From assembly GCF_030412785.1 (NCBI RefSeq), contig NZ_CP125295.1, positions 3,472,001 through 3,536,000 on the forward strand: a DNA stretch of 64,000 nucleotides, given 5' to 3'. The notes beneath the pieces were generated by a model that searched no databases, was not told where the DNA came from, and worked only from the letters and a program-made list of their open reading frames with translations. Shown piece by piece: positions 1 through 64,000 of this stretch; position 1 is the stretch's first letter; each line of letters opens with the position of its first letter. The position numbers and the translations under genes were made by a program. The stretch comes from Paraburkholderia sabiae (GTDB lineage: Bacteria > Pseudomonadota > Gammaproteobacteria > Burkholderiales > Burkholderiaceae).

Positions 1-952
1 GATACGCGCGCCGGCCAGCTGCCATTTGCGCGGCATCAGAGGATTGCGTTTGTAGCGGCGTGGGTGCGATCGGCTTGTCGCCCAAAACGTACGTGGAGAT
101 CGCGCGCAGATCGCCGGGCGTCATGTACTGGCTGCTGAGATGCACAACGGGATGCATCTCGCCGAATGCCGAACCTTGCGGCGCGATCCCCGTGGCGAAG
201 AACGTCTGCAAGTCTCGCGCTGACCATCCGCGATTTCCGAGACCTTCAGGCGTCAGGTCGGGCGCATGAATGCGGCCGAGCGCGCCGCCCGCCAGCGGCT
301 TCGCGCCATCGAGCTGTCCAAAGGCACCACGCGGCGTATGACACTCCGCGCAATGCCCGAGTGCGTTCGCGAGATAGCGTCCGCGATTCCAGTCCGCCGA
401 CTCTCCACGCGATGCATCCGGCAACGCGTTTTCGAGGAATAGCATCTTCCAGAAGCGCACCGCAAAGCGCAAATTGAACGGGAACGACAGATCAGGCTCG
501 CGATTCGTTACGGCTGCCGGTTTCAGCGACATCAGATACGCGTAGATCGCGTCACTATCGGCACGCGACATCTGGCGATACGACGTGTACGGCATCGCCG
601 GATAAAGCTGCCCGTTCGGCGAGACGCCTTCATGCAAGGCACCGTAGAAATCGTCGGCAGTCCATTTGCCGATGCCGTGTTGCGCGTCGGGCGTGATGTT
701 CGTTCCGTAGAACGTGCCGAACGGCGAGTCCAGTTTGACGCCGCCCGCGAAGGGCGCGCCGTCGCGCGACGTATGGCACGCGGCACAGTCCGCCGCTTTC
801 GCGAGATAGCGGCCGCGTTCGATCAACGCCGCATCGTGGGTATCGACTTTCGCGCCATCGGGTGCGTCGTGCGTGTTGCTGCATGCCGTCGACAGCACCG
901 CAACCAGCGTCAACAATGCGATGCGCAACAGGAAAAACAACGCGCTCATCAT
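1..952 (-). CDS. c-type cytochrome subunit of a molybdenum hydroxylase, 3' end cut by window edge
   Basis: This is a membrane-anchored or periplasmic multi-haem cytochrome c that probably takes electrons from the molybdenum hydroxylase encoded just upstream. The start at 952 gives ATGATG and overlaps the previous stop as ATGA, so translation is coupled. The N-terminus has a hydrophobic stretch ending in LSTAC, a possible signal peptide or lipobox. Two haem sites are visible, CAACH near residue 54 and CAECH near residue 199, each preceded by the GRYLA motif usual for alcohol/aldehyde dehydrogenase cytochromes. The reading frame is still open at position 2. Related proteins have three haem domains, so the third is probably outside the window. 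The role as electron acceptor is inferred from gene order. Confidence 0.85.
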   Translation of the reverse strand, partial: MMSALFFLLRIALLTLVAVLSTACSNTHDAPDGAKVDTHDAALIERGRYLAKAADCAACHTSRDGAPFAGGVKLDSPFGTFYGTNITPDAQHGIGKWTADDFYGALHEGVSPNGQLYPAMPYTSYRQMSRADSDAIYAYLMSLKPAAVTNREPDLSFPFNLRFAVRFWKMLFLENALPDASRGESADWNRGRYLANALGHCAECHTPRGAFGQLDGAKPLAGGALGRIHAPDLTPEGLGNRGWSARDLQTFFATGIAPQGSAFGEMHPVVHLSSQYMTPGDLRAISTYVLGDKPIAPTPLQTQSSDAAQMAAGRRAY

Positions 953-1587
953 TCGCCACCCTTGACGAGTCCGGGTGTATTCAACACGAGATCCTTCACC
1001 GCTTCGTAATAGCGCACATAGCCTGTGCAGCGGCACAGATGCGAATCGAGTGCTTCGACGATGGTCTGCTCAACCTCGCTGCGTTCGACAGGATGCTGCT
1101 TCAATCGCTCGATCAGCACCGTCGTCGCATTGACGAATCCCGGCGTGCAGTATCCGCATTGAAAACTGAAGTGTTCGAGAAACTTCTGCTGAACGGGCGA
1201 CAGTGCGACGACTTCGCCGTGCTCGTTGCATGTCGCGTGGCCTTCGACAGTGCGTATCTTCTTGCCATCGAAAAACTGCGCCGCCGTGATGCACGAACGC
1301 ACTTCTTCGCTCGTGCCGTCCGGTTTGTCGAGAATCACGACGCACGCATGACACACACCCTGGCCGCAGCCCAGCCGTGAACCCGTCAAGCCGAGATACT
1401 CGTGCAGAAAATCGATCAGCATCAGTTGCGCAGGAACGCGGATTGGACCGAACGATTGGCCATTGACGGTCATCGACACCGCTTGCATATCGATCCGCAT
1501 CAAAGGCTGTTCATGCTGGTTGGAGACGGCATCAGCCGACTGCATAGCACTCGCGGCTTGTTGCGATTGGGAATTGGCCGCCATCAT
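949..1587 (-). CDS. molybdenum hydroxylase small subunit with two [2Fe-2S] clusters
   Basis: This is the iron-sulfur subunit of a xanthine dehydrogenase-family enzyme. It relays electrons from the molybdopterin subunit encoded upstream to the cytochrome encoded downstream. The plant-ferredoxin-like motif CGQGVCHAC lies near residue 75 and the second cluster domain has CGYCTPG and CRCTGY. At 212 residues it is longer than the usual 150-170 because of a low-complexity N-terminal extension rich in Ser, Gln and Ala. It has no signal peptide of its own, so it may be exported bound to its Tat-dependent partner. Its start overlaps the end of the large subunit gene by 4 bp. The substrate is unknown. 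Confidence 0.9.
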   Translation of the reverse strand: MMAANSQSQQAASAMQSADAVSNQHEQPLMRIDMQAVSMTVNGQSFGPIRVPAQLMLIDFLHEYLGLTGSRLGCGQGVCHACVVILDKPDGTSEEVRSCITAAQFFDGKKIRTVEGHATCNEHGEVVALSPVQQKFLEHFSFQCGYCTPGFVNATTVLIERLKQHPVERSEVEQTIVEALDSHLCRCTGYVRYYEAVKDLVLNTPGLVKGGE

Positions 1588-4406
1588 GCGAGCACCTCCT
1601 GAATCTTCTGGGGCGTGACGGGAAGGTCACGGAAACGATGTCCAATGGCATGCGCAATGCCGTTCACGATTGCGCCGACGACCGGGATCATCACCACTTC
1701 AGCAATGCCCTTCGGCGGATCGGTATCGGTTAAAGGCGGCAGTACTTCACCCGTCTGATTCCACACAGCAACGTCCGTCGCGCGCGGCAAGCGATAACGA
1801 TTGAAGTTCCATGTGCCATTGCCCGGCCCGTCTTCATAGAGCGGCAGATATTCATGCAGCGCATGGCCGATACCCATCGCAAGGCCGCCTTGCAACTGGC
1901 CCGACACGAGTTGTGGCGAGATCTGATTGCCGCATTCGAGAATCGAGTGGTGCGTCAGCAATTCGACTTCGCCACTGCCTTCGTTCACGCAAAGTTCGAC
2001 GAGCGTTCCAACCGCGCTGTAGTAGACGACGGTTGCGTTGTTGCGCTGAACAGGCGGAATGAATACGCGCTTGCGATCGAGCACGCGGTAACCGTTCGGC
2101 GTGATCGCGTGCCGATTGACGGCTTGCGTTGCGTCATTACCGTAACGAAGAGAAAGACCGTCGAGCGGCAGACGCTCCACCTTGCCGCCGATTTCGAACT
2201 CGGCCTCCGTCCATTGCCAGCGATTGAACGCGTGCACGGTCACACCCGTCGCGAGTCCGAGTGCATGCGCTTTCTTCGCGAGCCGTTCGAGCGACAACGC
2301 CTCCAGGCCATCCGCAGACAGCTTGCCGTCCACCCAGCGCGCATCTTCGATCCGCACGATCAGCGATGCCGCCTGACCGCCGCCCGTCCCTTCCGACCAG
2401 ATCGACATCGCAGCGGGCCACAAGCCATGCGTGAAAAGAACGCGCGCCGCTTCTCGCGTGCTGTGCGTGAAGTAGAAAGCGGAATTGGTCGCACTCGACG
2501 GCGACATGTAGCCCGGCGACCAGCGCGGGTTCTTCGACAAGCGGTCTTGCTCCGCCTGCGACATCAGATAAGGATCGCCGCTCGTCACGACGGGCAGATC
2601 GTGCCAGTCGTTCAGCGCGAAGCGCACATCTGTCGCGGGCGCGCCGAGCCATTTCGCCACGGCGATCGCTTGCGATGTCGACATACCGGTGCCGATTTCC
2701 GCGCCCGAATGATGCAACGTGATCTTGCCGTCCGCGCTCAGTTCGACCTTTGCAAACGACGATTCCGCACCCGTACCGAAGTCTTTCTGCACACACGCAA
2801 AGCCTACGCCGTAGCGTTTGCCCGGATGCTCCGCTTCGAACTGCGCCTTCGTCTGCGCGCGGTTTTTCCATAGCGGATGAGCGCGAGCCTTGTCGAGCAC
2901 TTCATCGACGCGCACGGCCCCTGCCGGAATCGCGCCCTGCGTGTTCTTCATGCCGGAACGCAATGCGTTCTTCAAACGGAATTCGATGGGATCGAGTTTC
3001 AGTTGCGCGGCGATTTCGTCGATCATCATTTCCGTTGCGGCCATGCTCTGCAAGGTGCCGTAGCCGCGCGCCGAACCTGCATCGACGGCACGCGACGCAA
3101 TCGCGATCGCTGTGAAGTCGTTCTTCGGAAAGTAGTAGATGGATTGCGCGGCTGTTGCGCCGACCATCGCAACAGAAGGCGAGAAATTCATGCGGCCGCC
3201 GCCGTTCGCTTCGAAGTCGCCCTTGAACGATTGCAGCAGTCCCGTCTTTCTGTCGACGGCGATGCGGTACTTCATCCTGAACGCATGACGTTTCAGCGCG
3301 CTCTGGAACTGCTCATAGCGGTCGTTGGCGAGTCGTACGGGTCGACCGTCGCCGTACATTGCCGCGACGAGTCCGTAGAACGGCATGTTGTAGTGATCTT
3401 TCGATCCGTAGCCCACCGTGTAGCACGGATGCAAGAACACGTTCTTCACAGGGAAGCGGCACTTCGCGGCCATCTCAGCGACACTTTGTGCGACTTCGGC
3501 AGGACCTTGTGTTGGCACGATCATGTGCAGCGAATGCGTCGCCGCGTCGTACCAGCAATTGGCGTTGTCGGGTTCGAGCGCCGCTGTATCGACGGATTGC
3601 GTGCTGTAGTCGCGCTCCATCACGAGCCAGTCGGCGGGCGGATGATCGAGTTCCGCAGCAATGCTGTTCGCGTAGAACATGCCCTGTTCGCCGAGCTTGC
3701 CGTGTTCCTTGTCATCCGGCCACACGGGTTGATGCTTGCGCATCGAGCCCGGAAAAACAGGCGCATTTTTAAGGCTCGAAAAGACATCGTCGTCGTATGG
3801 CGTTTTGCCGCCCACTCGGACGAAGCGGAATGTGCCCCATGGATCGCGTTCGAGCGGTCCTGTTTGGGGACCGTATGCGATCACGTCGTCACGGAACTTG
3901 AGACAGTCTTTGGCGAGGCGAAAACGTGCGAAATCGTGAAAGATCAGAATGGCGACAGCTTGCCCGAGATACGCTGGAGTCTTGCCTTTCGGCAACAGCA
4001 TGTCGTCGCCATAGAAGGCGGGAAAATGCAGTCCATCGCGTTCCAGATCTTCTGCCGTCACGATCCGGTCCGGCTTCAACGCCTCGCCGAGCATGTTCAG
4101 GTTGAAACCTGCATACAGACAGTCGGCACGCGTGGTTCGCAGAACGAGCGCATGTGCCTGCTGCTGCGGCCAATGCGGCATATCGGATGCACGCATATCG
4201 CGCGCAAACACTTTCGCACCCGTCACCTTGGCAATGCCGTCGATACGGAATCGCGGCTGGCCGGTTCTTGCATCCCACTCGACGGGCGTGAGTATCTTCT
4301 CTTCGAAAAGCGCGGCAAACGCGCGACTGCCGACGGGCGCGAGATACACCGAAATACCGGCCATCACGGTGGCCTTTAAAAAGCTTCGGCGTGAAAGGCC
4401 GACCAT
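1584..4406 (-). CDS. molybdopterin-binding large subunit, xanthine dehydrogenase family, Tat-exported
   Basis: This 940-residue catalytic subunit is an aldehyde oxidase/xanthine dehydrogenase-type molybdenum hydroxylase. I chose the ATG at 4406 because it has a good GGAG ribosome site and begins a canonical twin-arginine signal (SRRSFLKAT) followed by a hydrophobic stretch. The N-terminal a/b hammerhead (from about residue 50) and the Mo-cofactor-binding domains follow. Near the C-terminus the segment PPKGIAEVV aligns with the motif that carries the catalytic glutamate. It forms a cluster with the [2Fe-2S] subunit and cytochrome downstream, which suggests a periplasmic enzyme feeding the respiratory chain. 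The substrate (aldehyde, N-heterocycle or nicotinate-like) cannot be told from sequence. Confidence 0.88.
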   Translation of the reverse strand: MVGLSRRSFLKATVMAGISVYLAPVGSRAFAALFEEKILTPVEWDARTGQPRFRIDGIAKVTGAKVFARDMRASDMPHWPQQQAHALVLRTTRADCLYAGFNLNMLGEALKPDRIVTAEDLERDGLHFPAFYGDDMLLPKGKTPAYLGQAVAILIFHDFARFRLAKDCLKFRDDVIAYGPQTGPLERDPWGTFRFVRVGGKTPYDDDVFSSLKNAPVFPGSMRKHQPVWPDDKEHGKLGEQGMFYANSIAAELDHPPADWLVMERDYSTQSVDTAALEPDNANCWYDAATHSLHMIVPTQGPAEVAQSVAEMAAKCRFPVKNVFLHPCYTVGYGSKDHYNMPFYGLVAAMYGDGRPVRLANDRYEQFQSALKRHAFRMKYRIAVDRKTGLLQSFKGDFEANGGGRMNFSPSVAMVGATAAQSIYYFPKNDFTAIAIASRAVDAGSARGYGTLQSMAATEMMIDEIAAQLKLDPIEFRLKNALRSGMKNTQGAIPAGAVRVDEVLDKARAHPLWKNRAQTKAQFEAEHPGKRYGVGFACVQKDFGTGAESSFAKVELSADGKITLHHSGAEIGTGMSTSQAIAVAKWLGAPATDVRFALNDWHDLPVVTSGDPYLMSQAEQDRLSKNPRWSPGYMSPSSATNSAFYFTHSTREAARVLFTHGLWPAAMSIWSEGTGGGQAASLIVRIEDARWVDGKLSADGLEALSLERLAKKAHALGLATGVTVHAFNRWQWTEAEFEIGGKVERLPLDGLSLRYGNDATQAVNRHAITPNGYRVLDRKRVFIPPVQRNNATVVYYSAVGTLVELCVNEGSGEVELLTHHSILECGNQISPQLVSGQLQGGLAMGIGHALHEYLPLYEDGPGNGTWNFNRYRLPRATDVAVWNQTGEVLPPLTDTDPPKGIAEVVMIPVVGAIVNGIAHAIGHRFRDLPVTPQKIQEVLA

Positions 4407-4685
4407 GTACGTCTCCAGAATGCAGGACTGCGCGCACCGGTTGCTTCGACGGCGAGATCGTCGAGCGCGCGCAAAGGCGTACGTCGGTCGTGACCTCGTA
4501 TGCCATGCGCAGTCGATTGAATGCTTCAGAGCTGTCGGCAACGCAGCCGGCAGCGTTTGAGGAGCGGCATTATGTCAGCCGTCGAGAGTGCTAAATGTTG
4601 ATATTTGCCAAAACGTGCGTTGAAGCGTCAATGATTGTCAATGCATCGGCGGCGATGCTTTTACAAAGGTCAGAACTGTTTTGAT
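4407..4685. other. intergenic region between the two molybdenum hydroxylase operons
   Basis: About 280 bp with no convincing gene. It is AT-richer than its surroundings around 4590-4690 and could hold a separate promoter for the second hydroxylase set, but I see no clear -35/-10 pair or terminator hairpin. Confidence 0.5.
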
Positions 4686-5147
4686 TTATGTATGTTTGAC
4701 CTGTCCCGTCGCTTCGAGAATGGCCTGTCTGATGCGCGGATACGTGCCGCAGCGGCATATGATGCCGTGCATTGCGCAGTCGATTTCCTTGACGCTCGGC
4801 GTCGGATTGCGCTGTATCAGCGCGCTTGCGGCCATCAATTGCGCGCTCTGGCAATAGCCGCATTGCACGACATCGACACGCAACCACGCCTCTTTCAATG
4901 CGCGCGCTTGCGGTCCTTGCAGACCTTCTATTGTCGTGACCTTATTCGCGCCGACATCCGAGAGCTTTTCCTGACACGACGTTTTGGCATCTTTACCAAC
5001 GTGCACGGTGCACGCGCCGCACACGCCGACGCCGCAACCGAACTTGGTGCCCGTCATTTTCAGTTCGCAGCGCAAGACCCAAAGCAATGGAGTGGCGGGA
5101 TCGGAGTGCACGTCGACCGTTTTGCCGTTGATATTCAGCTTGAGCAT
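4686..5147 (-). CDS. iorA: isoquinoline 1-oxidoreductase alpha-like [2Fe-2S] subunit
   Basis: This 153-residue protein has the standard length and architecture of the small subunit of a molybdenum hydroxylase. The first cluster motif CGVGVCGAC is near residue 42, and CGYCQSAQ and CRCGTYPRI form the second domain. The ATG at 5147 lies 13 bp inside the end of the upstream large subunit gene, showing translational coupling. The longer open frame upstream is out of register with the large subunit gene and carries no family similarity, so it is not part of this protein. The protein most resembles IorA, QorS or aldehyde oxidase small subunits. The actual substrate is unknown. Confidence 0.9.
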   Translation of the reverse strand: MLKLNINGKTVDVHSDPATPLLWVLRCELKMTGTKFGCGVGVCGACTVHVGKDAKTSCQEKLSDVGANKVTTIEGLQGPQARALKEAWLRVDVVQCGYCQSAQLMAASALIQRNPTPSVKEIDCAMHGIICRCGTYPRIRQAILEATGQVKHT

Positions 5148-7453
5148 GTTGCACCCCCGGCATACAGCTTCGTTTTGAGCGGCAATGCGTAATCGCGTGT
5201 ACCCGTCAGTGCATAAAGCGCATTCGCGACGGCGGGCGCAACGGGCGGTACAGCAGATTCGCCGACGCCTTGCGGATGGCTTTTCGACGGCATGATCTCG
5301 ACGGAGATATCCGGGCACTCGTCCATTCGCACGACATCGAATTCGCTGTAAAGGCTCTCGACGACTGCGCCATCCTTGAGCGTGATCTCTTCCTTGAATG
5401 CAGCGGAAAGCCCGAAGACAATCGCGCCCTCGACCTGCTGCCTGATGAGATTCGGATTCACTGGCAAGCCGCAATCGATCGCGCAGTACACGTGTTCGAC
5501 TTTCACCGTGCCGTCCTTCTGCTGCGAGATATGCACGACTTGCCCGACCACACTGCCGAATGCCTCATGCAATGCCACGCCGCGTGCGCGCCTGACGCCC
5601 TTGTCCGACCACACGGCGGGCATTTTCCAGCCGGACATGTCGGCCACTTTCTGCAACACGGCAAGATGCCGTGGATGCTTCGTCAACAGCCCCACGCGAA
5701 ATGCGACAGGATCTTTGCGCGCCAACGCCGCGAGTTCGTCGATAAAGCTTTCGATAAAGAACGCCTGATGCGAATGGCCGACGGAACGCCAGAAGCCGAC
5801 AGGCATCGGCAAATCGATCACGCGTTGTCCGATCCACACGTTCGGCATTTCATAAGGCTGATCGAACGAGCCTTCGGATACGGTCTTGTCGAAATTGATG
5901 CCGAGATCGGGAATGCGGTAATTGCGCGCGAGCCATTTCGCTACGATCGACTGGCTCACCGACGTGTTGTGCCACGCAATCAGTTGCCCCTGATCATCGA
6001 GCCCCGCCTGGAAGCGCGACACGCATGCAGGCCGATAGAAATCGTGACGCATGTCCTGCTGACGCGTCCACAGCGTTTGCACAGGACGCCCCTGTGCTTC
6101 GCGCGCGATAGCAACCGCCTGCATGATGTAGTCGACTTCGAGCCTGCGTCCGAATGCACCGCCCGGCATCTGCTGCTGCAAGTCGACGTTATCCGTGCTC
6201 ATGCCGAGCAGATGCGCGACATGCATGCGCGCAACGGCCGGCACCTGCGTCGCCGCCCATACCGTCGCCTTGCCGTCTCTCACTTGCGCGGTGCAGTTCA
6301 CGGGCTCGAGCGGAGCATGCGCAAGATAGGGCGCGCGATACTCCGCCTTCAGCGTGTGCGCCGCGCGGCTCAGCGCGCTATCGACATCGCCGTGGCTGTA
6401 CCATGCATGGCCGTTGCTTTCGTCGAGCGCGTGCGCGAGACGTTGCTCGATATCGGCGTTGGTGAGCCCTTTGGTCGGACCGTCGTGCCAGTCGACCTTC
6501 AACACGTCGAGCGCACTCATCGCGATGAACATGTTCTCCGCGATCACCGCGACGCCGCCTGTGCCGCCGTTGTACGCATCGACGGCAAAGACCTTGTGCA
6601 CGCCAGGCAGCGAGCCCGCTGCCGAGCCGTTGAAGTGCGCAACCGTGCCGCCGAGCGTCGGACACATCGCGATGCTCGCGTAGAGCAGGCCATCGGGAAC
6701 GACGTCGATGCCGAAGATCGCGCTGCCGTCCAGCTTCGATGCGGCCTCGACGCGCGTCACGGGCTTGCCGATCAATTGAAACTTCTCGGGGTCCTTCAGC
6801 ACGGGTTTGCGCGGCAGCGGCTGACGGGCGGCCTCTAGCGCGAGTTGCCCGAAGGCCGCCTTGTGCCCCGCATCGTGCAGCACGACGCCCTTCTCAATAC
6901 GGCAATCGGCGGCCTTCACGTCCCAGCGTTCCGCGGCCGCTGCAATCAGCATGGCGCGCGCACACGCGCCCGCTTCGCGCATCGGCTGCCATAGATCGTT
7001 GATGGTCGACGAGCCGCCCGTCATCTGCGTGCCGAAATCACGCGCGAGTTTGCGTGTGAGCCACACCACAGCTTCTTTAAAGACGCCGTCATCGTCGGGA
7101 CGAAACGGCAGATCGCCGACGACGTTTTCGATGTTGTTGTAGATGTTGTCGTATGTGTTGTCGAGCGGCGCATTGGCCACGCGAATGTCGGCCCAGTTTG
7201 CGTCGAGTTCTTCCGCGACGAGCATCGCGAGCCCCGTATGCACACCCTGTCCCATCTCGGTCCTGCACATCAAGACCGTGACGGTGTTGTCGGCGGCAAT
7301 CTTCACATAGCCGTTGAGCGCCGCTTCGCCGGGACGCACGGGAATCGGCTCCGACGCAACAAGCCGCTGACGCGGCGGCAGAGCCGACCATCCGATCACG
7401 AGCGCACCGGCTGCGCCCACGCCGCCCAGCAGGAAGGTTCGACGCTTCAGCAT
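5135..7453 (-). CDS. iorB: isoquinoline 1-oxidoreductase beta-like molybdopterin subunit, Tat signal
   Basis: This 772-residue large subunit belongs to the IorB branch of the xanthine dehydrogenase family. It starts with KRRTFLLGG followed by a hydrophobic helix, a twin-arginine signal sequence. Mo-cofactor domains occupy most of the protein. The motif GVGESAVPP near the C-terminus contains the conserved catalytic Glu. The motif GGAFGRR, typical of cofactor contact in this family, is visible mid-protein. It is first in a two-gene operon with the [2Fe-2S] subunit. It lacks a cytochrome of its own, so it may share the cytochrome of the next gene set. IorAB oxidises N-heterocycles or aldehydes; which one applies here is not known. 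Confidence 0.9.
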   Translation of the reverse strand: MLKRRTFLLGGVGAAGALVIGWSALPPRQRLVASEPIPVRPGEAALNGYVKIAADNTVTVLMCRTEMGQGVHTGLAMLVAEELDANWADIRVANAPLDNTYDNIYNNIENVVGDLPFRPDDDGVFKEAVVWLTRKLARDFGTQMTGGSSTINDLWQPMREAGACARAMLIAAAAERWDVKAADCRIEKGVVLHDAGHKAAFGQLALEAARQPLPRKPVLKDPEKFQLIGKPVTRVEAASKLDGSAIFGIDVVPDGLLYASIAMCPTLGGTVAHFNGSAAGSLPGVHKVFAVDAYNGGTGGVAVIAENMFIAMSALDVLKVDWHDGPTKGLTNADIEQRLAHALDESNGHAWYSHGDVDSALSRAAHTLKAEYRAPYLAHAPLEPVNCTAQVRDGKATVWAATQVPAVARMHVAHLLGMSTDNVDLQQQMPGGAFGRRLEVDYIMQAVAIAREAQGRPVQTLWTRQQDMRHDFYRPACVSRFQAGLDDQGQLIAWHNTSVSQSIVAKWLARNYRIPDLGINFDKTVSEGSFDQPYEMPNVWIGQRVIDLPMPVGFWRSVGHSHQAFFIESFIDELAALARKDPVAFRVGLLTKHPRHLAVLQKVADMSGWKMPAVWSDKGVRRARGVALHEAFGSVVGQVVHISQQKDGTVKVEHVYCAIDCGLPVNPNLIRQQVEGAIVFGLSAAFKEEITLKDGAVVESLYSEFDVVRMDECPDISVEIMPSKSHPQGVGESAVPPVAPAVANALYALTGTRDYALPLKTKLYAGGATCSS

Positions 7454-7530
7454 GGCATCTCTCAGAGGAATCCAGCATGGACACCAATAAAACGCACCAG
7501 CCGCGGCTCAACTGAAACCCAAACATTCAA

Positions 7531-7550
7531 GCACTAGTTCATATTAGTGC
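7531..7550. promoter_or_regulatory. inverted repeat GCACTA-N8-TAGTGC, candidate operator
   Basis: A perfect 6-bp inverted repeat with an 8-bp spacer, 78 bp upstream of the iorB start. Size and place fit a dimeric repressor or activator site. No regulator gene is adjacent, so the binding protein is unknown. Confidence 0.4.
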
Positions 7551-7663
7551 GCGTTACGGAATTCGCCGAATGAATGACGTGGAAATAAAGGCTGAAAAGA
7601 TTGCGAAGGTACGGAAAATCGCGCATTACCCTTTAACGCAATGCACCCACGAGATGCAATAAG

Positions 7664-7681
7664 CGCATTCGTTCGAATGCG
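7664..7681. promoter_or_regulatory. palindrome CGCATTCG-TT-CGAATGCG, candidate operator
   Basis: A perfect 8-bp inverted repeat with a 2-bp centre in the iorB/small-ORF intergenic region. It is too short, with no T-run, for a strong terminator, so a protein-binding site is more likely. Confidence 0.35.
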
Positions 7682-7842
7682 ACCAGAAGGCGTTTAAAGC
7701 GTTCTGCGACAAGGCTTTGGCGCATGTCGCCCTGGATGTTGCACTGCGATTACCAACAGTGGCATATCGCTTGCATTAATGACCGGCAAGCGCTGTGTCA
7801 CGACGACCGCCTGGTCTCGGCAGTCGCACAGGGAGAAGAGAG

Positions 7843-7917
7843 ATGCCTTATCTGATTGGTTGGTTGCTAGGTGTGCCGCTTATCGTCCTTGTGATTCTGT
7901 ATCTGATTTTCCACTGA
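7843..7917 (+). CDS. 24-residue hydrophobic membrane microprotein
   Basis: The ATG follows a strong purine-rich ribosome site (AGGGAGAAGAG) with good spacing. The product is 24 residues, almost all hydrophobic, reading MPYLIGWLLG at the start and ending in YLIFH. It would make one transmembrane helix. A hairpin terminator lies 46 bp downstream, which supports a real short transcription unit. I recall similar very short hydrophobic proteins in Burkholderiaceae but cannot assign a function. The alternative is a leader peptide or chance ORF, less likely given the ribosome site and terminator. Confidence 0.6.
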   Translation: MPYLIGWLLGVPLIVLVILYLIFH

Positions 7918-7962
7918 GGACGCACAGCCAGCGCGATCGTTGCGATCGCCTTCCAGAAGTAC

Positions 7963-7986
7963 AAACGCGGGCCGTGGCCCGCGTTT
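7963..7986. terminator. bidirectional hairpin terminator
   Basis: A perfect 11-bp inverted repeat (AAACGCGGGCC / GGCCCGCGTTT) around a 2-bp centre. It sits between the plus-strand microprotein gene and the end of minus-strand acvB, so it can serve both transcripts. Confidence 0.75.
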
Positions 7987-8047
7987 CATCGCAGGAGCGG
8001 CGAGCGTGCATTCACTCGTGCCCGCTCGCCGCTCGCGTCTTGCTTTA

Positions 8048-9325
8048 TCAGACTCCGCCAGCCTGCTTTTTCAATGCATTGAGAATGCGCTTTTCAAGCG
8101 CGGCATAGTCGTGCCCGAAGTGATGATCGCCCGAAGTGCGGATCACTTCGACGCCCGTCTTCGTGAGCGTCGGGCAAAGCGTGTCGTCCTCGTGTTCGCC
8201 GTAGAAGCACTGCACGATCTTCGGCGGCAGGCGCGCGAATTCGGGTTTCACCGAAAGAGCCTTGTCGCTGGCAGGCATGCCCAGCCAGCCCGTCACGCGG
8301 ATCTGGAAGTCCGCTGAGGGCGCGAAGCCGAGCAGCGAAATCAGCGAGACCTTTGCGCGCACGGCATCGGGCAAACGGTTGTACGCGAAGGGCATCACGT
8401 CGGCGCCGAACGAATAGCCGATCAGCGCGACATGGTCCGCGTGCCAGCGCGACGAGTACGTTTGCAGCACGCGCGAGAGATCGTGGCTAGTCTGTTCCGG
8501 CGAGTGCTCGGACCAGAAGTAGCGCAGGCTGTCCCAGCCGATCACAGACACGCCGTCCTTCTGCAATTCTTCGGCGATCGTCTTGTCGAGATCGCGCCAG
8601 CCGCCGTCGCCGGAAATCACGATTGCCATCAGGCCGTTCGGATGCGCAGCGGGCAGTTCGATCAGCGGCAGATCGGAGACGTCCTCTTCCTTCATCACGG
8701 CGACGCGCAGATGAGGCGTCGTCAAGTCGACGATGCGTTGCGTGCCCGCCGATGCGTTCGCATCCGTTTCGGCGAAACCAGGCAAGCCCGGACCATGCGT
8801 GACGGTCGGATCCGGCGCGCACGGATTGAAGCGCTTGTCGAGCGTGCCTTGCGGCGCGACGGCGACTGCGCCCGCCACGGTGTTTTCAGGCGCCTGCTTG
8901 AGCACCTGCATCGCGAGCGTCGCGCCTTGGCCCGTGCCCGCAACGATCGGCATGAAATAGCGGTTCGACTGCACCTGCCGTTCGAGTTGATGGCTCACGG
9001 CTTCGGCATCGCCGACCAGTTGATGACACGCTTCCTTCTTCGCAGCGAGATTCGCAGCGTACTTCGCGGTATCGACGCCGACCACCATCGCGCCGTTCTT
9101 CGCGAGCGCGTCGGCGGCCTGCTGATCGGCCGGTTTCCAGCCGCTTTCACGCGAGTACAGCACGACGAAGCCGCGCACATCGCCTGTCGGCTTCGTCACC
9201 GTGACGTCGCCGTAACGGCCGCCCGACACGGTCTCATACGCATGCGCCGTCGGCACGACGCCGGCGAGCGAGCACAACGAAACGCTCGCCAGTGCGGCGA
9301 GCCGGTAAAACTTTTGCATGGTCAT
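8048..9325 (-). CDS. acvB: AcvB/VirJ family periplasmic lipid hydrolase
   Basis: This 425-residue protein has an N-terminal signal peptide ending near AHA. It contains two alpha/beta-hydrolase-like halves as in AcvB; the second contains SGDGGWRDLD near residue 230 and the nucleophile elbow GYSFGAD near residue 310. The ATG at 9325 overlaps the mprF stop as ATGA, so the two are co-translated. AcvB/AtvA partners MprF/LpiA in Agrobacterium and Rhizobium, where AcvB hydrolyses lysyl-phosphatidylglycerol and affects acid tolerance and virulence. The same role is inferred here. A second in-frame ATG at 9319 is possible. Confidence 0.9.
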   Translation of the reverse strand: MTMQKFYRLAALASVSLCSLAGVVPTAHAYETVSGGRYGDVTVTKPTGDVRGFVVLYSRESGWKPADQQAADALAKNGAMVVGVDTAKYAANLAAKKEACHQLVGDAEAVSHQLERQVQSNRYFMPIVAGTGQGATLAMQVLKQAPENTVAGAVAVAPQGTLDKRFNPCAPDPTVTHGPGLPGFAETDANASAGTQRIVDLTTPHLRVAVMKEEDVSDLPLIELPAAHPNGLMAIVISGDGGWRDLDKTIAEELQKDGVSVIGWDSLRYFWSEHSPEQTSHDLSRVLQTYSSRWHADHVALIGYSFGADVMPFAYNRLPDAVRAKVSLISLLGFAPSADFQIRVTGWLGMPASDKALSVKPEFARLPPKIVQCFYGEHEDDTLCPTLTKTGVEVIRTSGDHHFGHDYAALEKRILNALKKQAGGV

Positions 9326-11916
9326 GAACGCCGGCCCCCTGCCAGCAGCGAAAGGTCTGCCAGCGTGAAGAACACGCCGACGGAACCGGATGCAGCGAGA
9401 TAGCGCGGCTCCCAATGAGGCTGAAATTTGCTCTTGAAAGCGCGCAGTCCGCGGAAGTTGTAGAAGCGGCCGCCGAAGCGCCACACGATGTTCGCGAGCC
9501 GGTGCCAGCGCGACGCGAGCGGCGTCGGCGACATGCCGGAGAACGGCGCGATGCCGAGACTCAGCGAACGGAAGCCCGCATGCTTCAGATGCAGCGCAAG
9601 CTGCGTGAACAGATATTCCATCGCATACGGCGAGGCTTCGGGCACATGGCGCATCACGCCGACGGTCGCTTCGGTGTTGAGATCGGTCGTCATGAACGTG
9701 ACGAACGCGACGGGCTCGCCGTTCTGACGCACGAGCATCACCGATTGCGCGGCCAGATAGTCCTCCGTAAATGCAGCCACGGAGAAGCTCTTTTCACGCG
9801 CATCGCGGCTGTCGAGCCAGCCATCGGAAATCGTGCGCAACGTTGCGATCGATTCGGGCACGCGCGCCGGTTCGATCACTTCGACAGCGAAACCATCGCG
9901 CTCGCCGCGTTTGAGCGCATAGCGCAGATGCGCGCGATGCGAGCCCTTCAGATCGAATTCATCGAGCACGACGTGCGCTTCTTCGCCGAGCTTCATCAGC
10001 GTGAGACCGGCGTCGAGATAGAGCGGCAACGCGTTCGCACGCACCTGGTAGAACGCCGCGCGACCGCCGTGCGCATGCGCGAGCGCAACGAACTTGCTGA
10101 TCAGATCCGCCCATTCCGCGCGCGGACCGACGGGGTCGTGCAGCGCGGCCCACGTGCGGCCGTATTTCGCGTACATCAGGAACGCCTGGCGCGACTCGGA
10201 GAACAGGAAGCTCTTGTCGCCCATCAGCGCGAGGCCCGCGTCGCTGCGCTCCTGCGCGCGAAAGATGCGCGCGGCGTCGTCGAGATCGTGTTTTGCGGGC
10301 TTTTCGAAGCGGCCCGCAGCGGGACGCAGCAGTTGCCAGAACGAGAAGGTCGCGGCGAACAGGCTTGCGGCAAGCGTCGCGCGCAGCGCGCGCGGCGCGC
10401 GCTCGTCGAACGCGAATTGCCACCACAGGTCGCGCGTATAGGGCACGTCGCGGAACGCGAACAGCATCACCCACACTGCGAGCATCAGCACCATCGCCAC
10501 GGACACCAGCCAGCCCGCCGTGAAAGGCTCGGCAAACAGCGACGAGCGGCGATTGAAACGCGAGCGCGTCGAGATCAGCAGCACGATCAGCGTCGTCAGC
10601 ACGCCGGCTTCGACGAAGGCGAGACCCTTCGTCAGCGACAGCGCGAGACTCACGACAGCGAGACCCAGCGTGAGCCACCATGCGGCATCGAGCCGTCGCG
10701 ACAAGCCGCGCGCGACGAACAGCAGTGCGACGCCGACCAAGCTGCACAGCATCTGCGAGCTTTCGAGCACCCACAGGGGCACGAGATCGCGCAGGATCGC
10801 GATGCGCTGCAGGAACGCAGGCGTCGCGCTCGAAATCACCAGCATGCCGCCGACCACGAAGGTCAAGAGGCTCAGGAACAGCGGCGCGAGCTGCGACACG
10901 GTGGCCGCGTGATGCAGCGGCAGGTGCTTCTTCAGCGCACGTCCTTCGAAACCGGCCAGCAGGCCCGCCGACACGATCAGCGGCAAGCCGAAATAGATCG
11001 CGCGATACGCGAGGAGCGCGGCGACCATCGAATGCGTCGGCACGCTGCCGCCGAGCGCGAACACCATCGCCGCCTCGAACACGCCGACGCCGCCCGGCGT
11101 ATGGCCGATCAGGCCGAGCAGCATCGCGGCAGCGTAGATCGTGATGAACGACACGAAGCCGACATGCGCGTGCGGCAGCAGCGCCCACAGCGCGAGCCCG
11201 GCCGCGACGACGTCGAGCACGGCGAGCAGAATCTGTTCGATGAAATCGCGGCGCGCGGGGATGTCGAACGACAGCCAGCTCCAGCGCGTGCGGATCTGGC
11301 GCGTGCTCTTGCCGCACGCGAGCGTCAGCAGAACGAGCACCGTCAACAGCGCCGCGCCGCCCCACGCGAGCGCGCCCGTGGGGCTGTGCAGCATCGGGGC
11401 GAGCGTCTGCGCGTCGTACAGCATGCCGAGCGCGGTCATCAGAACGAGTGCCAGCGCCAGCGACACGCTCGTAAACACCGTCATGCGGCCGATTTGCGCG
11501 GGTGTCACGTCGGCGACGGCGTACACGCGCGCGCGCACCGCGCCGCCCGTCAGCGCGCCGAAACCGGTCGCGTTGCCAAGCGCCGAGCCCGCCGTCGCGC
11601 CGATCCACAGCGCCGCACGCGGCACCGCCTTGCCGATGTAGCGCAGCCCCACGGCGTCGCGCCCGACGAGGGCGATATAGCTGAGGATCGTCGCGCCGAG
11701 CGCAGCCGACCACTCGCCCGCTGTCAGATGCCGCAGATGGCGGATCACCGACTTGTAATCGACGGCCTGCGACAGATGCTGGAACACGATCAGCAGCAGC
11801 ACGCAGACACCGAGCGACAACGCGGGCGACAGCACACGCCGGCTGCCGGCCACGGCGCAAGCTCGCTGAAGCAGCGCGGCCGCGCGGCTAATAGAAGAAC
11901 GGGGATGGTCAGACAT
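9322..11916 (-). CDS. mprF: MprF, lysyl-phosphatidylglycerol synthase and flippase
   Basis: This 864-residue inner-membrane protein transfers lysine (or another amino acid) from tRNA to phosphatidylglycerol and flips the product outward, lowering surface negative charge. The N-terminal two-thirds hold many hydrophobic helices (from about residue 30 to 530). The C-terminal cytosolic part (about 540-860) is the DUF2156/GNAT-like synthase domain. Length matches the bifunctional family. The gene is followed without a gap by acvB, forming the known lpiA-acvB type operon. It confers resistance to cationic peptides and acid in other bacteria. Whether lysine or alanine is transferred cannot be told here. 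Confidence 0.93.
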   Translation of the reverse strand: MSDHPRSSISRAAALLQRACAVAGSRRVLSPALSLGVCVLLLIVFQHLSQAVDYKSVIRHLRHLTAGEWSAALGATILSYIALVGRDAVGLRYIGKAVPRAALWIGATAGSALGNATGFGALTGGAVRARVYAVADVTPAQIGRMTVFTSVSLALALVLMTALGMLYDAQTLAPMLHSPTGALAWGGAALLTVLVLLTLACGKSTRQIRTRWSWLSFDIPARRDFIEQILLAVLDVVAAGLALWALLPHAHVGFVSFITIYAAAMLLGLIGHTPGGVGVFEAAMVFALGGSVPTHSMVAALLAYRAIYFGLPLIVSAGLLAGFEGRALKKHLPLHHAATVSQLAPLFLSLLTFVVGGMLVISSATPAFLQRIAILRDLVPLWVLESSQMLCSLVGVALLFVARGLSRRLDAAWWLTLGLAVVSLALSLTKGLAFVEAGVLTTLIVLLISTRSRFNRRSSLFAEPFTAGWLVSVAMVLMLAVWVMLFAFRDVPYTRDLWWQFAFDERAPRALRATLAASLFAATFSFWQLLRPAAGRFEKPAKHDLDDAARIFRAQERSDAGLALMGDKSFLFSESRQAFLMYAKYGRTWAALHDPVGPRAEWADLISKFVALAHAHGGRAAFYQVRANALPLYLDAGLTLMKLGEEAHVVLDEFDLKGSHRAHLRYALKRGERDGFAVEVIEPARVPESIATLRTISDGWLDSRDAREKSFSVAAFTEDYLAAQSVMLVRQNGEPVAFVTFMTTDLNTEATVGVMRHVPEASPYAMEYLFTQLALHLKHAGFRSLSLGIAPFSGMSPTPLASRWHRLANIVWRFGGRFYNFRGLRAFKSKFQPHWEPRYLAASGSVGVFFTLADLSLLAGGRRS

Positions 11917-12434
11917 GGATGAATCCGGGTATTGCCTGATGTTTCAACAATGGTCTCGTTGCTGAAGCATCGAATAAGGTTGGATTTCGGAGCGTATCGG
12001 ACGCTATCGTCGTCCGGAATTCGCCTGTTTCAACTCTTTACAAATGGACAACGGCAAATTGTCCAAAAGGTTGACATCGGGAACGACCCGAAGGCGATTT
12101 TTTGCAGTTTTCGCTTAAGAAATCCTGATGTGAGGGAGGATCGACCTGAAATTGAGTCGAATTTGCCTGGCTCGAAGACGGTGCGGCTCGCTGCTGCCAA
12201 TCGGGCGCTCAGCGCCAGCCCGCATGCGGATTCGCTTTCCAGCCGGTGCGACCCGGTGGATGTACCGGTTAGTACAAACCCTGACGGCGCATGTCCTGCA
12301 TTCCGGCCTTTCGAGCCCGGACGCACGATACCAGATTTGACATTACGTTTTGCCTTCTCGCACGTTCTGGCCGCTTTCAACACCCTACGGTTCAGCGACA
12401 GGCATCCGCCCGATTCCCCGGCGGCGCAATGCAA
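11917..12434. other. intergenic region upstream of mprF
   Basis: About 520 bp without a supportable gene. A 141-codon minus-strand frame at 12030-12455 has no recognisable motif and runs into a terminator hairpin, so I leave it out. The region should contain the mprF promoter. No clear operator was seen. Confidence 0.5.
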
Positions 12435-12465
12435 AAGGCCCCGGTTGTCTGCCAACCGGGGCCTT
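12435..12465 (-). terminator. terminator of the emr operon
   Basis: A perfect 12-bp inverted repeat (AAGGCCCCGGTT / AACCGGGGCCTT) with a 7-nt loop, followed on the minus strand by a short T-run. It lies 26 bp past the emrB stop. Confidence 0.85.
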
Positions 12466-12490
12466 CCTTGTTGCGTGCAGTGCGCCGCGC

Positions 12491-14050
12491 TCAGTGGGCG
12501 CCCGACGCCGCGGCGCTGCCGCCGCCGCCCTTACTCGGCTTCGTCAGCCAGATCAAGGGAATGATCACGATGAAAATCATCGACGACAACCAGAAGATGT
12601 CGTTCAGCCCGAGCATCGCGGCTTGCGCGTTCAGCGACCGTTCGAAGAACGCGACGGCCTGATCGGAGCTGCCGCCGAGCGCCGCGTGGATGCTCGTGAG
12701 CGCGCCTGTGTAATCGGGATTCGTCGCGCTCGACTGTTCCGCGAGTTGCGCATGATGCAGGATCGTGCGGTTGTTCCAGCCGGTCGAAATCAGCGACGTC
12801 CCCACGCCGCCCGCGAAAATCCGCACGAAGTTCGACAGACCCGCCGCGGCCGGAATCTTTTCTGCAGGCAAGCCGGAAAGGATGATCGCCGTCAGCGGCA
12901 CAAAGAACAGCGCCATCGGAATGCCTTGCAGCAGGGTCGGCAGAATCAGCGTCCACTGGTCGACGCCCGTCGTGTAGTGCGAGCGCATGATGAACACCCC
13001 CGCAAAACCGACGAAGGCAAGCGTCGCGAGCACACGCGCATCGGACTTCGGCATGATCTTCGCCATCACGGGCGCGAGCAGCACGGCGAAGACGCCGAGC
13101 GGCGCGGTCACGAGCCCTGCGTCGACGGAACGATAGCCGAGATAGCCCTGAATCCATTGCGGCAGGATCACGAGGTTCGCGAAGAACACGGCGTACGCAA
13201 CCGAAATCGCAATCGTGCCGCCACGGAAGTTCTGCCCCGCGAAGAGCCGCAAATCGACGATCGGGTTCTTCTCCGTGAACTCCCAGATCAGGAAGAACAG
13301 GAAGCTGATCGCCGCCACGATCGTCAGCGCCCAGATTACGGGCGAGTTGAACCAGTCGAGATCCTTGCCCTTGTCGAGCATGATCTGCAGTGTGCCGACC
13401 CACATGGCGAGCGACAGCAGGCCGATCTTGTCGATGGGCAGCTTGCGCGTCTGCGATTCGCGGTCGCGATAGAGCATCCACGTCACGCCCGCCGCGAACA
13501 GGCCCACGGGAATGTTGATGTAGAAGATCCACGACCAGCTGTAGCTGTCGGTGATCCAGCCGCCGAGCGCGGGGCCAGCAATCGGGCCGACCGTCGCCGT
13601 CATCGCCCACAGCGACAACGCCGTCGAGCTTTTTTCCTTCGGATACGAAGCGAGCAGAATGGCCTGCGACAGCGGCGTGAGCGGTCCCGCGACGAGGCCT
13701 TGCAGCACGCGCGCGGCCAGCAGCACGATCAGGTTCGGCGCGACGCCGCACAGCCACGACGAGAACACGAACAGCAGGATCGACACGACGAACAGCTTGA
13801 TCTGGCCGACGCGCTGCGTGAGCCAGCCTGTCAGCGGAATCGCGACGGCATTGGCCGCCGAAAACAGCGTGATGACCCATGTGCCTTCATCGACGGATAC
13901 GCCGAGATTGCCGGAGATGGTCGGAATGGCAACGTTCGCGATGGACGAGTCCAGCACGTTCATGAACGTGGCGAGCGCGACGGCGAGCGTCGCGAGCACC
14001 AGCTTGCCGCCCGTGAACGGCGGCGGTGCGGTTTGCGTAGAAGGATTCAT
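12491..14050 (-). CDS. emrB: EmrB-type DHA2 family multidrug MFS exporter
   Basis: This 519-residue inner-membrane drug:proton antiporter has the 14-helix DHA2 pattern. The DHA-type motif A region LTGWLTQRVGQ is visible near residue 75, with a long run of hydrophobic segments to about residue 505. It is the last gene of a tripartite export operon (marR, outer-membrane factor, emrA, emrB) and would extrude hydrophobic toxic compounds through the EmrA adaptor and the outer-membrane channel. A copy of the operon operator lies directly upstream in the emrA-emrB gap. The substrate is unknown. Confidence 0.92.
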   Translation of the reverse strand: MNPSTQTAPPPFTGGKLVLATLAVALATFMNVLDSSIANVAIPTISGNLGVSVDEGTWVITLFSAANAVAIPLTGWLTQRVGQIKLFVVSILLFVFSSWLCGVAPNLIVLLAARVLQGLVAGPLTPLSQAILLASYPKEKSSTALSLWAMTATVGPIAGPALGGWITDSYSWSWIFYINIPVGLFAAGVTWMLYRDRESQTRKLPIDKIGLLSLAMWVGTLQIMLDKGKDLDWFNSPVIWALTIVAAISFLFFLIWEFTEKNPIVDLRLFAGQNFRGGTIAISVAYAVFFANLVILPQWIQGYLGYRSVDAGLVTAPLGVFAVLLAPVMAKIMPKSDARVLATLAFVGFAGVFIMRSHYTTGVDQWTLILPTLLQGIPMALFFVPLTAIILSGLPAEKIPAAAGLSNFVRIFAGGVGTSLISTGWNNRTILHHAQLAEQSSATNPDYTGALTSIHAALGGSSDQAVAFFERSLNAQAAMLGLNDIFWLSSMIFIVIIPLIWLTKPSKGGGGSAAASGAH

Positions 14051-14061
14051 GGCGGCTTATC

Positions 14062-14079
14062 TATCTGACCTGTCAGGTA
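14062..14079. promoter_or_regulatory. MarR operator copy in front of emrB
   Basis: The imperfect palindrome TATCTGACCTGTCAGGTA lies in the 75-bp gap between emrA and emrB. It matches sites in front of marR, the outer-membrane factor gene and the second marR gene, all of the form CTGAC-N2-(G/A)TCAG with small changes. Confidence 0.7.
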
Positions 14080-14125
14080 ATTGAGCAAGCGAAGGCGCAT
14101 CGATGAGTCGCGTCTTCGCTCCGGT

Positions 14126-15388
14126 TCAGCCCGCGTGCTTCGGAAGCGGCCGGGCGGCTTCCGCATGCGTCGGCACCATGTTCTGCGCGATGATCCGGTC
14201 GATCTCCGCGTCGGCCTGCGCGCCGTATTCGGCGAACACGTCCGTGCGATACGTCGTGTTCATCGCGGCGCCGAGTTGTTCGCCTGTGTTGTCGCGCGTA
14301 TCCACGTCGACATCCATCGACAGACCGATCCGCAGCGGATGCGCTTCCAGTTCCTTCGGATCGAGCTGGATGCGTGCGGGCAAACGCTGCACGACCTTGA
14401 TCCAGTTGCCCGTCGCGTTCTGCGCAGGCAGCGTGGCGAACGCGCTACCCGTTCCCGCCGAGAAGCCCACGACGCGGCCGTGATACTCGACCTTGCCGCC
14501 GTACACATCGGCTGTCAGCGTGACGGGCTGGCCGATGCGCATGTTGCGCAGCTGGCTTTCCTTATAGTTCGCGTCGACCCACACGCCGTCGAGCGGCACG
14601 ATCGCCATCAATGGCGTGCCCGGCGACACGCGCTGTCCGACCTGCACCGAGCGTTTCGCGACATAACCGGTGACGGGTGCGGGCAGCGTGTTGCGCGCAT
14701 ACGCCAGGTACGCGTCGCGCACCTTCGATGCCGCGGCCTGCACGTTCGGGTGTTCCGCGACCGTCGTGCGATCGGTCAACGCGCGGTTCGCTTCCGCCTG
14801 CTGGCGCGCGGCATCGAGTGCGGCCTGCGCGGCCGTCACGGTGTCGCGTGCATGCGCGATGTCTTCGGCGGAAACCGCCCCTGTTCCAGCAACCGCCTGG
14901 CGGCGGCGCAGATCGTCCTGTGCGCGAGCCAGATCCGATTGCTTCTGCGCGACGTTCGCCGCGTAGAAATCGTTGTTCACGTACAGGCTGCTGACTTGCC
15001 GCACGGTTTGTCCGAGCGTCGCTTCGGCATTGCCGAGCGCGACCTTTGCGTCTGCGTTGTCGAGCTTCACAACGGAGTCGCCCATCTTCACGATCTGCGT
15101 ATCGTCGGCATTCACGGCGATCACGGTGCCCGTCACTTGCGGCGTGAGTTGCACGAGATTGCCGCTCACGTAGGCGTCGTCGGTGGACTCGTGATAACGC
15201 GCGTACGTCATGTAGTACGCGCCGTAAGCAGCCGCCGATGCGACGACGGCCGCGCCGAGCAGCGACAACAGCAGCTTGCGTTTGCGCGTGTTGGGCTCAG
15301 CGGCGCTTGCAGCTTCTGGTTTTGCGCGCGGCGCTGCCGCTTGAGTCGCTTGTGTCGTTTCGCGCTCGGTGTTTTCGATTTCGCTCAT
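14126..15388 (-). CDS. emrA: EmrA/HlyD-family membrane fusion protein
   Basis: This 420-residue periplasmic adaptor joins the EmrB pump to the outer-membrane channel. I chose the ATG at 15388 because the longer upstream frame overlaps the outer-membrane factor gene and has no family similarity. An Ala/Glu-rich cytoplasmic tail precedes one transmembrane helix (about residues 37-57). The lipoyl/barrel-sandwich segment STDDAYVSGN follows, then an alpha-helical hairpin (about 120-230) and the second half-barrel around TGYVAKRSVQVGQRVSPG. Length and order are typical for EmrA. It lies 34 bp downstream of the outer-membrane factor gene. Confidence 0.93.
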   Translation of the reverse strand: MSEIENTERETTQATQAAAPRAKPEAASAAEPNTRKRKLLLSLLGAAVVASAAAYGAYYMTYARYHESTDDAYVSGNLVQLTPQVTGTVIAVNADDTQIVKMGDSVVKLDNADAKVALGNAEATLGQTVRQVSSLYVNNDFYAANVAQKQSDLARAQDDLRRRQAVAGTGAVSAEDIAHARDTVTAAQAALDAARQQAEANRALTDRTTVAEHPNVQAAASKVRDAYLAYARNTLPAPVTGYVAKRSVQVGQRVSPGTPLMAIVPLDGVWVDANYKESQLRNMRIGQPVTLTADVYGGKVEYHGRVVGFSAGTGSAFATLPAQNATGNWIKVVQRLPARIQLDPKELEAHPLRIGLSMDVDVDTRDNTGEQLGAAMNTTYRTDVFAEYGAQADAEIDRIIAQNMVPTHAEAARPLPKHAG

Positions 15389-15422
15389 GTTCTGTTCTCC
15401 AGGCAATTCGATCGGTAGGCGC

Positions 15423-16931
15423 TCAATGCGCGGCGTTGGAAGACGTTTCAGGGGCAGACGCGATGTGCGCGTTCTGATCGGTGTTCGACGTATCGACGAA
15501 ACCGCCGCCCAGCGCGGACGCCAGCGCGATCTGCTGATCGCGGCGGTCCATGCGCAGATTCGCAACGGCCTGATCGGCGGCGAGCGCGTTGACGTCGGCA
15601 TTCAGTACGGTCAACTGGTTCGTGAGCCCGGCCTTGTATTGCACGAGCGCGAGCGTGTCGGCCTGGCGCGCGGCATCCTGTGCGGTCTGGGCGTCGACGA
15701 GTTGTCCATCCGTCGAACGCACGCCCGCGAGTTGCGTGGCGACCTCGCTCAATGCGGTGACGAGCGTCTGGTTGTAGGTCGCGACGGCGTAGTCGAAATC
15801 GGCGTAACGGCCCTTCAGTTGCGCACGCAGTTCGCCTGCATCGAAGATGGGCAGATGAATCGCGGGACCGGCCGATGCCGTGCGGCTCGCCGCCGTCAGG
15901 AAGCGTCCGAAGCCGAACGCGTCGAGTCCGATCGCGGCGCTCAGGTTGATGTCGGGATAGAACTCGGCCTTCGCTTCCTTCACGTCGTGCGTCATCGCAT
16001 CGACGCGCCAGCGCGCAGCGACGATGTCGGGACGACGGCTCACGAGATCGGCGGGCAGGTTGTCGGGCAGCTTCACTTCATCGCCGATACCGAGCGTCGG
16101 GCGCGCGATCTGCAACCCACGGTCGGGTCCTGCGCCGAGCAGCGCGGCGATCTGATAGCGCGTCGTGAGAATCTGACCGTCGAGCGATTTCAGCGTCGCG
16201 CGGCTCGTCGCGAGATTCGCTTGCGCCGTCTTGCGCTCGACTTCCGTATCGAGCCCCGTCGCGATGCGGCCCGCCGTGATCCTGTCGATTTGCTCGCGCT
16301 GCGCGATTTCCTGCTGCGCGATATCGCGCAGCGCATAGAGACGTGCAAGCTGGTTATAGGTGCGCGCAATCGAGGTCGTCAGCGTCAGCTTGATCACTTC
16401 GGCATCGGCCTGGCTCGCCTGCAGTTGCGAGATCGCGGCCTTCAGCGCTTCGCGATTCTTGCCCCACAGGTCAAGATCGTACGAAGCGCTCAGCAGACCC
16501 TTGTTCTCCGTCTGCCACGAACCGCCATATGGGGGCGGCACGAGCGCCGTGCTCGAATATTGCTGACGTGTCAGCGAATAGCTCGCATCGACGCGCGGCA
16601 TCGTGCTCGCCTTCGCCGTTTCGCTAAACGCCGCCGCCGATGCCACACGGGCGCGCGCCTGCTCCAGCGTCGGACTGCCCTTCAATGCTTCGTCGATCAG
16701 GGTTTTCAGCTGCGCATCGCCGAACTGGTCGGCCCAGTTCGCGGCAGGCCAATGGCCCTGCTCCGCGGGAATGCTTTGCTGCGTCGCGTACTGCTGCGGC
16801 TCGGCCGTCTTCGCGTCGCTATGAATACCCGCGTAGTTCACGCATGCCGACAGCACGGCCGCAAACATCACCGACACGCCGACCTTCAGTGCGCCGGAAG
16901 CGCGCCGCCTCATATTTGATTGCTTGTTCAT
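15423..16931 (-). CDS. outer-membrane efflux lipoprotein, NodT/OprM family
   Basis: This 502-residue TolC-like outer-membrane factor completes the EmrAB pump. The start at 16931 gives a signal sequence ending in the lipobox LSAC near residue 30. Two OEP repeats follow, with the RRPDI motif (near residue 290) typical of the NodT family between them. A longer upstream frame overlaps the marR gene and is ignored. It is the second gene in the operon after marR. A MarR operator copy sits immediately before its start codon, so repressor bound there could also hinder read-through. Confidence 0.92.
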   Translation of the reverse strand: MNKQSNMRRRASGALKVGVSVMFAAVLSACVNYAGIHSDAKTAEPQQYATQQSIPAEQGHWPAANWADQFGDAQLKTLIDEALKGSPTLEQARARVASAAAFSETAKASTMPRVDASYSLTRQQYSSTALVPPPYGGSWQTENKGLLSASYDLDLWGKNREALKAAISQLQASQADAEVIKLTLTTSIARTYNQLARLYALRDIAQQEIAQREQIDRITAGRIATGLDTEVERKTAQANLATSRATLKSLDGQILTTRYQIAALLGAGPDRGLQIARPTLGIGDEVKLPDNLPADLVSRRPDIVAARWRVDAMTHDVKEAKAEFYPDINLSAAIGLDAFGFGRFLTAASRTASAGPAIHLPIFDAGELRAQLKGRYADFDYAVATYNQTLVTALSEVATQLAGVRSTDGQLVDAQTAQDAARQADTLALVQYKAGLTNQLTVLNADVNALAADQAVANLRMDRRDQQIALASALGGGFVDTSNTDQNAHIASAPETSSNAAH

Positions 16932-16949
16932 TGTCTGACCTATCAGATA
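16932..16949. promoter_or_regulatory. MarR operator copy before the outer-membrane factor gene
   Basis: The sequence TGTCTGACCTATCAGATA begins one base upstream of the start codon of the outer-membrane factor gene. It matches the other three sites, with CTGAC-CT-ATCAG as core. Confidence 0.65.
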
Positions 16950-16968
16950 ATCGGATAAAAAAACACGT

Positions 16969-17406
16969 TCAATCGTTGAGGAACTTGCCGAGCAAGCGGC
17001 GCAATTCGTCGAATTCTTCCTGCGTGAAGCATTGCAGCCGCGCATTCAGCACATCGGGTGCGATTTCCGTGATCCGCAGCGCGACTTCGCGGCCCGCTTC
17101 CGTCAGTTCGAGATTCACCACACGGCGGTCGTCGTGGTCACGCGTGCGCGTCAGCATGCCGAGCGTTTCGAGCTTGTCGAGCGTGCGCGTCATCAGGCCC
17201 GTGTCGATGCCGAGATGGCGCGACAGCATTGCCGGCGTCGTATCCGTGCCGCGCAACAACGACATGAAAATGCCGACATGGTGAGCCCGCACGTTCAGAC
17301 CCTTCACCGCTGCGTCCATTTGCACGACGATCAGGTTGCGCGCCTTGCTGATCGCGAACCCGACGTTGTCGGTCAAATGAAAATCTTCCTTCGAATAGTG
17401 CGACAT
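16969..17406 (-). CDS. MarR-family repressor of the emr pump operon
   Basis: This 145-residue winged-helix repressor is the first gene of the pump operon. I chose the ATG at 17406, with a GGAG ribosome site. That start also aligns with its paralogue next door, which begins in the same way. The recognition region carries GIDTGLMTR and the wing DDRRVVNL. By hand alignment it is about 58 percent identical to the neighbouring MarR gene without gaps. An operator copy lies 30 bp upstream, which suggests autoregulation. Release of the repressor by a phenolic or drug ligand would induce the pump; the ligand is unknown. Confidence 0.93.
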   Translation of the reverse strand: MSHYSKEDFHLTDNVGFAISKARNLIVVQMDAAVKGLNVRAHHVGIFMSLLRGTDTTPAMLSRHLGIDTGLMTRTLDKLETLGMLTRTRDHDDRRVVNLELTEAGREVALRITEIAPDVLNARLQCFTQEEFDELRRLLGKFLND

Positions 17407-17435
17407 CTCTGACTCCTCGCTATTTGCACGAACAA

Positions 17436-17453
17436 TAATTGACATGTCAGATA
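17436..17453. promoter_or_regulatory. MarR operator in the emr operon promoter
   Basis: The sequence TAATTGACATGTCAGATA contains the perfect 10-bp palindrome TGACATGTCA, 30 bp upstream of the marR start codon. It aligns with the three other copies in this region. Confidence 0.75.
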
Positions 17454-17559
17454 TAGTCAACGGCATCTGAGCGCAACTCATTGTTACGTCAGAAGCAACA
17501 GCGCTTATCTATCGAAGGGATAATGCGACGCTGCGAGGCAGGAGGCGGGATCGGGGGAT

Positions 17560-17997
17560 TCAGTCGCTCACGAACTTGCGCAGCAGGCGGCGCAACTCGG
17601 TGAGTTCGGCTTTCGTGAAGTCTTTCAGGCGTGCGTTGAGCACGTCGGGCGCAATCTCGGGGATTTCGTCGGCGACCGCGATGCCGGCTTTCGTCAGCGC
17701 AAGGTTGACGACGCGGCGGTCCTGGTCGTCGCGCGAACGCACCACCAGCCCTTTCGCTTCGAGCTTGTCGAGCATCCGCGTCATCAGCCCTGTGTCGATG
17801 CCGAGCATCTTCGACAGTTCGAACGGCGTCGACGCGAGCTTCTGCCTGAGCATCAGCATGATGCCCATTTGCTGGCTTGAGATGTCGAGGTCTTTCAGCG
17901 CCGCATCCATCTCGGTCACGATCACATTGCGTGCCTTGACGAGTTGATAGCCGACGCTCTCGGTGAGCCTGAAATTGTCTTTGGTGTAGTGACGCAC
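17560..17997 (-). CDS. second MarR-family regulator, paralogue of the emr repressor
   Basis: This 145-residue MarR protein has the same length as the adjacent repressor and shares about 58 percent of its residues, including GIDTGLMTR and EIAPDVLNARL. The start is GTG at 17997 behind a perfect AGGAGG ribosome site. The gene is a separate unit upstream of the pump operon with its own operator copies. Tandem duplication is the simplest origin. Because the operator cores are shared, the two proteins may cross-regulate or form heterodimers, which is inference. Confidence 0.92.
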   Translation of the reverse strand: MRHYTKDNFRLTESVGYQLVKARNVIVTEMDAALKDLDISSQQMGIMLMLRQKLASTPFELSKMLGIDTGLMTRMLDKLEAKGLVVRSRDDQDRRVVNLALTKAGIAVADEIPEIAPDVLNARLKDFTKAELTELRRLLRKFVSD

Positions 17998-18028
17998 GCG
18001 AAGCCTCCTGAACGATCGACCGGCGATC

Positions 18029-18061
18029 TGACTGACAAATCAGATACTACCAAATCAGATC
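18029..18061. promoter_or_regulatory. MarR operator plus a half copy before the second marR gene
   Basis: TGACTGACAAATCAGATA at 18029-18046 matches the shared operator. A further half site, AAATCAGATC, follows at 18052-18061. Both are upstream of the GTG start and close to the end of norR. Confidence 0.65.
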
Positions 18062-18085
18062 TCCGAAGCCTTCGCCAATTGCGGC

Positions 18086-19684
18086 TTATTTGAGCCCGAG
18101 TCGCTTGGCGAGCCGGTTCAGATTCGCGCGATCCATGCCGAGCGCACGCGCGACGGCCGCCCAGTTGTGATTGTTCCGCTCCAGCGCGTCGCTGACGAGC
18201 GTGCGCTCGTAGGCCGTCACGGCGCTGCGGAAGTCGGTGACGTTCGCGTCGCCGGCATTGGCCGAGCCCGCGCTCGCTGCCGCCGCCAGCAGTTCGCCGC
18301 CGCTATTCGCCGACATGCCGAGATCCGCCGCCGTCAGCGTCAGAATGCGCGGCCGCTCGCGATGACGCGACAGCGCCTTGAACGCGCTGCGGCCGATCAT
18401 ATGCTCGAGTTCGCGCACGTTGCCGGGCCAGTTGCACGAAAGCAGCGCGCTTTGCGCGTCCTGCCCGAGCCGGATGCTGAGCAGCCCGAGCCGCGCGCGA
18501 TTCTCTTCGAGGAAAAAGCCCGCGAGCAGCAGCACGTCGCGCCCGCGCTCGCGCAACGGCGGCACGCGCAGCGGATACACGCTCAGCCGGTGATACAGAT
18601 CCGCGCGAAAACGCCCGTCGCGCACTTCTTCGGCGAGATCGCGATTGGTCGCGGCGATCAGCCGCACGTCGACCTTGTGTTCGCTATCCGAGCCGATGCG
18701 CTGCAGCTGCCCGTTTTGCAGCACACGCAGCAGCTTCGCCTGCACGCCGAGCGGCAGCTCGCCGACTTCATCGAGAAACAGCGTGCCGCCGTCGGCGAGT
18801 TCGAACTTGCCGCGCCGATCCGACGACGCACCCGAAAACGCGCCGCGCACATGGCCGAACAGTTCGCTTTCCACGAGCGTATCCGGCAGCGCCGCGCAGT
18901 TCAGGCTGATCATCGGCTTGTTCGCGCGCGGCGAGCCGGTGTGGATCGCGTTCGCGACCAGTTCCTTGCCGACACCCGTTTCGCCCGTGATCAGCACGGT
19001 CAGATCGCTGTTCGCGACCACGCGGATTTCGTTGACCAGCTGCTGATGCGCGGTACTGCTGCCGATCAGGTCGCGGCTGCTCTGCCCGCTCGCCTGCCGA
19101 TACGCCTCCGCGCGCTGGCGCTCCTCTTCCGTATTGCGCTCGAGCGTATCGATGCGTTCCGCCACGCTCACCGTCGCCGCAGCAAGGCTGAGAAACGCCT
19201 GCAGCGTGTTCATGTCGATCGTGTCGAAGCGCTCGGGATCGAGCGAATCGAGCGTCAGCAGACCCCACGGCCTGCCGCCGATCAGCAGCGGACAGCCAAG
19301 GCAATCATGCACTTCGAGGTGCCCGCTCACGCCTTGCACGAGGCCGTCGTAGGGATCAGGCATGTCCGAGTCGGCGGGAAAACGGGTCGGCTCTTCACTC
19401 GATAGCAGCGCTTCGAAACGAGGATGGTCGCTCACGCGAAAGCGGCGGCCGAGCGTGTCGCCCGTCAAACCGTCGATTGCGAGCGGCACGAGCGTGTCGT
19501 CATCCAGACGCAACAGGGCCGCTGCATCGCCGGGAAAAAGCGTGCGCAGCGTCGTCAGAAGACGGCGATAACGCTCGCGCTCCGGCAGGTCGCGCGACAG
19601 ATCCTCGACCAGCGGAATCAGCGCGTCGAGCACCTTGGATGCAGTCAGTTTGACTTCGATAGAAGTCGTTTTAACCCTTGTCAT
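18086..19684 (-). CDS. norR: NorR, nitric oxide-responsive sigma-54 activator
   Basis: This 532-residue enhancer-binding protein senses NO through an N-terminal GAF domain (about residues 20-175) with a ferrous iron centre. The NorR-typical segments AIDGLTGDTLGRRF and PADSDMPDPYDGL are present. The AAA+ domain (about 205-435) has Walker A GETGVGKE. The sigma-54 contact loop reads GAFSGA, not GAFTGA. A Fis-type helix-turn-helix ends the protein (NWAAVARALGMDRANLNRL). I chose the ATG at 19684; the longer frame runs into the divergent promoter. It is divergent from hmp, whose promoter has sigma-54 elements, so NorR should drive hmp under nitrosative stress. Confidence 0.94.
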   Translation of the reverse strand: MTRVKTTSIEVKLTASKVLDALIPLVEDLSRDLPERERYRRLLTTLRTLFPGDAAALLRLDDDTLVPLAIDGLTGDTLGRRFRVSDHPRFEALLSSEEPTRFPADSDMPDPYDGLVQGVSGHLEVHDCLGCPLLIGGRPWGLLTLDSLDPERFDTIDMNTLQAFLSLAAATVSVAERIDTLERNTEEERQRAEAYRQASGQSSRDLIGSSTAHQQLVNEIRVVANSDLTVLITGETGVGKELVANAIHTGSPRANKPMISLNCAALPDTLVESELFGHVRGAFSGASSDRRGKFELADGGTLFLDEVGELPLGVQAKLLRVLQNGQLQRIGSDSEHKVDVRLIAATNRDLAEEVRDGRFRADLYHRLSVYPLRVPPLRERGRDVLLLAGFFLEENRARLGLLSIRLGQDAQSALLSCNWPGNVRELEHMIGRSAFKALSRHRERPRILTLTAADLGMSANSGGELLAAAASAGSANAGDANVTDFRSAVTAYERTLVSDALERNNHNWAAVARALGMDRANLNRLAKRLGLK

Positions 19685-19732
19685 ATACACGTCTGATGTT
19701 TCTAAGCGACTGATTTTACGATGTTTTAAAGC

Positions 19733-19748
19733 TGGCCCGATAGCTGCA
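19733..19748 (+). promoter_or_regulatory. sigma-54 (-24/-12) promoter of hmp
   Basis: TGGCCCGATAGCTGCA matches the sigma-54 consensus TGGCACG-N4-TTGCA at all but two positions, with correct GG to GC spacing. It is 69 bp upstream of the hmp start. The adjacent norR gene supports the call. I could not place the NorR enhancer sites with confidence. Confidence 0.8.
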
Positions 19749-19816
19749 TTAGAGATTACCCGAAGCCCGCCGAATTTGCGCGGGACCCACTCACCCCAAA
19801 CGAGAGGTATCAACTC

Positions 19817-20998
19817 ATGCTGTCAGCCGAACATCGCGCAATCGTCAAGGCAACCGTTCCCCTGCTCGAAAGCGGCGGTGAAGCACTCACGACGCACTTC
19901 TACAAGACCATGTTGTCGGAGTACCCGAGTGTGCGCCCGCTGTTCAACCAGGCTCACCAGCAATCAGGCGATCAGCCGCGAGCGCTGGCGAACGCGGTGC
20001 TGATGTACGCGCGTCATATCGAACAACTCGAACAACTCGGCGGACTGGTTTCGCAAATCGTCAACAAGCACGTCGCGCTGAACATTCTGCCCGAGCATTA
20101 TCCGATCGTCGGCGCATGTCTGCTGCGCGCGATCCGCGAAGTGCTCGGACCGGAAATCGCCACGGATGCCGTGATCGAAGCGTGGGGCGCCGCGTACGGT
20201 CAGCTGGCCGATCTGCTGATCGGACTCGAAGAGAAGGTGTACGTCGAGAAGGAAACGGCGAAGGGCGGCTGGCGCGGCACGCGTCCGTTCACGGTGGCGC
20301 GCAAGGTCAAGGAAAGCGACGAAATCACGTCGTTCTATCTGCGTCCCGCCGACGGCGGCGATCTGCTCGAATTCCAGCCGGGCCAGTACATCGGCTTGCG
20401 TCTGGTCGTCGACGGTGAAGAGATTCGCCGCAACTACTCGCTGTCGGCTGCGGCAAACGGCCGCGAATACCGGATCAGTGTGAAGCGCGAGCCGCATGGC
20501 AAGGGCTCGAACTATCTGCACGATGCCGTGAACGAAGGCGACACGCTGAATCTGTTCGCGCCGTCGGGCGACTTCACGCTCGAGCACAACGACAAGCCGC
20601 TCGTGCTGATCAGCGGCGGTGTCGGCATCACGCCGACGCTCGCGATGCTGAATGCCGCGCTTCAAACGTCGCGTCCGATTCACTTCATTCACGCGACGCG
20701 TCATGGCGGCGTGCACGCATTCCGCGACGTGATCGACGAACTGGCGGAACGTCATCCGCAGCTCAAGCGCTTCTATGTGTATGAAAAGCCGCGTCAGCAG
20801 GACGATGCGCATCACGCGGAAGGCTTCATCGACGAAGATCGTCTGATCGAATGGATGCCCGCGACGCGTGACGTCGATGTGTACTTCCTCGGACCGAAGC
20901 CTTTCATGAAGGCTGTGAAGCGTCACCTGAAGGCGATTGGCGTGCCTGAAAAGCAGAGCCGTTTCGAGTTCTTCGGCCCTGCCGCCGCACTCGACTGA
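19817..20998 (+). CDS. hmp: Hmp flavohaemoprotein, nitric oxide dioxygenase
   Basis: This 393-residue cytoplasmic enzyme oxidises NO to nitrate using O2 and NAD(P)H. The N-terminal globin domain (about 1-137) has the proximal His in the segment VNKHVALNI. The FAD domain (about 150-260) has RNYSLSAA and the NAD domain (260-393) has the GGVGITPTLAML motif. Length is standard. A GAGAGG ribosome site precedes the ATG, and a sigma-54 promoter lies upstream. Regulation by NorR is inferred from the divergent arrangement. The gene ends before a strong terminator and forms a single-gene unit. Confidence 0.96.
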   Translation: MLSAEHRAIVKATVPLLESGGEALTTHFYKTMLSEYPSVRPLFNQAHQQSGDQPRALANAVLMYARHIEQLEQLGGLVSQIVNKHVALNILPEHYPIVGACLLRAIREVLGPEIATDAVIEAWGAAYGQLADLLIGLEEKVYVEKETAKGGWRGTRPFTVARKVKESDEITSFYLRPADGGDLLEFQPGQYIGLRLVVDGEEIRRNYSLSAAANGREYRISVKREPHGKGSNYLHDAVNEGDTLNLFAPSGDFTLEHNDKPLVLISGGVGITPTLAMLNAALQTSRPIHFIHATRHGGVHAFRDVIDELAERHPQLKRFYVYEKPRQQDDAHHAEGFIDEDRLIEWMPATRDVDVYFLGPKPFMKAVKRHLKAIGVPEKQSRFEFFGPAAALD

Positions 20999-21064
20999 TA
21001 CCGCGTTTCTGGTTGTAGTTGTTGTAGTGGTTGTTGTCTGTTGAAGGCTACCCTGTAGTACTTT

Positions 21065-21098
21065 GGAAGAGACCGTGTTCTACGTCTCTTCCTTTTTT
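21065..21098 (+). terminator. rho-independent terminator of hmp
   Basis: A perfect 9-bp stem (GGAAGAGAC / GTCTCTTCC) with a 10-nt loop, followed by six T residues on the plus strand, 67 bp after the hmp stop. Confidence 0.9.
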
Positions 21099-21137
21099 GT
21101 TTGAGCTTGCCTTAAAGACTGCGACGCATGGAAGCGA

Positions 21138-21428
21138 TTAGCGATCGTCTTCGTGAATCGACGACGGATGACGGCACATCGCATCCACCGTCACTTCCAT
21201 ATACGGATAAAGCGGCAACTGCATTAGCAGATCGTTCAATTGCGCGGGGCTTTCCACGTCGAACACACTGTAGTTCGCATAGAGCCCTGCAATGCGCCAA
21301 AGGTGTCGCCAGATGCCTTCTTTTTGCAAACGCTGCGCCAATGCCTTTTCATTGGCCTTCAGTTCATTGGCGCGTTCGACGGGCATATCGGGCGGCAGCT
21401 TGACGACCATCTTTACGTGAAAAAGCAT
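21138..21428 (-). CDS. catC: muconolactone delta-isomerase
   Basis: This 96-residue enzyme isomerises muconolactone to 3-oxoadipate enol-lactone in the catechol ortho-cleavage pathway. The size and the start MLFHVKMVVKLPP are typical of CatC, with the conserved WRIAGLYANYSVF segment near the middle. A GGGAG ribosome site precedes the start. It is the last gene of catBAC, 76 bp after catA. Confidence 0.95.
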   Translation of the reverse strand: MLFHVKMVVKLPPDMPVERANELKANEKALAQRLQKEGIWRHLWRIAGLYANYSVFDVESPAQLNDLLMQLPLYPYMEVTVDAMCRHPSSIHEDDR

Positions 21429-21504
21429 GCGTGTACTCCCTGTTGATTCATTGCTTTAAACAAAAGCGGCCGCCTGAAGCGGCGGCCGCTGCCGTGCAGC
21501 GCAA

Positions 21505-22407
21505 TCAGGCGCGCACGCGTTCCACTTCGCTCGTCGGCACGTTGTTGCGGTCCTTGACGAGACTGAAGTCGAAATCGATCAGCGAAAACTGGCCGTCGAT
21601 GCCATAAGACTTGCCCGTCGCGCCTTCTTCCTTCTTGACCGCGGGCACGAGGCCTTCGCGCGTCGCGAATGCAAAGTCATCCCACAGATACGGATCGCCT
21701 TCGATATTGATCTGCGTGGTCAGCTTGCGGAAGCCCGGTGCCGACACGAAGAAGTGAATGTGCGCGGGACGATGACCATGACGGCCAAGCTGATCGAGCA
21801 GCTGTTGCGTCTTGCCTTCCGGCGGCACGCTATAGCCGATCGGCACCACGCTGCGGAAGCTGTACACGCCGTCCGCGTCCGTGCGGATCGAGCGACGCAG
21901 GTTGAACTCCTGCTGCGACTTGTCGAAGTGCGAGTAGTTGCCCAGATGGTTCGCGTGCCACACTTCGACCAGCGCGCCCTTCACCGGCTGACCGTCTTCG
22001 TTGAGCACACGACCACGCATGACAAGCGTTTCGCCCGGCTCGTTGCCGTTGTCGAGACGCGCATGGCTGGTCGATTCCGGCGCACCCGCCACGTACAACG
22101 GACCTTCGATCGTGCGCGGCGTGCCGCCCGCAACGCCGGCCTTCGCTTCCGCTTCGTCGAGTCGCACATCAAGGAAGTGCTCGAAGCCGAGACCCGCAGC
22201 CAGCAGACCCAGTTCGCCGCTTTGGCCCGCTTCGCCGAGATAGTTCAGCGCGGCCCAGAATTCGTTCGGCGTGACGTCGAGTTCGTCGATCGTGATGAAC
22301 AGATCGCGGATGATGCGGTTCACGACCTGCTTCGTGCGTGCGTTGCCTTCGTGCGTGGCGCTTTCGTTGATCTTGTTCAACAGCGCGTCGATGGTTTCGA
22401 TGTTCAT
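21505..22407 (-). CDS. catA: catechol 1,2-dioxygenase
   Basis: This 300-residue intradiol dioxygenase cleaves catechol to cis,cis-muconate. An N-terminal helical dimerisation domain (about 1-95) is followed by the beta-sandwich catalytic domain. The ferric iron ligands are visible: Tyr in GNYSHFDK, Tyr in GYSVPPEG and two His in GHRPAHIHFF. I chose the ATG at 22407 because of the strong AAGGAGA ribosome site 9 bp upstream. It is the middle gene of the catBAC operon. Confidence 0.96.
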   Translation of the reverse strand: MNIETIDALLNKINESATHEGNARTKQVVNRIIRDLFITIDELDVTPNEFWAALNYLGEAGQSGELGLLAAGLGFEHFLDVRLDEAEAKAGVAGGTPRTIEGPLYVAGAPESTSHARLDNGNEPGETLVMRGRVLNEDGQPVKGALVEVWHANHLGNYSHFDKSQQEFNLRRSIRTDADGVYSFRSVVPIGYSVPPEGKTQQLLDQLGRHGHRPAHIHFFVSAPGFRKLTTQINIEGDPYLWDDFAFATREGLVPAVKKEEGATGKSYGIDGQFSLIDFDFSLVKDRNNVPTSEVERVRA

Positions 22408-22487
22408 GGGGATGTCTCCTTTTAGTCCAATCACTGATGACGATGCCAAATGTGCTTTACGGGGCCGCTATTTCAGCACCGTCATAG

Positions 22488-23645
22488 CTAACCTTTGACC
22501 ACACTCGCGCCGTGCTTCGAATCGCGGCGCAGTCTCCCGATCTTGTCGAGGTCGAGTTGAATTCCGAGTCCGGGGCCTTGCGGCAATTGCAACGAGAAGT
22601 TCTCGTAACGCAGCGGCTCCGTGAGAATTTCTTCCGTGAGAAGCAGCGGCCCGAACAGTTCGGTGCCCCACTTCAATTCGCGGAACGTGCTGAAGAGTTG
22701 CGCGGAAGCGATCGTGCCGACCGCACCTTCCAGCATCGTGCCGCCATACAGATCGATGCCTGCTGCGAGCGCGATCGCAGCGACATTTGCCGCGCCCGTC
22801 AGGCCGCCCGACTGCGCGATCTTCACGGCGAATACATCGGCGGCGTGCGCGCTGGCGACGTCGAATGCATCGACGGGACCATGCAATGCTTCGTCGGCCA
22901 TGATCGGCACCGTCGACCGATGCGCGAGCCGCTTGAGGCCGCGCCGGTCTTCTGCAGCGATGGGCTGTTCGATCAGATTGCAGCCTGCGTCCGCGAGACG
23001 CTCGCTGGCCCAGATCGCTTCCGTCTGGCTCCATGCCTGATTCACGTCGACGCGCACTTCCGCGCGGTCGCCGACAGCCGCCTTGATCGCGGCCACATGC
23101 GCGATGTCGTCAGCGGGGGCACGCGTGCCGATCTTGAGCTTGAACACGCGATGCCGCTTCATTTCCAGCATCGAATGCGCTTCGTCGATATCGCGTCCCG
23201 TGTCGCCACTGGCCAGGGTCCACGCGACCTCGACCGAATCCGTCACGCGACCGCCGAACAGTTCCGACAGCGGCACGCCGAAGCGTTGTGCCTGCGCGTC
23301 GAACAGCGCGGTTTCGACTGCGCACTTGGCGAAGCGGTTGCCCTGGAAGCACTCGCGCAGCTTCGCCATCGCCTGACCGGGACGGGTCGCGTCCATGCCC
23401 TTGAGCATCGGCGCGAAATAGGTATCGATGTTGGTCTTGATGCTTTCGGGGCTTTCCTCGCCGTAAGCGAGGCCGCCGATCGTCGTCGCCTCGCCCCAGC
23501 CCGTTATACCATCCGCGCATTGAATCCGGACCAGCACGAGGGCCTGGCAATTCATCGTGGCAACGGACAGGCGGTGCGGGCGGATCGTCGGAACATCGAC
23601 GAGAATCGTCTCTACGGCTTGTATCTGAACGGGGCTTGGTATCAT
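22488..23645 (-). CDS. catB: muconate cycloisomerase
   Basis: This 385-residue enolase-superfamily enzyme converts cis,cis-muconate to muconolactone. The catalytic lysine pair is in FKLKIGT near residue 170. Metal ligands lie in RVDVNQAW, LIEQPIAAED and MADEALHG. Length and order are standard. An AGGAGAG ribosome site precedes the ATG at 23645. It is the first gene of catBAC and is divergent from catR, as in many proteobacteria. Confidence 0.95.
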   Translation of the reverse strand: MIPSPVQIQAVETILVDVPTIRPHRLSVATMNCQALVLVRIQCADGITGWGEATTIGGLAYGEESPESIKTNIDTYFAPMLKGMDATRPGQAMAKLRECFQGNRFAKCAVETALFDAQAQRFGVPLSELFGGRVTDSVEVAWTLASGDTGRDIDEAHSMLEMKRHRVFKLKIGTRAPADDIAHVAAIKAAVGDRAEVRVDVNQAWSQTEAIWASERLADAGCNLIEQPIAAEDRRGLKRLAHRSTVPIMADEALHGPVDAFDVASAHAADVFAVKIAQSGGLTGAANVAAIALAAGIDLYGGTMLEGAVGTIASAQLFSTFRELKWGTELFGPLLLTEEILTEPLRYENFSLQLPQGPGLGIQLDLDKIGRLRRDSKHGASVVKG

Positions 23646-23697
23646 ACGGCTCTCCTGCTGTTGTGCTCATACTAGGGGCGCCGGCGGAATCCGTCCA

Positions 23698-23712
23698 AGA
23701 CCGATTGAGTCT
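23698..23712. promoter_or_regulatory. candidate CatR binding dyad
   Basis: AGAC-N7-GTCT is a perfect short dyad with the spacing of LysR-type recognition sites. It lies in the 90-bp catB/catR divergent region, 24 bp upstream of catR. Assignment to CatR is inference from position. Confidence 0.45.
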
Positions 23713-23735
23713 ATTTCCATACCTTCGGGGCATAG

Positions 23736-24629
23736 ATGGAACTGCGTCAACTTCGCTATTTCGTGGCCGTCGCTGAGGAAAGGAACTTCACCCGGGCGGC
23801 CGAACGCCTGAACATGACGCAGCCGCCGCTCTCGCGGCAGATCCAGCAGATCGAAGACAGTGTGGGACTTGCGCTGTTCGAACGCGGCGCTCGGCCGCTG
23901 AAGCTGACGGAAGCCGGACGCGTGTTCTATGTGCAGGCCAAGCGGCTGCTCGAAGAGAGCGACGAACTGCTGCCGCTCACGCGGCGTCTTGCACAGCTTG
24001 CCGAGCGCATCGTGATCGGCTTCGTGCCTTCCACGCTATACGGCCCGCTGCCCGATGTCATTCGCGCGTTCAGGGAAGCCGCGCCGCTGATCCAGATTTC
24101 GCTGATCGAGATGTTCACGATTGAACAGTTGAGTGCGCTCAAGGGCGGACGTATCGATGTGGGCTTTGGTCGCCTGCGCTTCGACGAGTCGCAACTCGCG
24201 CGCGAAGTGCTCGTCGAAGAGCCGTTGATTGCTGCATTGCCCGCGGGTCATGCGCTCGCCGATGCGACGAAGCTGACGCTCGACGCGTTGTCGAAAGAAA
24301 CAGTGATCATCTATCCATCGACGCCGCGTCCGAGTTACGCGGACCAGCAACTCTCTGCGTTTCGCGATCACGCCGTCGAACCGGCGGCCATTCATGAAGT
24401 GCGGGAATTGCAAACGGCGCTTGGACTCGTTGCCGCGCAAGTGGGCGTGTGTCTCGTGCCGGAAAGCGTGCGGGGATTGCGCGCGCGTGGCGTGACGTAC
24501 CGGTCGATCGATGAAACGAATGTGTCGTCGCCCATCATCATGAGCCGGCGTCTGCAGGATCAGAGTCCCACCACGGATCTGTTCTGTTCGATCGCGCGAG
24601 ATCTGTTCAAGAAGGCGTCGTCGGTCTAG
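23736..24629 (+). CDS. catR: LysR-type activator of the cat genes
   Basis: This 297-residue LysR-family protein has the N-terminal winged helix-turn-helix (MELRQLRYFVAVAEERNFTR, then AERLNMTQPPLSRQIQQIE) and a substrate-binding domain from about residue 90. Its start motif is the one usual for CatR/BenM. It lies divergent from catBAC and should activate them with cis,cis-muconate. Its last 23 bp overlap the end of a convergent membrane-protein gene. Confidence 0.92.
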   Translation: MELRQLRYFVAVAEERNFTRAAERLNMTQPPLSRQIQQIEDSVGLALFERGARPLKLTEAGRVFYVQAKRLLEESDELLPLTRRLAQLAERIVIGFVPSTLYGPLPDVIRAFREAAPLIQISLIEMFTIEQLSALKGGRIDVGFGRLRFDESQLAREVLVEEPLIAALPAGHALADATKLTLDALSKETVIIYPSTPRPSYADQQLSAFRDHAVEPAAIHEVRELQTALGLVAAQVGVCLVPESVRGLRARGVTYRSIDETNVSSPIIMSRRLQDQSPTTDLFCSIARDLFKKASSV

Positions 24630-25059
24630 CCGCAGGCGACAGACTCAACGAAAGCAGCGCACCCGCCTTCAGCACGCACTCGACCAGCGATTGCGTAAAG
24701 ATCCACGCCGACTCGTGCAATTCGACGGGCAAGCCCGGCACGATTGCAACGAGGCTCAGTCCGCAGAGAAACGAAAAGATCCATTGCGCACGCCTGATTC
24801 CGCGTGCAGCCGCAATGCCGATCACCGTCCACGCGATCTTCGCGATTGCGAGTGCGGCGACGCCGAGATCGCCGGCAGAAGGATCGAACTCCGCGGGCAT
24901 TTCGATCAGCGACCAGGTGCACACGCCGAGAATGAGAAGGCGCGGCGCGAGTGACAGCCGTGTCACGGCACGCCGCGTCGACGAAGTGGCGTCGATGTCA
25001 TTCGGGAACGAACGGTCCACGCCTGCCTTCACGTTCGAAGCCTCCGCGTCGTTTTGCAT
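24607..25059 (-). CDS. small membrane protein of unknown function
   Basis: This 150-residue protein has a polar N-terminus of about 30 residues and then four likely transmembrane helices (about 37-55, 63-83, 90-110 and 120-140). I recognise no family motif. It overlaps the 3' end of catR tail to tail. The coding potential looks real, since the hydrophobic pattern is regular and the frame fills the gap between catR and the next operon, but no function is offered. Confidence 0.65.
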   Translation of the reverse strand: MQNDAEASNVKAGVDRSFPNDIDATSSTRRAVTRLSLAPRLLILGVCTWSLIEMPAEFDPSAGDLGVAALAIAKIAWTVIGIAAARGIRRAQWIFSFLCGLSLVAIVPGLPVELHESAWIFTQSLVECVLKAGALLSLSLSPAARPTTPS

Positions 25060-25175
25060 GATGAGGGAATTGTCGGTCGTCGAGCGCGTTAGCGGTAGTT
25101 AATCCTTGTTAACGTGTAGCGCCCGTTTATCCTCATTAAACGATTTGATCGGAGGTTCTTTTCAAACGAAGCGCT

Positions 25176-26414
25176 TTATTCGTGAACGCGTTCGGCGGAT
25201 TGTTCAGGCTTTCGCGCAAACAACGGCGACGCAAAGTCCGTCATCACGAGCACGACAAGTGCCACAGCGCCAATCGCAAACAGCAGCCGATGATTGCCGC
25301 CGCTCGCGTTAAACAGCGCGGAATACGCATAGCCCGCGACGGCCTGAAACGCGGCAAAGGTCGTGGTCACACGGCTCCAGACCATGTGCTGTCCGGCATG
25401 ATCGTTCGGCACTACTTCATGCACACGCGTGAGCATCATCGGTACGACGCCAGGCGGAAAGCTGCCGATCACCAGCGTCAATACGCCGATCACGATGTGA
25501 TTGCTCGATACCGCCAACACAGCGACGACGCAAACCTGCAGTATCGAGAGCACGCGGATCGCAAAGCTTCCGCCGAAGCGATCGGCCACGAAACCGTACA
25601 CAGGTGCGCCGAAAATCGCGCCCACGCCATACAGAATCCAGTACGACGCGCCCACGTGCGCCCCTGCTCCGAGCCCGCGCGCGATGAAGTCGACCAGAAA
25701 GACCATCGTCGGAACGAGGCCTAGCGCCATCAGCGCATATTCGGCGTAAAGGACGCGCACGATCGCAGGAAGTTGTGCTTTCGCCGCTTGCGAAGCGTGC
25801 GCGTGTGCGTGCGATTTCGTAGCAGACGGCCAGCCGGACCACGTTGCGGCCGTCAATGCCGCCGACAGAATCGCGATGCCGATCCACGTGTTCCGCAAGC
25901 CAAGGTTGAGCAGCAACGGGACGATGGTTCCGGATGCGGCAATTCCGACGCCAAGGCCGAGAAAGATCGAACCACTCGCCAGCCCTTTGCGATCCGCCGG
26001 CACATGCGGCAGCACCGTCGCGGCCACCAGCACCATGATCGTTCCGCCTGCCACGCCCGACAACAGTCGCCAGAAGAAAAACCACGCGACGGATACGGGG
26101 AATGCACACGCAAAAAATGCCGCTGTGACCAGCACCATCATCGCGCGCAGTGTGTACGTGTTGGTCAACCGATGCGCGACAGGGCGCCCCAGCAGCGCGC
26201 CGAGCAGATAACCAGCGAGATTGGCCGCGCCCAGATAAACGACATCCGAAGCCGAGAACCAGTGCGCCTGAATCAGCGGCGGAATGAGCGGCGTATAGGC
26301 AAAGCGCGCCAGCCCGATACCGACGAGGCTCGCGCTGAATCCCGCAAAGATGTGCCGCCAGATGGCGGCTCGGCCGCCGACGGCCGTTGTCGAAAGTGAT
26401 GCATCGGTAGACAT
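25176..26414 (-). CDS. YbfB/YjiJ-family MFS transporter
   Basis: This 412-residue inner-membrane carrier has about 12 helices. The segment GIGLARFAYTPLIPPLI near residue 35 is the signature of the YbfB/YjiJ MFS group. A His/Ala-rich loop (SHAHAHASQ) lies between helices 6 and 7. I chose the ATG at 26414; the longer frame upstream is not hydrophobic and has no similarity. A palindrome resembling a TetR/MarR operator lies 75 bp upstream. The substrate is not known. Confidence 0.85.
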   Translation of the reverse strand: MSTDASLSTTAVGGRAAIWRHIFAGFSASLVGIGLARFAYTPLIPPLIQAHWFSASDVVYLGAANLAGYLLGALLGRPVAHRLTNTYTLRAMMVLVTAAFFACAFPVSVAWFFFWRLLSGVAGGTIMVLVAATVLPHVPADRKGLASGSIFLGLGVGIAASGTIVPLLLNLGLRNTWIGIAILSAALTAATWSGWPSATKSHAHAHASQAAKAQLPAIVRVLYAEYALMALGLVPTMVFLVDFIARGLGAGAHVGASYWILYGVGAIFGAPVYGFVADRFGGSFAIRVLSILQVCVVAVLAVSSNHIVIGVLTLVIGSFPPGVVPMMLTRVHEVVPNDHAGQHMVWSRVTTTFAAFQAVAGYAYSALFNASGGNHRLLFAIGAVALVVLVMTDFASPLFARKPEQSAERVHE

Positions 26415-26729
26415 GAAAACAGATTCCGCTTGAGGCCGCGCATTGCGCGGCGGTTTGTCAGGAGCGTGCGATATCTCACCCGCAATCTTTGACACACTTG
26501 TCAATGTCGCGGATTCTAGACACGCGTGACAAGAATCGCAAGAATCCATACCGTTGAAAGGGTGAAGTGGATCTGACGACGACGCGCGCCCACAGCGCGC
26601 TCCCTTGCACGGGTTCGAAAAAGCGATTACCCTCCGAACTACGACAACACGAATCGCAGTTATGACGTCGACGTACATGTGCTTCATAGCCAGCGCGTCG
26701 TGTACGACAATTTTTTATCGGAGAGTCAA
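26415..26729. other. divergent promoter region between the MFS gene and the cupin gene
   Basis: A 315-bp gap without a gene. It contains the palindrome TTGACA-CACT-TGTCAA at 26489-26504, listed separately, and an AT-rich stretch before the cupin start (26709-26718). Confidence 0.55.
26489..26504. promoter_or_regulatory. palindrome TTGACA-CACT-TGTCAA, candidate operator
   Basis: A perfect 6-bp inverted repeat with a 4-bp centre, 75 bp upstream of the MFS start. It resembles MarR or TetR operators. It could also carry a -35 element on either strand. No regulator gene is adjacent. Confidence 0.45.
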
Positions 26730-27161
26730 GTGAATTTTGTTCATACTGTTCTTGCATCAACCGCGGCGGCATGCATCGCGCTGGGCGCCGCACATCCGGC
26801 GCACGCACATGGTATCGATGGCCCGCGCGAAAACATCAGCCCCGCATTTCAGACGGCTATCGCGAATGTGCCGGGCAAGACCATGACGGCGATCGTCGTC
26901 GATTACAAGCCGGGTGGCGTGTCGCCTTCCCATCGTCATGGCCAGGCGTTCGTGGTCGGCTATGTCCTGCAAGGCGAGATCCGAAGCAAGGTCGACGATG
27001 GCGAAGAGCGCGTCTATCACGCAGGTGAAAGCTGGACGGAAGCGCCCGGCGTGCATCACATGGTGAGCGAGAACGCGAGCAAGACCAAGCCCGCAAAGCT
27101 TCTTGCCATCTTTGTCGCCGACGACAACGATAAGAACCTCGTCACGTGGGACAAGAAGTAA
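26730..27161 (+). CDS. exported single-domain cupin
   Basis: This 143-residue protein has a signal peptide ending near HPAHAHG. A single cupin fold follows, with metal-site residues in the segment SPSHRHGQAFVVGYVLQGE and the second motif around GVHHMVSENAS. I chose the GTG at 26730 because a CGGAGAG ribosome site precedes it and the signal peptide begins there; the earlier ATG lacks one. A terminator follows 46 bp after the stop. It is likely a periplasmic small-molecule binding or sensing cupin, of unknown ligand. Confidence 0.82.
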   Translation: MNFVHTVLASTAAACIALGAAHPAHAHGIDGPRENISPAFQTAIANVPGKTMTAIVVDYKPGGVSPSHRHGQAFVVGYVLQGEIRSKVDDGEERVYHAGESWTEAPGVHHMVSENASKTKPAKLLAIFVADDNDKNLVTWDKK

Positions 27162-27493
27162 TAGCGATGCATATTTAGGCCGTTAGCAAGGCCTCAAGCC
27201 ATACACAAAGACATAGCCACGGCTATGTCTTTCCTTAAGAAAATCAACGACCTGAAGCGCGACAAGATTACGTTGCGCATTCCGGTTAACAACGCTTAAC
27301 TTGCTGTATGGCCGCCTGAACGTCCAATATAGAGTCACGGCGCGTTGATGGCGGGAATCGATTTCGCGCATAGCTGCGCGCCATGCAGGCATGTCGCTGG
27401 AACTGCCTTGCGAGCCACACCGAGAAACACGTCAGCAGCAGCCCCTCGGCCGCGTCAAAGCGTGCCGCCAGCCAAACTCTGTGACGGAGGTGA
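27162..27493. other. intergenic region after the cupin gene
   Basis: 332 bp without a supportable gene apart from the terminator at 27207-27232. The remainder should hold the promoter of the DUF3331 gene; no clear motif seen. Confidence 0.5.
27207..27232 (+). terminator. terminator of the cupin gene
   Basis: A perfect 12-bp inverted repeat (AAAGACATAGCC / GGCTATGTCTTT) with a 2-nt centre, ending in a short T-run on the plus strand. Confidence 0.8.
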
Positions 27494-27934
27494 ATGATGA
27501 CTCGTCCGGTTGAAGAAGATATCGTTCGACGTGCATTGGTGGGCGTCCTGATGCCCACACCGCTTGAATCGATCAAGAAAGCACAATACGGTCCAAAGAA
27601 AAAATTCCGCATGACCAAGCGGCCACCGCCCGAGGCGCTCGCACCTGCCCCTGTCGAGCCGCCGCCGGCGCATATCTCCATCCTCGAACAACTGTCGTCG
27701 AAGACGCTAAGCGTGTGCTGGAGCGACCCGCGCTCGGGTCATTACGCGGATCAGGTATGGCGGATCGGCCTTGCTCGCATGGATTCGTTTTGCGTATTGA
27801 CGGGCATGCCGATACGACGCGGCGACCCAGTGTTTCGTCCGCGCGCTTGCGAGAGCTATTTCCCCGCCAATCGCGACCGGATGATTCTGGCGTCCGCCGT
27901 GCCCTCCTGTCCGAGCGGAATCATGCTCGATTGA
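27494..27934 (+). CDS. DUF3331 domain protein
   Basis: This 146-residue protein has the C-terminal features I associate with DUF3331: WSDPRSGHYADQVWR, then CVLTGMPIRRGDPVFRPR. That family is largely restricted to Burkholderiaceae and has no known function. The N-terminal third is basic and proline-rich, so it may be disordered. Two ATGs are adjacent (27494, 27497) behind a CGGAGG ribosome site; the second has better spacing. The gene stands alone between two unrelated units. Confidence 0.8.
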   Translation: MMTRPVEEDIVRRALVGVLMPTPLESIKKAQYGPKKKFRMTKRPPPEALAPAPVEPPPAHISILEQLSSKTLSVCWSDPRSGHYADQVWRIGLARMDSFCVLTGMPIRRGDPVFRPRACESYFPANRDRMILASAVPSCPSGIMLD

Positions 27935-28405
27935 AGATCGAGCGCACGGTCATTCGCATACTGTAGAGCCTGAACAAACCTTAAGCGCCACGGGCTGCAA
28001 CGCCTTGGCGCATTGACTTTCTGAAGCCGCGTCGCCAAATGACGCACGCGTCGCGCAACATTCGTTGCAGGTGCCGCATCGATCCATCACGCACGGCTTA
28101 AAGGGTTTGCGTGCCTTTGTCATACGCATGACTTTTTGCTGTTGCACAGCAGTCCATCAAAGCATCGGCTTTTAGGTGGCACCTGTGTCGCGACCGCCTC
28201 ACTTCATCGTGTTGCAACCGAATCGATCCGCGCAACACTGAATCTCTTTTTTCCCTCATGTTGAATCACGGACTGCTCAAGCATCCGCGAGCGCCTTGTC
28301 GCGCAAGGCCGCGGCGCATTCTCACGCCGTCTCGCACCGCACATGGAAGCTCCATCAGCCGTGTCCTTCCGGTTGCAGAGTGCCGATGAAATCTCTATCC
28401 TCGCT
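27935..28405. other. intergenic region upstream of azoR
   Basis: About 470 bp with no supportable gene. Short frames on both strands (for example minus 27950-28147) are Cys- and Arg-rich without family motifs. A weak hairpin (GCGCCA at 27985-27990 with TGGCGC at 28006-28011) is not convincing as a terminator. Confidence 0.45.
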
Positions 28406-28428
28406 ACTACGATACATTGAGTCGTAGT
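28406..28428. promoter_or_regulatory. palindrome ACTACGA-N9-TCGTAGT, candidate azoR operator
   Basis: A perfect 7-bp inverted repeat with a 9-bp spacer, 15 bp upstream of the azoR start and 5 bp before its ribosome site. The place, over the expected promoter or start region, fits a repressor. The Rrf2 or LysR regulator downstream is a candidate binder. Confidence 0.6.
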
Positions 28429-28442
28429 TACTGGAGAGCGAT

Positions 28443-29114
28443 ATGAAGATTTTCCACGTCGATGCGAGCGCCAAGCGCGAACGGTCCAATTCCCGTGCGC
28501 TGTCGCGCGAGTTCATCGAAAACCTGCGAGCAGAAGGCGTGGAGGTCGAAGTCGACTATCTCGACGTCACCGTCGATACGCCGGCGCACGTCACCGAGGC
28601 ATTCGCCATCGCGACCTATCATGCGGAACACGAACGCACGGACGCCATGCGCGCCACGCTGGCGCCGTCCGATGCGCTGTGCAAGCGGCTGCTGGAAGCC
28701 GATGCTTTCGTCTTTGCGATGCCCATGTACAACTGGTCGATGCCTTCGGCGTTCAAGGCGTTTATCGACAACGTGACGCGTACGGGCATTACCTATAAGA
28801 ATGCCGAGGATGGCACCATCGTCGGGCAGCTGAACCGCCAGAAGACGCTGTTCATCACCACGCGCGGCGCCGATTTGCGCCCGGGCACGGTGTTTTCGTC
28901 GATGGACGCGCTCACGCCGGCGCTCAACGCGGCATTCTCGTTCATCGGCGTCAGCGAGCCGCGCTTCGTCGATGCGCAGCCGTTGCAGTTTTCGGATCAG
29001 GAAGCGCGCACTGAAGCGCTGAAGCGTGCCAAGGCAGAACTGGCGGGCGTGGCCGCGGAGTGGGCCGCATGGGAACAGGTGCGCGTAGACAGCGAGCAGT
29101 TCGAGACAGTCTAA
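28443..29114 (+). CDS. azoR: FMN-dependent NADH:quinone/azo reductase AzoR
   Basis: This 223-residue flavodoxin-like enzyme reduces quinones and azo compounds with NADH. The FMN phosphate loop is DASAKRERSNSRAL near residue 7. The motif MPMYNWSMPSAFKAFID near residue 96 is the AzoR signature, and TRGAD near residue 140 contacts the flavin. A CTGGAGAG ribosome site precedes the ATG. It probably counters quinone or electrophile stress. A palindromic operator lies directly upstream. Confidence 0.92.
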   Translation: MKIFHVDASAKRERSNSRALSREFIENLRAEGVEVEVDYLDVTVDTPAHVTEAFAIATYHAEHERTDAMRATLAPSDALCKRLLEADAFVFAMPMYNWSMPSAFKAFIDNVTRTGITYKNAEDGTIVGQLNRQKTLFITTRGADLRPGTVFSSMDALTPALNAAFSFIGVSEPRFVDAQPLQFSDQEARTEALKRAKAELAGVAAEWAAWEQVRVDSEQFETV

Positions 29115-29140
29115 TCGTCAGCGCAAAGGGCGAAAAGAAA

Positions 29141-29169
29141 AGGCCGCAGCTGTTCAGGCTGCGGCCTTC
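29141..29169. terminator. bidirectional terminator between azoR and the Rrf2 gene
   Basis: A perfect 11-bp stem (AAGGCCGCAGC / GCTGCGGCCTT) with a 7-nt loop between convergent genes. The T-run is better on the minus strand, toward the Rrf2 transcript. Confidence 0.8.
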
Positions 29170-29212
29170 GTCATACCAATTGCCTATTGTTCAGAAGCAG
29201 CTCAGGAACGGT

Positions 29213-29764
29213 TCAGGAACGCGCACCGGAACCCGACCCGCTGCGATCGCGCCGCCTGCCCGCCGTACGGCCGTCAAGCCATTTGACGACTTGCGGCCCA
29301 TACGTGCGCGGCGCCTTCGCCGACGTGCGCACCGCCAGGTCGTGAAGCGATTGCGAGGCGAGTGCTTCGTGCATGCGCTTCTCCGCGTTCTGCATCACGG
29401 CGTGGATCGAGCACACGCCGCTCGATGCCCACGCCGGCGCGGTTTCACCGAATACCGCGCAACGCGCGCGCACTTCGCGACATTCGAACAAGGCCTTGTC
29501 GCCGTCGATAGCCGTCACCACGTCCAGCACCGAAATCTGATTTGCCGGACGCGCCAGCGCAAAGCCACCCTTGGCGCCTTCCGTTGCGATGACGAGCCCT
29601 GCCTTGTGCAGTTTCGTAAATAGTTTCGCGACGTAGTCGGCCGGCACGCCTTGCAGCTCCGCCAGATCGCGCACGCTCGCCTCGGCCACGCCGCCTGGCG
29701 CCGCTTCCGTGAGAAAAAGCAGGCAATGCAAGCCGTATTCGACGCCTGCGCTGATGTGAGACAT
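29213..29764 (-). CDS. Rrf2-family transcriptional regulator
   Basis: This 183-residue regulator has the Rrf2 winged helix (SVRDLAELQGVPADYVAKLFTKL, near residues 31-53) and the GAKGGFALARP wing. Three cysteines lie in the usual cluster region, but the spacing is C-X6-C-X15-C, wider than in NsrR or RirA. It may bind an iron-sulfur cluster differently or act as a thiol sensor. The last 25 residues are Arg/Ser/Gly-rich. I chose the ATG at 29764, where the family start MSHISAGVEYGLHCLLF begins. It is convergent with azoR and may regulate it, which is inference. Confidence 0.88.
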   Translation of the reverse strand: MSHISAGVEYGLHCLLFLTEAAPGGVAEASVRDLAELQGVPADYVAKLFTKLHKAGLVIATEGAKGGFALARPANQISVLDVVTAIDGDKALFECREVRARCAVFGETAPAWASSGVCSIHAVMQNAEKRMHEALASQSLHDLAVRTSAKAPRTYGPQVVKWLDGRTAGRRRDRSGSGSGARS

Positions 29765-29861
29765 AGCCACTCCGACAAAGATAATCGCAGTTAGGCTACC
29801 TGCTTTCATCTGTCGGTGCAACTCACCATACGGTTAACGTCTGAACAATCGAAGCGCCGTG

Positions 29862-30788
29862 CTAAAGCGGACGCAGACTGTCTAGCGGATGCAGTTCAAG
29901 CGTATCGTCGACAGCCAGTTCGCGCGCGATGAAGTCGATCAGCGTGCCCACCCGCCGGCTCGGCACAGCGCCGGCATAGACGGCGAACAGATCGACGCGC
30001 TCGCCGATGTACGAATCCAGCGCGGTCTCGAGCCGCCCCGACAATAGCTCGTGATAGATGTCCCAACGGTTCTTCAGCACCACGCCATAGCCGTTCACCG
30101 CCCATTCGCGCAGCACGCCGCCGTCGCTCGCCACGCGATTGCCCGACACTCTGACGGCGATCTGCTTGCCGTCCACGACGAACGGCCAGTTCGTGAACGG
30201 CGCATCGGGCCGCTCGAGAATCAGGCAATTATGCGAGGACAGTTGCGACGGATGCATCGGCTTGCCATGCGTCGCCCAATAGGACGGCGCGGCGCACACG
30301 ACGCGCGGCCCCGTCAACAGCAGGCGCGCCTTGAGCCGCGAATCGATCAGCGGACCGTTACGTAGCGCAAGATCCAGGTGCTGATCGACCAGATCGACCA
30401 CCCCGTCCGTTAGCAACAGCGACACCTGAACCTGCGGATACAGGCTCATGAACTTGTCGAGCAAAGGCACGACGCGCGTGCGGCCGAAATCGGTGCTGGC
30501 CGTCAGCCGGACCGGTCCGTGCAACGGACCGTCCTCGCGCAGACTCAGGATCGCCGCATCCCAATCGGCAAGCACGCGGCGCGCGTCGTCGAGAAAGCGC
30601 TGCCCTTCATGCGTAAAAGCGAGGCGTCGTGTGGTGCGCATGATCAGGCGCGCGCCGACTTCTTCTTCAAGCTTCTGCAACGCGAGCGTCACCGTCGATG
30701 TCGATACCGTGCTCTTTCGCGCGGCCGCGGAAAAGCTCCCGGCTTCGGCGATTTCGACAAACAGCCTTAACGCGTCAAGCCGGTCCAT
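29862..30788 (-). CDS. LysR-family transcriptional regulator
   Basis: This 308-residue protein has the LysR N-terminal domain (MDRLDALRLFVEIAEAGSFS, then ARKSTVSTSTVTLALQKLE) and an effector domain from about residue 90. The variant helix-turn-helix with STSTVTLALQKLE resembles the CrgA/DsdC-like group that often controls oxidoreductases. It is upstream of and co-oriented with the Rrf2 gene (97-bp gap). The target may be azoR or itself; nothing in sequence decides. Confidence 0.9.
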   Translation of the reverse strand: MDRLDALRLFVEIAEAGSFSAAARKSTVSTSTVTLALQKLEEEVGARLIMRTTRRLAFTHEGQRFLDDARRVLADWDAAILSLREDGPLHGPVRLTASTDFGRTRVVPLLDKFMSLYPQVQVSLLLTDGVVDLVDQHLDLALRNGPLIDSRLKARLLLTGPRVVCAAPSYWATHGKPMHPSQLSSHNCLILERPDAPFTNWPFVVDGKQIAVRVSGNRVASDGGVLREWAVNGYGVVLKNRWDIYHELLSGRLETALDSYIGERVDLFAVYAGAVPSRRVGTLIDFIARELAVDDTLELHPLDSLRPL

Positions 30789-31005
30789 CTTCGTGTCCGT
30801 TCGAAAGTGCTGGCAATATGGAGTTGTTTCGATTCGGCGGCCATGCTCCTATACGCGCACGCATATAACGGCAGTGGCGCGCCCCTGCACGTCACGAATC
30901 GACTCCTGAGTATCGAACACTTTGATCGGTGTCTAACGACAAACTAGCGCCCAAATCCGTCCATAACGCCACAGCGTGTACGCGTGTGCTATGACGCCAG
31001 GCACA

Positions 31006-32475
31006 TCACGTCCTGCGCGCGGCCCGCATCATGAACACGTACAGCAATGCGCCCGCCACGGCGCCGATCAGCCAGCCGAAGTTGTTTTCGGGCAGAACAT
31101 GCAGAAGTTGCGTGCACAATTCCCAGCCGATCGAAATGCAGCCCGACAGCAATAGCGCTGCAACGCCTACGCGATTCCAGCCGCCGTCGTAATAGAAGCG
31201 GCCCGTCGAGGCCATCGTGTACAACTCGGCAGTTTGTACCTGCTGCTTCTTGATCAGATAGAAGTCGGCCATCATCACGCCGTAAAGCGGGGCAAGCACC
31301 GCGCCGAATACGCTGACGAAAATCGTAATGGCCTTCGGGCTGTCGACGAATATCCACGGGCAAACGACTACGGCAAGAATCGACGCGATCAATCCGCCGC
31401 GCTTGAAGTCGACATGCTTGGGGAAGAGGTTCGCGAGATCGTAAGCAGGCGAGACGAAATTGGCGACAATGTTGATGCCCATTGTCGCCACGATGAACGT
31501 GAGACTGCCGATCACCACGGCCACTTTATTCTGGATGTGGGCGACGATCGCAACCGGGTCCATGATCATCGAGCCGAACACGCTTGCGCTGCCCGACGTC
31601 ACGATCACCGTGATGATCGCGAAGACGATGAAGTTGACGGGCAGCCCCAGGAAATTGCCGACCTTCATTTGATGCTCGCTCTTCGCAAAGCGCGAGAAGT
31701 CGCCGAAATTCAACAGCAGCGCGGCGAAATAACTGACGACGAGCAGCACTGCATTGCCCATGCCCGCGAACTGCTCCGAGCCCGTTAGCGTTTTGCCGCC
31801 AAGCGTCAGACTCAGGCTGCCAAGTCCCGCTTGCGAAAGAATCCACGCCATCAGCGCGAACATCACGACATAGACAGCGGGACCGCAAAAGTCGATGAAC
31901 TTGCGGATCGTCTCCATGCCTCGCTGAAAAATGATCAGCTGGAAGATCCACATGAAGAGGAAGCTCACCCAGCCCAAACCGTCGAGGCTCAGGAAGCTGA
32001 CGTTGCGCAACGCGGCCGATGCAGGGATGAACAAAAGCAGCAGTGTCGCCACTGCTTTGGATGCGAAGTAGGTCTGCACGCCGTACCAGACGATACCGAC
32101 CACGCCGCGGATCACGGCCGCGAGGTTCGCGCCCATCACGCCCATGCTGACGCGCGCCATCACGGGAAACGGAATACCGTGCATATAGCTCGGTTTGCCG
32201 ACCCAGTTCATCAGCACGTAGACGATGAGAATGCCGACCGTCAGCGCAATCAGCACCTGCCAGCCGGAAATGCCGAGTAGAAAGAGACTTGCCGCGAACG
32301 TATAGCCGCCGACGCTATGCACGTCGGACATCCACATCGCGAAGATGCTGTAGCCCGTCCACGTGCGCCGCGTGTGGGGCACGGGCGCAAGGTCGCGATT
32401 GTGCAAGCGCGAATCGGCCTGCTCGATGGAATCGCCGACGCCGTGCGGCGCATCGAAAAGCGGTGACGTGGACAT
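31006..32475 (-). CDS. NCS1-family nucleobase/allantoin-type permease
   Basis: This 489-residue inner-membrane permease belongs to the NCS1 (purine, cytosine, hydantoin) family. The N-terminal segment NRDLAPVPHTRRTW and helix 1 with YSIFAMWMSDVHSVGGYTFA are typical of PucI/Mhp1-like carriers. About 12 helices follow. I chose the ATG at 32475 because of the GGGGGAG ribosome site. It is alone on the minus strand and divergent from an Lrp-type regulator. The substrate is a nucleobase, allantoin or hydantoin, not resolved. Confidence 0.87.
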   Translation of the reverse strand: MSTSPLFDAPHGVGDSIEQADSRLHNRDLAPVPHTRRTWTGYSIFAMWMSDVHSVGGYTFAASLFLLGISGWQVLIALTVGILIVYVLMNWVGKPSYMHGIPFPVMARVSMGVMGANLAAVIRGVVGIVWYGVQTYFASKAVATLLLLFIPASAALRNVSFLSLDGLGWVSFLFMWIFQLIIFQRGMETIRKFIDFCGPAVYVVMFALMAWILSQAGLGSLSLTLGGKTLTGSEQFAGMGNAVLLVVSYFAALLLNFGDFSRFAKSEHQMKVGNFLGLPVNFIVFAIITVIVTSGSASVFGSMIMDPVAIVAHIQNKVAVVIGSLTFIVATMGINIVANFVSPAYDLANLFPKHVDFKRGGLIASILAVVVCPWIFVDSPKAITIFVSVFGAVLAPLYGVMMADFYLIKKQQVQTAELYTMASTGRFYYDGGWNRVGVAALLLSGCISIGWELCTQLLHVLPENNFGWLIGAVAGALLYVFMMRAARRT

Positions 32476-32961
32476 GGCTCCCCCTGCTGAAAGACGCATG
32501 GCCGTCTTCCGAAGACCGCCATGACTTGACGATGCGACGTAGCGCGCAGGCACGGTCTACCGCAAAACCCGAATGAAATCGCGATTCGCGACGAAGGGTC
32601 TTATGTCTGCAATATAGATTGTTTTAGTAATAAAAGCGCTTGTCGATGCTGTCAAAAAAGCGCGGCGTCGAAGTTGAGCGGCAAGGAGGAAGAAGGCGGG
32701 AGGTGAATGCTTCCGTGACCGATGAACGCGTCGCACGGCGTGGGTTTCGCCGCTGACCGTCCCTGTCGGCGCCATCTTGCGAATGACGCGACGCCCGCTG
32801 GCGGAGGGTAATCCGCCGTTCGTTCCGGGCAAGGAAGCATGGTGAAGAATATACCGGTCAATGCCCGGAACAGGGTTTCTGATTGCGTATCAAGACCGGC
32901 ACAAAACGGAATAATGTCCATGTAAAATCAGAAACACCTGAACATTCTTCTGCCGAACATC
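32476..32961. other. divergent region between the permease and Lrp genes
   Basis: 486 bp without a supportable gene. An 89-codon minus-strand frame at 32652-32921 has no motif. An AT-rich block at 32600-32640 and the stretch at 32910-32950 could hold promoters. No palindrome convincing for Lrp was seen. Confidence 0.5.
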
Positions 32962-33435
32962 ATGCAAGCACGCAATCGTCCATTGGACAACCAGGATCGC
33001 GCGATCATGCGCGCGTTGCAAAAGAACGCCCGGCTGTCGAATGCGGAACTCGCCGAACTCGTCGGCATGTCGACGACTGCGTGCTGGAATCGCACGCGCC
33101 AACTGGAAACCGACGGCTATATCCGTGGATACGTCGCGTTGCTCGATCAGCAAAAGCTCGGCTTTGCGGATGTCGTGCTGATCGAAGTCACGCTCGACCG
33201 GCACGACGACGACGCACTGGCGCGCTTCGGCGACGAACTCGCGACGCTGCCCGAAGTACTCGAGGCGTATCTCGTGTCGGGCGAGTACGACTATCTGATC
33301 AAGGTCGCGGTCGACGGCACGGCGGGTTATGAGCGGTTCCTGCGCGAAAAGCTCTACAAGATCTCCGGCATTCGTCACAGCCGCTCGATGTTCGCGCTGC
33401 GCTGCATGAAGAACATTCCGTCAGTGCAGGTTTGA
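32962..33435 (+). CDS. Lrp/AsnC-family transcriptional regulator
   Basis: This 157-residue regulator has an N-terminal winged helix (LDNQDRAIMRALQKNARLS, near residues 8-26, then AELVGMSTTACWNR) and a C-terminal RAM effector domain from about residue 70. Length matches the Lrp family. It is divergent from the NCS1 permease and may control it in response to an amino acid or nucleobase. It ends 24 bp from the convergent orbL gene. Confidence 0.9.
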   Translation: MQARNRPLDNQDRAIMRALQKNARLSNAELAELVGMSTTACWNRTRQLETDGYIRGYVALLDQQKLGFADVVLIEVTLDRHDDDALARFGDELATLPEVLEAYLVSGEYDYLIKVAVDGTAGYERFLREKLYKISGIRHSRSMFALRCMKNIPSVQV

Positions 33436-33459
33436 TTTTGACGGCGCGCGTCGCTAGCT

Positions 33460-34410
33460 TCATGGCCCGAACTGCCCGAAATACGTTTCGCGTTCGACGA
33501 TAACGAGCGCCGCGCGCTTGTGCGGAAAGTCGAACTCCTTCAGCGTATAAGCGCCCAGCCGATGCATCCACGCAATATGACGCGTGTGATCGATGCGCGG
33601 CTCGCCGACCAGGCGTTGCGTGCGCGGATCGTCGATAAACATGTAGTGCAGGATGCCGTTGAACCATGCGCGCAATTTTCCTGTGCTTTGGTAGTCGCTG
33701 TTACCGACGAGCAGATGCAGGCCGCGATCGAAATCGCCGGCATCGTAGAACGGCGCAATGCGGTCCTCTTTCGCCCAGTACACCTCGAAGTACGCGAACG
33801 GCACATCGTCGAAACAGCCGATCAGCGGATGCACATGCGGATCCGCGCATTGCTCGGTCAGATACGCCGCATGCTGCTCGCGCGTGCCCTTGAAGTCCCA
33901 GAAGTGCGCGACGCGATCGAGGTTCTGCCAATAGTGAAAGATGTCGGTGTCGCGCTCCACATTCACCGTGCGCAAGCTGAACGTCATGCCGACAGTCGGC
34001 ATGAAACGCCGATACACGACGCCCTCGGGCTTCGGTGCTCGCACGGGATGCCGCCGATTGTGATGCAGTGTGTAGCGCACCGGCGTGCCCGCCGAAGAAG
34101 GCGCGGCGAGCCACAACGACGGTTGCTGCCAGAAGGTCGCGCGCGAAGTCGTGAGCCGTAGCGTCGAGCCTTCGCGTGCCGCCGTGTCGACGATGCCCTC
34201 GCGAATCGCGCGCGTGACGAACGCCTGTGCTGCGTGATCGTCGAGTTCGAACGGCACGTTCAGCGACACCTGCTGCCGCTTCGCATCGCGGCAAAAAACC
34301 TCCGCGAGCGCGGGCAACAACTGCTCGGGCGCCGCATCGCGCGGCCACGCCGTCAGTGCAAAACCGTCGGGCGTCGGAACGAGTTCCTCAAAGGCCACGC
34401 GAGCGTTCAT
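33460..34410 (-). CDS. orbL: siderophore N-acyltransferase (IucB/AlcB-like), OrbL-type
   Basis: This 316-residue GNAT enzyme acylates the N5-hydroxyl amine of hydroxyornithine to make a hydroxamate. The motif HPLIGCFDDVPFAYFEVYWA is followed by KEDRIAPF and by DDPRTQRLVGEPR, the typical IucB/AlcB region at about residues 190-290. I chose the ATG at 34410, with an AGGAAG ribosome site. It is last in the siderophore operon. In ornibactin loci a formyltransferase gene precedes it, but here it directly follows orbA after 50 bp. It resembles orbK at the same motif positions. Whether acetyl or a longer acyl is used is unknown. Confidence 0.85.
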   Translation of the reverse strand: MNARVAFEELVPTPDGFALTAWPRDAAPEQLLPALAEVFCRDAKRQQVSLNVPFELDDHAAQAFVTRAIREGIVDTAAREGSTLRLTTSRATFWQQPSLWLAAPSSAGTPVRYTLHHNRRHPVRAPKPEGVVYRRFMPTVGMTFSLRTVNVERDTDIFHYWQNLDRVAHFWDFKGTREQHAAYLTEQCADPHVHPLIGCFDDVPFAYFEVYWAKEDRIAPFYDAGDFDRGLHLLVGNSDYQSTGKLRAWFNGILHYMFIDDPRTQRLVGEPRIDHTRHIAWMHRLGAYTLKEFDFPHKRAALVIVERETYFGQFGP

Positions 34411-34460
34411 GCTTGTCTTCCTTTCCTCAAATGATGCAGATGATTCGATAACCGATGCGC

Positions 34461-36683
34461 TTACCAGTCGTAGCGCGCTGTCGCCAGCACCGTGCGCTGG
34501 TTGCCGTAGAAACACGCGAACGCACTCTGGCAACCCGTCACATAGCGGCGGTTGAAAATGTTCGTCGCGTTGACCGCGAAGCGCCATTTGCTGATGTCAT
34601 AGTGCACGGCCGCGTCGTACACGGTATAGCCGGGCACATGCAGCGAGTTGTCCGACGCACCCGCGCTATAGCTCGTGTAACGCAAACCGCCGCCGAAACC
34701 GAGGCCCGTCAGCGGTCCCGTATGCCACGTCCAGTCCGCCCATAGCGAAGCCGTCTGACGCGGCAACGGAATCGCCACCGGCCACTTGTTCAGCGAATCG
34801 TCGTTGGCCTTGATGTTCTTCACGTCCTGATACGCATACGACGCGATGATGCTCAGGTCGCGCGTCACGTTGCCGACGGCACTGAACTCGATGCCGCGCG
34901 AACGCACCTCGCCCGTCTGCACGCTGAATGTGCCCGTTGGATCGTTCGGATCGGGCGTCGTGACGTTGGTCTGGTTGATCTGATAGATCGCGGCGTTCAA
35001 CATCAGGTTCTTGTTGAACGGCTGCCAGCGCAAGCCGAGTTCGATCTGCTTGCCCTTGGTCGGCTCAAACGGCGTGCCATCGGGATTGACGCCAATGACG
35101 GGATTGAACGACGTCGCATAGCTGATATACGGCGACAGCCCGTAATCGCCCAGATACACGGCGCCCACGCGATACGTGAACGCGTGATCGTTCTGCCTGT
35201 GCTCTGTGTTCGCGACAGTATCCGTCGTCGTATTGCGGCTCCAGTCTTCGCGGCCGCCAATCGTGAAGACGATGCGCGGCGTCAGCTTGATCTGGTCCTG
35301 CGCATAGACGCCGTAGCTGTCGAGCTTCGTTTTCGTATCGCTATAGCCGAACGAATTCGGTCCCGAGAAGATGTCCGACGTCACCGGAATGTAGACGGGG
35401 TTGAACATGTTCAGACTCGGCGCAAGCGCGAGCTGTTCGCTATCCGTCGACAGTTGCCGGTTGTACTCGAACCCGACCAGCACCGTATGATCGATCGACC
35501 CAGTGCGAAATTTCGCTTGCGCCTGATTGTCGATGTCGAAGCGCGAATAGTTCGGCTGGAACAGACCCGCATAGCGCGTGAGCGACGCTTCCGTCGGATC
35601 GGTGGGATCGAGACCGCCGCCATACACCGTCGAGTTGTTCAGCGACAGATGCATATAGCGCGTGTTCTGACGGAACGTCCACACCGGATTGAAGTGATGC
35701 TCGAAGTTGTAGCCGACCGACCATTGCCGCTTGTCGTAACGCGCGAAGTTGCCGTCGCCCGTATAGAGGTCGTTCGAAATCACGCCGTTCGGGTTCGGCA
35801 GTATCGTGCCGGATGCGGGCAGGAAGTTATCTGACACATCAGAGTTATCGCGCAGATACGTGGCGTAAAGCGTCAACGCGGTATCGGCCGTGGGTTGCCA
35901 TTTGATCGACGGCGCGAGCATCAGGCGTTGATCCGCGTTCGGACCTGTCGGCATGTTGCCGTCGCGTCCCACGCCGACGAAGCGATACGTCAGCGTGCCT
36001 TCCTTGTCGATCTTGCCGCCGAGGTCGATGCCGATCTGCTTGCGCGCATCGGTGCCGATCTGCAACTCGATTTCGCGGATACGTTCGGCTGTCGGCTGCT
36101 TCGTCTGGATATCGACGAGCGAACCGGGATCGCCTTGACCGTATAGCACGGATGTCGGTCCACGCAACACCGTGATGCTTTCGACCTGATACGGATCGAC
36201 ACGCCAGCTCGCCAGATTCAGCGTATTGGGCACTTGCAGCCCATCGACGAACACGCTCGGCGTAAAGCCGCGAATGGCCGTGTACCAGTCGGAGCGCGTA
36301 CTCGCGCCATACGACGAAAAGCCCGGCACATAACGCAGCGCCTGATTGATCGACGTCGCGCCCTGGTCTTCGATCTGCGCGGCGGTAACGACGTTCACCG
36401 TCTGCGGCACTTCATCGAGCGGCGTATCCGTCTTCGTCGCCGTCGACGTGCGATGCGCGACGAAGCCTTCCGTATCGCCCGCCGCTGCGCCTTGCACTTT
36501 CACGGCGGGTAGTGTCGTACCCGTTGCGTGATCCGTTGTTGCGTTCGATTGAGCATTGCCCTGCGCGCTGTTCTGATTATCCGGCGACTGTTGTGCCTGA
36601 GCGTAACCCGTCGCCGCAGCGAAGAAAGTCATGCTGGCTGCCGCAGCAATGGCACGCCGTTGCGTGCCTTTGACCCACTCCAT
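34461..36683 (-). CDS. orbA: TonB-dependent ferric siderophore receptor
   Basis: This 740-residue outer-membrane receptor imports the ferric siderophore. A signal peptide ends near YAQAQQ. A plug domain (about 65-190) contains VPQTVNVVTAAQIEDQGATS and is followed by a 22-strand barrel ending in the aromatic C-terminus ARYDW. No N-terminal signalling (STN) domain is present, so it does not act as a transducer like FpvA. It lies between pvdA and orbL in the siderophore operon. Length and architecture match FoxA/OrbA-type hydroxamate receptors. Confidence 0.93.
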   Translation of the reverse strand: MEWVKGTQRRAIAAAASMTFFAAATGYAQAQQSPDNQNSAQGNAQSNATTDHATGTTLPAVKVQGAAAGDTEGFVAHRTSTATKTDTPLDEVPQTVNVVTAAQIEDQGATSINQALRYVPGFSSYGASTRSDWYTAIRGFTPSVFVDGLQVPNTLNLASWRVDPYQVESITVLRGPTSVLYGQGDPGSLVDIQTKQPTAERIREIELQIGTDARKQIGIDLGGKIDKEGTLTYRFVGVGRDGNMPTGPNADQRLMLAPSIKWQPTADTALTLYATYLRDNSDVSDNFLPASGTILPNPNGVISNDLYTGDGNFARYDKRQWSVGYNFEHHFNPVWTFRQNTRYMHLSLNNSTVYGGGLDPTDPTEASLTRYAGLFQPNYSRFDIDNQAQAKFRTGSIDHTVLVGFEYNRQLSTDSEQLALAPSLNMFNPVYIPVTSDIFSGPNSFGYSDTKTKLDSYGVYAQDQIKLTPRIVFTIGGREDWSRNTTTDTVANTEHRQNDHAFTYRVGAVYLGDYGLSPYISYATSFNPVIGVNPDGTPFEPTKGKQIELGLRWQPFNKNLMLNAAIYQINQTNVTTPDPNDPTGTFSVQTGEVRSRGIEFSAVGNVTRDLSIIASYAYQDVKNIKANDDSLNKWPVAIPLPRQTASLWADWTWHTGPLTGLGFGGGLRYTSYSAGASDNSLHVPGYTVYDAAVHYDISKWRFAVNATNIFNRRYVTGCQSAFACFYGNQRTVLATARYDW

Positions 36684-36732
36684 CTAATACCTCGGAAAGT
36701 TTTCATGCAGCGCATCGCGCCGCTTGTTGTTG

Positions 36733-38133
36733 TCAAAGAGCGAATGCCATGCGGCCGCCGCTCACCCCGGTTTGCGCCCCTGTCTGCGCTTGCACTGCAA
36801 AACTGTTGTCGTTATTGCCCGCTTCGAGCGAGCCGGCGATCTCGTCTGCACGGCGCGCGAGCACCGAAAGCAGCGTGTCGCTCAAGCCATGGCTGTCTTC
36901 GCAGCAGCCTTGCAGATAGATGCGTGGCTGAAAATGCGCGGGCGTCGCGAGCAGATAGTCGCGCGCGACTTCGCATTGCTCGACGGGTTTGCCCAATGCT
37001 TCCGCAAGCGGATCGAGCAGCGTGTGATGCGCATCGCGCCGATAGCCCGTCGCCAGCACCACGACATCGAAGCGTTCCACCGCTGCATCGCCATCCATGC
37101 GGTCGCGCACACGCATTTCGATTTCGTTGCCGTCAACGGCTTGCACCTCGCGCACGGATTCGATCGCGCAGTTGTTCAACAGACGATGCCGCGATGCGCC
37201 GCTCACGTTCTGCACGTAGAGCAGTTCGAAGATCTGTTCGATCAACGGGCGATCGACTACCGAATAGTTCGTGTCGCGGAACGTATCGAGCAACGAACGG
37301 CGCGCGTCTTTAGGCTGCGAATAGATGAGATCCGTGAACGACGGATTGAAAATCTCATTGACGAACGGACTGTCGTCGGCGGGCTTCAACGCGGGCGCGC
37401 GCATCATCAAGGTTGCGTCGACGTGCGGGAAGCGGCGCGTCAGATCAATGAATACTTCGGCTGCGCTCTGACCGCTGCCGACGACGGCAACACGTTTGCG
37501 CTGCGCCATCTCGCGCGTTCCGTCGCCGACGAGATCGCCAATCGACGTGAGATAGCTCGACGAGTGAATCACGGCGGCATCGCGCAACGCCTCGAATGCA
37601 GCGGGAATCTGCGGCACGCCGCCCATGCCGACGGACAACGCGCGCGTCAGGCGATGACGTTCCTTGCCTTGCGCATCGCGCGAATGCACACGCAGATGCG
37701 CGACGGTGCGCGCATCGTTCGCGTCGGCCACGGGTTCGATCTTCGTCACCGATTCGCCGTAATGCACCTGATCGTCAAATGCACTTGCCACCCAGCGCAG
37801 GTAATCATGAAACTCGATACGCGTCGGATAGAAGTTCTTCAGATTGACGAAATCCTGCAGACGGCCACGCTCGAACAGATAGTTGATGAACGTGAAGCGG
37901 CTCTTCGGATCGCGCAGCGTGACGAGATCCTTGAGAAAAGAAATCTGCATGCGGCTGTCGTCGAGCAGCATGCCGCGATGCCAGCCGAATTCCGGCTGCC
38001 GTTCGATAAAGCAGTGCGCGGCCGGCGCACTGCCGTTCTCCGCGAGGCGCACGGCCAGCGCGAGATTCGACGGCCCGAAGCCGACGCCGATCAGATCGTG
38101 AATGTGTTCCCGTTGATTCATCAATTGAGTCAT
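36733..38133 (-). CDS. pvdA: L-ornithine N5-oxygenase
   Basis: This 466-residue flavin monooxygenase hydroxylates the N5 amine of ornithine as the first step to the hydroxamates. The FAD motif GVGFGPSNLALAV is at about residue 16. The NADPH motif VVGSGQSAAEVF is near residue 225 and ATGYRRDAHH lies near the C-terminal part. The start at 38133 has an AGGGAG ribosome site. It lies between orbK and orbA and should supply substrate to both acyltransferases and the NRPSs. Confidence 0.94.
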   Translation of the reverse strand: MTQLMNQREHIHDLIGVGFGPSNLALAVRLAENGSAPAAHCFIERQPEFGWHRGMLLDDSRMQISFLKDLVTLRDPKSRFTFINYLFERGRLQDFVNLKNFYPTRIEFHDYLRWVASAFDDQVHYGESVTKIEPVADANDARTVAHLRVHSRDAQGKERHRLTRALSVGMGGVPQIPAAFEALRDAAVIHSSSYLTSIGDLVGDGTREMAQRKRVAVVGSGQSAAEVFIDLTRRFPHVDATLMMRAPALKPADDSPFVNEIFNPSFTDLIYSQPKDARRSLLDTFRDTNYSVVDRPLIEQIFELLYVQNVSGASRHRLLNNCAIESVREVQAVDGNEIEMRVRDRMDGDAAVERFDVVVLATGYRRDAHHTLLDPLAEALGKPVEQCEVARDYLLATPAHFQPRIYLQGCCEDSHGLSDTLLSVLARRADEIAGSLEAGNNDNSFAVQAQTGAQTGVSGGRMAFAL

Positions 38134-38197
38134 CAAATGTCTCCCTTCTACCAATGGCGACGTACGTTGTGGGGGCGATACGAAACGCGACGCGACA

Positions 38198-39223
38198 TCA
38201 CAGATGCCTGCCGTCGAAGAACGCTTCGCGGATGACACGCATCAGCAGCGCCCGTTTGTGTGGAAAATCGAAATGCGCGATGCTCGAAAAGCCATGCTGT
38301 TTCAGGAAGTCGATCATGCGAACGTTGTCGTGACGCGGCTCGCAGACCACCGCCTGCGTGCGCGGATCATCGAGAAAGAGGTAATGCACGAGCGACGGCA
38401 GCCATGCCGCAACACACGCCGCACCGCGCCAGCGCGTATCGCCGACGAGCATGTGCAAGCCGCGCTCGAAATCCGTCGATGCTGCGAACGGCGCAATGCG
38501 GTCTTCCTTCGCCCAATAAGCCTCGAAGTAACCGAACGGCTCGCCGTCGAATGCGCCGATTAACGGATGCATATGCGGCGTCGACAACACGCGTTCGAGA
38601 TACGCGCGATGCGCGTCGAGCGTCCCCGCTTCGCCCCAGAAAGCGTTGACGCGCGGCTCGTTCATCCACGCGTGCAGATGCTCGAGGTCTTGCGCGACGG
38701 ACGCCGTACGCAACGTGAAGCGATGCCCGAACTCCTGCACATCACGCGCATAAACGACGCCGTCGACATAAGGCGCGCGCCGCGGATGCCGCGCGCCATC
38801 CGTCATCGCATAAGAGAGCGCCGCGACGGGCGCCGATGCAGCGCGCGTGAGCCACAAATCCGGCTGCTGCGCCCACGCGTCGCGCATGCAGACGTTTTGC
38901 AACGTCAGCACGCCGCTGTAACGCAGTGCATCGAGTGCATCACGCTGCAGCTTGCCAATATCGAGTGCAATGCTCTTGCTGTCGCGACTCGCGCCGAACG
39001 CCGCGCGCAACGCGGCCAATATCGCGCGACGTTGTCCGAGCGGCGAAATGCCCTTGCACCATTCGACGATGTGCATCCCGTCTTCGCGCGTCCAGCGTGC
39101 ATGCAACACGATGCCTTCCGCGCGGCCATCCTCCGCGACCGTGATCGCATCGCCCTCCAGATACGCCGCCAGCGACGGCTGCTTGAGCATGTTCATATCG
39201 TCCCGTGTGAAATCAGCGTGCAT
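38198..39223 (-). CDS. orbK: siderophore N-acyltransferase, OrbK-type
   Basis: This 341-residue GNAT enzyme of the IucB/AlcB type carries HPLIGAFDGEPFGYFEAYWA, then KEDRIAPF and DDPRTQAVVCEPR at about residues 215-310. I chose the ATG at 39223 for its GGAGG ribosome site; it overlaps the end of orbJ by 11 bp, so it is translationally coupled. It shares its motifs with orbL, and the pair would each acylate one hydroxyornithine. The N-terminal third is less conserved. Confidence 0.85.
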   Translation of the reverse strand: MHADFTRDDMNMLKQPSLAAYLEGDAITVAEDGRAEGIVLHARWTREDGMHIVEWCKGISPLGQRRAILAALRAAFGASRDSKSIALDIGKLQRDALDALRYSGVLTLQNVCMRDAWAQQPDLWLTRAASAPVAALSYAMTDGARHPRRAPYVDGVVYARDVQEFGHRFTLRTASVAQDLEHLHAWMNEPRVNAFWGEAGTLDAHRAYLERVLSTPHMHPLIGAFDGEPFGYFEAYWAKEDRIAPFAASTDFERGLHMLVGDTRWRGAACVAAWLPSLVHYLFLDDPRTQAVVCEPRHDNVRMIDFLKQHGFSSIAHFDFPHKRALLMRVIREAFFDGRHL

Positions 39224-42200
39224 CGCGCACCTCCGTAGCCGTTTCGCGTGCTTCGCGTTCGATGTTCGCGTCGAGTCGTTGCGCGAGCGCGCCCGCAAGG
39301 TCCGCCAGCGTTTGATGAACGAACACGTCGTCGATCGTGATGCCGTACCCTGCCGCATTCGCGGCATCGACGAAACGCACCACGTCGAACGAGGTCGCGC
39401 CTGCTTCGAATACGTTGTCGTCGATGCCGGGCGCTTCGCCGTCGAATGTATGAGCCCATATGCGTGCCAGCGTCTGCGTGAGTTGCGCGGCACGCGGCGA
39501 CGGTGCGCGAGTCGCGCTATTTGTCTTGATGCGATCCGGACTGTGCGTGTCGCCCGAAATGACAATCGCTTCATCCGGCGCGTCAATAAAACGCGTGACA
39601 GCGGCCAGATAATCGGCGCACAGACGCTCGACGAATGCACCATCGACGAGTTCGCGTCCATACGAAAACGCACCCGTCACACGGCCATCGGGATGCTCGA
39701 CGATATCGAGTTCGAGATCGAACACGACGCGATGACGCACGTCATTGAACTCGTCGACTTCGATGCCGTGCCACTCGCGGCTATCGCTTTGCGCCGGACG
39801 CAAGTAGTTGAACATCACCTGAAACAGCGGATTGCCGTTAGCTGTTCGCGACGCGCTCACCGAATCGACAACCTGCGCGAACGGCGCGGCCACATGCGCA
39901 TACGCGCCCAGCGCAGCTTCGCGTACCGCGTCGATGACGTCGCGCGGCGAAGCCGATTCGCGCATCACCGTGCGCACGACGACCGCATTGATGAACAGAC
40001 CAATCACGTCGTCGGTATCGCGGTCGCGAGTCGATGCAAGGACGCCGACGGCCTGATCGAGCGTGCCGATCTGACGCGCAAGCGCAACGTTCAGGACCGC
40101 GTGCAGCAGCATCGGCAAGGTAGCTTGCGTAGAGACGGCCAGCGCCTTCGCGCGTTCGATCGAATGTGCGTCCAGTTCGAATGCAATGCGGCCCGCACTC
40201 CAGTCAGGCGAAACGGGACGCGCCTGCGAAGGTTGCGGCAAACGCAGCGCCTCGACATCGCGCAACGCGTTGCGCCAGAAGTGCAGGTCGGCTGGTTTGA
40301 CTTGCGTGCGCGCAGCGAATGCGGGCTTCATCGGCGACGTGTTCAACGGCTTGCCCGTCGCGCTCGCAAGATAAGCGCTCTGCACATCGTTGAGCCACAC
40401 GTCGATCGACTGACCATCCGCGACGATGTGATGAATGACAATCGACAGTACGTGATCATCGTCGGCGAGACGGATCAGACGCGCGCGCCACAACGGCGCT
40501 TTGGCGAGATCGAACGGCGTGAGCGCGTCCTCGTCCGTCAGACGCGTCGCCGCTGCAATCCGCTCGTCCGTGGAAGCGAGTTCGCGCACGTCGACGACGG
40601 CCAGCGTCACGCGCTGGTGATCGTCGATCATCTGACGTGGTTCCGCAGCGCCTTCCGTCGACACGAGACGCGCACGCAATGCGGGATGCTTGCATGCCGC
40701 ATGATCGAATGCGCTTTGCAGTGCGCTCACGTTCAGCACGCCACGCAGACGCAGCGCGACGGGAATGTTGTAAGCGGCGCTGTCCGGCTGCGCGCGCCAC
40801 AAGAACCACAGCGCACGCTGCGCGTCGCTCAGTGCGAGATCTTTGACATCGTTCTCTTCCTGCGTATGGCGCGAGCTCTCGCGCACAGTAGCGCGCGGCG
40901 ACTCCGCGACGCGCTGCGCGTACGCAGCGAGCGTCGGCGCCTCGAACAATGTGCGCACGGCAACATCGTGCGAGAGACGTTCGCTGACCCGCGTCGCCAC
41001 GCTCACGGCTGCAAGCGAATGGCCGCCCAGTTCGAAGAAATGATCGGCGCGGCCCACACGCTCGACGCGAAGCACGTCGCACCAGATCTTCGCGAGCGCC
41101 GTTTCGATACCGGGCGCGGGCGCATCGAACGCGCGCTCGACGCGCACCGGCGCAGGCAACGCCGCGCGGTCGATCTTGCGGTTCGCATTGCGCGGCAACG
41201 CATCGAGCACGACGATGTGCGGCGGCACCATATAGTCCGGCAACGCGCGACGCAGATGGTCCGCGAGCGCATCGCCATCCACGCGCTTACTGCGCTTGCT
41301 CGCCTCTTCATTCAACTCGACATACGCCGCGAGCGCCGCATCCACGCCGCTGCCTCGCACGACGGCCACGGCGTCGCGCACATCGTCATGTGCCATCAGA
41401 CGCGCTTCGATTTCGCCAAGCTCGATTCGCAAACCGCGCACCTTCACCTGATGATCGATGCGCCCCACGAACTCCAGCACGCCATTCGCGCGACGCCGCA
41501 CGAGATCGCCCGTGCGATACAGCCGCGCGCCCGGCGCGCCGAACGGATCGGGCATGAAGCGTTCGGCCGTCAGCGCAGCGCGTGCGTGATAGCCGCGCGC
41601 AACGCCAGTGCCGCCCAGATACAGTTCGCCCGTCACGCCGATCGGCAACGGCCGCAGATTCGCATCGAGCACATGCGCGGTGCGCTCGCCGACAGGTGTG
41701 CCGATGGGCAGATACGCGGCATCGGCGATATCGGTCGCGTCTTCGTGCGCGTCGATCATCCATAGCAACGGCGTGATGACCGTCTCCGTCGGACCATATC
41801 CGTTGACGACGCGCACATCGGGAAACGCCTGCCGCAGCGCCGAGAAAGCTTCACGCGAGGTCGCTTCGCCGCCCACCGTCAGCGAGCGCAGCGAACGCGG
41901 CGCGCCATGCGCGCGGGCCCACTCAGCCATTTGCAATGCGTAGCTCGGCGGGAACGCAGCAATCGTGATCCGTTCGCTCGCGAGCGTTTCGCATGTTTGC
42001 GCGGGCGGCCAGAGCGCGTCGTCGGTGATGCGAATATCGACGCCTGCCGACAACGGCGCGAGCCAGCATTCGTGCGCACCGTCGAAATTGATCGACATGA
42101 AATGCAGCACGCGGTCCTTCTCGCGCATGCCGTAGCGCGTGACGATTGCCTCGCAGTGCATCGCGATCGACGCATGATCGACGACGACCCCTTTCGGTTT

Positions 42201-44210
42201 GCCCGTCGAACCCGATGTGTAGATCAGATACGCGGCCTGAGTCGGCGCAATCGACGGTGCGCTATACGCGATGTCTTCTTGCGCCGCATCGTCTTCCGCA
42301 TCGATCAACCACACGCGCGTGCCGTGACGCAGCGGCAGCTTCGGCACGTGACGTCGTTCGGTGACGACATGCTCGATCGACGCGTCGTCGACGATATGCG
42401 CGAGACGTTCGCGCGGATGCGTCGGATCGAGCGGCACGAACGCGCCGCCCGACTTGAGAATGGCGAGCAGACCGACGAACAGATCCGTCGAGCGCCCAAC
42501 TGCAATCCCGACCCGCACTTCCGCGCCGACGCCCGCCGTCATCATGCGAGCCGCGAGACGCGCGGCGCGTGCATCGAGTTCGGCGCGCGTGAGCGTCATG
42601 TCGGCGTCCATCACCGCGCTTACATCAGGCTTCTTTTGCGCGTGTTCCGCCAGCTTCACGTGCACCGGCACGAAGGGTGCACCGTCAGTTTCGTAGCTGT
42701 TCCATGCGTCGATCTGTGCGCATTCTTCTTCCGTCAACCAGTCGAGATCGCCGACAGGCACTTGCGACGAAGCGAGCGCGCTGTCGAGCAACTGCGCATA
42801 CTGGTCCGCGATTCGCTGCACCGCCTGTGCGTTGAACAGATCGGCCGAGTAGACGAACGCTGCATCGAGCGCGCCGTCTTCGCGCTCCTCGAAACCCAGT
42901 GTCAGGTCGAACTTCGCATACGGTGCGCCGAACGGCAGATCGGTGACGCGCACGCCGTCGAATGCGGGCACCACGCGCCCCGCCGCGTATGACGCCATGA
43001 CCTGAAACAGCGGATGATGGCTCGCGCTACGCGGCACGCCGAGCGCTTCGACGATCTGCTCGAACGGCACGTCCTGATGCGATTGACCGTCGACGAGTGC
43101 ACGCTGCACGTCGTCAATCAACGCATCGAATGGCTTGCGCATATCGACGCGTGCGCCGACCACCAGCGTATTCACGAAGAAGCCGATCAAGCCCGCCGTT
43201 TCCGCACGTTCGCGGTTCGCAGCGGGCACGCCAATCTGGATATGCGTCTCGCCGCTCGCTCGCGCGAGCAACGCGTGCAGGGCAGCGAGCAACACGGCGA
43301 ACGGCGTCGCGCGACGCGCCTGCGCGAGCGCACGCACGCGCTGCGCGGCCTGCGCATCGATCGTGAAGTAATGGCGGCCACCGCGCGCGCTGCGCTGCAT
43401 CGGACGCGCGCCGCTGCCGGGCAATGCGATCACGCCTGCATCGGCGTTCACCTGCTCGCGCCAGAATTGAAGCTGTCGCCCGGCCTCGCCCGCATCGAGC
43501 CAGCGCCGCTGCCACAGCGAGAAATCCGCGTATTGCACGGGCAACGGCGCGAGCGCGACCGTCTCGCCGTTTGCGTACGCGCGATAAAACGCCGCCAGTT
43601 CGTCGAGCAACACGTCGATCGACCAGCCGTCCGAGACGACGTGATGCATCGTCAGCACGAGCCAGTGCGTCGTGTCGTTCAGCGCGATCAGGTGCACGCG
43701 CACGAGTGCGTCACTGGCGAGATCGAAAGGCTGCTCTTCGTCTTTCACCGCGACGTCAGCCGCGATGCGTTCGCGGTCCGCTTTCGCTGCGCGCGACAGA
43801 TCCGTGAAGCGCCACGGGCAGCGCGACGGCGCATGCACGATCTGCTCGACGCCGCCGTCGGCGGATTCCGCGAACGTCGTGCGCAATGCTTCGTGACGCG
43901 CGATCAACGCATCGAATGCGTGACGCAGCACCGCGCGGTTCAGTTCGCCGTCGAGCCGCAACCGGCTCGTGACGTGATACGCCGCCGGTTCGTCGATCAT
44001 GCGCGCATGCAGCCAAAGCCGCGTCTGTGCGAACGACGCGGGCACTGCCGACGAGCGGTCCGCGCGCGCGGGAATCGGCAGCATGCGGAAGTCGATGCCA
44101 GCTTCGGCGAGCTTCGTGATGAACAGCTTGCGCTGCGTGTCGGGCAATTGCGCGAAACGCGCGGCAAGCGCCAGCAGATCGGGAGTGGATTTCATTCGAT
44201 CGTTCCTCAT
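39213..44210 (-). CDS. orbJ: NRPS OrbJ-type, C-A-T-C-T
   Basis: This 1665-residue synthetase adds the last residue. Domains in order: condensation (about 30-450, HHVVSDG), adenylation (about 500-1000), carrier (LGGHSLAAVS near 1058), condensation (about 1120-1540, HHIVADGQS) and a C-terminal carrier-like domain with FEAGATSFDVV near 1602. The adenylation specificity code reads DGEATGGITK (last Lys assumed), like module 1 of orbI, so an N5-acyl-hydroxyornithine is expected. No thioesterase or reductase is present; release may occur by condensation with an amine, as proposed for ornibactin with putrescine. The start overlaps the orbI stop (ATGA). A second ATG at 44195 has a better ribosome site. 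Confidence 0.92.
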   Translation of the reverse strand: MRNDRMKSTPDLLALAARFAQLPDTQRKLFITKLAEAGIDFRMLPIPARADRSSAVPASFAQTRLWLHARMIDEPAAYHVTSRLRLDGELNRAVLRHAFDALIARHEALRTTFAESADGGVEQIVHAPSRCPWRFTDLSRAAKADRERIAADVAVKDEEQPFDLASDALVRVHLIALNDTTHWLVLTMHHVVSDGWSIDVLLDELAAFYRAYANGETVALAPLPVQYADFSLWQRRWLDAGEAGRQLQFWREQVNADAGVIALPGSGARPMQRSARGGRHYFTIDAQAAQRVRALAQARRATPFAVLLAALHALLARASGETHIQIGVPAANRERAETAGLIGFFVNTLVVGARVDMRKPFDALIDDVQRALVDGQSHQDVPFEQIVEALGVPRSASHHPLFQVMASYAAGRVVPAFDGVRVTDLPFGAPYAKFDLTLGFEEREDGALDAAFVYSADLFNAQAVQRIADQYAQLLDSALASSQVPVGDLDWLTEEECAQIDAWNSYETDGAPFVPVHVKLAEHAQKKPDVSAVMDADMTLTRAELDARAARLAARMMTAGVGAEVRVGIAVGRSTDLFVGLLAILKSGGAFVPLDPTHPRERLAHIVDDASIEHVVTERRHVPKLPLRHGTRVWLIDAEDDAAQEDIAYSAPSIAPTQAAYLIYTSGSTGKPKGVVVDHASIAMHCEAIVTRYGMREKDRVLHFMSINFDGAHECWLAPLSAGVDIRITDDALWPPAQTCETLASERITIAAFPPSYALQMAEWARAHGAPRSLRSLTVGGEATSREAFSALRQAFPDVRVVNGYGPTETVITPLLWMIDAHEDATDIADAAYLPIGTPVGERTAHVLDANLRPLPIGVTGELYLGGTGVARGYHARAALTAERFMPDPFGAPGARLYRTGDLVRRRANGVLEFVGRIDHQVKVRGLRIELGEIEARLMAHDDVRDAVAVVRGSGVDAALAAYVELNEEASKRSKRVDGDALADHLRRALPDYMVPPHIVVLDALPRNANRKIDRAALPAPVRVERAFDAPAPGIETALAKIWCDVLRVERVGRADHFFELGGHSLAAVSVATRVSERLSHDVAVRTLFEAPTLAAYAQRVAESPRATVRESSRHTQEENDVKDLALSDAQRALWFLWRAQPDSAAYNIPVALRLRGVLNVSALQSAFDHAACKHPALRARLVSTEGAAEPRQMIDDHQRVTLAVVDVRELASTDERIAAATRLTDEDALTPFDLAKAPLWRARLIRLADDDHVLSIVIHHIVADGQSIDVWLNDVQSAYLASATGKPLNTSPMKPAFAARTQVKPADLHFWRNALRDVEALRLPQPSQARPVSPDWSAGRIAFELDAHSIERAKALAVSTQATLPMLLHAVLNVALARQIGTLDQAVGVLASTRDRDTDDVIGLFINAVVVRTVMRESASPRDVIDAVREAALGAYAHVAAPFAQVVDSVSASRTANGNPLFQVMFNYLRPAQSDSREWHGIEVDEFNDVRHRVVFDLELDIVEHPDGRVTGAFSYGRELVDGAFVERLCADYLAAVTRFIDAPDEAIVISGDTHSPDRIKTNSATRAPSPRAAQLTQTLARIWAHTFDGEAPGIDDNVFEAGATSFDVVRFVDAANAAGYGITIDDVFVHQTLADLAGALAQRLDANIEREARETATEVRDAR

Positions 44211-47200
44211 TGCGCTTCGAGTTCACCGAGCAGCGCGTCGATTGCGCGCGCTGCGTCGTCGATTGCATGCACGCCGCGCGCGTCGAGCGCCGCATCGATG
44301 GCCGCCGCGCAGCGCGCCAGCGTGCGCGCGTCGAACAGCGTGCGCAGCGGCAGCGCGAGCGACCAGTGCAGATTGATTTGCGCGTTCACCTGCGTCGCGA
44401 GCAGCGAGTGACCGCCCAGTGCGAAGAAGTCGGCATCGCGGCCAATCGCGTGACTGCCGTCGATGCGCAGCACGCGCTGCCAGATCGCGGCCAGATCGCG
44501 CTCGGTGTCGGTTTGTGGTTCAGCCTCGTCCGTCGATTGAAGCGATGGCGTGGGCAGTGCGTTGCGGTCGCACTTGCCGTTCGGCGTGACGGGCAACGCG
44601 TCGAGTTCGATCAAATGCGCGGGCACCATGTACGCGGGCAATTGCGCATTCAGCGCTGCGAACAGCGCGGATCGATCGAACGCTTCTTCGGCGCGCCGCG
44701 CGACATAGCCGATCAACTGTTCGTCGCGCACGATCACGACGGCATCGTGTACGCCGGGCGCAGCACGCAACAACGCTTCGATTTCGCCCGGCTCGATGCG
44801 CAGGCCGCGCAACTTCACTTGCTGATCGGCGCGGCCCAGATAGTCGAGCACGCCGTCCGCGCGTCGACACACCAGATCGCCCGTGCGATAGAGACGCGCG
44901 CCCGGCGTGAACGGGTCGGGGACAAAGCGCTCCGCCGTCAATGCCGCGCGCCCGAGATAGCCGCGTGCGAGACCGACACCACCCAGATACAGTTCACCGA
45001 TTGCGCCCGCAGGCAACGGATGCAGCGCGGCATCGAGCGCGTGCAACTGAATGTTTGCGATCGGCTCACCGATCGGCACCGCCACGGCTTGCGCATCGTC
45101 GTCGGTGCACGTCCAGTGCGATACGTCGATCGCGGCTTCCGTCGGGCCGTACAGGTTGTGCAATTGCGCTTGCGGCAGTAGAAGCCGCGCACGCGCGACG
45201 AGCTCAGGCGACAGTGCCTCGCCGCTCGCCACGACGCGCACGATGCTCTCGCACTGCGCAGCGGCATCGAAGTCCTTCAGATGGCCGAGAAACGCGCCGA
45301 GCATCGACGGAACGAAATGCAGCGTCGTCACGCCATATGCTGCGATTGCAGCGGCAAGGCGCGCGGGATCACGATGATCTCCGGGCGCCGCGATGGCGAG
45401 CGTCGCGCCGACCGACAGCGGCCACACGAATTCCCACACCGACACGTCGAAGCCGAACGGCGTTTTATGCAGCACAACGTCGCGTGGCGTGAGCGAGTAC
45501 GCGCCCTGCATCCACGCGATGCGATTCGCGAGCGCGCGATGCGTGTTGCCCGCGCCCTTCGGCTTACCCGTCGATCCCGACGTGTAGATCAGGTAGGCAA
45601 GCTGATCGGGTTCGACATCGATGCTCGATTCGAGCGCCGGATTCGAAGTCAGTTGTTCGACACACAGCACGCACGCGTCCGCACGGCCAATCGAATCGAC
45701 GACACGCGCATGCAGCGCACGTTGAGTCAGCACGACGGCAGGCCGCGCATCGTCGAGCAGATACGCGATCCGTTCCGCCGGATAGTCGGGATCGACGGGC
45801 AGGTATGCCGCGCCAGCCTTCAACACGCCGAACAGCGCCACCACCATGTCAATCGAGCGCTCGACACACAGCGCGACCACACTGTCCGCCGACACGCCTG
45901 CGTTCAGCAGCGCACCTGCCACCCGGTTCGCGCGCTCATTGAGTTCGGCGTAGGTGACGCGCGTGCGAACTTCACGGGCATCGATGAAGTCGAGTGCGAT
46001 CGCATCAGGCATCGCTGCTGCATGGCGTTCGAACTGCCGATGAAGCGGCAATTGAAGTTCATCCGGCCACGTGCGCGCGGTGTCGTTATGGCTGGCAAGT
46101 TGTGCCAGATCGTCTTGAGTCGCAATCGATACGTTGCCAAGCAATGCATGCGGATCGGCGATGAATGCCTCGATGCATGCGTCGAACGCGCGATGCAACG
46201 CACGCACGCGCGCTTCGTCGAGACGCGCGGTGTCGTAGCCGTAATCGATCGTCAACGTGTCGCCGGCCTGCACGACCAGCGTGACGGCGAGATCCGTCGA
46301 TTCGATGCTGCGAAGGTCGGACAGCCGCAACGCGAGCTCATCGTTCGCCGACCACGCGGGATCGACGGGATAGTTTTCGAACACGACGAGCGTGTCGAAC
46401 ATCGCGCCGCCGCCCTGGCCCGCCCAACGCTGGATATCGAAGAGCGGCGTGTGCGCGTGTTCGGCGTTCGCTGCGTTGTCGCGTTGCAGATCGGCGAGCC
46501 AGTCGGCGATGCGACGTTGCGGTGCAGGCGTCGCGATCACGGGCAACGTGTTGATGAAAAGACCGAGCACGCTGTCGACATCGGGTAGCGCATCAGGCCT
46601 GCCCGCAACCGTCGCGCCGAATGCGACCGTCGCGTGGTGTGTCATGCGCTGCAATGCGAGCGCCCACGCGCCCTGCACGAGCGTGTTGACCGTCAGCTTG
46701 AGATTGCGCGCGAGCGCGGTGAGCTTCGCGGTCGTGCTTGCGTCGAACCGGGCACGCCAGGTTTCGCTGGGCGCAGCATCGCCGTTATCGGCCGATACGT
46801 TCGGCGCAACGAGCGTGGGTTCGTCGAAGTGCGCGAGGCGTTCGAGCCAGAACGCCTTGTCGGCTTCATGATCGCGCGCGTCGAGCCACGCGATGAAGTC
46901 GCGATATCGCAAGCGCGTTGCCTGGCCGAACGACAACGCGCGACGCTCGCTCATATAGTCGCGCAGCACGTCGGCGAACATGCGCGCCGTGCTCCAGCCG
47001 TCGAGCAGCAGATGATGGCGCGTCCACACGAGGCGCCATTCGTCGTCACTCAGACGGATCAGCGTCACGCGCATCAACGGCGCCTTGCTCAGATCGAAGC
47101 CTTGCGCGCGGTCTTCCCTGAGCCATTGCTCGAAACTCGCTGCCTGCGCGGCGCGGCCGCGCCAGTCGAGCACGACGACGGGCAGCTTCGCCTGACGATG

Positions 47201-50200
47201 CACGATCTGCAACGGCACTTCAGCGTCGTGCCAGAAGCTGGTCCGCAATATATCGTGCTGCGGCACGATGCGATTGAACGCATCGGTCACACGCGCGATA
47301 TCCGGTGAAGTCAGCGTAGCGACGAGCTGATTTACATAGGTCGTGCGATCCGGTGCATACAGCGAGTGGAACAGAATGCCCTGCTGCATCGGCGACAGCG
47401 GATAAATATCGTCGACGGTACGCAGATCGAGTTCGAGACGCTCGAGCATCGCTTGCGTGAGACCCGCGCGCTGCGCAAGCGGGAAGTCGGAAGGCGTTGC
47501 GCTGGCTCCGCGCTTCGACACGCGTTCGATGCACTGCGCCGCGATTTCACGCAACGTGGTTTCGAAGCGGCGCGCGAGCTTTTCGACCGTACCCGCGTTG
47601 AACATCGCTGCGCTATAAACCCAATGCATCTTGAGCCTGCGCGTACCGTCGATATGCGCGTGAATCGCCAGTGCATTCGACATCGGACCCGCCGGATCAC
47701 GCTCGCAGCCTGCGCCGCCGAAGCGCGCATTCAGCACGCGATCATTCGATGCATCGCCGAACTGGCCGAGATAGTTGAACGTCACGCGCGGACGCGGCAA
47801 TGCGGCGAGCGCAGCGCGCGTCGATTCGTTCGCGAGATAACGCAGCACGCCGAAGCCGAGCCCTTTGTGCGGCACAGCGCGCAATGCGTCCTTGACGGCC
47901 GCGAGCGTCGCCGTGCCCCATTCACGCACGGGCAACGCGACCGGATAGTGACTCGTCAGCCAGCCGATCGTGCGGCTCGCATCGACCTCTTCGAACAGCG
48001 CTTCGCGTCCGTGGCCTTCGAGTTCGATCAGTAAAGAATCGGCCGGTACGCTCGTGCCAAGCGTGTGCGCGAGCGTGGCCACGAGCAGATCGATGGTCTG
48101 CGTGCGCCATGCGGCGTTCGCATCCGTGAGCAAGGTCTGCGTGAGCGTCGCGTCGATCGTCCATTCGACCGTGCACGCATCGGCGTTGCTTGCGGTGCCG
48201 TGCGGATTGTCGAATGGCAGCGCCGTGCTTGCCTGCTTCATCGATGTCCAGTACGGCAGTTCTCGCGCAAACAGCGCGGCTGCGTCGGCGGCAAGACGTT
48301 GCGCCCAGTCCGACGCGCGCATGCCCTCCCCCGCGAGACGCACCGGACGGCGCTCGCGTGCCGCGCGATAAGCCGCCTCGAGATCTTCAAGCAGCACACG
48401 CCACGACACGCCATCGACGATCAGATGATGAATCGCGATCCATACACGCGGCGTGCCATCCGGCAACATCGCGACGAGCGCACCTGCAAGCGGTCCGCGT
48501 GTGAGATCAAAGGTGCGTTGCAACTCGTCGAATTGAGCGAGCGCATCATGTTCGTCACGCGCTTCGACGGCGACCAGCGGCAGCGCGTCGAATGGCTTGT
48601 CGGCGTATCGCGCGCTCCACGATGAAGCTGTGTCTGCCGCAAAGCGCAGTCGGAATGCATCGTGATGGGAAAGCACCGCGCCGAATGCGTGCGCGAAGGC
48701 GTCGAGATCGAAGCGCTCCGATGCGTGCAATTCGACAGCCTGATTCCAGTGATGACGCGCCGGCACATCCAGTTCGAAGAAGCGATGCTGAGCAGGCGTC
48801 AAGGCAATGCGCGCATCGTTCGCAGGCACAACAGCGGCACGCGTTTCCGCTTTCGGTTCAGCTGCGGCGACGGTCTGTGCGACTTGCGCGAGTTGAGCCA
48901 CGGTCGGCTTGTCGAACAGCTGCTTCGGCGTGAAGCGCACGCCTCGTTTGCGCGAACGCGCGATCACCTGCAACGCGAGAATCGAATCGCCACCCAGCTC
49001 GAAGAAATTGTCGTCGCGGCCCACATGCTCGGCGCGCAGCACTTCTTTCCACACGTCCGCGAGAATGCGTTCGATGCCTTCGAGCGGCGCGTCGCTCGTC
49101 AACTGCACTACAGGTTGCAGCGCAAGTTCGCGCAGCTTCGCACGGTCGATCTTGCCGTTCGCCGTGACGGGAAAGGCGTCGCAGAGCGTGAGCGTCGCGG
49201 GCACCATGTAGTCGGGCAAACGCGCGGCAAGCTCTGCGCGCAGCATCGCTTCATCGCGCGAGCCTTGCATGACGACAAACGACGCAAGACGTGCACGCCC
49301 ATCCTCGACGATTGCGAGCGTCTCTGCCTGCCTGACGCCTTCGATCGCGCGCAACGTCGCGCTGATTTCACCCGGCTCGACGCGATAGCCGCGAATCTTC
49401 ACCTGGTCATCGAGACGGCCCAGATAGTCGATTGCACCGTCTGCGCGCAAACGCACGCGGTCGCCCGTCCGATACATCCGCGCACCCTTCGGCCCGCTGG
49501 CGTCCGGCACGAAACGCTCCGCCGTCGCTGCCGCGCGATGCAGATAGCCGCGCGCGACGCCGGGTCCGCCAAGATACAGTTCGCCGATTCCGCCGACGGG
49601 CACGGGCGCGCCATGCACATCGAGCACTATCACGCGTGCGTTCGGCAACGGACGCCCCGTGGGCACGCCAGTCGATGCGTTTGCGGCGCTCAAGCTCGCT
49701 GTCGCATCGAACGTGAGTGCGCCAACCGTGGCTTCCGTCGGACCATAGTGATTGATCACGCGGCACGCGGGGCGCAATCCGGTGATCCGTTCGACGAGCG
49801 TCCACGGCAGCGGCTCGCCGCCCAGCACGAGTGCATGCGACGGCAGCACGGCCGTGGGTTGCTGCGCTTCGAGCAACGCATGCAGATGACTCGGCACGAT
49901 CTTCAGCACACCGACGCCGCGTTCGCGCATCGTCACAGCGAAACGGTCGGGATCGAACGCGCATTCCTTCGGCAGCAGATGCAAGGTGCGGCCCGAGCAC
50001 AACGCACCGAAGAGCGTCGTATGCCCGAGATCGGCGGCAACCGTCGAGACCATCGCCATGCTAGCGTCGGGCGCGAACTTCAGTTCGTCGAGCATGCCCT
50101 GAACGTAGTCGGCCAGCGCGCGATGCGATACGACGACGCCCTTCGGCGTGCCCGTCGAACCCGATGTGTAGATGAGATAGGCAGCCTGATCCGGCGTGAT

Positions 50201-53200
50201 CGTTACGGGCGCGTCGTGACTGTTCGCTTCGATCAACGCGTTTAGCGATAAGACTTCAGTTTCGACCTGCAGTGCATTGCTCGCGACGATTACGCAGCGC
50301 GCACCGCATGCGCGAATCGACGCTTCAAGGCGTTCGCGCGGCGCAGCAGGATCGAGCGGTACGGCCATCGAGCCCGACTTCAATACTGCGAGCAGCGCGA
50401 CGACGAAATCGACAGAACGCTCGATGCACAGTGCGATTGCCTGTTCCGCGCCCGCGCCCTTTTCGAGCAATGCACGCGCGGCGCGCGATGATGCTTCGTT
50501 CAAGGCTTCGAATGTGAGTTGCCGTTGTGAGTCGGTGACTGCGATCTGCTTCGGCGTCGCATTCGCGTGATGCGTGAAGGCTGCGATCACGTTGTCGAAT
50601 TCGAATGTTTTCTCGCGGCCTTGCAGCGTGTTGCTCAGTAAACCTGCACAAGCGAGCAAACTGAGAGGCGATGCAGGATGCGCCACGCTGTCAGTCAGCA
50701 GCGCAATGAAACTGTCGAGCCACGCATGCGCGGTCGCATCGTCGATGCAATCCGTCGCCCATGCAGCGACCAGTTCGATACCGCGTGCATCGTCGGTGAA
50801 ATCGAGCGCGAAGTCGAAGCGCGCCGCGTTGTCGGGACCGGGCGTCAATGTCGCGACGGCATCGGGCAACGCAACGGGATCGTCGAACACGAACTGCTGC
50901 GCGAACTTCACACGCAACCATTCCTCGCCTCGCCGCACAGGCGGCTTGACGGCATCGATCACCTGATCGAAGGGAATGTCCTGATTCGCGTAGGCGCCGA
51001 GCGTCGTGTCTCGCACTTGCGAGAGCAGATCGGCAAACGATACATGCGGTGAAACGCGCGCACGCAACGCAACGGTGTTGATGAAAAGACCGAGCAGGTT
51101 GGCCGTTTCCTCGCGCTGCCTGTTCGCAACGGGCGCGGCAACGATCACATCCGTCGCCGCCGTCAGACGATGCAGCCATGCATGAAGCGCTGCGAGCAAC
51201 ACGATGAACGTCGATGCATGCGCGCCGCTTGCAAGTTCGCGCACAGCCGCCGATAAACGCGCATCGAGACGACGCGACGCGCGCTTGCCGATGAGCGTGC
51301 GTTCGGCAGGCACAGTGCGATCGACAGGCAACGCGAGCGGCGCGGGCGCATCCTTCAACGCATCACGCCAATAAGCAAGTTGCCGTTCGCGTTCTGCACC
51401 GTCGAGCCAGTGGCGCTGCCATTGTGCGAAATCTGCATATTGCGCGGCGAGCGTAGGCAACGAAGCCGCACGACCTTTCGAAAGCGCCGCATAGGTTTCG
51501 GCCAGTTCAGCGAATGCGCAACGCGACGACCAGCCGTCGCTGATCGCGTGATGCGCAGTCAGCATCAGACGATGCTCGTCATCGGCAAACGTGACCAGCG
51601 ATGCGCGCAGCAACGGGCCGCGTTGCAGATCGAAAGGACGTGTGGCGTGTTCGCCCGCAAGCTCGTTCGCGCGCTCGTTGCGTGCGTCGAGCATCAGATT
51701 GCGCAGATCGATTCGTTCTACAGGCACCGCGATCCGCGCATGAACGCGCTGCATGACGATGCCGTTCTCGTCTTCGTGCAGCGTGGTTCGCCACGCTTCA
51801 TGGCGTTCGATCACTTGCGCGAGCGCGCTTTCGAGCAACGCAGCATCGATCGATCCGCGAATGTTCCAGTGCGCGGCGATGTGATAGGCGTCGCCGGCAT
51901 CGCGTGTTTGTGCGAGTACCCAGAAACGCTGCTGCGCAAACGACGCGCGATGATCGACATACGCGGCGGAAGCATCTCCGCGAGCCATCGCTTTCAACGG
52001 AAGCACTTGCACGGCGGCTTCACGCTCGCTTGCATCGACGAGTGCGGAGAGTGCTTCGAGCGTAAGGTCGGCGAAGAGAGAATCCAGCCGCAAGTTCACA
52101 TGCAGGTCCGCGCGAATCGCAGCCTGCAGACGCATGATCGCAATCGAATCGCCGCCGCGTGCATGAAACCGGTCATCGAGACCGACAGGTCCGTCACCGA
52201 GAATCGCTTGCCAGATTGCGGCGAGCGTGCGTTCAATTGAGCTTTGCGGCTCGCGATACGACACTTGCGCGACCTGCGACGCAACACGCGCACGCAACGC
52301 TTCACGGTCGAGCTTGCCATTCAATGTATAAGGCAACGCATCGAGCAACGCAAAACGATGCGGCTGCCACGCATCCGGCAAACGCTGCGTCAGGTGCTCG
52401 CGCAGCGCGCTTTCTTCGAGTGCTTCCGTTACGACGACACAAGCCGTCAATTGAACACGACCTGCAATGTGCTCGACCAGCACGGCTGCATCGCGCACAT
52501 CCGGATGTGAACGCAAAGACTGCGCGATCTCACCTGGCTCGACGCGCACGCCGCGAATCTGCACCTGATCGTCGATGCGGCCCATGTAATCGTATGCGCC
52601 GTCGGTGCGCAAACGCGCAAGGTCGCCCGTGCGATAGACGCGCGATCCCGGTTCGCCATTTGCATCGGGGATGAAGCGTTCGGCCGTTTGCGCGGCGCGT
52701 CCGTGATAGCCGCGCGCAAGACACGCGCCGCCAAGCAGCAGTTCGCCGCATGCTCCATGTTCAATCAAAGCGCCATCGACGGAACCCGCCTCCGTCATGC
52801 GTGCCACGCGCAATCCGATCGGCGCGCCGATCGGCAATGATGCGCACGACGTGTCTTCATACGCTGCGCGAGGATCGAGCGGCCACAGCATCGGCGAGAT
52901 CACGGTTTCAGTCGGACCGTAGCCGTTGATCAGACGCACGTTGTTAAACGTTTGCCGGATTTCGCCGAATACATCGCCGGGCATCGCTTCGCCACCGAAT
53001 GCGAGCACGCGCAGCGAATCGGGTACACCATGACGCCGCGCGGCTTGCGCGAACTCGCGCAGATACGCAGGCGGAAACGCGGCAATCGTCACGCGCTCGT
53101 GATGGATCAGCGCGCGTGCGTCGTCCGGTGCAACGGTGCCGGGCGCGGTTATCGCAATGCTCGCGCCCGCAGCGAGCGGCGCGAGCCAGTACTCGTGCGC

Positions 53201-53809
53201 GAGGTCGAAATTCACCGACGCAAAATGCAAAACGCGGTCCGCATCCGTCATCGGATAAGCGCCGATCACGGCATCGCAATGCGCAGCGAGCGGACCATGT
53301 TCGACGACAACAGCCTTCGGCGTGCCCGTCGAGCCCGACGTGTAGATCATGTACGCAGCCGAGCGAGGATGCACCAACGCATCTTCGAACTCGACCGGTT
53401 GCTCGATGTCGATTGCATCGACGTCGATGCAATGCTCGAAGCGCGCGCGCAACGACGCGCTTGCATCGCGCGTGACAATTCCGTGACGCAAGCCTGCATC
53501 GCGCGTCATCCAGTCGAGCCGTTCCGCGGGATGACGTGGATCGAGCGGCACGAACACACCACCCGCCTTCAGCACCGCGAGCAACGCGACGAACAGATCG
53601 CACGACCGGTCGATGCACACACCGACGCGCACTTCTGCGCCCGCGCCATGCGCGCGCAACGCAGCCGCGACGCGCGACGCGCGAGCGTCGAGTTCAACGC
53701 GCGACATGCGCACGGTAAGCGGCGAAAAGGCAGCGAGCGCAGGCGCGTGAGGCGCACTGCGCGCGAGTTCGCGAAGTCGGAGATGCAAGGCAGTCAGAAA
53801 AGTCGTCAT
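44207..53809 (-). CDS. orbI: NRPS OrbI-type, A-T-C-A-T-E-C-A-T
   Basis: This 3200-residue synthetase builds the first three residues of the siderophore. Module 1: adenylation (1-520) and carrier (GGDSIAIMRL near 553). Module 2: condensation (620-1040, HHAISDGWSS), adenylation (1075-1560), carrier (LGGDSILALQ near 1603) and epimerisation (1665-2090, HHLIVDGVSW). Module 3: condensation (2110-2560, HHLLLDGWST), adenylation (2590-3090) and carrier (LGGHSLLATQ near 3130). Codes read DLEAAGGISK, DLTKVGHVGK (Asp) and DVWHVSLIDK (Ser). The epimerisation domain makes a D-Asp-type residue. I chose the ATG at 53809; one at 53857 is possible. Domain order matches ornibactin OrbI. Confidence 0.93.
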   Translation of the reverse strand: MTTFLTALHLRLRELARSAPHAPALAAFSPLTVRMSRVELDARASRVAAALRAHGAGAEVRVGVCIDRSCDLFVALLAVLKAGGVFVPLDPRHPAERLDWMTRDAGLRHGIVTRDASASLRARFEHCIDVDAIDIEQPVEFEDALVHPRSAAYMIYTSGSTGTPKAVVVEHGPLAAHCDAVIGAYPMTDADRVLHFASVNFDLAHEYWLAPLAAGASIAITAPGTVAPDDARALIHHERVTIAAFPPAYLREFAQAARRHGVPDSLRVLAFGGEAMPGDVFGEIRQTFNNVRLINGYGPTETVISPMLWPLDPRAAYEDTSCASLPIGAPIGLRVARMTEAGSVDGALIEHGACGELLLGGACLARGYHGRAAQTAERFIPDANGEPGSRVYRTGDLARLRTDGAYDYMGRIDDQVQIRGVRVEPGEIAQSLRSHPDVRDAAVLVEHIAGRVQLTACVVVTEALEESALREHLTQRLPDAWQPHRFALLDALPYTLNGKLDREALRARVASQVAQVSYREPQSSIERTLAAIWQAILGDGPVGLDDRFHARGGDSIAIMRLQAAIRADLHVNLRLDSLFADLTLEALSALVDASEREAAVQVLPLKAMARGDASAAYVDHRASFAQQRFWVLAQTRDAGDAYHIAAHWNIRGSIDAALLESALAQVIERHEAWRTTLHEDENGIVMQRVHARIAVPVERIDLRNLMLDARNERANELAGEHATRPFDLQRGPLLRASLVTFADDEHRLMLTAHHAISDGWSSRCAFAELAETYAALSKGRAASLPTLAAQYADFAQWQRHWLDGAERERQLAYWRDALKDAPAPLALPVDRTVPAERTLIGKRASRRLDARLSAAVRELASGAHASTFIVLLAALHAWLHRLTAATDVIVAAPVANRQREETANLLGLFINTVALRARVSPHVSFADLLSQVRDTTLGAYANQDIPFDQVIDAVKPPVRRGEEWLRVKFAQQFVFDDPVALPDAVATLTPGPDNAARFDFALDFTDDARGIELVAAWATDCIDDATAHAWLDSFIALLTDSVAHPASPLSLLACAGLLSNTLQGREKTFEFDNVIAAFTHHANATPKQIAVTDSQRQLTFEALNEASSRAARALLEKGAGAEQAIALCIERSVDFVVALLAVLKSGSMAVPLDPAAPRERLEASIRACGARCVIVASNALQVETEVLSLNALIEANSHDAPVTITPDQAAYLIYTSGSTGTPKGVVVSHRALADYVQGMLDELKFAPDASMAMVSTVAADLGHTTLFGALCSGRTLHLLPKECAFDPDRFAVTMRERGVGVLKIVPSHLHALLEAQQPTAVLPSHALVLGGEPLPWTLVERITGLRPACRVINHYGPTEATVGALTFDATASLSAANASTGVPTGRPLPNARVIVLDVHGAPVPVGGIGELYLGGPGVARGYLHRAAATAERFVPDASGPKGARMYRTGDRVRLRADGAIDYLGRLDDQVKIRGYRVEPGEISATLRAIEGVRQAETLAIVEDGRARLASFVVMQGSRDEAMLRAELAARLPDYMVPATLTLCDAFPVTANGKIDRAKLRELALQPVVQLTSDAPLEGIERILADVWKEVLRAEHVGRDDNFFELGGDSILALQVIARSRKRGVRFTPKQLFDKPTVAQLAQVAQTVAAAEPKAETRAAVVPANDARIALTPAQHRFFELDVPARHHWNQAVELHASERFDLDAFAHAFGAVLSHHDAFRLRFAADTASSWSARYADKPFDALPLVAVEARDEHDALAQFDELQRTFDLTRGPLAGALVAMLPDGTPRVWIAIHHLIVDGVSWRVLLEDLEAAYRAARERRPVRLAGEGMRASDWAQRLAADAAALFARELPYWTSMKQASTALPFDNPHGTASNADACTVEWTIDATLTQTLLTDANAAWRTQTIDLLVATLAHTLGTSVPADSLLIELEGHGREALFEEVDASRTIGWLTSHYPVALPVREWGTATLAAVKDALRAVPHKGLGFGVLRYLANESTRAALAALPRPRVTFNYLGQFGDASNDRVLNARFGGAGCERDPAGPMSNALAIHAHIDGTRRLKMHWVYSAAMFNAGTVEKLARRFETTLREIAAQCIERVSKRGASATPSDFPLAQRAGLTQAMLERLELDLRTVDDIYPLSPMQQGILFHSLYAPDRTTYVNQLVATLTSPDIARVTDAFNRIVPQHDILRTSFWHDAEVPLQIVHRQAKLPVVVLDWRGRAAQAASFEQWLREDRAQGFDLSKAPLMRVTLIRLSDDEWRLVWTRHHLLLDGWSTARMFADVLRDYMSERRALSFGQATRLRYRDFIAWLDARDHEADKAFWLERLAHFDEPTLVAPNVSADNGDAAPSETWRARFDASTTAKLTALARNLKLTVNTLVQGAWALALQRMTHHATVAFGATVAGRPDALPDVDSVLGLFINTLPVIATPAPQRRIADWLADLQRDNAANAEHAHTPLFDIQRWAGQGGGAMFDTLVVFENYPVDPAWSANDELALRLSDLRSIESTDLAVTLVVQAGDTLTIDYGYDTARLDEARVRALHRAFDACIEAFIADPHALLGNVSIATQDDLAQLASHNDTARTWPDELQLPLHRQFERHAAAMPDAIALDFIDAREVRTRVTYAELNERANRVAGALLNAGVSADSVVALCVERSIDMVVALFGVLKAGAAYLPVDPDYPAERIAYLLDDARPAVVLTQRALHARVVDSIGRADACVLCVEQLTSNPALESSIDVEPDQLAYLIYTSGSTGKPKGAGNTHRALANRIAWMQGAYSLTPRDVVLHKTPFGFDVSVWEFVWPLSVGATLAIAAPGDHRDPARLAAAIAAYGVTTLHFVPSMLGAFLGHLKDFDAAAQCESIVRVVASGEALSPELVARARLLLPQAQLHNLYGPTEAAIDVSHWTCTDDDAQAVAVPIGEPIANIQLHALDAALHPLPAGAIGELYLGGVGLARGYLGRAALTAERFVPDPFTPGARLYRTGDLVCRRADGVLDYLGRADQQVKLRGLRIEPGEIEALLRAAPGVHDAVVIVRDEQLIGYVARRAEEAFDRSALFAALNAQLPAYMVPAHLIELDALPVTPNGKCDRNALPTPSLQSTDEAEPQTDTERDLAAIWQRVLRIDGSHAIGRDADFFALGGHSLLATQVNAQINLHWSLALPLRTLFDARTLARCAAAIDAALDARGVHAIDDAARAIDALLGELEAQ

Positions 53810-53895
53810 TCGTGTGAAATCCTTCGGCATGGCCGCTATGCCGCCGCATCGGGACATGGTTTGTCCACGTCTCTTTTCAGCGGCTTCACACAGGT

Positions 53896-53920
53896 GACGA
53901 ATCGCGCGAAAAAATATTTA
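53896..53920 (-). promoter_or_regulatory. OrbS/PvdS-type promoter of orbI
   Basis: On the minus strand TAAA (53920-53917), exactly 17 bp, then CGTC (53899-53896). It lies 87 bp upstream of the orbI start. The same pattern precedes orbE and orbH. Confidence 0.8.
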
Positions 53921-53980
53921 CCCCTTTGGCGGAATAAATTCTGCGCAGTCCTTGTTTGTTCGCGCTCGCGCACATTCGAC

Positions 53981-54005
53981 TAAAGTTTTGCGGCGCTCAA
54001 ACGTC
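53981..54005 (+). promoter_or_regulatory. OrbS/PvdS-type promoter of orbE
   Basis: On the plus strand TAAA (53981-53984), exactly 17 bp, then CGTC (54002-54005). It lies 69 bp upstream of the orbE start and diverges from the orbI promoter. Confidence 0.8.
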
Positions 54006-54073
54006 TAGTCGATAGATGGCTGTTCAAGTCCCTTCATGCGCTTTGCGCGCATTCACTCTCACGCCTGCTTTCG

Positions 54074-55867
54074 ATGACTGTTTCCAACGCACCGCCCGTG
54101 AATGGTTCGGATCGCCCGAACAAACCCGCTACCCGTCTGTTGTTGTCGCTATTGCGGCGTTCGCGCGGCGCGCTTGCGCTCGCGTTGATCGCATGCATCG
54201 CGAATGGCGTGTCGAGCGTGTTGCTCGTCGCAACGCTCAATCGCGCATTGAGCGCGCCCGCCGCGGCCGATCTTCCGCTCGCGTTGCGCTTCGGCGCTTG
54301 CGCGCTGGTCGCGCTGATCGCGCGCATCGTGTCGGGCGTGCTGTTCGCCGGGCTTTCGCAGGACACGATGAGCCGCATGCGCGAACATGTGTCCGCGCGC
54401 GTCGCGGCAGCGGAACTGCGCGACGTCGAACGCGTGGGCGCAGCGCCCGTTCAATCGATCCTTACCGACGATGCCACCAACGTGTCGATGCTCTTCTTCG
54501 CGTTGCCCAACATCGTGATGCACGGCTCGATCGTCGCGGGCTGTCTCGCGTATCTCGCGTGGCTGTCGTGGCCCGTCTGTGTGCTGGCGCTTGCTGCCAT
54601 CGTGATCGGCTCGCTCGGTTACCGCTTCGGCGACATTCGCGCGATCGCATCGCTCGAAGCAGCGGGCCGCGCGCAGGACCGGCTGTTCGACTATCTGGGC
54701 TCGTTGTTTGCGGGCGCGAAAGAATTGAAGCTGCATCGCGAGCGCGCACGTCAATTCGTCGACGGACAACTCGGCTCCGCGATCAACGAAGTGCGCGATC
54801 ATCGACGCCGCGCCTTTGTTGCATACGCAGTCGGCGTCGGCTGGATCATCTTTCTGTTCTACGTGTTCCTCGGCGCGGCCACGTTTCTGCCGTCAATCGG
54901 CGTGCATGCCGATGCGCATGCGGCCGCCGGTTATGTGATCGTGTTCCTGTTCATGCTCGTGCCGCTCGACGGCCTGCTGAACAATCTGCCGACCGTCAAC
55001 GCAGCGCGCGTGTCGCTCGAACGCATCGAGCGCGTACTTGCCGAGTTCGAGGAGCAGCATCGCGCCGTTGCGCCGTCGCTCGTTTCGACCGCGCAGTCGG
55101 CGGCCTTCGACACGCTCACGTTGCGCGGCATCACGCACGCGTATTTCCACGAACGCGACGAGCGCATGTTCCGCATCGGGCCCATCGATCTGAGCTTCAA
55201 ACCGGGCGAACTGGTGTTCATCGTCGGCGGCAACGGCAGCGGCAAGACGACGCTCGCAAAAGTGCTGACGGGCCTGTACGAACCGGAAGATGGCGTGATC
55301 GAAGTCGATGGCACAGCCGTCACGCGCGATACGCGGCCCGCGTATCGTGAGCGCTTTTCGACGGTGTTCAACGACTTCCATCTGTTCGATTCGCTGCTCG
55401 GTATCGTCGATCCCGACGATGCGAATGGCAATGCCCGCGCCGCCGCCGATGCACGCGCCAATGCGCTGCTCGCGAAGCTCGCGCTGGATCACAAGGTCAG
55501 CGTGGAAAACGGTACATTCTCAACCCGCGCGTTGTCGACAGGGCAGCGCAAGCGTCTTGCGCTCGTCGTCGCGTATCTGGAAGATCGTCCGTTCTATCTG
55601 TTCGACGAATGGGCCGCCGACCAGGATCCTTCATTCAAGGCCGTGTTTTACGAGCAATTGCTGCCGGAATTGCGTGGACGCGGCAAGACAGTCGTCGTGA
55701 TTACGCACGATGACCGCTACTTCCCGCTTGCCGACCGCGTGCTGAAACTGGATAACGGTGCGATCGTCAACGAAACGCGCGGCGTGCCGCATGCGGTCGC
55801 GGGACAGGCTTCAACGCGCGCGCCCGTTCCTGCCGACGCGCCTCGGCCCAGGATGGACGCAAGTTGA
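54074..55867 (+). CDS. orbE: cyclic-peptide/siderophore ABC exporter, fused permease-ATPase
   Basis: This 597-residue half-transporter (PvdE/SyrD family) has an N-terminal six-helix permease (about 20-320) and a C-terminal nucleotide-binding domain (about 350-570). The Walker A motif is GGNGSGKTT, the ABC signature region is LSTGQRKRL and Walker B lies in FYLFDEWAADQDP. It should move the siderophore or precursor across the inner membrane. It is the only gene of the locus on the plus strand. The ATG at 54074 lacks a clear ribosome site. A terminator follows 31 bp after the stop. Confidence 0.93.
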   Translation: MTVSNAPPVNGSDRPNKPATRLLLSLLRRSRGALALALIACIANGVSSVLLVATLNRALSAPAAADLPLALRFGACALVALIARIVSGVLFAGLSQDTMSRMREHVSARVAAAELRDVERVGAAPVQSILTDDATNVSMLFFALPNIVMHGSIVAGCLAYLAWLSWPVCVLALAAIVIGSLGYRFGDIRAIASLEAAGRAQDRLFDYLGSLFAGAKELKLHRERARQFVDGQLGSAINEVRDHRRRAFVAYAVGVGWIIFLFYVFLGAATFLPSIGVHADAHAAAGYVIVFLFMLVPLDGLLNNLPTVNAARVSLERIERVLAEFEEQHRAVAPSLVSTAQSAAFDTLTLRGITHAYFHERDERMFRIGPIDLSFKPGELVFIVGGNGSGKTTLAKVLTGLYEPEDGVIEVDGTAVTRDTRPAYRERFSTVFNDFHLFDSLLGIVDPDDANGNARAAADARANALLAKLALDHKVSVENGTFSTRALSTGQRKRLALVVAYLEDRPFYLFDEWAADQDPSFKAVFYEQLLPELRGRGKTVVVITHDDRYFPLADRVLKLDNGAIVNETRGVPHAVAGQASTRAPVPADAPRPRMDAS

Positions 55868-55898
55868 AGTTCTGAAACTCTTGAACGTAACGCAATGA

Positions 55899-55933
55899 AA
55901 AGCGCCTTGGGACTGAACATCCCAAGGCGCTTT
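55899..55933. terminator. bidirectional terminator between orbE and orbB
   Basis: A perfect 14-bp stem (AAAGCGCCTTGGGA / TCCCAAGGCGCTTT) with a 7-nt loop between convergent genes. Confidence 0.92.
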
Positions 55934-55954
55934 GTGTTTGAGCGAACCGAACTA

Positions 55955-56956
55955 TCAGCGCGACGCAGATGTTTTAACCGGAGGCAACGAAAGCAGCGCA
56001 TCCGTCAATGCATGCGACAGCTTCAGCGCCGACATCGGTCCGCCGAAGCCCCACACATTGCGCTCGACCAGTGTCACGCGTCCGTCGCGGCGCGCGGGTA
56101 CGAAACGCCAAACGGGCGAATCGAGTTTCGCATCGAGTTTCACGTCGGGGCCCGTCGCGCTCGTCAGCAATACGCTCGTTTGCGGGCGCTGCAACAGATC
56201 TTCGGAGGTGACACAGCGCGTGCCTTCACGCGTCGGTTGCGCGGGCCACAGCGTTACGCCGAGTTGCTTCGCGACGCCACCCGCCATGCTGTTTCCCGTG
56301 TAGGCCCAGTATCGGTCGGGCAAGCCGAGTTCCTGCAACAGCGCGAAATCGGCATGCGTGCGGCCTGCGTCGGCGAGTCGCTTTGCATCGCGCGCGAGCC
56401 CTTCGTCGAGTCGACGTTCGACGGCCTGCGCCTGCACCGTGCGCCCCGTCATGCAGCCGATCGTGTCGAAGATTCTGCGCGCCCATTCGAGCTGCGTCGC
56501 TTGCGCGCCATCGAGCTTCATGTCGGGACTGAACTGGAACAGGACGGTCGGCGCAATCGATTTAAGCGCCGCAAAAATGGGCGCGTGACGGAAGCCAACG
56601 CCGATAATCAGATCGGGCTTGAGCGCGGCGATTGCTTCGAGGCTCGGCTCCTGGCGCGTGCCCACGTCCGGCACCGACTGCATGCGCTCGACGCCGTAGC
56701 CGATCCACGACGGGTAATACGCGGTATCGACCATACCCGCAGGCGTGATATCGAGCGAAAGCAGCGCTTCGGCAAACATGAATTCGAGCACGACGATGCG
56801 CTGCGGATGCGCGGGCAGCGTGTCGCTCGCCTGCGTCACCGTGGGATTCGACGACAGCGGCGTGCACGCGAACGCAGGTGTCACGCCGGCAGCACCCGCG
56901 GAGAGGGCAAACGCGAGACATGCCGCGCCGACTGTCACGCGCAACGCCTGCTTCAT
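55955..56956 (-). CDS. orbB: periplasmic Fe-siderophore binding protein
   Basis: This 333-residue FecB/FhuD-type protein delivers ferric siderophore to the inner-membrane permease. A signal peptide ends near AGVTPAFA. The segments [18 protein letters not shown] and [15 protein letters not shown] are typical of the family. The ATG at 56956 overlaps the orbF stop as ATGA; an ATG at 56965 is an alternative. It is last in the operon from orbH and ends before a terminator. Confidence 0.92.
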
Positions 56957-57759
56957 CGTATGCATTCTTGCAGCGCGAGTTCTTCGTCGCTCATCGTGAG
57001 TAGTAGCGGACAGCTCGCACACAGTTGATCTTCTCCGGGAATTTCGTAGCGGACGCAGCACACGCGCCGCGCACGAAACGACGCGGGCAATAGCGTCGAA
57101 CGCGGCGTCACGTTGCGCACGGGCACTCGCAGCGGGTTCGGTTCATCGCCGCCGAACAGCACGCGCGATTCGAACAGCCACGCGGCGTCGCGGGTCGCGT
57201 CCGGCATCGCGGCGCATCGTTCGAAGAGCGAGTCGAGCAGATTGCCGACATTGCTCCACAACACGCGCGGTGCGATCTTTGTCATGCTCGCGATCATGTC
57301 GATCACGCCACGCAGGTGCTCATCGACAAGCGATGCATAACGTCGCGCGGGATCGTCCGTGGTTTCGCCGAGTGCATCGTGCGGCAGATAAAGCGCTTCG
57401 GGCATGCCTTCGTTCAGCAGCAACACGCAGCGTGCGGGCGCCATCGCGAGCGGGCGGCGCAGTACAAGCGCGGACACGAGTGCAGCCGGCACCGCGAGCG
57501 CGAAATAGTATTTGCTCCACTGCGACAGCAGCGCACGTGCGTGACGGTCGGCATCGCCTCCGTAGCGCAACGTCATTGCATCGAGGATCGCTGTTCGCTG
57601 TGTGACCAGTTCCGTTAAAGGCACACAGACTCGCGTACCGTCATCGGCGTTCGGCGCGTTGTTGGCAGGCATGCCGAGCCACACACGTCCGACATACTCA
57701 GCGAACGGCGCATCGGTGACGAACGTGGCGAACGGTTTCGCATCCGACGACATCATCAT
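56953..57759 (-). CDS. orbF: FhuF-like ferric siderophore reductase
   Basis: This 268-residue [2Fe-2S] protein reduces cytoplasmic ferric siderophore to release iron. The C-terminal cluster motif is visible as [17 protein letters not shown], a CC-X11-C-X2-C arrangement like FhuF. I chose the ATG at 57759 (ATGATGATG), which overlaps the permease stop as ATGA. The longer frame upstream lies inside the permease gene and is not real. It sits between orbD and orbB. Confidence 0.92.
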
Positions 57760-59870
57760 CGTCCGCGCTTGCGTTCGCGCCTTGCCTGCACGATCAGCAA
57801 TGCGAGCAGATACGGCGCACCGATCAAGGCGGTCAGCACGCCCGCCGGAATCTCGCGCGGTGCGAGCAGCGTGCGTGCGCCGATATCGGCGGCTGCGAGA
57901 ATCGCTGCGCCGCATGTCGCCGCGAGCCACAGGCGCATACGATGCGCGCGCGCGCCGAGCATCGCTGCAAGATGCGGCGCCATCAAGCCGACAAAACCGA
58001 TGGGACCGACAGCCGCCACCGCCGCACACGCGGCGACCGTCGCAACCGTCAACGCGAGCGGACGCAACAACGCGACGGGCAAACCGAGCGACGCGGCCTG
58101 ATCGTCGCCGAGCGCGAGCAGATCGAGCGGACGCGCGAGCAGCACGAACGCAGGCAGCGCCAGCGCGCACCACGGCAACAGCGCGAGCACATCGCTCCAG
58201 CTGCGCCCATACGTCCCGCCCACCAGCCACACGACGAAGCGCGCGGGCTGCACGCTTTCCTGCACGATCACCCATTGCGCTAGCGTCGTCCATAGCGTGC
58301 CGACTACCAGCCCCGTCAACGCCACGGCAAGCGGCGCGTAGCGCGTGCGCCGGTTCAACGCGAGGATCGCGACAAGCGTAATACCGCCGCCGATCAGCGA
58401 CGACACGGCAATTGTCGCGTGCGCGGCGAGCGGCCAGAACAGCAGCGCGACGAGCGTCGCCAGCGACGCACCCTGCGTCACGCCCACCACCTCGGGCCCC
58501 GCGAGCGGATTGCGCACGACGCTTTGCATCAGCACGCCGCTCGCCGCGAGCATCGCACCCGCAAGCAAGGCGCACGCGACACGCGGCAAACGCAGATCGA
58601 GCAGCATGCGCGCAACGGCATCGTTACCGTTCAAGGCCGCGAGCCAGCGCGAAGGATCGAGTGTGGTCGAACCGAGTGTGCCCGCCGCATAGATCGACAC
58701 AACGACGACTGCAACGACCATCGACGCAATACCGAATGCAGAAAGTCCCGTAATCCACGAAGCAAAACGCCCGCGAGCCGTTTGCGCGGCAGCGTCCGCA
58801 GTGTTCGTGAGCGCCGACGTCCATGCGCCGCCGTGACGGATCATCGCGAGCATCAACGGCGTGCCGACAACAGCAATCGCGACGCCCGTCGAGAGCGTGC
58901 CGTCGAGATCGAGCGCGAGCACCATGCTGTCGGTTGCAAGGACGAGCAATGCGCCGACCAGCGCGGACAGCGGCGCGAGCGCGGCAAGACGCGTCGAGCG
59001 CGAGCCGCGCAGATGGCGCAGCAGATTCGGCGCGATCAGCCCGACATACGACATCGGTCCCGCGATACTCACCGCCACACTCGCAAAGCCGACCGCGACC
59101 AGCAACGCGTAAAAGCGCGCTGCGTCCACACGCACGCCCACGGCAAGTGCGGCGTCATCGCCGAGTGCAATCGGATCGAGCGGACGTACGACGAAGGGCA
59201 GCGCAGCAAGCGGCAACAGCAGCCAAAGCACGGCTGTCAGCAGTCCGTCCGCGCCCGGTTGATAGAGACTGCCGCTCGCCCACAACGCGACGCCCGCGAT
59301 GCTCTGTTCGAAGAACGCGAGCGTGAGCGTCGATACAGCCGAAAACAGCAGCATGCAGACGCTGCCCGCAAGCACCATGCGCAAGGGCGTCGCGCGCCAG
59401 CCTCCCGCTGCTGCCGCGACGCACGCCGCAGCCAGCAGGCCGCACGCGAACAGCAACGGCACCGAAGCCGTGCCCGCCAGCGCGGGAATCAGCATCGCGG
59501 CAAGCAGGCCGAGCTGCGCGCCGCCCGTGATGCCGAGCAGATCCGGCGACGCCAGCGGATTACGCGTCAGCGCCTGAAACAGCGCACCCGCTACGCCGAG
59601 GCATGCGCCCGCGACGATCGCGGCCAGCACGCGCGGCACGTGCAGATTCACCAGCAGCACATGCGCGAGCGCATTTTCGTCGCTCGTGTGTCCTGCATTC
59701 GACGTTGCCGCATGCAGCAGCATCGACAGATCGGGCGCGAGACGCAGCGCTGCAATGACAACGAGCATCACGGTCAGCGATATCGTCAGCATGCCGACGC
59801 GGCTTTGCTGCACGTCGCGCCAGCGCGGCGCCGCGCGCTGCATCCGCTTTCGTGCGGCGAGCGTGGTCAT
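57756..59870 (-). CDS. orbD: fused Fe-siderophore ABC permease, FhuB type
   Basis: This 704-residue inner-membrane permease is a tandem fusion of two FecCD units, as in FhuB. Each half has about ten helices (roughly 25-350 and 380-700) and a conserved GAxLAxAGxxxQ segment (GACLGVAGALFQ near residue 86; GAMLAASGVLMQ near 440). GLIAPNLLRHL and GLMAPHLAAML close the two halves. It overlaps the ATPase gene by 4 bp. It imports the ferric siderophore from OrbB. Confidence 0.94.
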   Translation of the reverse strand: MTTLAARKRMQRAAPRWRDVQQSRVGMLTISLTVMLVVIAALRLAPDLSMLLHAATSNAGHTSDENALAHVLLVNLHVPRVLAAIVAGACLGVAGALFQALTRNPLASPDLLGITGGAQLGLLAAMLIPALAGTASVPLLFACGLLAAACVAAAAGGWRATPLRMVLAGSVCMLLFSAVSTLTLAFFEQSIAGVALWASGSLYQPGADGLLTAVLWLLLPLAALPFVVRPLDPIALGDDAALAVGVRVDAARFYALLVAVGFASVAVSIAGPMSYVGLIAPNLLRHLRGSRSTRLAALAPLSALVGALLVLATDSMVLALDLDGTLSTGVAIAVVGTPLMLAMIRHGGAWTSALTNTADAAAQTARGRFASWITGLSAFGIASMVVAVVVVSIYAAGTLGSTTLDPSRWLAALNGNDAVARMLLDLRLPRVACALLAGAMLAASGVLMQSVVRNPLAGPEVVGVTQGASLATLVALLFWPLAAHATIAVSSLIGGGITLVAILALNRRTRYAPLAVALTGLVVGTLWTTLAQWVIVQESVQPARFVVWLVGGTYGRSWSDVLALLPWCALALPAFVLLARPLDLLALGDDQAASLGLPVALLRPLALTVATVAACAAVAAVGPIGFVGLMAPHLAAMLGARAHRMRLWLAATCGAAILAAADIGARTLLAPREIPAGVLTALIGAPYLLALLIVQARRERKRGR

Positions 59871-60712
59871 GCGGCGAGATCCTTGTCGGCGGCGGATTCG
59901 CGGGTCGCTTCATCGCTGTCGGGATGCGCGGGTACGCACATCGGCGCGCCCGTCTGAGGATGCGCAATACGCAGCATCGGCACGCCGAAGGTCGCTTCGA
60001 GATGCTGCGGGTCGATGATCGCGTCGGGCGTACCCTGCGCGACGATACGGCCGTCGCGCATCAACACGATTTCGTCGCTGTATGCAGCGGCCTGATTCAG
60101 ATCGTGCAGCACCCAGACGATCGTCAGGCCGCGCTCGCGATTCAGTCTGCGCAGTTCGCCGAGTATGTCGAGCTGATGATGAATGTCGAGGTACGTGGTC
60201 GGTTCGTCGAGCAGCACGATGGGCGCACGTTGCGCGAGCGCCATCGCTATCCATGCGCGTTGTCGTTCGCCGCCGGAGAGTGCGGCGACATCGCGCGCGG
60301 CATCGTCGGCGATACCGCTTGCGGCGAGTGCGTCGTCGATCGCAGCGTGATCTTCTTTCGACAAACCACGCATCCAGCCGCCGTGTGCATAGCGCCCATA
60401 CGCAACCAGTTCGCGAACGGAGAGCCCGGCGGGAATCTGGTTGAACTGCGAGAGCATCGTCAGCGTGCGCGCGAGATCGCGCCGTCGATACGAAGCGAGC
60501 GGTTTGTCCGCTACTGTCACCTCGCCTGCAAGCGCGGGCTGCAAACCGGCGAGCGTGCGCAGCAACGTGCTCTTGCCGCATCCGTTCGGCCCGCACAGCG
60601 CCGTCACGCGATTCGCGCGCACGTCGATGTCGAGCGAATCGATCACGACGTGATCGCGATATCCCACTGTCAGCGAACGCGCCGACAGCGCCATGTTCGA
60701 ACTGCTCTTCAT
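59867..60712 (-). CDS. orbC: Fe-siderophore ABC transporter ATPase
   Basis: This 281-residue FepC/FhuC-type ATPase energises the OrbD permease. Walker A is GPNGCGKST near residue 41, the signature LSGGERQRA near residue 144 and Walker B IVLLDEPTTYLDI. I chose the ATG at 60712, 2 bp after the orbG stop; the longer upstream frame lies within orbG. It is coupled to orbD by a 4-bp overlap. Confidence 0.94.
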   Translation of the reverse strand: MKSSSNMALSARSLTVGYRDHVVIDSLDIDVRANRVTALCGPNGCGKSTLLRTLAGLQPALAGEVTVADKPLASYRRRDLARTLTMLSQFNQIPAGLSVRELVAYGRYAHGGWMRGLSKEDHAAIDDALAASGIADDAARDVAALSGGERQRAWIAMALAQRAPIVLLDEPTTYLDIHHQLDILGELRRLNRERGLTIVWVLHDLNQAAAYSDEIVLMRDGRIVAQGTPDAIIDPQHLEATFGVPMLRIAHPQTGAPMCVPAHPDSDEATRESAADKDLAA

Positions 60713-60714
60713 CG

Positions 60715-61740
60715 TTATGTAGCGGTGGCGAATGTCTTCGGCAGGTGGGCGTTCGTCGGTACGCTGTAGCTTTCCGCCATCGCGACGACGACCTTGCGCG
60801 GGCCTTCGAACGGATCGCGAGCGTGCGCCGTCAGCATGTTGTCGAGCATCAATACATCGCCGCCGACCCACGGAAACACGACACGCTGCTGATCCAGCAC
60901 GCCGCGAATCTCGGCGAGCGCATCGGCTTCGAGCGGCGTGCCGTCGCCGTAATAGACATTGCGCGGCACGTTCTCGATTCCCACGGCATCGACGAGCGCT
61001 TCCTGCATGTCTTCGTCGAGCGCGGACAGATGGAACAGATGCGCCTGGTTGAACCACACGCGGTCGCCCGTGCGTGGATGCACCGCGACGGCCTGGCAAT
61101 GCTCACGCGTACGCAGCAGCGCTTCGCCGTCGTCACCTTCACGCCATTCGCATTCGATGCCGCGCGTCGCGCACATCGCGTCGACGGCGCGCGGATCGTC
61201 GGTGCCGAACGCCTGCTGCCACGGCAAATCGAGTCCCTGACCGAAGTTGCGCACGTATAGCAGTTCGCGTCGCGCAAAGCGTTCGATCAACGCGGGATCG
61301 AGCGCACGGTAAATTGCGCGGCTGTCGGCGATCGGCGTCGCGCCGCCAGCGCGTGCGGCGAGCGCGCAATGAAACCAGATGCGCATCGGCCATTCGCGCG
61401 TATACGACTGCTCGTTGTGCAGCGGAATCGAGCGATGCGGCGGATATTCCGTCGACGTATACACCGCGCCTTCGACCTGGCTGCGCGGCGTCGACGCGAA
61501 CTCGTAGCCGATCAACGGCGAGCCGAACGACGCCGCGAATTGCTGGAACGTATCGATCGACGGCACGGCGAAACCTGTGAACAGCACGCCGCCCACACGC
61601 TCGATGCAGTTGTTCGCGATGTCGCGCAAGAGCGGCGCGGCGGCATCGAGCGTCAGCGCGCGATCGCCGCGCGGCGACACGATGGTCGGCAGACCGGGCT
61701 CGATGCGCAGGTCGTCGAGAGTCGGGAGAGTCGCTGTCAT
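60715..61740 (-). CDS. orbG: TauD/SyrP-type Fe(II)/2-oxoglutarate dioxygenase, Asp beta-hydroxylase
   Basis: This 341-residue enzyme probably hydroxylates Asp at the beta carbon while it is bound to the NRPS, giving beta-hydroxy-Asp. The iron ligands are His and Glu in IPLHNEQSYT (near residue 105) and a distal His in NMLTAHARDPFEG, with the 2-oxoglutarate Arg shortly after. The start at 61740 has a GAGGA ribosome site. The Asp code of module 2 in orbI supports the role. It lies between orbH and orbC. Confidence 0.92.
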   Translation of the reverse strand: MTATLPTLDDLRIEPGLPTIVSPRGDRALTLDAAAPLLRDIANNCIERVGGVLFTGFAVPSIDTFQQFAASFGSPLIGYEFASTPRSQVEGAVYTSTEYPPHRSIPLHNEQSYTREWPMRIWFHCALAARAGGATPIADSRAIYRALDPALIERFARRELLYVRNFGQGLDLPWQQAFGTDDPRAVDAMCATRGIECEWREGDDGEALLRTREHCQAVAVHPRTGDRVWFNQAHLFHLSALDEDMQEALVDAVGIENVPRNVYYGDGTPLEADALAEIRGVLDQQRVVFPWVGGDVLMLDNMLTAHARDPFEGPRKVVVAMAESYSVPTNAHLPKTFATAT

Positions 61741-61769
61741 GACGTGTCCTCGGTTGCAGGCCGCGCCCG

Positions 61770-62003
61770 TCAGCGCGCGTTCGATGCAGCGTCCATGTGA
61801 CGGCGCAGGCTCGCGGGGCGCATATCCGTCCAAACGCTTTCGATATGTTCGAGGCACGCGGCTTTCGGCCCGCGCACGCCGACTTCGCGCCAGCCCGCGG
61901 GCACGTCGCGGAACGTCGGCCAGATCGAATACTGTTCTTCGTCGTTGATGACGACCGTGTATTGAACGTCGTCCTGTGCGTCTTGATGCGTGTTCTGGGT
62001 CAT
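61770..62003 (-). CDS. orbH: MbtH-like NRPS chaperone
   Basis: This 77-residue MbtH-family protein supports NRPS adenylation domains. The motifs NDEEQYSIWP, VPAGWREVG and CLEHIESVWTDMRP are the family signature. It is the first gene of the importer/modification operon. An OrbS-type promoter lies about 100 bp upstream, within the end of orbS. Three tandem 11-bp repeats lie in its leader. Confidence 0.96.
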   Translation of the reverse strand: MTQNTHQDAQDDVQYTVVINDEEQYSIWPTFRDVPAGWREVGVRGPKAACLEHIESVWTDMRPASLRRHMDAASNAR

Positions 62004-62023
62004 ATCGTGTGTGCTTGCGTATC

Positions 62024-62056
62024 GGATGAGATGCGGATGAGATGCGGATGAGATGC
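62024..62056. repeat. three tandem copies of an 11-bp unit in the orbH leader
   Basis: GGATGAGATGC is repeated three times without error, directly upstream of orbH and downstream of its promoter, so it should be in the 5' untranslated region. Confidence 0.9.
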
Positions 62057-62080
62057 GGTTGAACGTTTGCCTTCGTCGAT

Positions 62081-62815
62081 TCACGAGGCCGTCATCTGCT
62101 TGACGTTCGACGCGCAGCTTTTTTTACTCCGCCCCGCCGTCTTCGCATACGCGACGTTCTTTGCGCCCGCGTGCATGCACTCCTCGCAATGCTTCGCGGC
62201 GTCGCGGACCATGAAGTGCACGAGCGTCTGCGAAACGTTCAAGGCTCGCGCGGTTTCCTGCAACGTTTCCTCGCGCAGACGTACGCGCTCGAATGCGCTG
62301 CGCGTGCGTTCGGGCAATTGCGCGAGAGCGTCGAAGGCGTGACGCAGCGAGTCGCGCGTCATGAGCGCGGACTCGGGCGTGGGTTCAGGCGACGGCACTT
62401 CGAGTCCGTCTTCCTCGCACGTGTGCCACGTGTTTTCGAGCGACTGTCGGCGGCATGCGTCGATCGATGCATTGCGCACCATGCGCGCGACGTAAGCGAG
62501 CGGTTGACGCACGTCGTCCTGATTCGGAAAGCCCGTGAGTTTGATGAACACGTCATGCACGACGTCTTCTGCACGGCTCGAACAGCCGACGAACGAACGC
62601 GCCAGCTGGATCAGCGAACGCCGGTTTTCGATCAGCACGTCGAGCAGCAATCCTTCGCAGCCGGTTTCGCGACGCGAACGCGCAGCGTGCGGCTCGGCGG
62701 GCATGCGGGCAACGCACACGGGCGGCTCGCAGTCGATGTCCTCCAGTGCTCCTGGTGCGAACGCCGCCGGATGACGGTCGACCCGCGCCGCAAAACTCGC
62801 CATTGATTCAGCCAT
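62081..62815 (-). CDS. orbS: ECF sigma factor for siderophore genes, OrbS/PvdS type
   Basis: This 244-residue iron-starvation sigma factor has region 2 (about 62-125, LIQLARSFVGCSSRAEDVVH) and region 4 (about 160-220, RTRSAFERVRLREETLQETA). It carries nine cysteines, including HCEEC and a later Cys in the C-terminal tail. No anti-sigma gene is adjacent, so control is probably by Fur. The start at 62815 has a GGAG ribosome site; an ATG at 62803 is possible. Its end contains the orbH promoter. Confidence 0.92.
   Translation of the reverse strand: MAESMASFAARVDRHPAAFAPGALEDIDCEPPVCVARMPAEPHAARSRRETGCEGLLLDVLIENRRSLIQLARSFVGCSSRAEDVVHDVFIKLTGFPNQDDVRQPLAYVARMVRNASIDACRRQSLENTWHTCEEDGLEVPSPEPTPESALMTRDSLRHAFDALAQLPERTRSAFERVRLREETLQETARALNVSQTLVHFMVRDAAKHCEECMHAGAKNVAYAKTAGRSKKSCASNVKQMTAS
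62102..62126 (-). promoter_or_regulatory. OrbS/PvdS-type promoter of orbH, inside orbS
   Basis: On the minus strand TAAA (62126-62123), exactly 17 bp, then CGTC (62105-62102). It lies within the last 15 codons of orbS, 99 bp upstream of orbH. Confidence 0.8.
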
Positions 62816-62867
62816 CGACTCGTCTCCACCTTGCTCTCGATCAGATGGGAGTGAATCTAACGTAAAC

Positions 62868-62886
62868 GCGAATCATTCTCAATCAA
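62868..62886. promoter_or_regulatory. candidate Fur box upstream of orbS
   Basis: The 19-bp stretch GCGAATCATTCTCAATCAA resembles the Fur consensus on the minus strand (11 of 19 by hand count) and lies 53 bp upstream of orbS, where Fur control is expected. Confidence 0.45.
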
Positions 62887-62927
62887 TCGACAGGCGATTC
62901 TTATTATTTTTTGGTGACATTTATGCT

Positions 62928-63623
62928 TTATGAGTCGTTTTGCGACCAGGCGATGCAGGCCGCATAGCCTTGCGGGGCGTGGATCCAGGCTGCCAGTAAG
63001 TTTCGGATAGCGTCGGGGCGCTGCGTCTCCGGCACGAATCCGTCGATACGCGCCGGAAGGACGGTTAGTTGCGTGATATGCTCCGAAATCCCGACGCCGG
63101 CCGCCTTCAGAAGCGCCTCTTTCGCGACCCACGCGTCGAAGAATGCGTGCTGGGATTGCGCGGCATCGCGACCTTGCAGCCATGCGGTTTCATCGGCTGT
63201 CAGCGTCGCTCGCGCGATGCCTTGCCAGTCGAAATCGGATACGCGCGTTTCGATGTCGACGCCCACGCGTCGCCGTGTCGACAACGCGATCAAGCCATGC
63301 GCGCCGGAGTGCGACACGTTGAAATCGACGGATACGGGCGAATCGATCATGTGCGGACGCCCTGCTTCGTCGGCTGCGATGCGTATGTCTTGCGCGTCGA
63401 TCTTCGTCGCGTCCGACAGCAGCGCGCGCAACGCCGCGCGTACGCTTGCGAAGCGGATCGCGTCGTGGTGACGATGAAAACGCGCCGCGCGCTCGCGTTC
63501 GTCGACAGATAACGTATCGAATGCGGGCGCAGCGAGTGTCTGGTCGAAAGCGAAATCGACCCGCCACAACGCGATGTCGTGCGGGCCGGGATGCGGCAAA
63601 GGGAAACGGTCAACAGAGTTCAT
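62928..63623 (-). CDS. Sfp-type 4'-phosphopantetheinyl transferase
   Basis: This 231-residue enzyme attaches phosphopantetheine to the NRPS carrier domains. The motifs FNVSHSGAHGLIAL (near residue 100), GVDIE and FFDAWVAKEALLKA are the family signature. I chose the ATG at 63623; a TTG at 63635 is in frame. It is upstream of orbS in the same direction, with a 112-bp gap that holds the candidate Fur box. Confidence 0.92.
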   Translation of the reverse strand: MNSVDRFPLPHPGPHDIALWRVDFAFDQTLAAPAFDTLSVDERERAARFHRHHDAIRFASVRAALRALLSDATKIDAQDIRIAADEAGRPHMIDSPVSVDFNVSHSGAHGLIALSTRRRVGVDIETRVSDFDWQGIARATLTADETAWLQGRDAAQSQHAFFDAWVAKEALLKAAGVGISEHITQLTVLPARIDGFVPETQRPDAIRNLLAAWIHAPQGYAACIAWSQNDS

Positions 63624-63632
63624 TCGATACGC

Positions 63633-63667
63633 CAACGCTCACGCAGCCCAATGCTGCCTAAGCGTTG
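63633..63667. other. hairpin with outer and inner stems
   Basis: Outer stem CAACGCT/AGCGTTG and inner stem GCAGC/GCTGC with small bulges, between the MFS stop and the PPTase start. It could end the MFS transcript. There is no clear T-run on the minus strand, so it is a weak call. Confidence 0.35.
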
Positions 63668-63688
63668 ACGAATGAGAGGCGCGCTTTT

Positions 63689-64000
63689 TTACTGTGCCGC
63701 GCGTTGCCTCGGCACGCCGCGCAGCAACGCGATGCCGCTCATGAACAGCAGCGCCGTCAGCAGATACAGCGCATTGTCCATGCTGCCCGTCCGCGTCTTG
63801 ATGATCCCGATCACCCACGGACTCACGATGCCGCTCGTAATCCCAATGCTGCTGATCAACGCGATACCCGCCGCAGCCGCCTTGCCCGACAGATAACCGG
63901 ACGGCACTGTCCAGAAGATCGGCAGCGCGGCGAAAATCAGCACGGCGGCAATCGACAGAATGCCGAGCATCGCAGCGAAGCTGCTCAGATGCAGCGTCAG
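63689..64000 (-). CDS. C-terminal part of an MFS transporter (ACS family-like), 5' end outside window
   Basis: About 104 codons of a membrane carrier continue beyond the right edge. Three to four helices are visible, and the segments TVPSGYLSG and GIVSPWVIGIIKTRTGS are typical of the anion:cation symporter family of MFS proteins (tartrate, hydroxyphenylacetate and hexuronate carriers). It is in the same direction as the PPTase gene. The substrate cannot be told. Confidence 0.8.
   Translation of the reverse strand: MTLHLSSFAAMLGILSIAAVLIFAALPIFWTVPSGYLSGKAAAAGIALISSIGITSGIVSPWVIGIIKTRTGSMDNALYLLTALLFMSGIALLRGVPRQRAAQ

Follow-up and report, generated by a model that had tools for sequence, protein, structure and literature searches.

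The window (the whole stretch of 64,000 nucleotides analysed here) carries a complete ornibactin-like siderophore cluster, which runs on the minus strand from 62815 to 33460 and is accompanied by an ABC exporter gene on the plus strand. The first gene of the cluster encodes an orbS/phmS-like ECF sigma factor (62081–62815, minus strand). Beside it, on the plus strand at 62862–62880, lies the 19-mer GTAAACGCGAATCATTCTC, identical to the phmS Fur box given in PMC10991261 (available text); the chance expectation for this box at up to three mismatches is a mean of 0.03. The sigma factor gene is followed, on the minus strand, by genes for (i) an orbH-like MbtH protein (61770–62084), (ii) an orbG-like TauD dioxygenase, the presumed aspartate beta-hydroxylase (60715–61857), (iii) an orbC-like ABC ATPase (59867–61099), the true start of which is probably downstream of the open reading frame start, (iv) an orbD-like FecCD permease of two domains (57756–59870), (v) an orbF-like ferric reductase (FhuF; 56953–57755), whose start is not fixed and whose domains correspond to residues 351–524 of the open reading frame at 56953–58575, and (vi) an orbB-like periplasmic binding protein (55955–57061). 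The orbE-like ABC exporter gene occupies plus-strand positions 54074–55867.

Two non-ribosomal peptide synthetase (NRPS) genes come next on the minus strand. The first, orbI (44207–53857), encodes three A domains with pocket codes predicted to select acyl-hydroxyornithine (A1, DLEAAGGISK), beta-hydroxyaspartate (A2, DLTKVGHVGK) and serine (A3, DVWHVSLIDK). The second, orbJ (39213–44210), encodes two C, one A and two T domains; its A4 code, DGEATGGITK, again predicts acyl-hydroxyornithine, and its second C domain is presumed to add putrescine. The cluster ends with orbK, pvdA, orbA and orbL, an order that was confirmed on the minus strand. Here, orbK (phmK; 38198–39223, 341 aa) and orbL (phmL; 33460–34410, 316 aa, GNAT/PF13523) each encode an N5-hydroxyornithine acyltransferase in which the catalytic His and Glu are present, orbA (34461–36683, 740 aa) encodes a TonB-dependent ferric siderophore receptor, and pvdA (36733–38133, with an inferred start) encodes an L-ornithine N5-oxygenase. 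The latter is the sole strong ornithine hydroxylase in the genome (E = 8e-124); five other matches to the family have E-values of 9e-10 or weaker.

An earlier note on this DNA had drawn attention to a 50 bp gap between orbA and orbL that holds no formyltransferase gene, and to the absence of a pvdF-type gene from the window. Both observations are borne out. On the above coordinates, the orbA stop codon and the orbL ATG are separated by 50 bp with no formyltransferase gene between them, and the whole-genome search that the note had proposed, carried out with Burkholderia cenocepacia PvdF across all 9.9 Mb, returned no homologue: only three matches were obtained at E ≤ 10, the best of which (E = 0.038) is a 39-residue piece within a 4729-aa NRPS frame on C3. 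With the same query, PvdF was retrieved from all five pvdF-bearing genomes, at E-values between 6.7e-97 and 9.6e-169, and nothing came up at E ≤ 0.1 in four of four genomes of pvdF-less loci (a set that does not include L016). PvdF is likewise absent from all ten tested relatives with a cluster of the same kind, where two weak matches were seen (E = 0.09). The Pfam formyltransferase family PF00551 has seven matches in the genome—PurN, Fmt, three PurU-type proteins, one NF005414-type protein and one NRPS-embedded formyltransferase domain—none of which resembles PvdF beyond weak local matches. The PvdF query and the inspection of the PF00551 proteins led us to reject a pvdF homologue outside the window. 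Also rejected as a source of formyl-hydroxyornithine was the NRPS-embedded domain on C3, which matches PvdF weakly and locally, in a genome that has no second strong hydroxylase.

In its Fur box, its genes and the pocket codes of A1 and A4, the window's cluster agrees with the phm cluster of Paraburkholderia phymatum, and it is thus of the phymabactin (phm) type, a kind that is already named and little studied. P. phymatum STM815 has an 8.68 Mb genome of two chromosomes and two plasmids, with the phm cluster on chromosome 2 (PMC4906002, available text). Genome G079 contains the published phmS Fur box exactly, and we take it to be STM815. Its OrbK, PvdA and OrbL are 89%, 90% and 91% identical to those of the window, PvdF is absent from it (best E = 0.086), and the codes of its A1, A2 and A4 domains equal the window's, while its A3 code (DVWHTSLIDK) differs at one position. 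The gene order differs in that orbA lies between pvdA and orbL in the window, which is not so in G079 or L016. The features shared with phm include the ECF sigma gene in first place with its Fur box, an orbK-type acyltransferase, and A1 and A4 codes that, in window and G079 alike, are unlike the ornibactin and malleobactin sets; the published specificity predictions for the phm A1 and A4 domains are Asp and Cys. The available text of PMC4906002 reports P. phymatum to be without orbL, contrary to its presence in both G079 and the window. Given that a legend in PMC5681537 (available text) states that the third and last genes were missed by the first annotation, the reported absence looks like an annotation gap.

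That P. phymatum makes a siderophore has been reported (PMC10991261, available text), a phmJK deletion of the species has been published in that same paper, and its fragmentation spectra matched no known ornibactin or malleobactin (PMC4906002, available text). Phymabactin is described further in PMC5681537 and PMC10991261 (available text of each) and merely mentioned in PMC13184526 and PMC9023288; PMC12297923 presents UHPLC-MS of the free, iron-bound and aluminium-bound forms and links the siderophore to aluminium tolerance, and its available text gives neither a mass nor a structure. Our literature search found no phymabactin structure in the available texts.

The distribution of this cluster type was surveyed using PvdA. 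The best 80 of 107 confirmed stretches in the PvdA scan represent 79 distinct loci, of which 58 from Burkholderiaceae and Collimonas (L016–L074, without L072) form the survey set; L072 (Pseudomonas fluvialis, a different cluster) and the actinobacterial loci L075–L094 stand outside the counts. Among these 58 loci, drawn from the best 80 of 107 stretches, 53 contain pvdF. The five that do not are L016, L017 and L018, which are near the window, and two from Trinickia (L055 and L068). Within the genus, a PvdA-like gene was found at E ≤ 1e-60 in 33 of 144 genomes: 11 are phm-kind (75–100% identity, the window's own genome included), 15 are LB400-like (66–69%) and seven are more distant. PvdF was found in 15 of the 15 LB400-like genomes versus none of the 11 phm-kind genomes. 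One further genome, G128, contains PvdF fragments and has no PvdA match. The likely variant of the ornibactin family described in the earlier note is a type that already has a name, the phm type being found in ten other genomes of the genus, in L016 and in two Trinickia. The prevalence of PvdF in the survey (53 of 58 family loci from the best 80 of 107 stretches) would fit an ornibactin locus in the window that is decaying after pvdF loss. Yet its genes are open, 11 genomes of the genus share the type, dN/dS values for phm-type orbK, orbL and pvdA are 0.09–0.12, and P. phymatum produces its siderophore (PMC10991261, available text). Decay was rejected, and we regard it as extremely improbable.

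The window's cluster shares with the ornibactin (orb) loci of the Burkholderia cepacia complex (Bcc) and Caballeronia its gene order, NRPS layout, an OrbL relative and an acyl-type A1 domain (DAEAAGGISK in ornibactin, DLEAAGGISK in the window), whereas the PvdF and the A4 code DGEYTGGITK of ornibactin loci are both missing. With malleobactin (mba) loci, such as that of P. xenovorans LB400, it has in common the tetrapeptide assembly line and the A2 and A3 codes. Malleobactin differs in that a formyltransferase replaces both acyltransferases, where the window has OrbK and OrbL without PvdF, and in its A1 (DVETLGGISK) and A4 (DGEYTGGITK) codes.

Both putative acyltransferases match Pfam Acetyltransf_8 (PF13523; OrbK 180 bits, OrbL 169 bits) and are the genome's only two matches at E ≤ 0.001. 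This is presumably the family meant by the "IucB/AlcB motif" that the earlier note had correctly attributed to both proteins. Their nearest solved structures include SidF, BH2621 and Rv1347c/MbtK (for OrbK and OrbL respectively, 7qf6 at E = 1e-41 and 5e-48, and 1yk3 at E = 5e-16 and 1e-15). SidF, a fungal enzyme, and Rv1347c/MbtK use other acyl donors. Rv1347c (1yk3) residues 130 and 168, the former being the catalytic His and the latter an Asp, align with the RGLH-motif His and the EPR-motif Glu of OrbL, and with OrbK by way of the family alignment. Activity requires His130 of Rv1347c and His248 of Schizosaccharomyces pombe Sib3, while Sib3 Glu286 is dispensable in S. pombe (PMC11424930, available text).

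The catalytic His and acid are retained in every phm row, 16 for OrbK (14 distinct sequences) and 14 for OrbL (12 distinct), and in all 39 OrbL rows of the ornibactin kind; the partial OrbK of L019 and a weak or short OrbK-like stretch in L024 do not enter these counts. In Bcc OrbK, by contrast, all 24 rows have Arg and Ala in place of the catalytic His and Glu, as does the OrbK of L051, and the segment FDFPHKR is missing from Bcc OrbK. The other 22 rows of the alignment all have the His, accompanied at the acid position by Glu in 18, Asp in three and Val in one. Since the acid is dispensable in Sib3, only the loss of the His is strong evidence in Bcc OrbK. The substitutions suggest that the Bcc protein, although listed among the acyltransferases of ornibactin producers, is catalytically dead. 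Such a loss would explain why some of these producers have an orbK with an internal deletion or no orbK at all (PMC5681537, available text). Most of the surveyed Caballeronia loci are without OrbK. Median dN/dS in Bcc is 0.24 for orbK, only slightly above that for orbL (0.20; pvdA, 0.15), so Bcc OrbK remains under selection and may have some function. The earlier note had pointed out that the locus keeps two acyltransferases. Both do look intact; two such genes are nevertheless not unusual in themselves, an orbK and an orbL being found in the ornibactin loci of the Bcc as well (PMC5681537, available text, and our survey), and the contrast with Bcc lies not in gene number but in the lost catalytic residues of Bcc OrbK.

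The A-domain pocket codes provide the second line of evidence. Our script reads nine positions, to which the tenth (Lys517) is added rather than read, and over those nine its output for all four A domains agrees with the codes published for LB400. The A4 code DGEYTGGITK, with Tyr at position 278, was read in 52 of the 53 pvdF-bearing loci (from the best 80 of 107 stretches), the exception, L019, having no readable OrbJ. All 14 pvdF-less loci of the family—the five surveyed, the window and eight of eight further genomes—instead have DGEATGG(I/V)TK, with Ala278. At A1, the code is DLEAAGGISK in 11 of 11 phm-kind, DAEAAGGISK in seven of seven ornibactin-kind and DVETLGGISK in four of four malleobactin-kind domains; that is, residues 278 and 299 are Ala/Ala in the first two kinds and Thr/Leu in the third. 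At each end of the peptide, then, a larger residue accompanies formyl (Tyr278 at A4, Thr278 with Leu299 at A1) and Ala accompanies acyl. From this pattern we infer that residue 278 probably touches the capping group and that Tyr278 would shut out acyl groups; Ala in its place suggests a larger pocket. The pvdF-bearing loci form one clade in the PvdA tree (53 rows, support 99/99), and the above counts therefore represent roughly one event for each of the two pockets, A4 and A1, and are not dozens of separate tests. Two actinobacterial rows, L075 and L076, bear a mistaken pvdF label in the group table of this tree, which leaves the 53-row clade unaffected.

Beyond the family, the sole outside case is L072, with one acyltransferase, no PvdF within the locus and the code DGECTGGVTK. 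In the 20 actinobacterial loci (L075–L094), the A domains retrieved were of other kinds; at E ≤ 1e-5, a PvdF relative was found in none and an OrbL/OrbK relative in one (L086). The available texts of PMC4219678 and PMC12195549 yielded no A-domain codes for acetyl-hydroxyornithine. Nor is the A4 Tyr/Ala split stated in the available texts of the literature searched, which leave aside the figures; a phm cluster lacking pvdF may be shown already in Figure 3 of PMC5681537.

Taken together, these data make it likely that the window encodes a complete phm-type pathway with the product acylOHOrn-OHAsp-Ser-acylOHOrn-putrescine, in which the fourth residue (Orn4) carries an acyl rather than a formyl group. 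Of the loci examined, those of the phm type alone combine two acyltransferases that look intact with two pockets of the acyl type. In the proposed route, PvdA would form N5-hydroxyornithine, and OrbK and OrbL would transfer acyl groups from acyl-CoA to its hydroxylamine as caps, a step in which no formyltransferase takes part. OrbI would then load the first acyl-hydroxyornithine (A1), beta-hydroxyaspartate (A2) and serine (A3), OrbJ A4, with Ala278 where formyl-using relatives have Tyr, would load the second acyl-hydroxyornithine, and the last C domain would release the chain with putrescine. Acylation at both ends, as the earlier note had predicted, remains the best reading of the Tyr278-to-Ala difference in A4 together with two catalytically intact-looking acyltransferases; like the pairing of enzymes with positions and the acyl chain lengths, it is deduced from the genes. 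OrbL, which groups with ornibactin OrbL in a tree that took in 21 of the 120 OrbL relatives among the matches listed, most likely serves the first ornithine (Orn1), and OrbK most likely supplies the added acyl group at Orn4.

Three other accounts of the capping groups were weighed. Firstly, there may be no division of labour: OrbK could acylate both hydroxyornithines, with OrbL only adding chain-length variety at Orn1. Two phm-kind genomes, G024 and G053, have OrbK and neither OrbL nor PvdF, with A1 and A4 codes of the same acyl type. Two acyltransferases are hence not strictly needed, and OrbK may serve both positions (in each of the two, PF13523 has a single further match, a weak one with E of about 1e-6, comparable to one in P. 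xenovorans LB400, G151). Against this, the remaining nine phm-kind genomes of the genus, L016 and both Trinickia do have OrbL, its dN/dS is low (0.09), and it clusters with ornibactin OrbL; we consider acylation of both positions by OrbK alone possible, though rather unlikely. Secondly, the Orn4 hydroxylamine could be left free and oxidized to a nitroso or nitro group, as reportedly happens in some malleobactins. It is true that sequence alone assigns no capping enzyme to Orn4, but two catalytically intact-looking acyltransferases are present, and the larger pocket suggested by Ala278 would be needless for an uncapped residue, all of which makes a free hydroxylamine very improbable. Thirdly, Orn4 might be formylated by a housekeeping enzyme such as Fmt or the NF005414-type protein. 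The genome does have seven PF00551 matches, and for a different strain of the Burkholderiales, Fmt has been reported to add formyl to a completed peptide (PMC10587159, available text). Those seven proteins match PvdF only weakly and locally, however, and the window's A4 pocket is unlike every pvdF-associated A4 that was read; housekeeping formylation thus seems very improbable.

With the doubly acylated product as the preferred reading, sequence evidence of two independent kinds yields a prediction of the chemistry still lacking for phymabactin, in which each hydroxyornithine would carry acyl in place of formyl. The [M+H]+ values calculated for acylOHOrn-OHAsp-Ser-acylOHOrn-putrescine are 651.331 (acetyl, acetyl), 695.357 (3-OH-butyryl, acetyl), 723.388 (3-OH-hexanoyl, acetyl), 739.383 (two 3-OH-butyryl) and 751.420 (3-OH-octanoyl, acetyl), as against 681.341, 709.373 and 737.404 for products of the ornibactin type, in which Orn4 bears formyl. 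As this siderophore has been tied to aluminium tolerance (PMC12297923, available text), its capping groups bear on metal binding. More generally, small enzyme changes may let the acyl/formyl difference be read from DNA. The reading at A-domain position 278 involves a single residue, and concerns a distinction that current predictors reportedly miss: according to the available text of PMC11444679, no pipeline, its own included, separates formyl-, acetyl- and cyclo-hydroxyornithine.

Finally, the earlier note's statement that the locus lacks the formyltransferase gene is accurate as to its absence; the implied loss is another matter, as the best A-domain and OrbL trees place the pvdF-less forms at the base and neither direction is rejected. 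We tentatively put forward, at somewhat less than even confidence, a scenario in which the phm double-acyl type is ancestral. PvdF would have been gained once, together with A4 Tyr278, giving rise to ornibactin, and a later change in A1 would have led to malleobactin; with OrbK then superfluous, Bcc OrbK would have lost its catalytic His and become a possible pseudo-enzyme. If this scenario is true, A-domain residue 278 would tell formyl- from acyl-hydroxyornithine (compare PMC11444679, available text).

In the A-domain tree, rooted with A1 as outgroup, the A4 domains of pvdF-less loci branch off at the base, and those with Tyr278 form one clade with a long stem. The pvdF-less A4 domains fall on one side of a branch in 2% of 200 bootstrap trees, and in 14% after outgroups were added and nine pocket columns removed; the AU test does not reject the union of these A4 domains in one clade (p = 0.429). 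For OrbL, the pvdF-less forms are again basal in the best tree, and a single phm OrbL clade, seen in 34% of bootstrap trees, is likewise not rejected (AU p = 0.46). Malleobactin A1 is one clade (100/100) that groups with ornibactin A1 (99/96) and is nested within it, the inner forks being weak (86/61 and 86/72). In the PvdA tree, which has long branches and open forks, the outgroups attach on the pvdF-less side. At position 278 the outgroups have Ala (A1 of ornibactin and phm) or Cys (L072), which leans towards a gain of pvdF.

Immediately upstream of the sigma factor gene of the window's cluster lies a 4'-phosphopantetheinyl transferase gene (window positions 62928–63635, minus strand), which may be part of the siderophore cluster. 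On contig C3 of the same genome, Formyl_trans_N and Formyl_trans_C together make up a formyltransferase domain within a 4729-aa NRPS frame (G000:C3:43814-44149). The formyltransferase domain is followed there by a partial C domain and an A domain, an arrangement similar to initiation modules that N-formylate their first residue, linear gramicidin's being one example.

Neither L016 (a pvdF-less locus close to the window) nor G079 (taken to be Paraburkholderia phymatum STM815) has the receptor gene orbA between pvdA and orbL, whereas close relatives of these two carry it there. In two 4.1 Mb genomes of the genus, the phm cluster is retained with the acyltransferase OrbK only (G024:C2:110000-125000 and G053:C2:115000-130000); OrbL and the formyltransferase PvdF are both absent from these clusters. 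A further genome of the genus, G128, contains two adjacent PvdF-like fragments (G128:C2:371436-371866) and gives no match to the ornithine hydroxylase PvdA at E<=1e-60; the fragments are probably the remnant of a lost cluster.

Two further loci come from the PvdA-based survey. The first, L051, is recorded as Burkholderia multivorans WS-FJ9, and combines a malleobactin-type first adenylation domain with PvdF, an OrbK that is missing the catalytic His, and no OrbL; either the species name or the origin of the cluster looks odd. The second, from Pseudomonas fluvialis (L072), encodes one acyltransferase, with PvdF absent within the locus. Three of its NRPS adenylation domains carry the pocket code DGECTGGVTK, and the product is possibly a siderophore with several acyl-hydroxyornithines.
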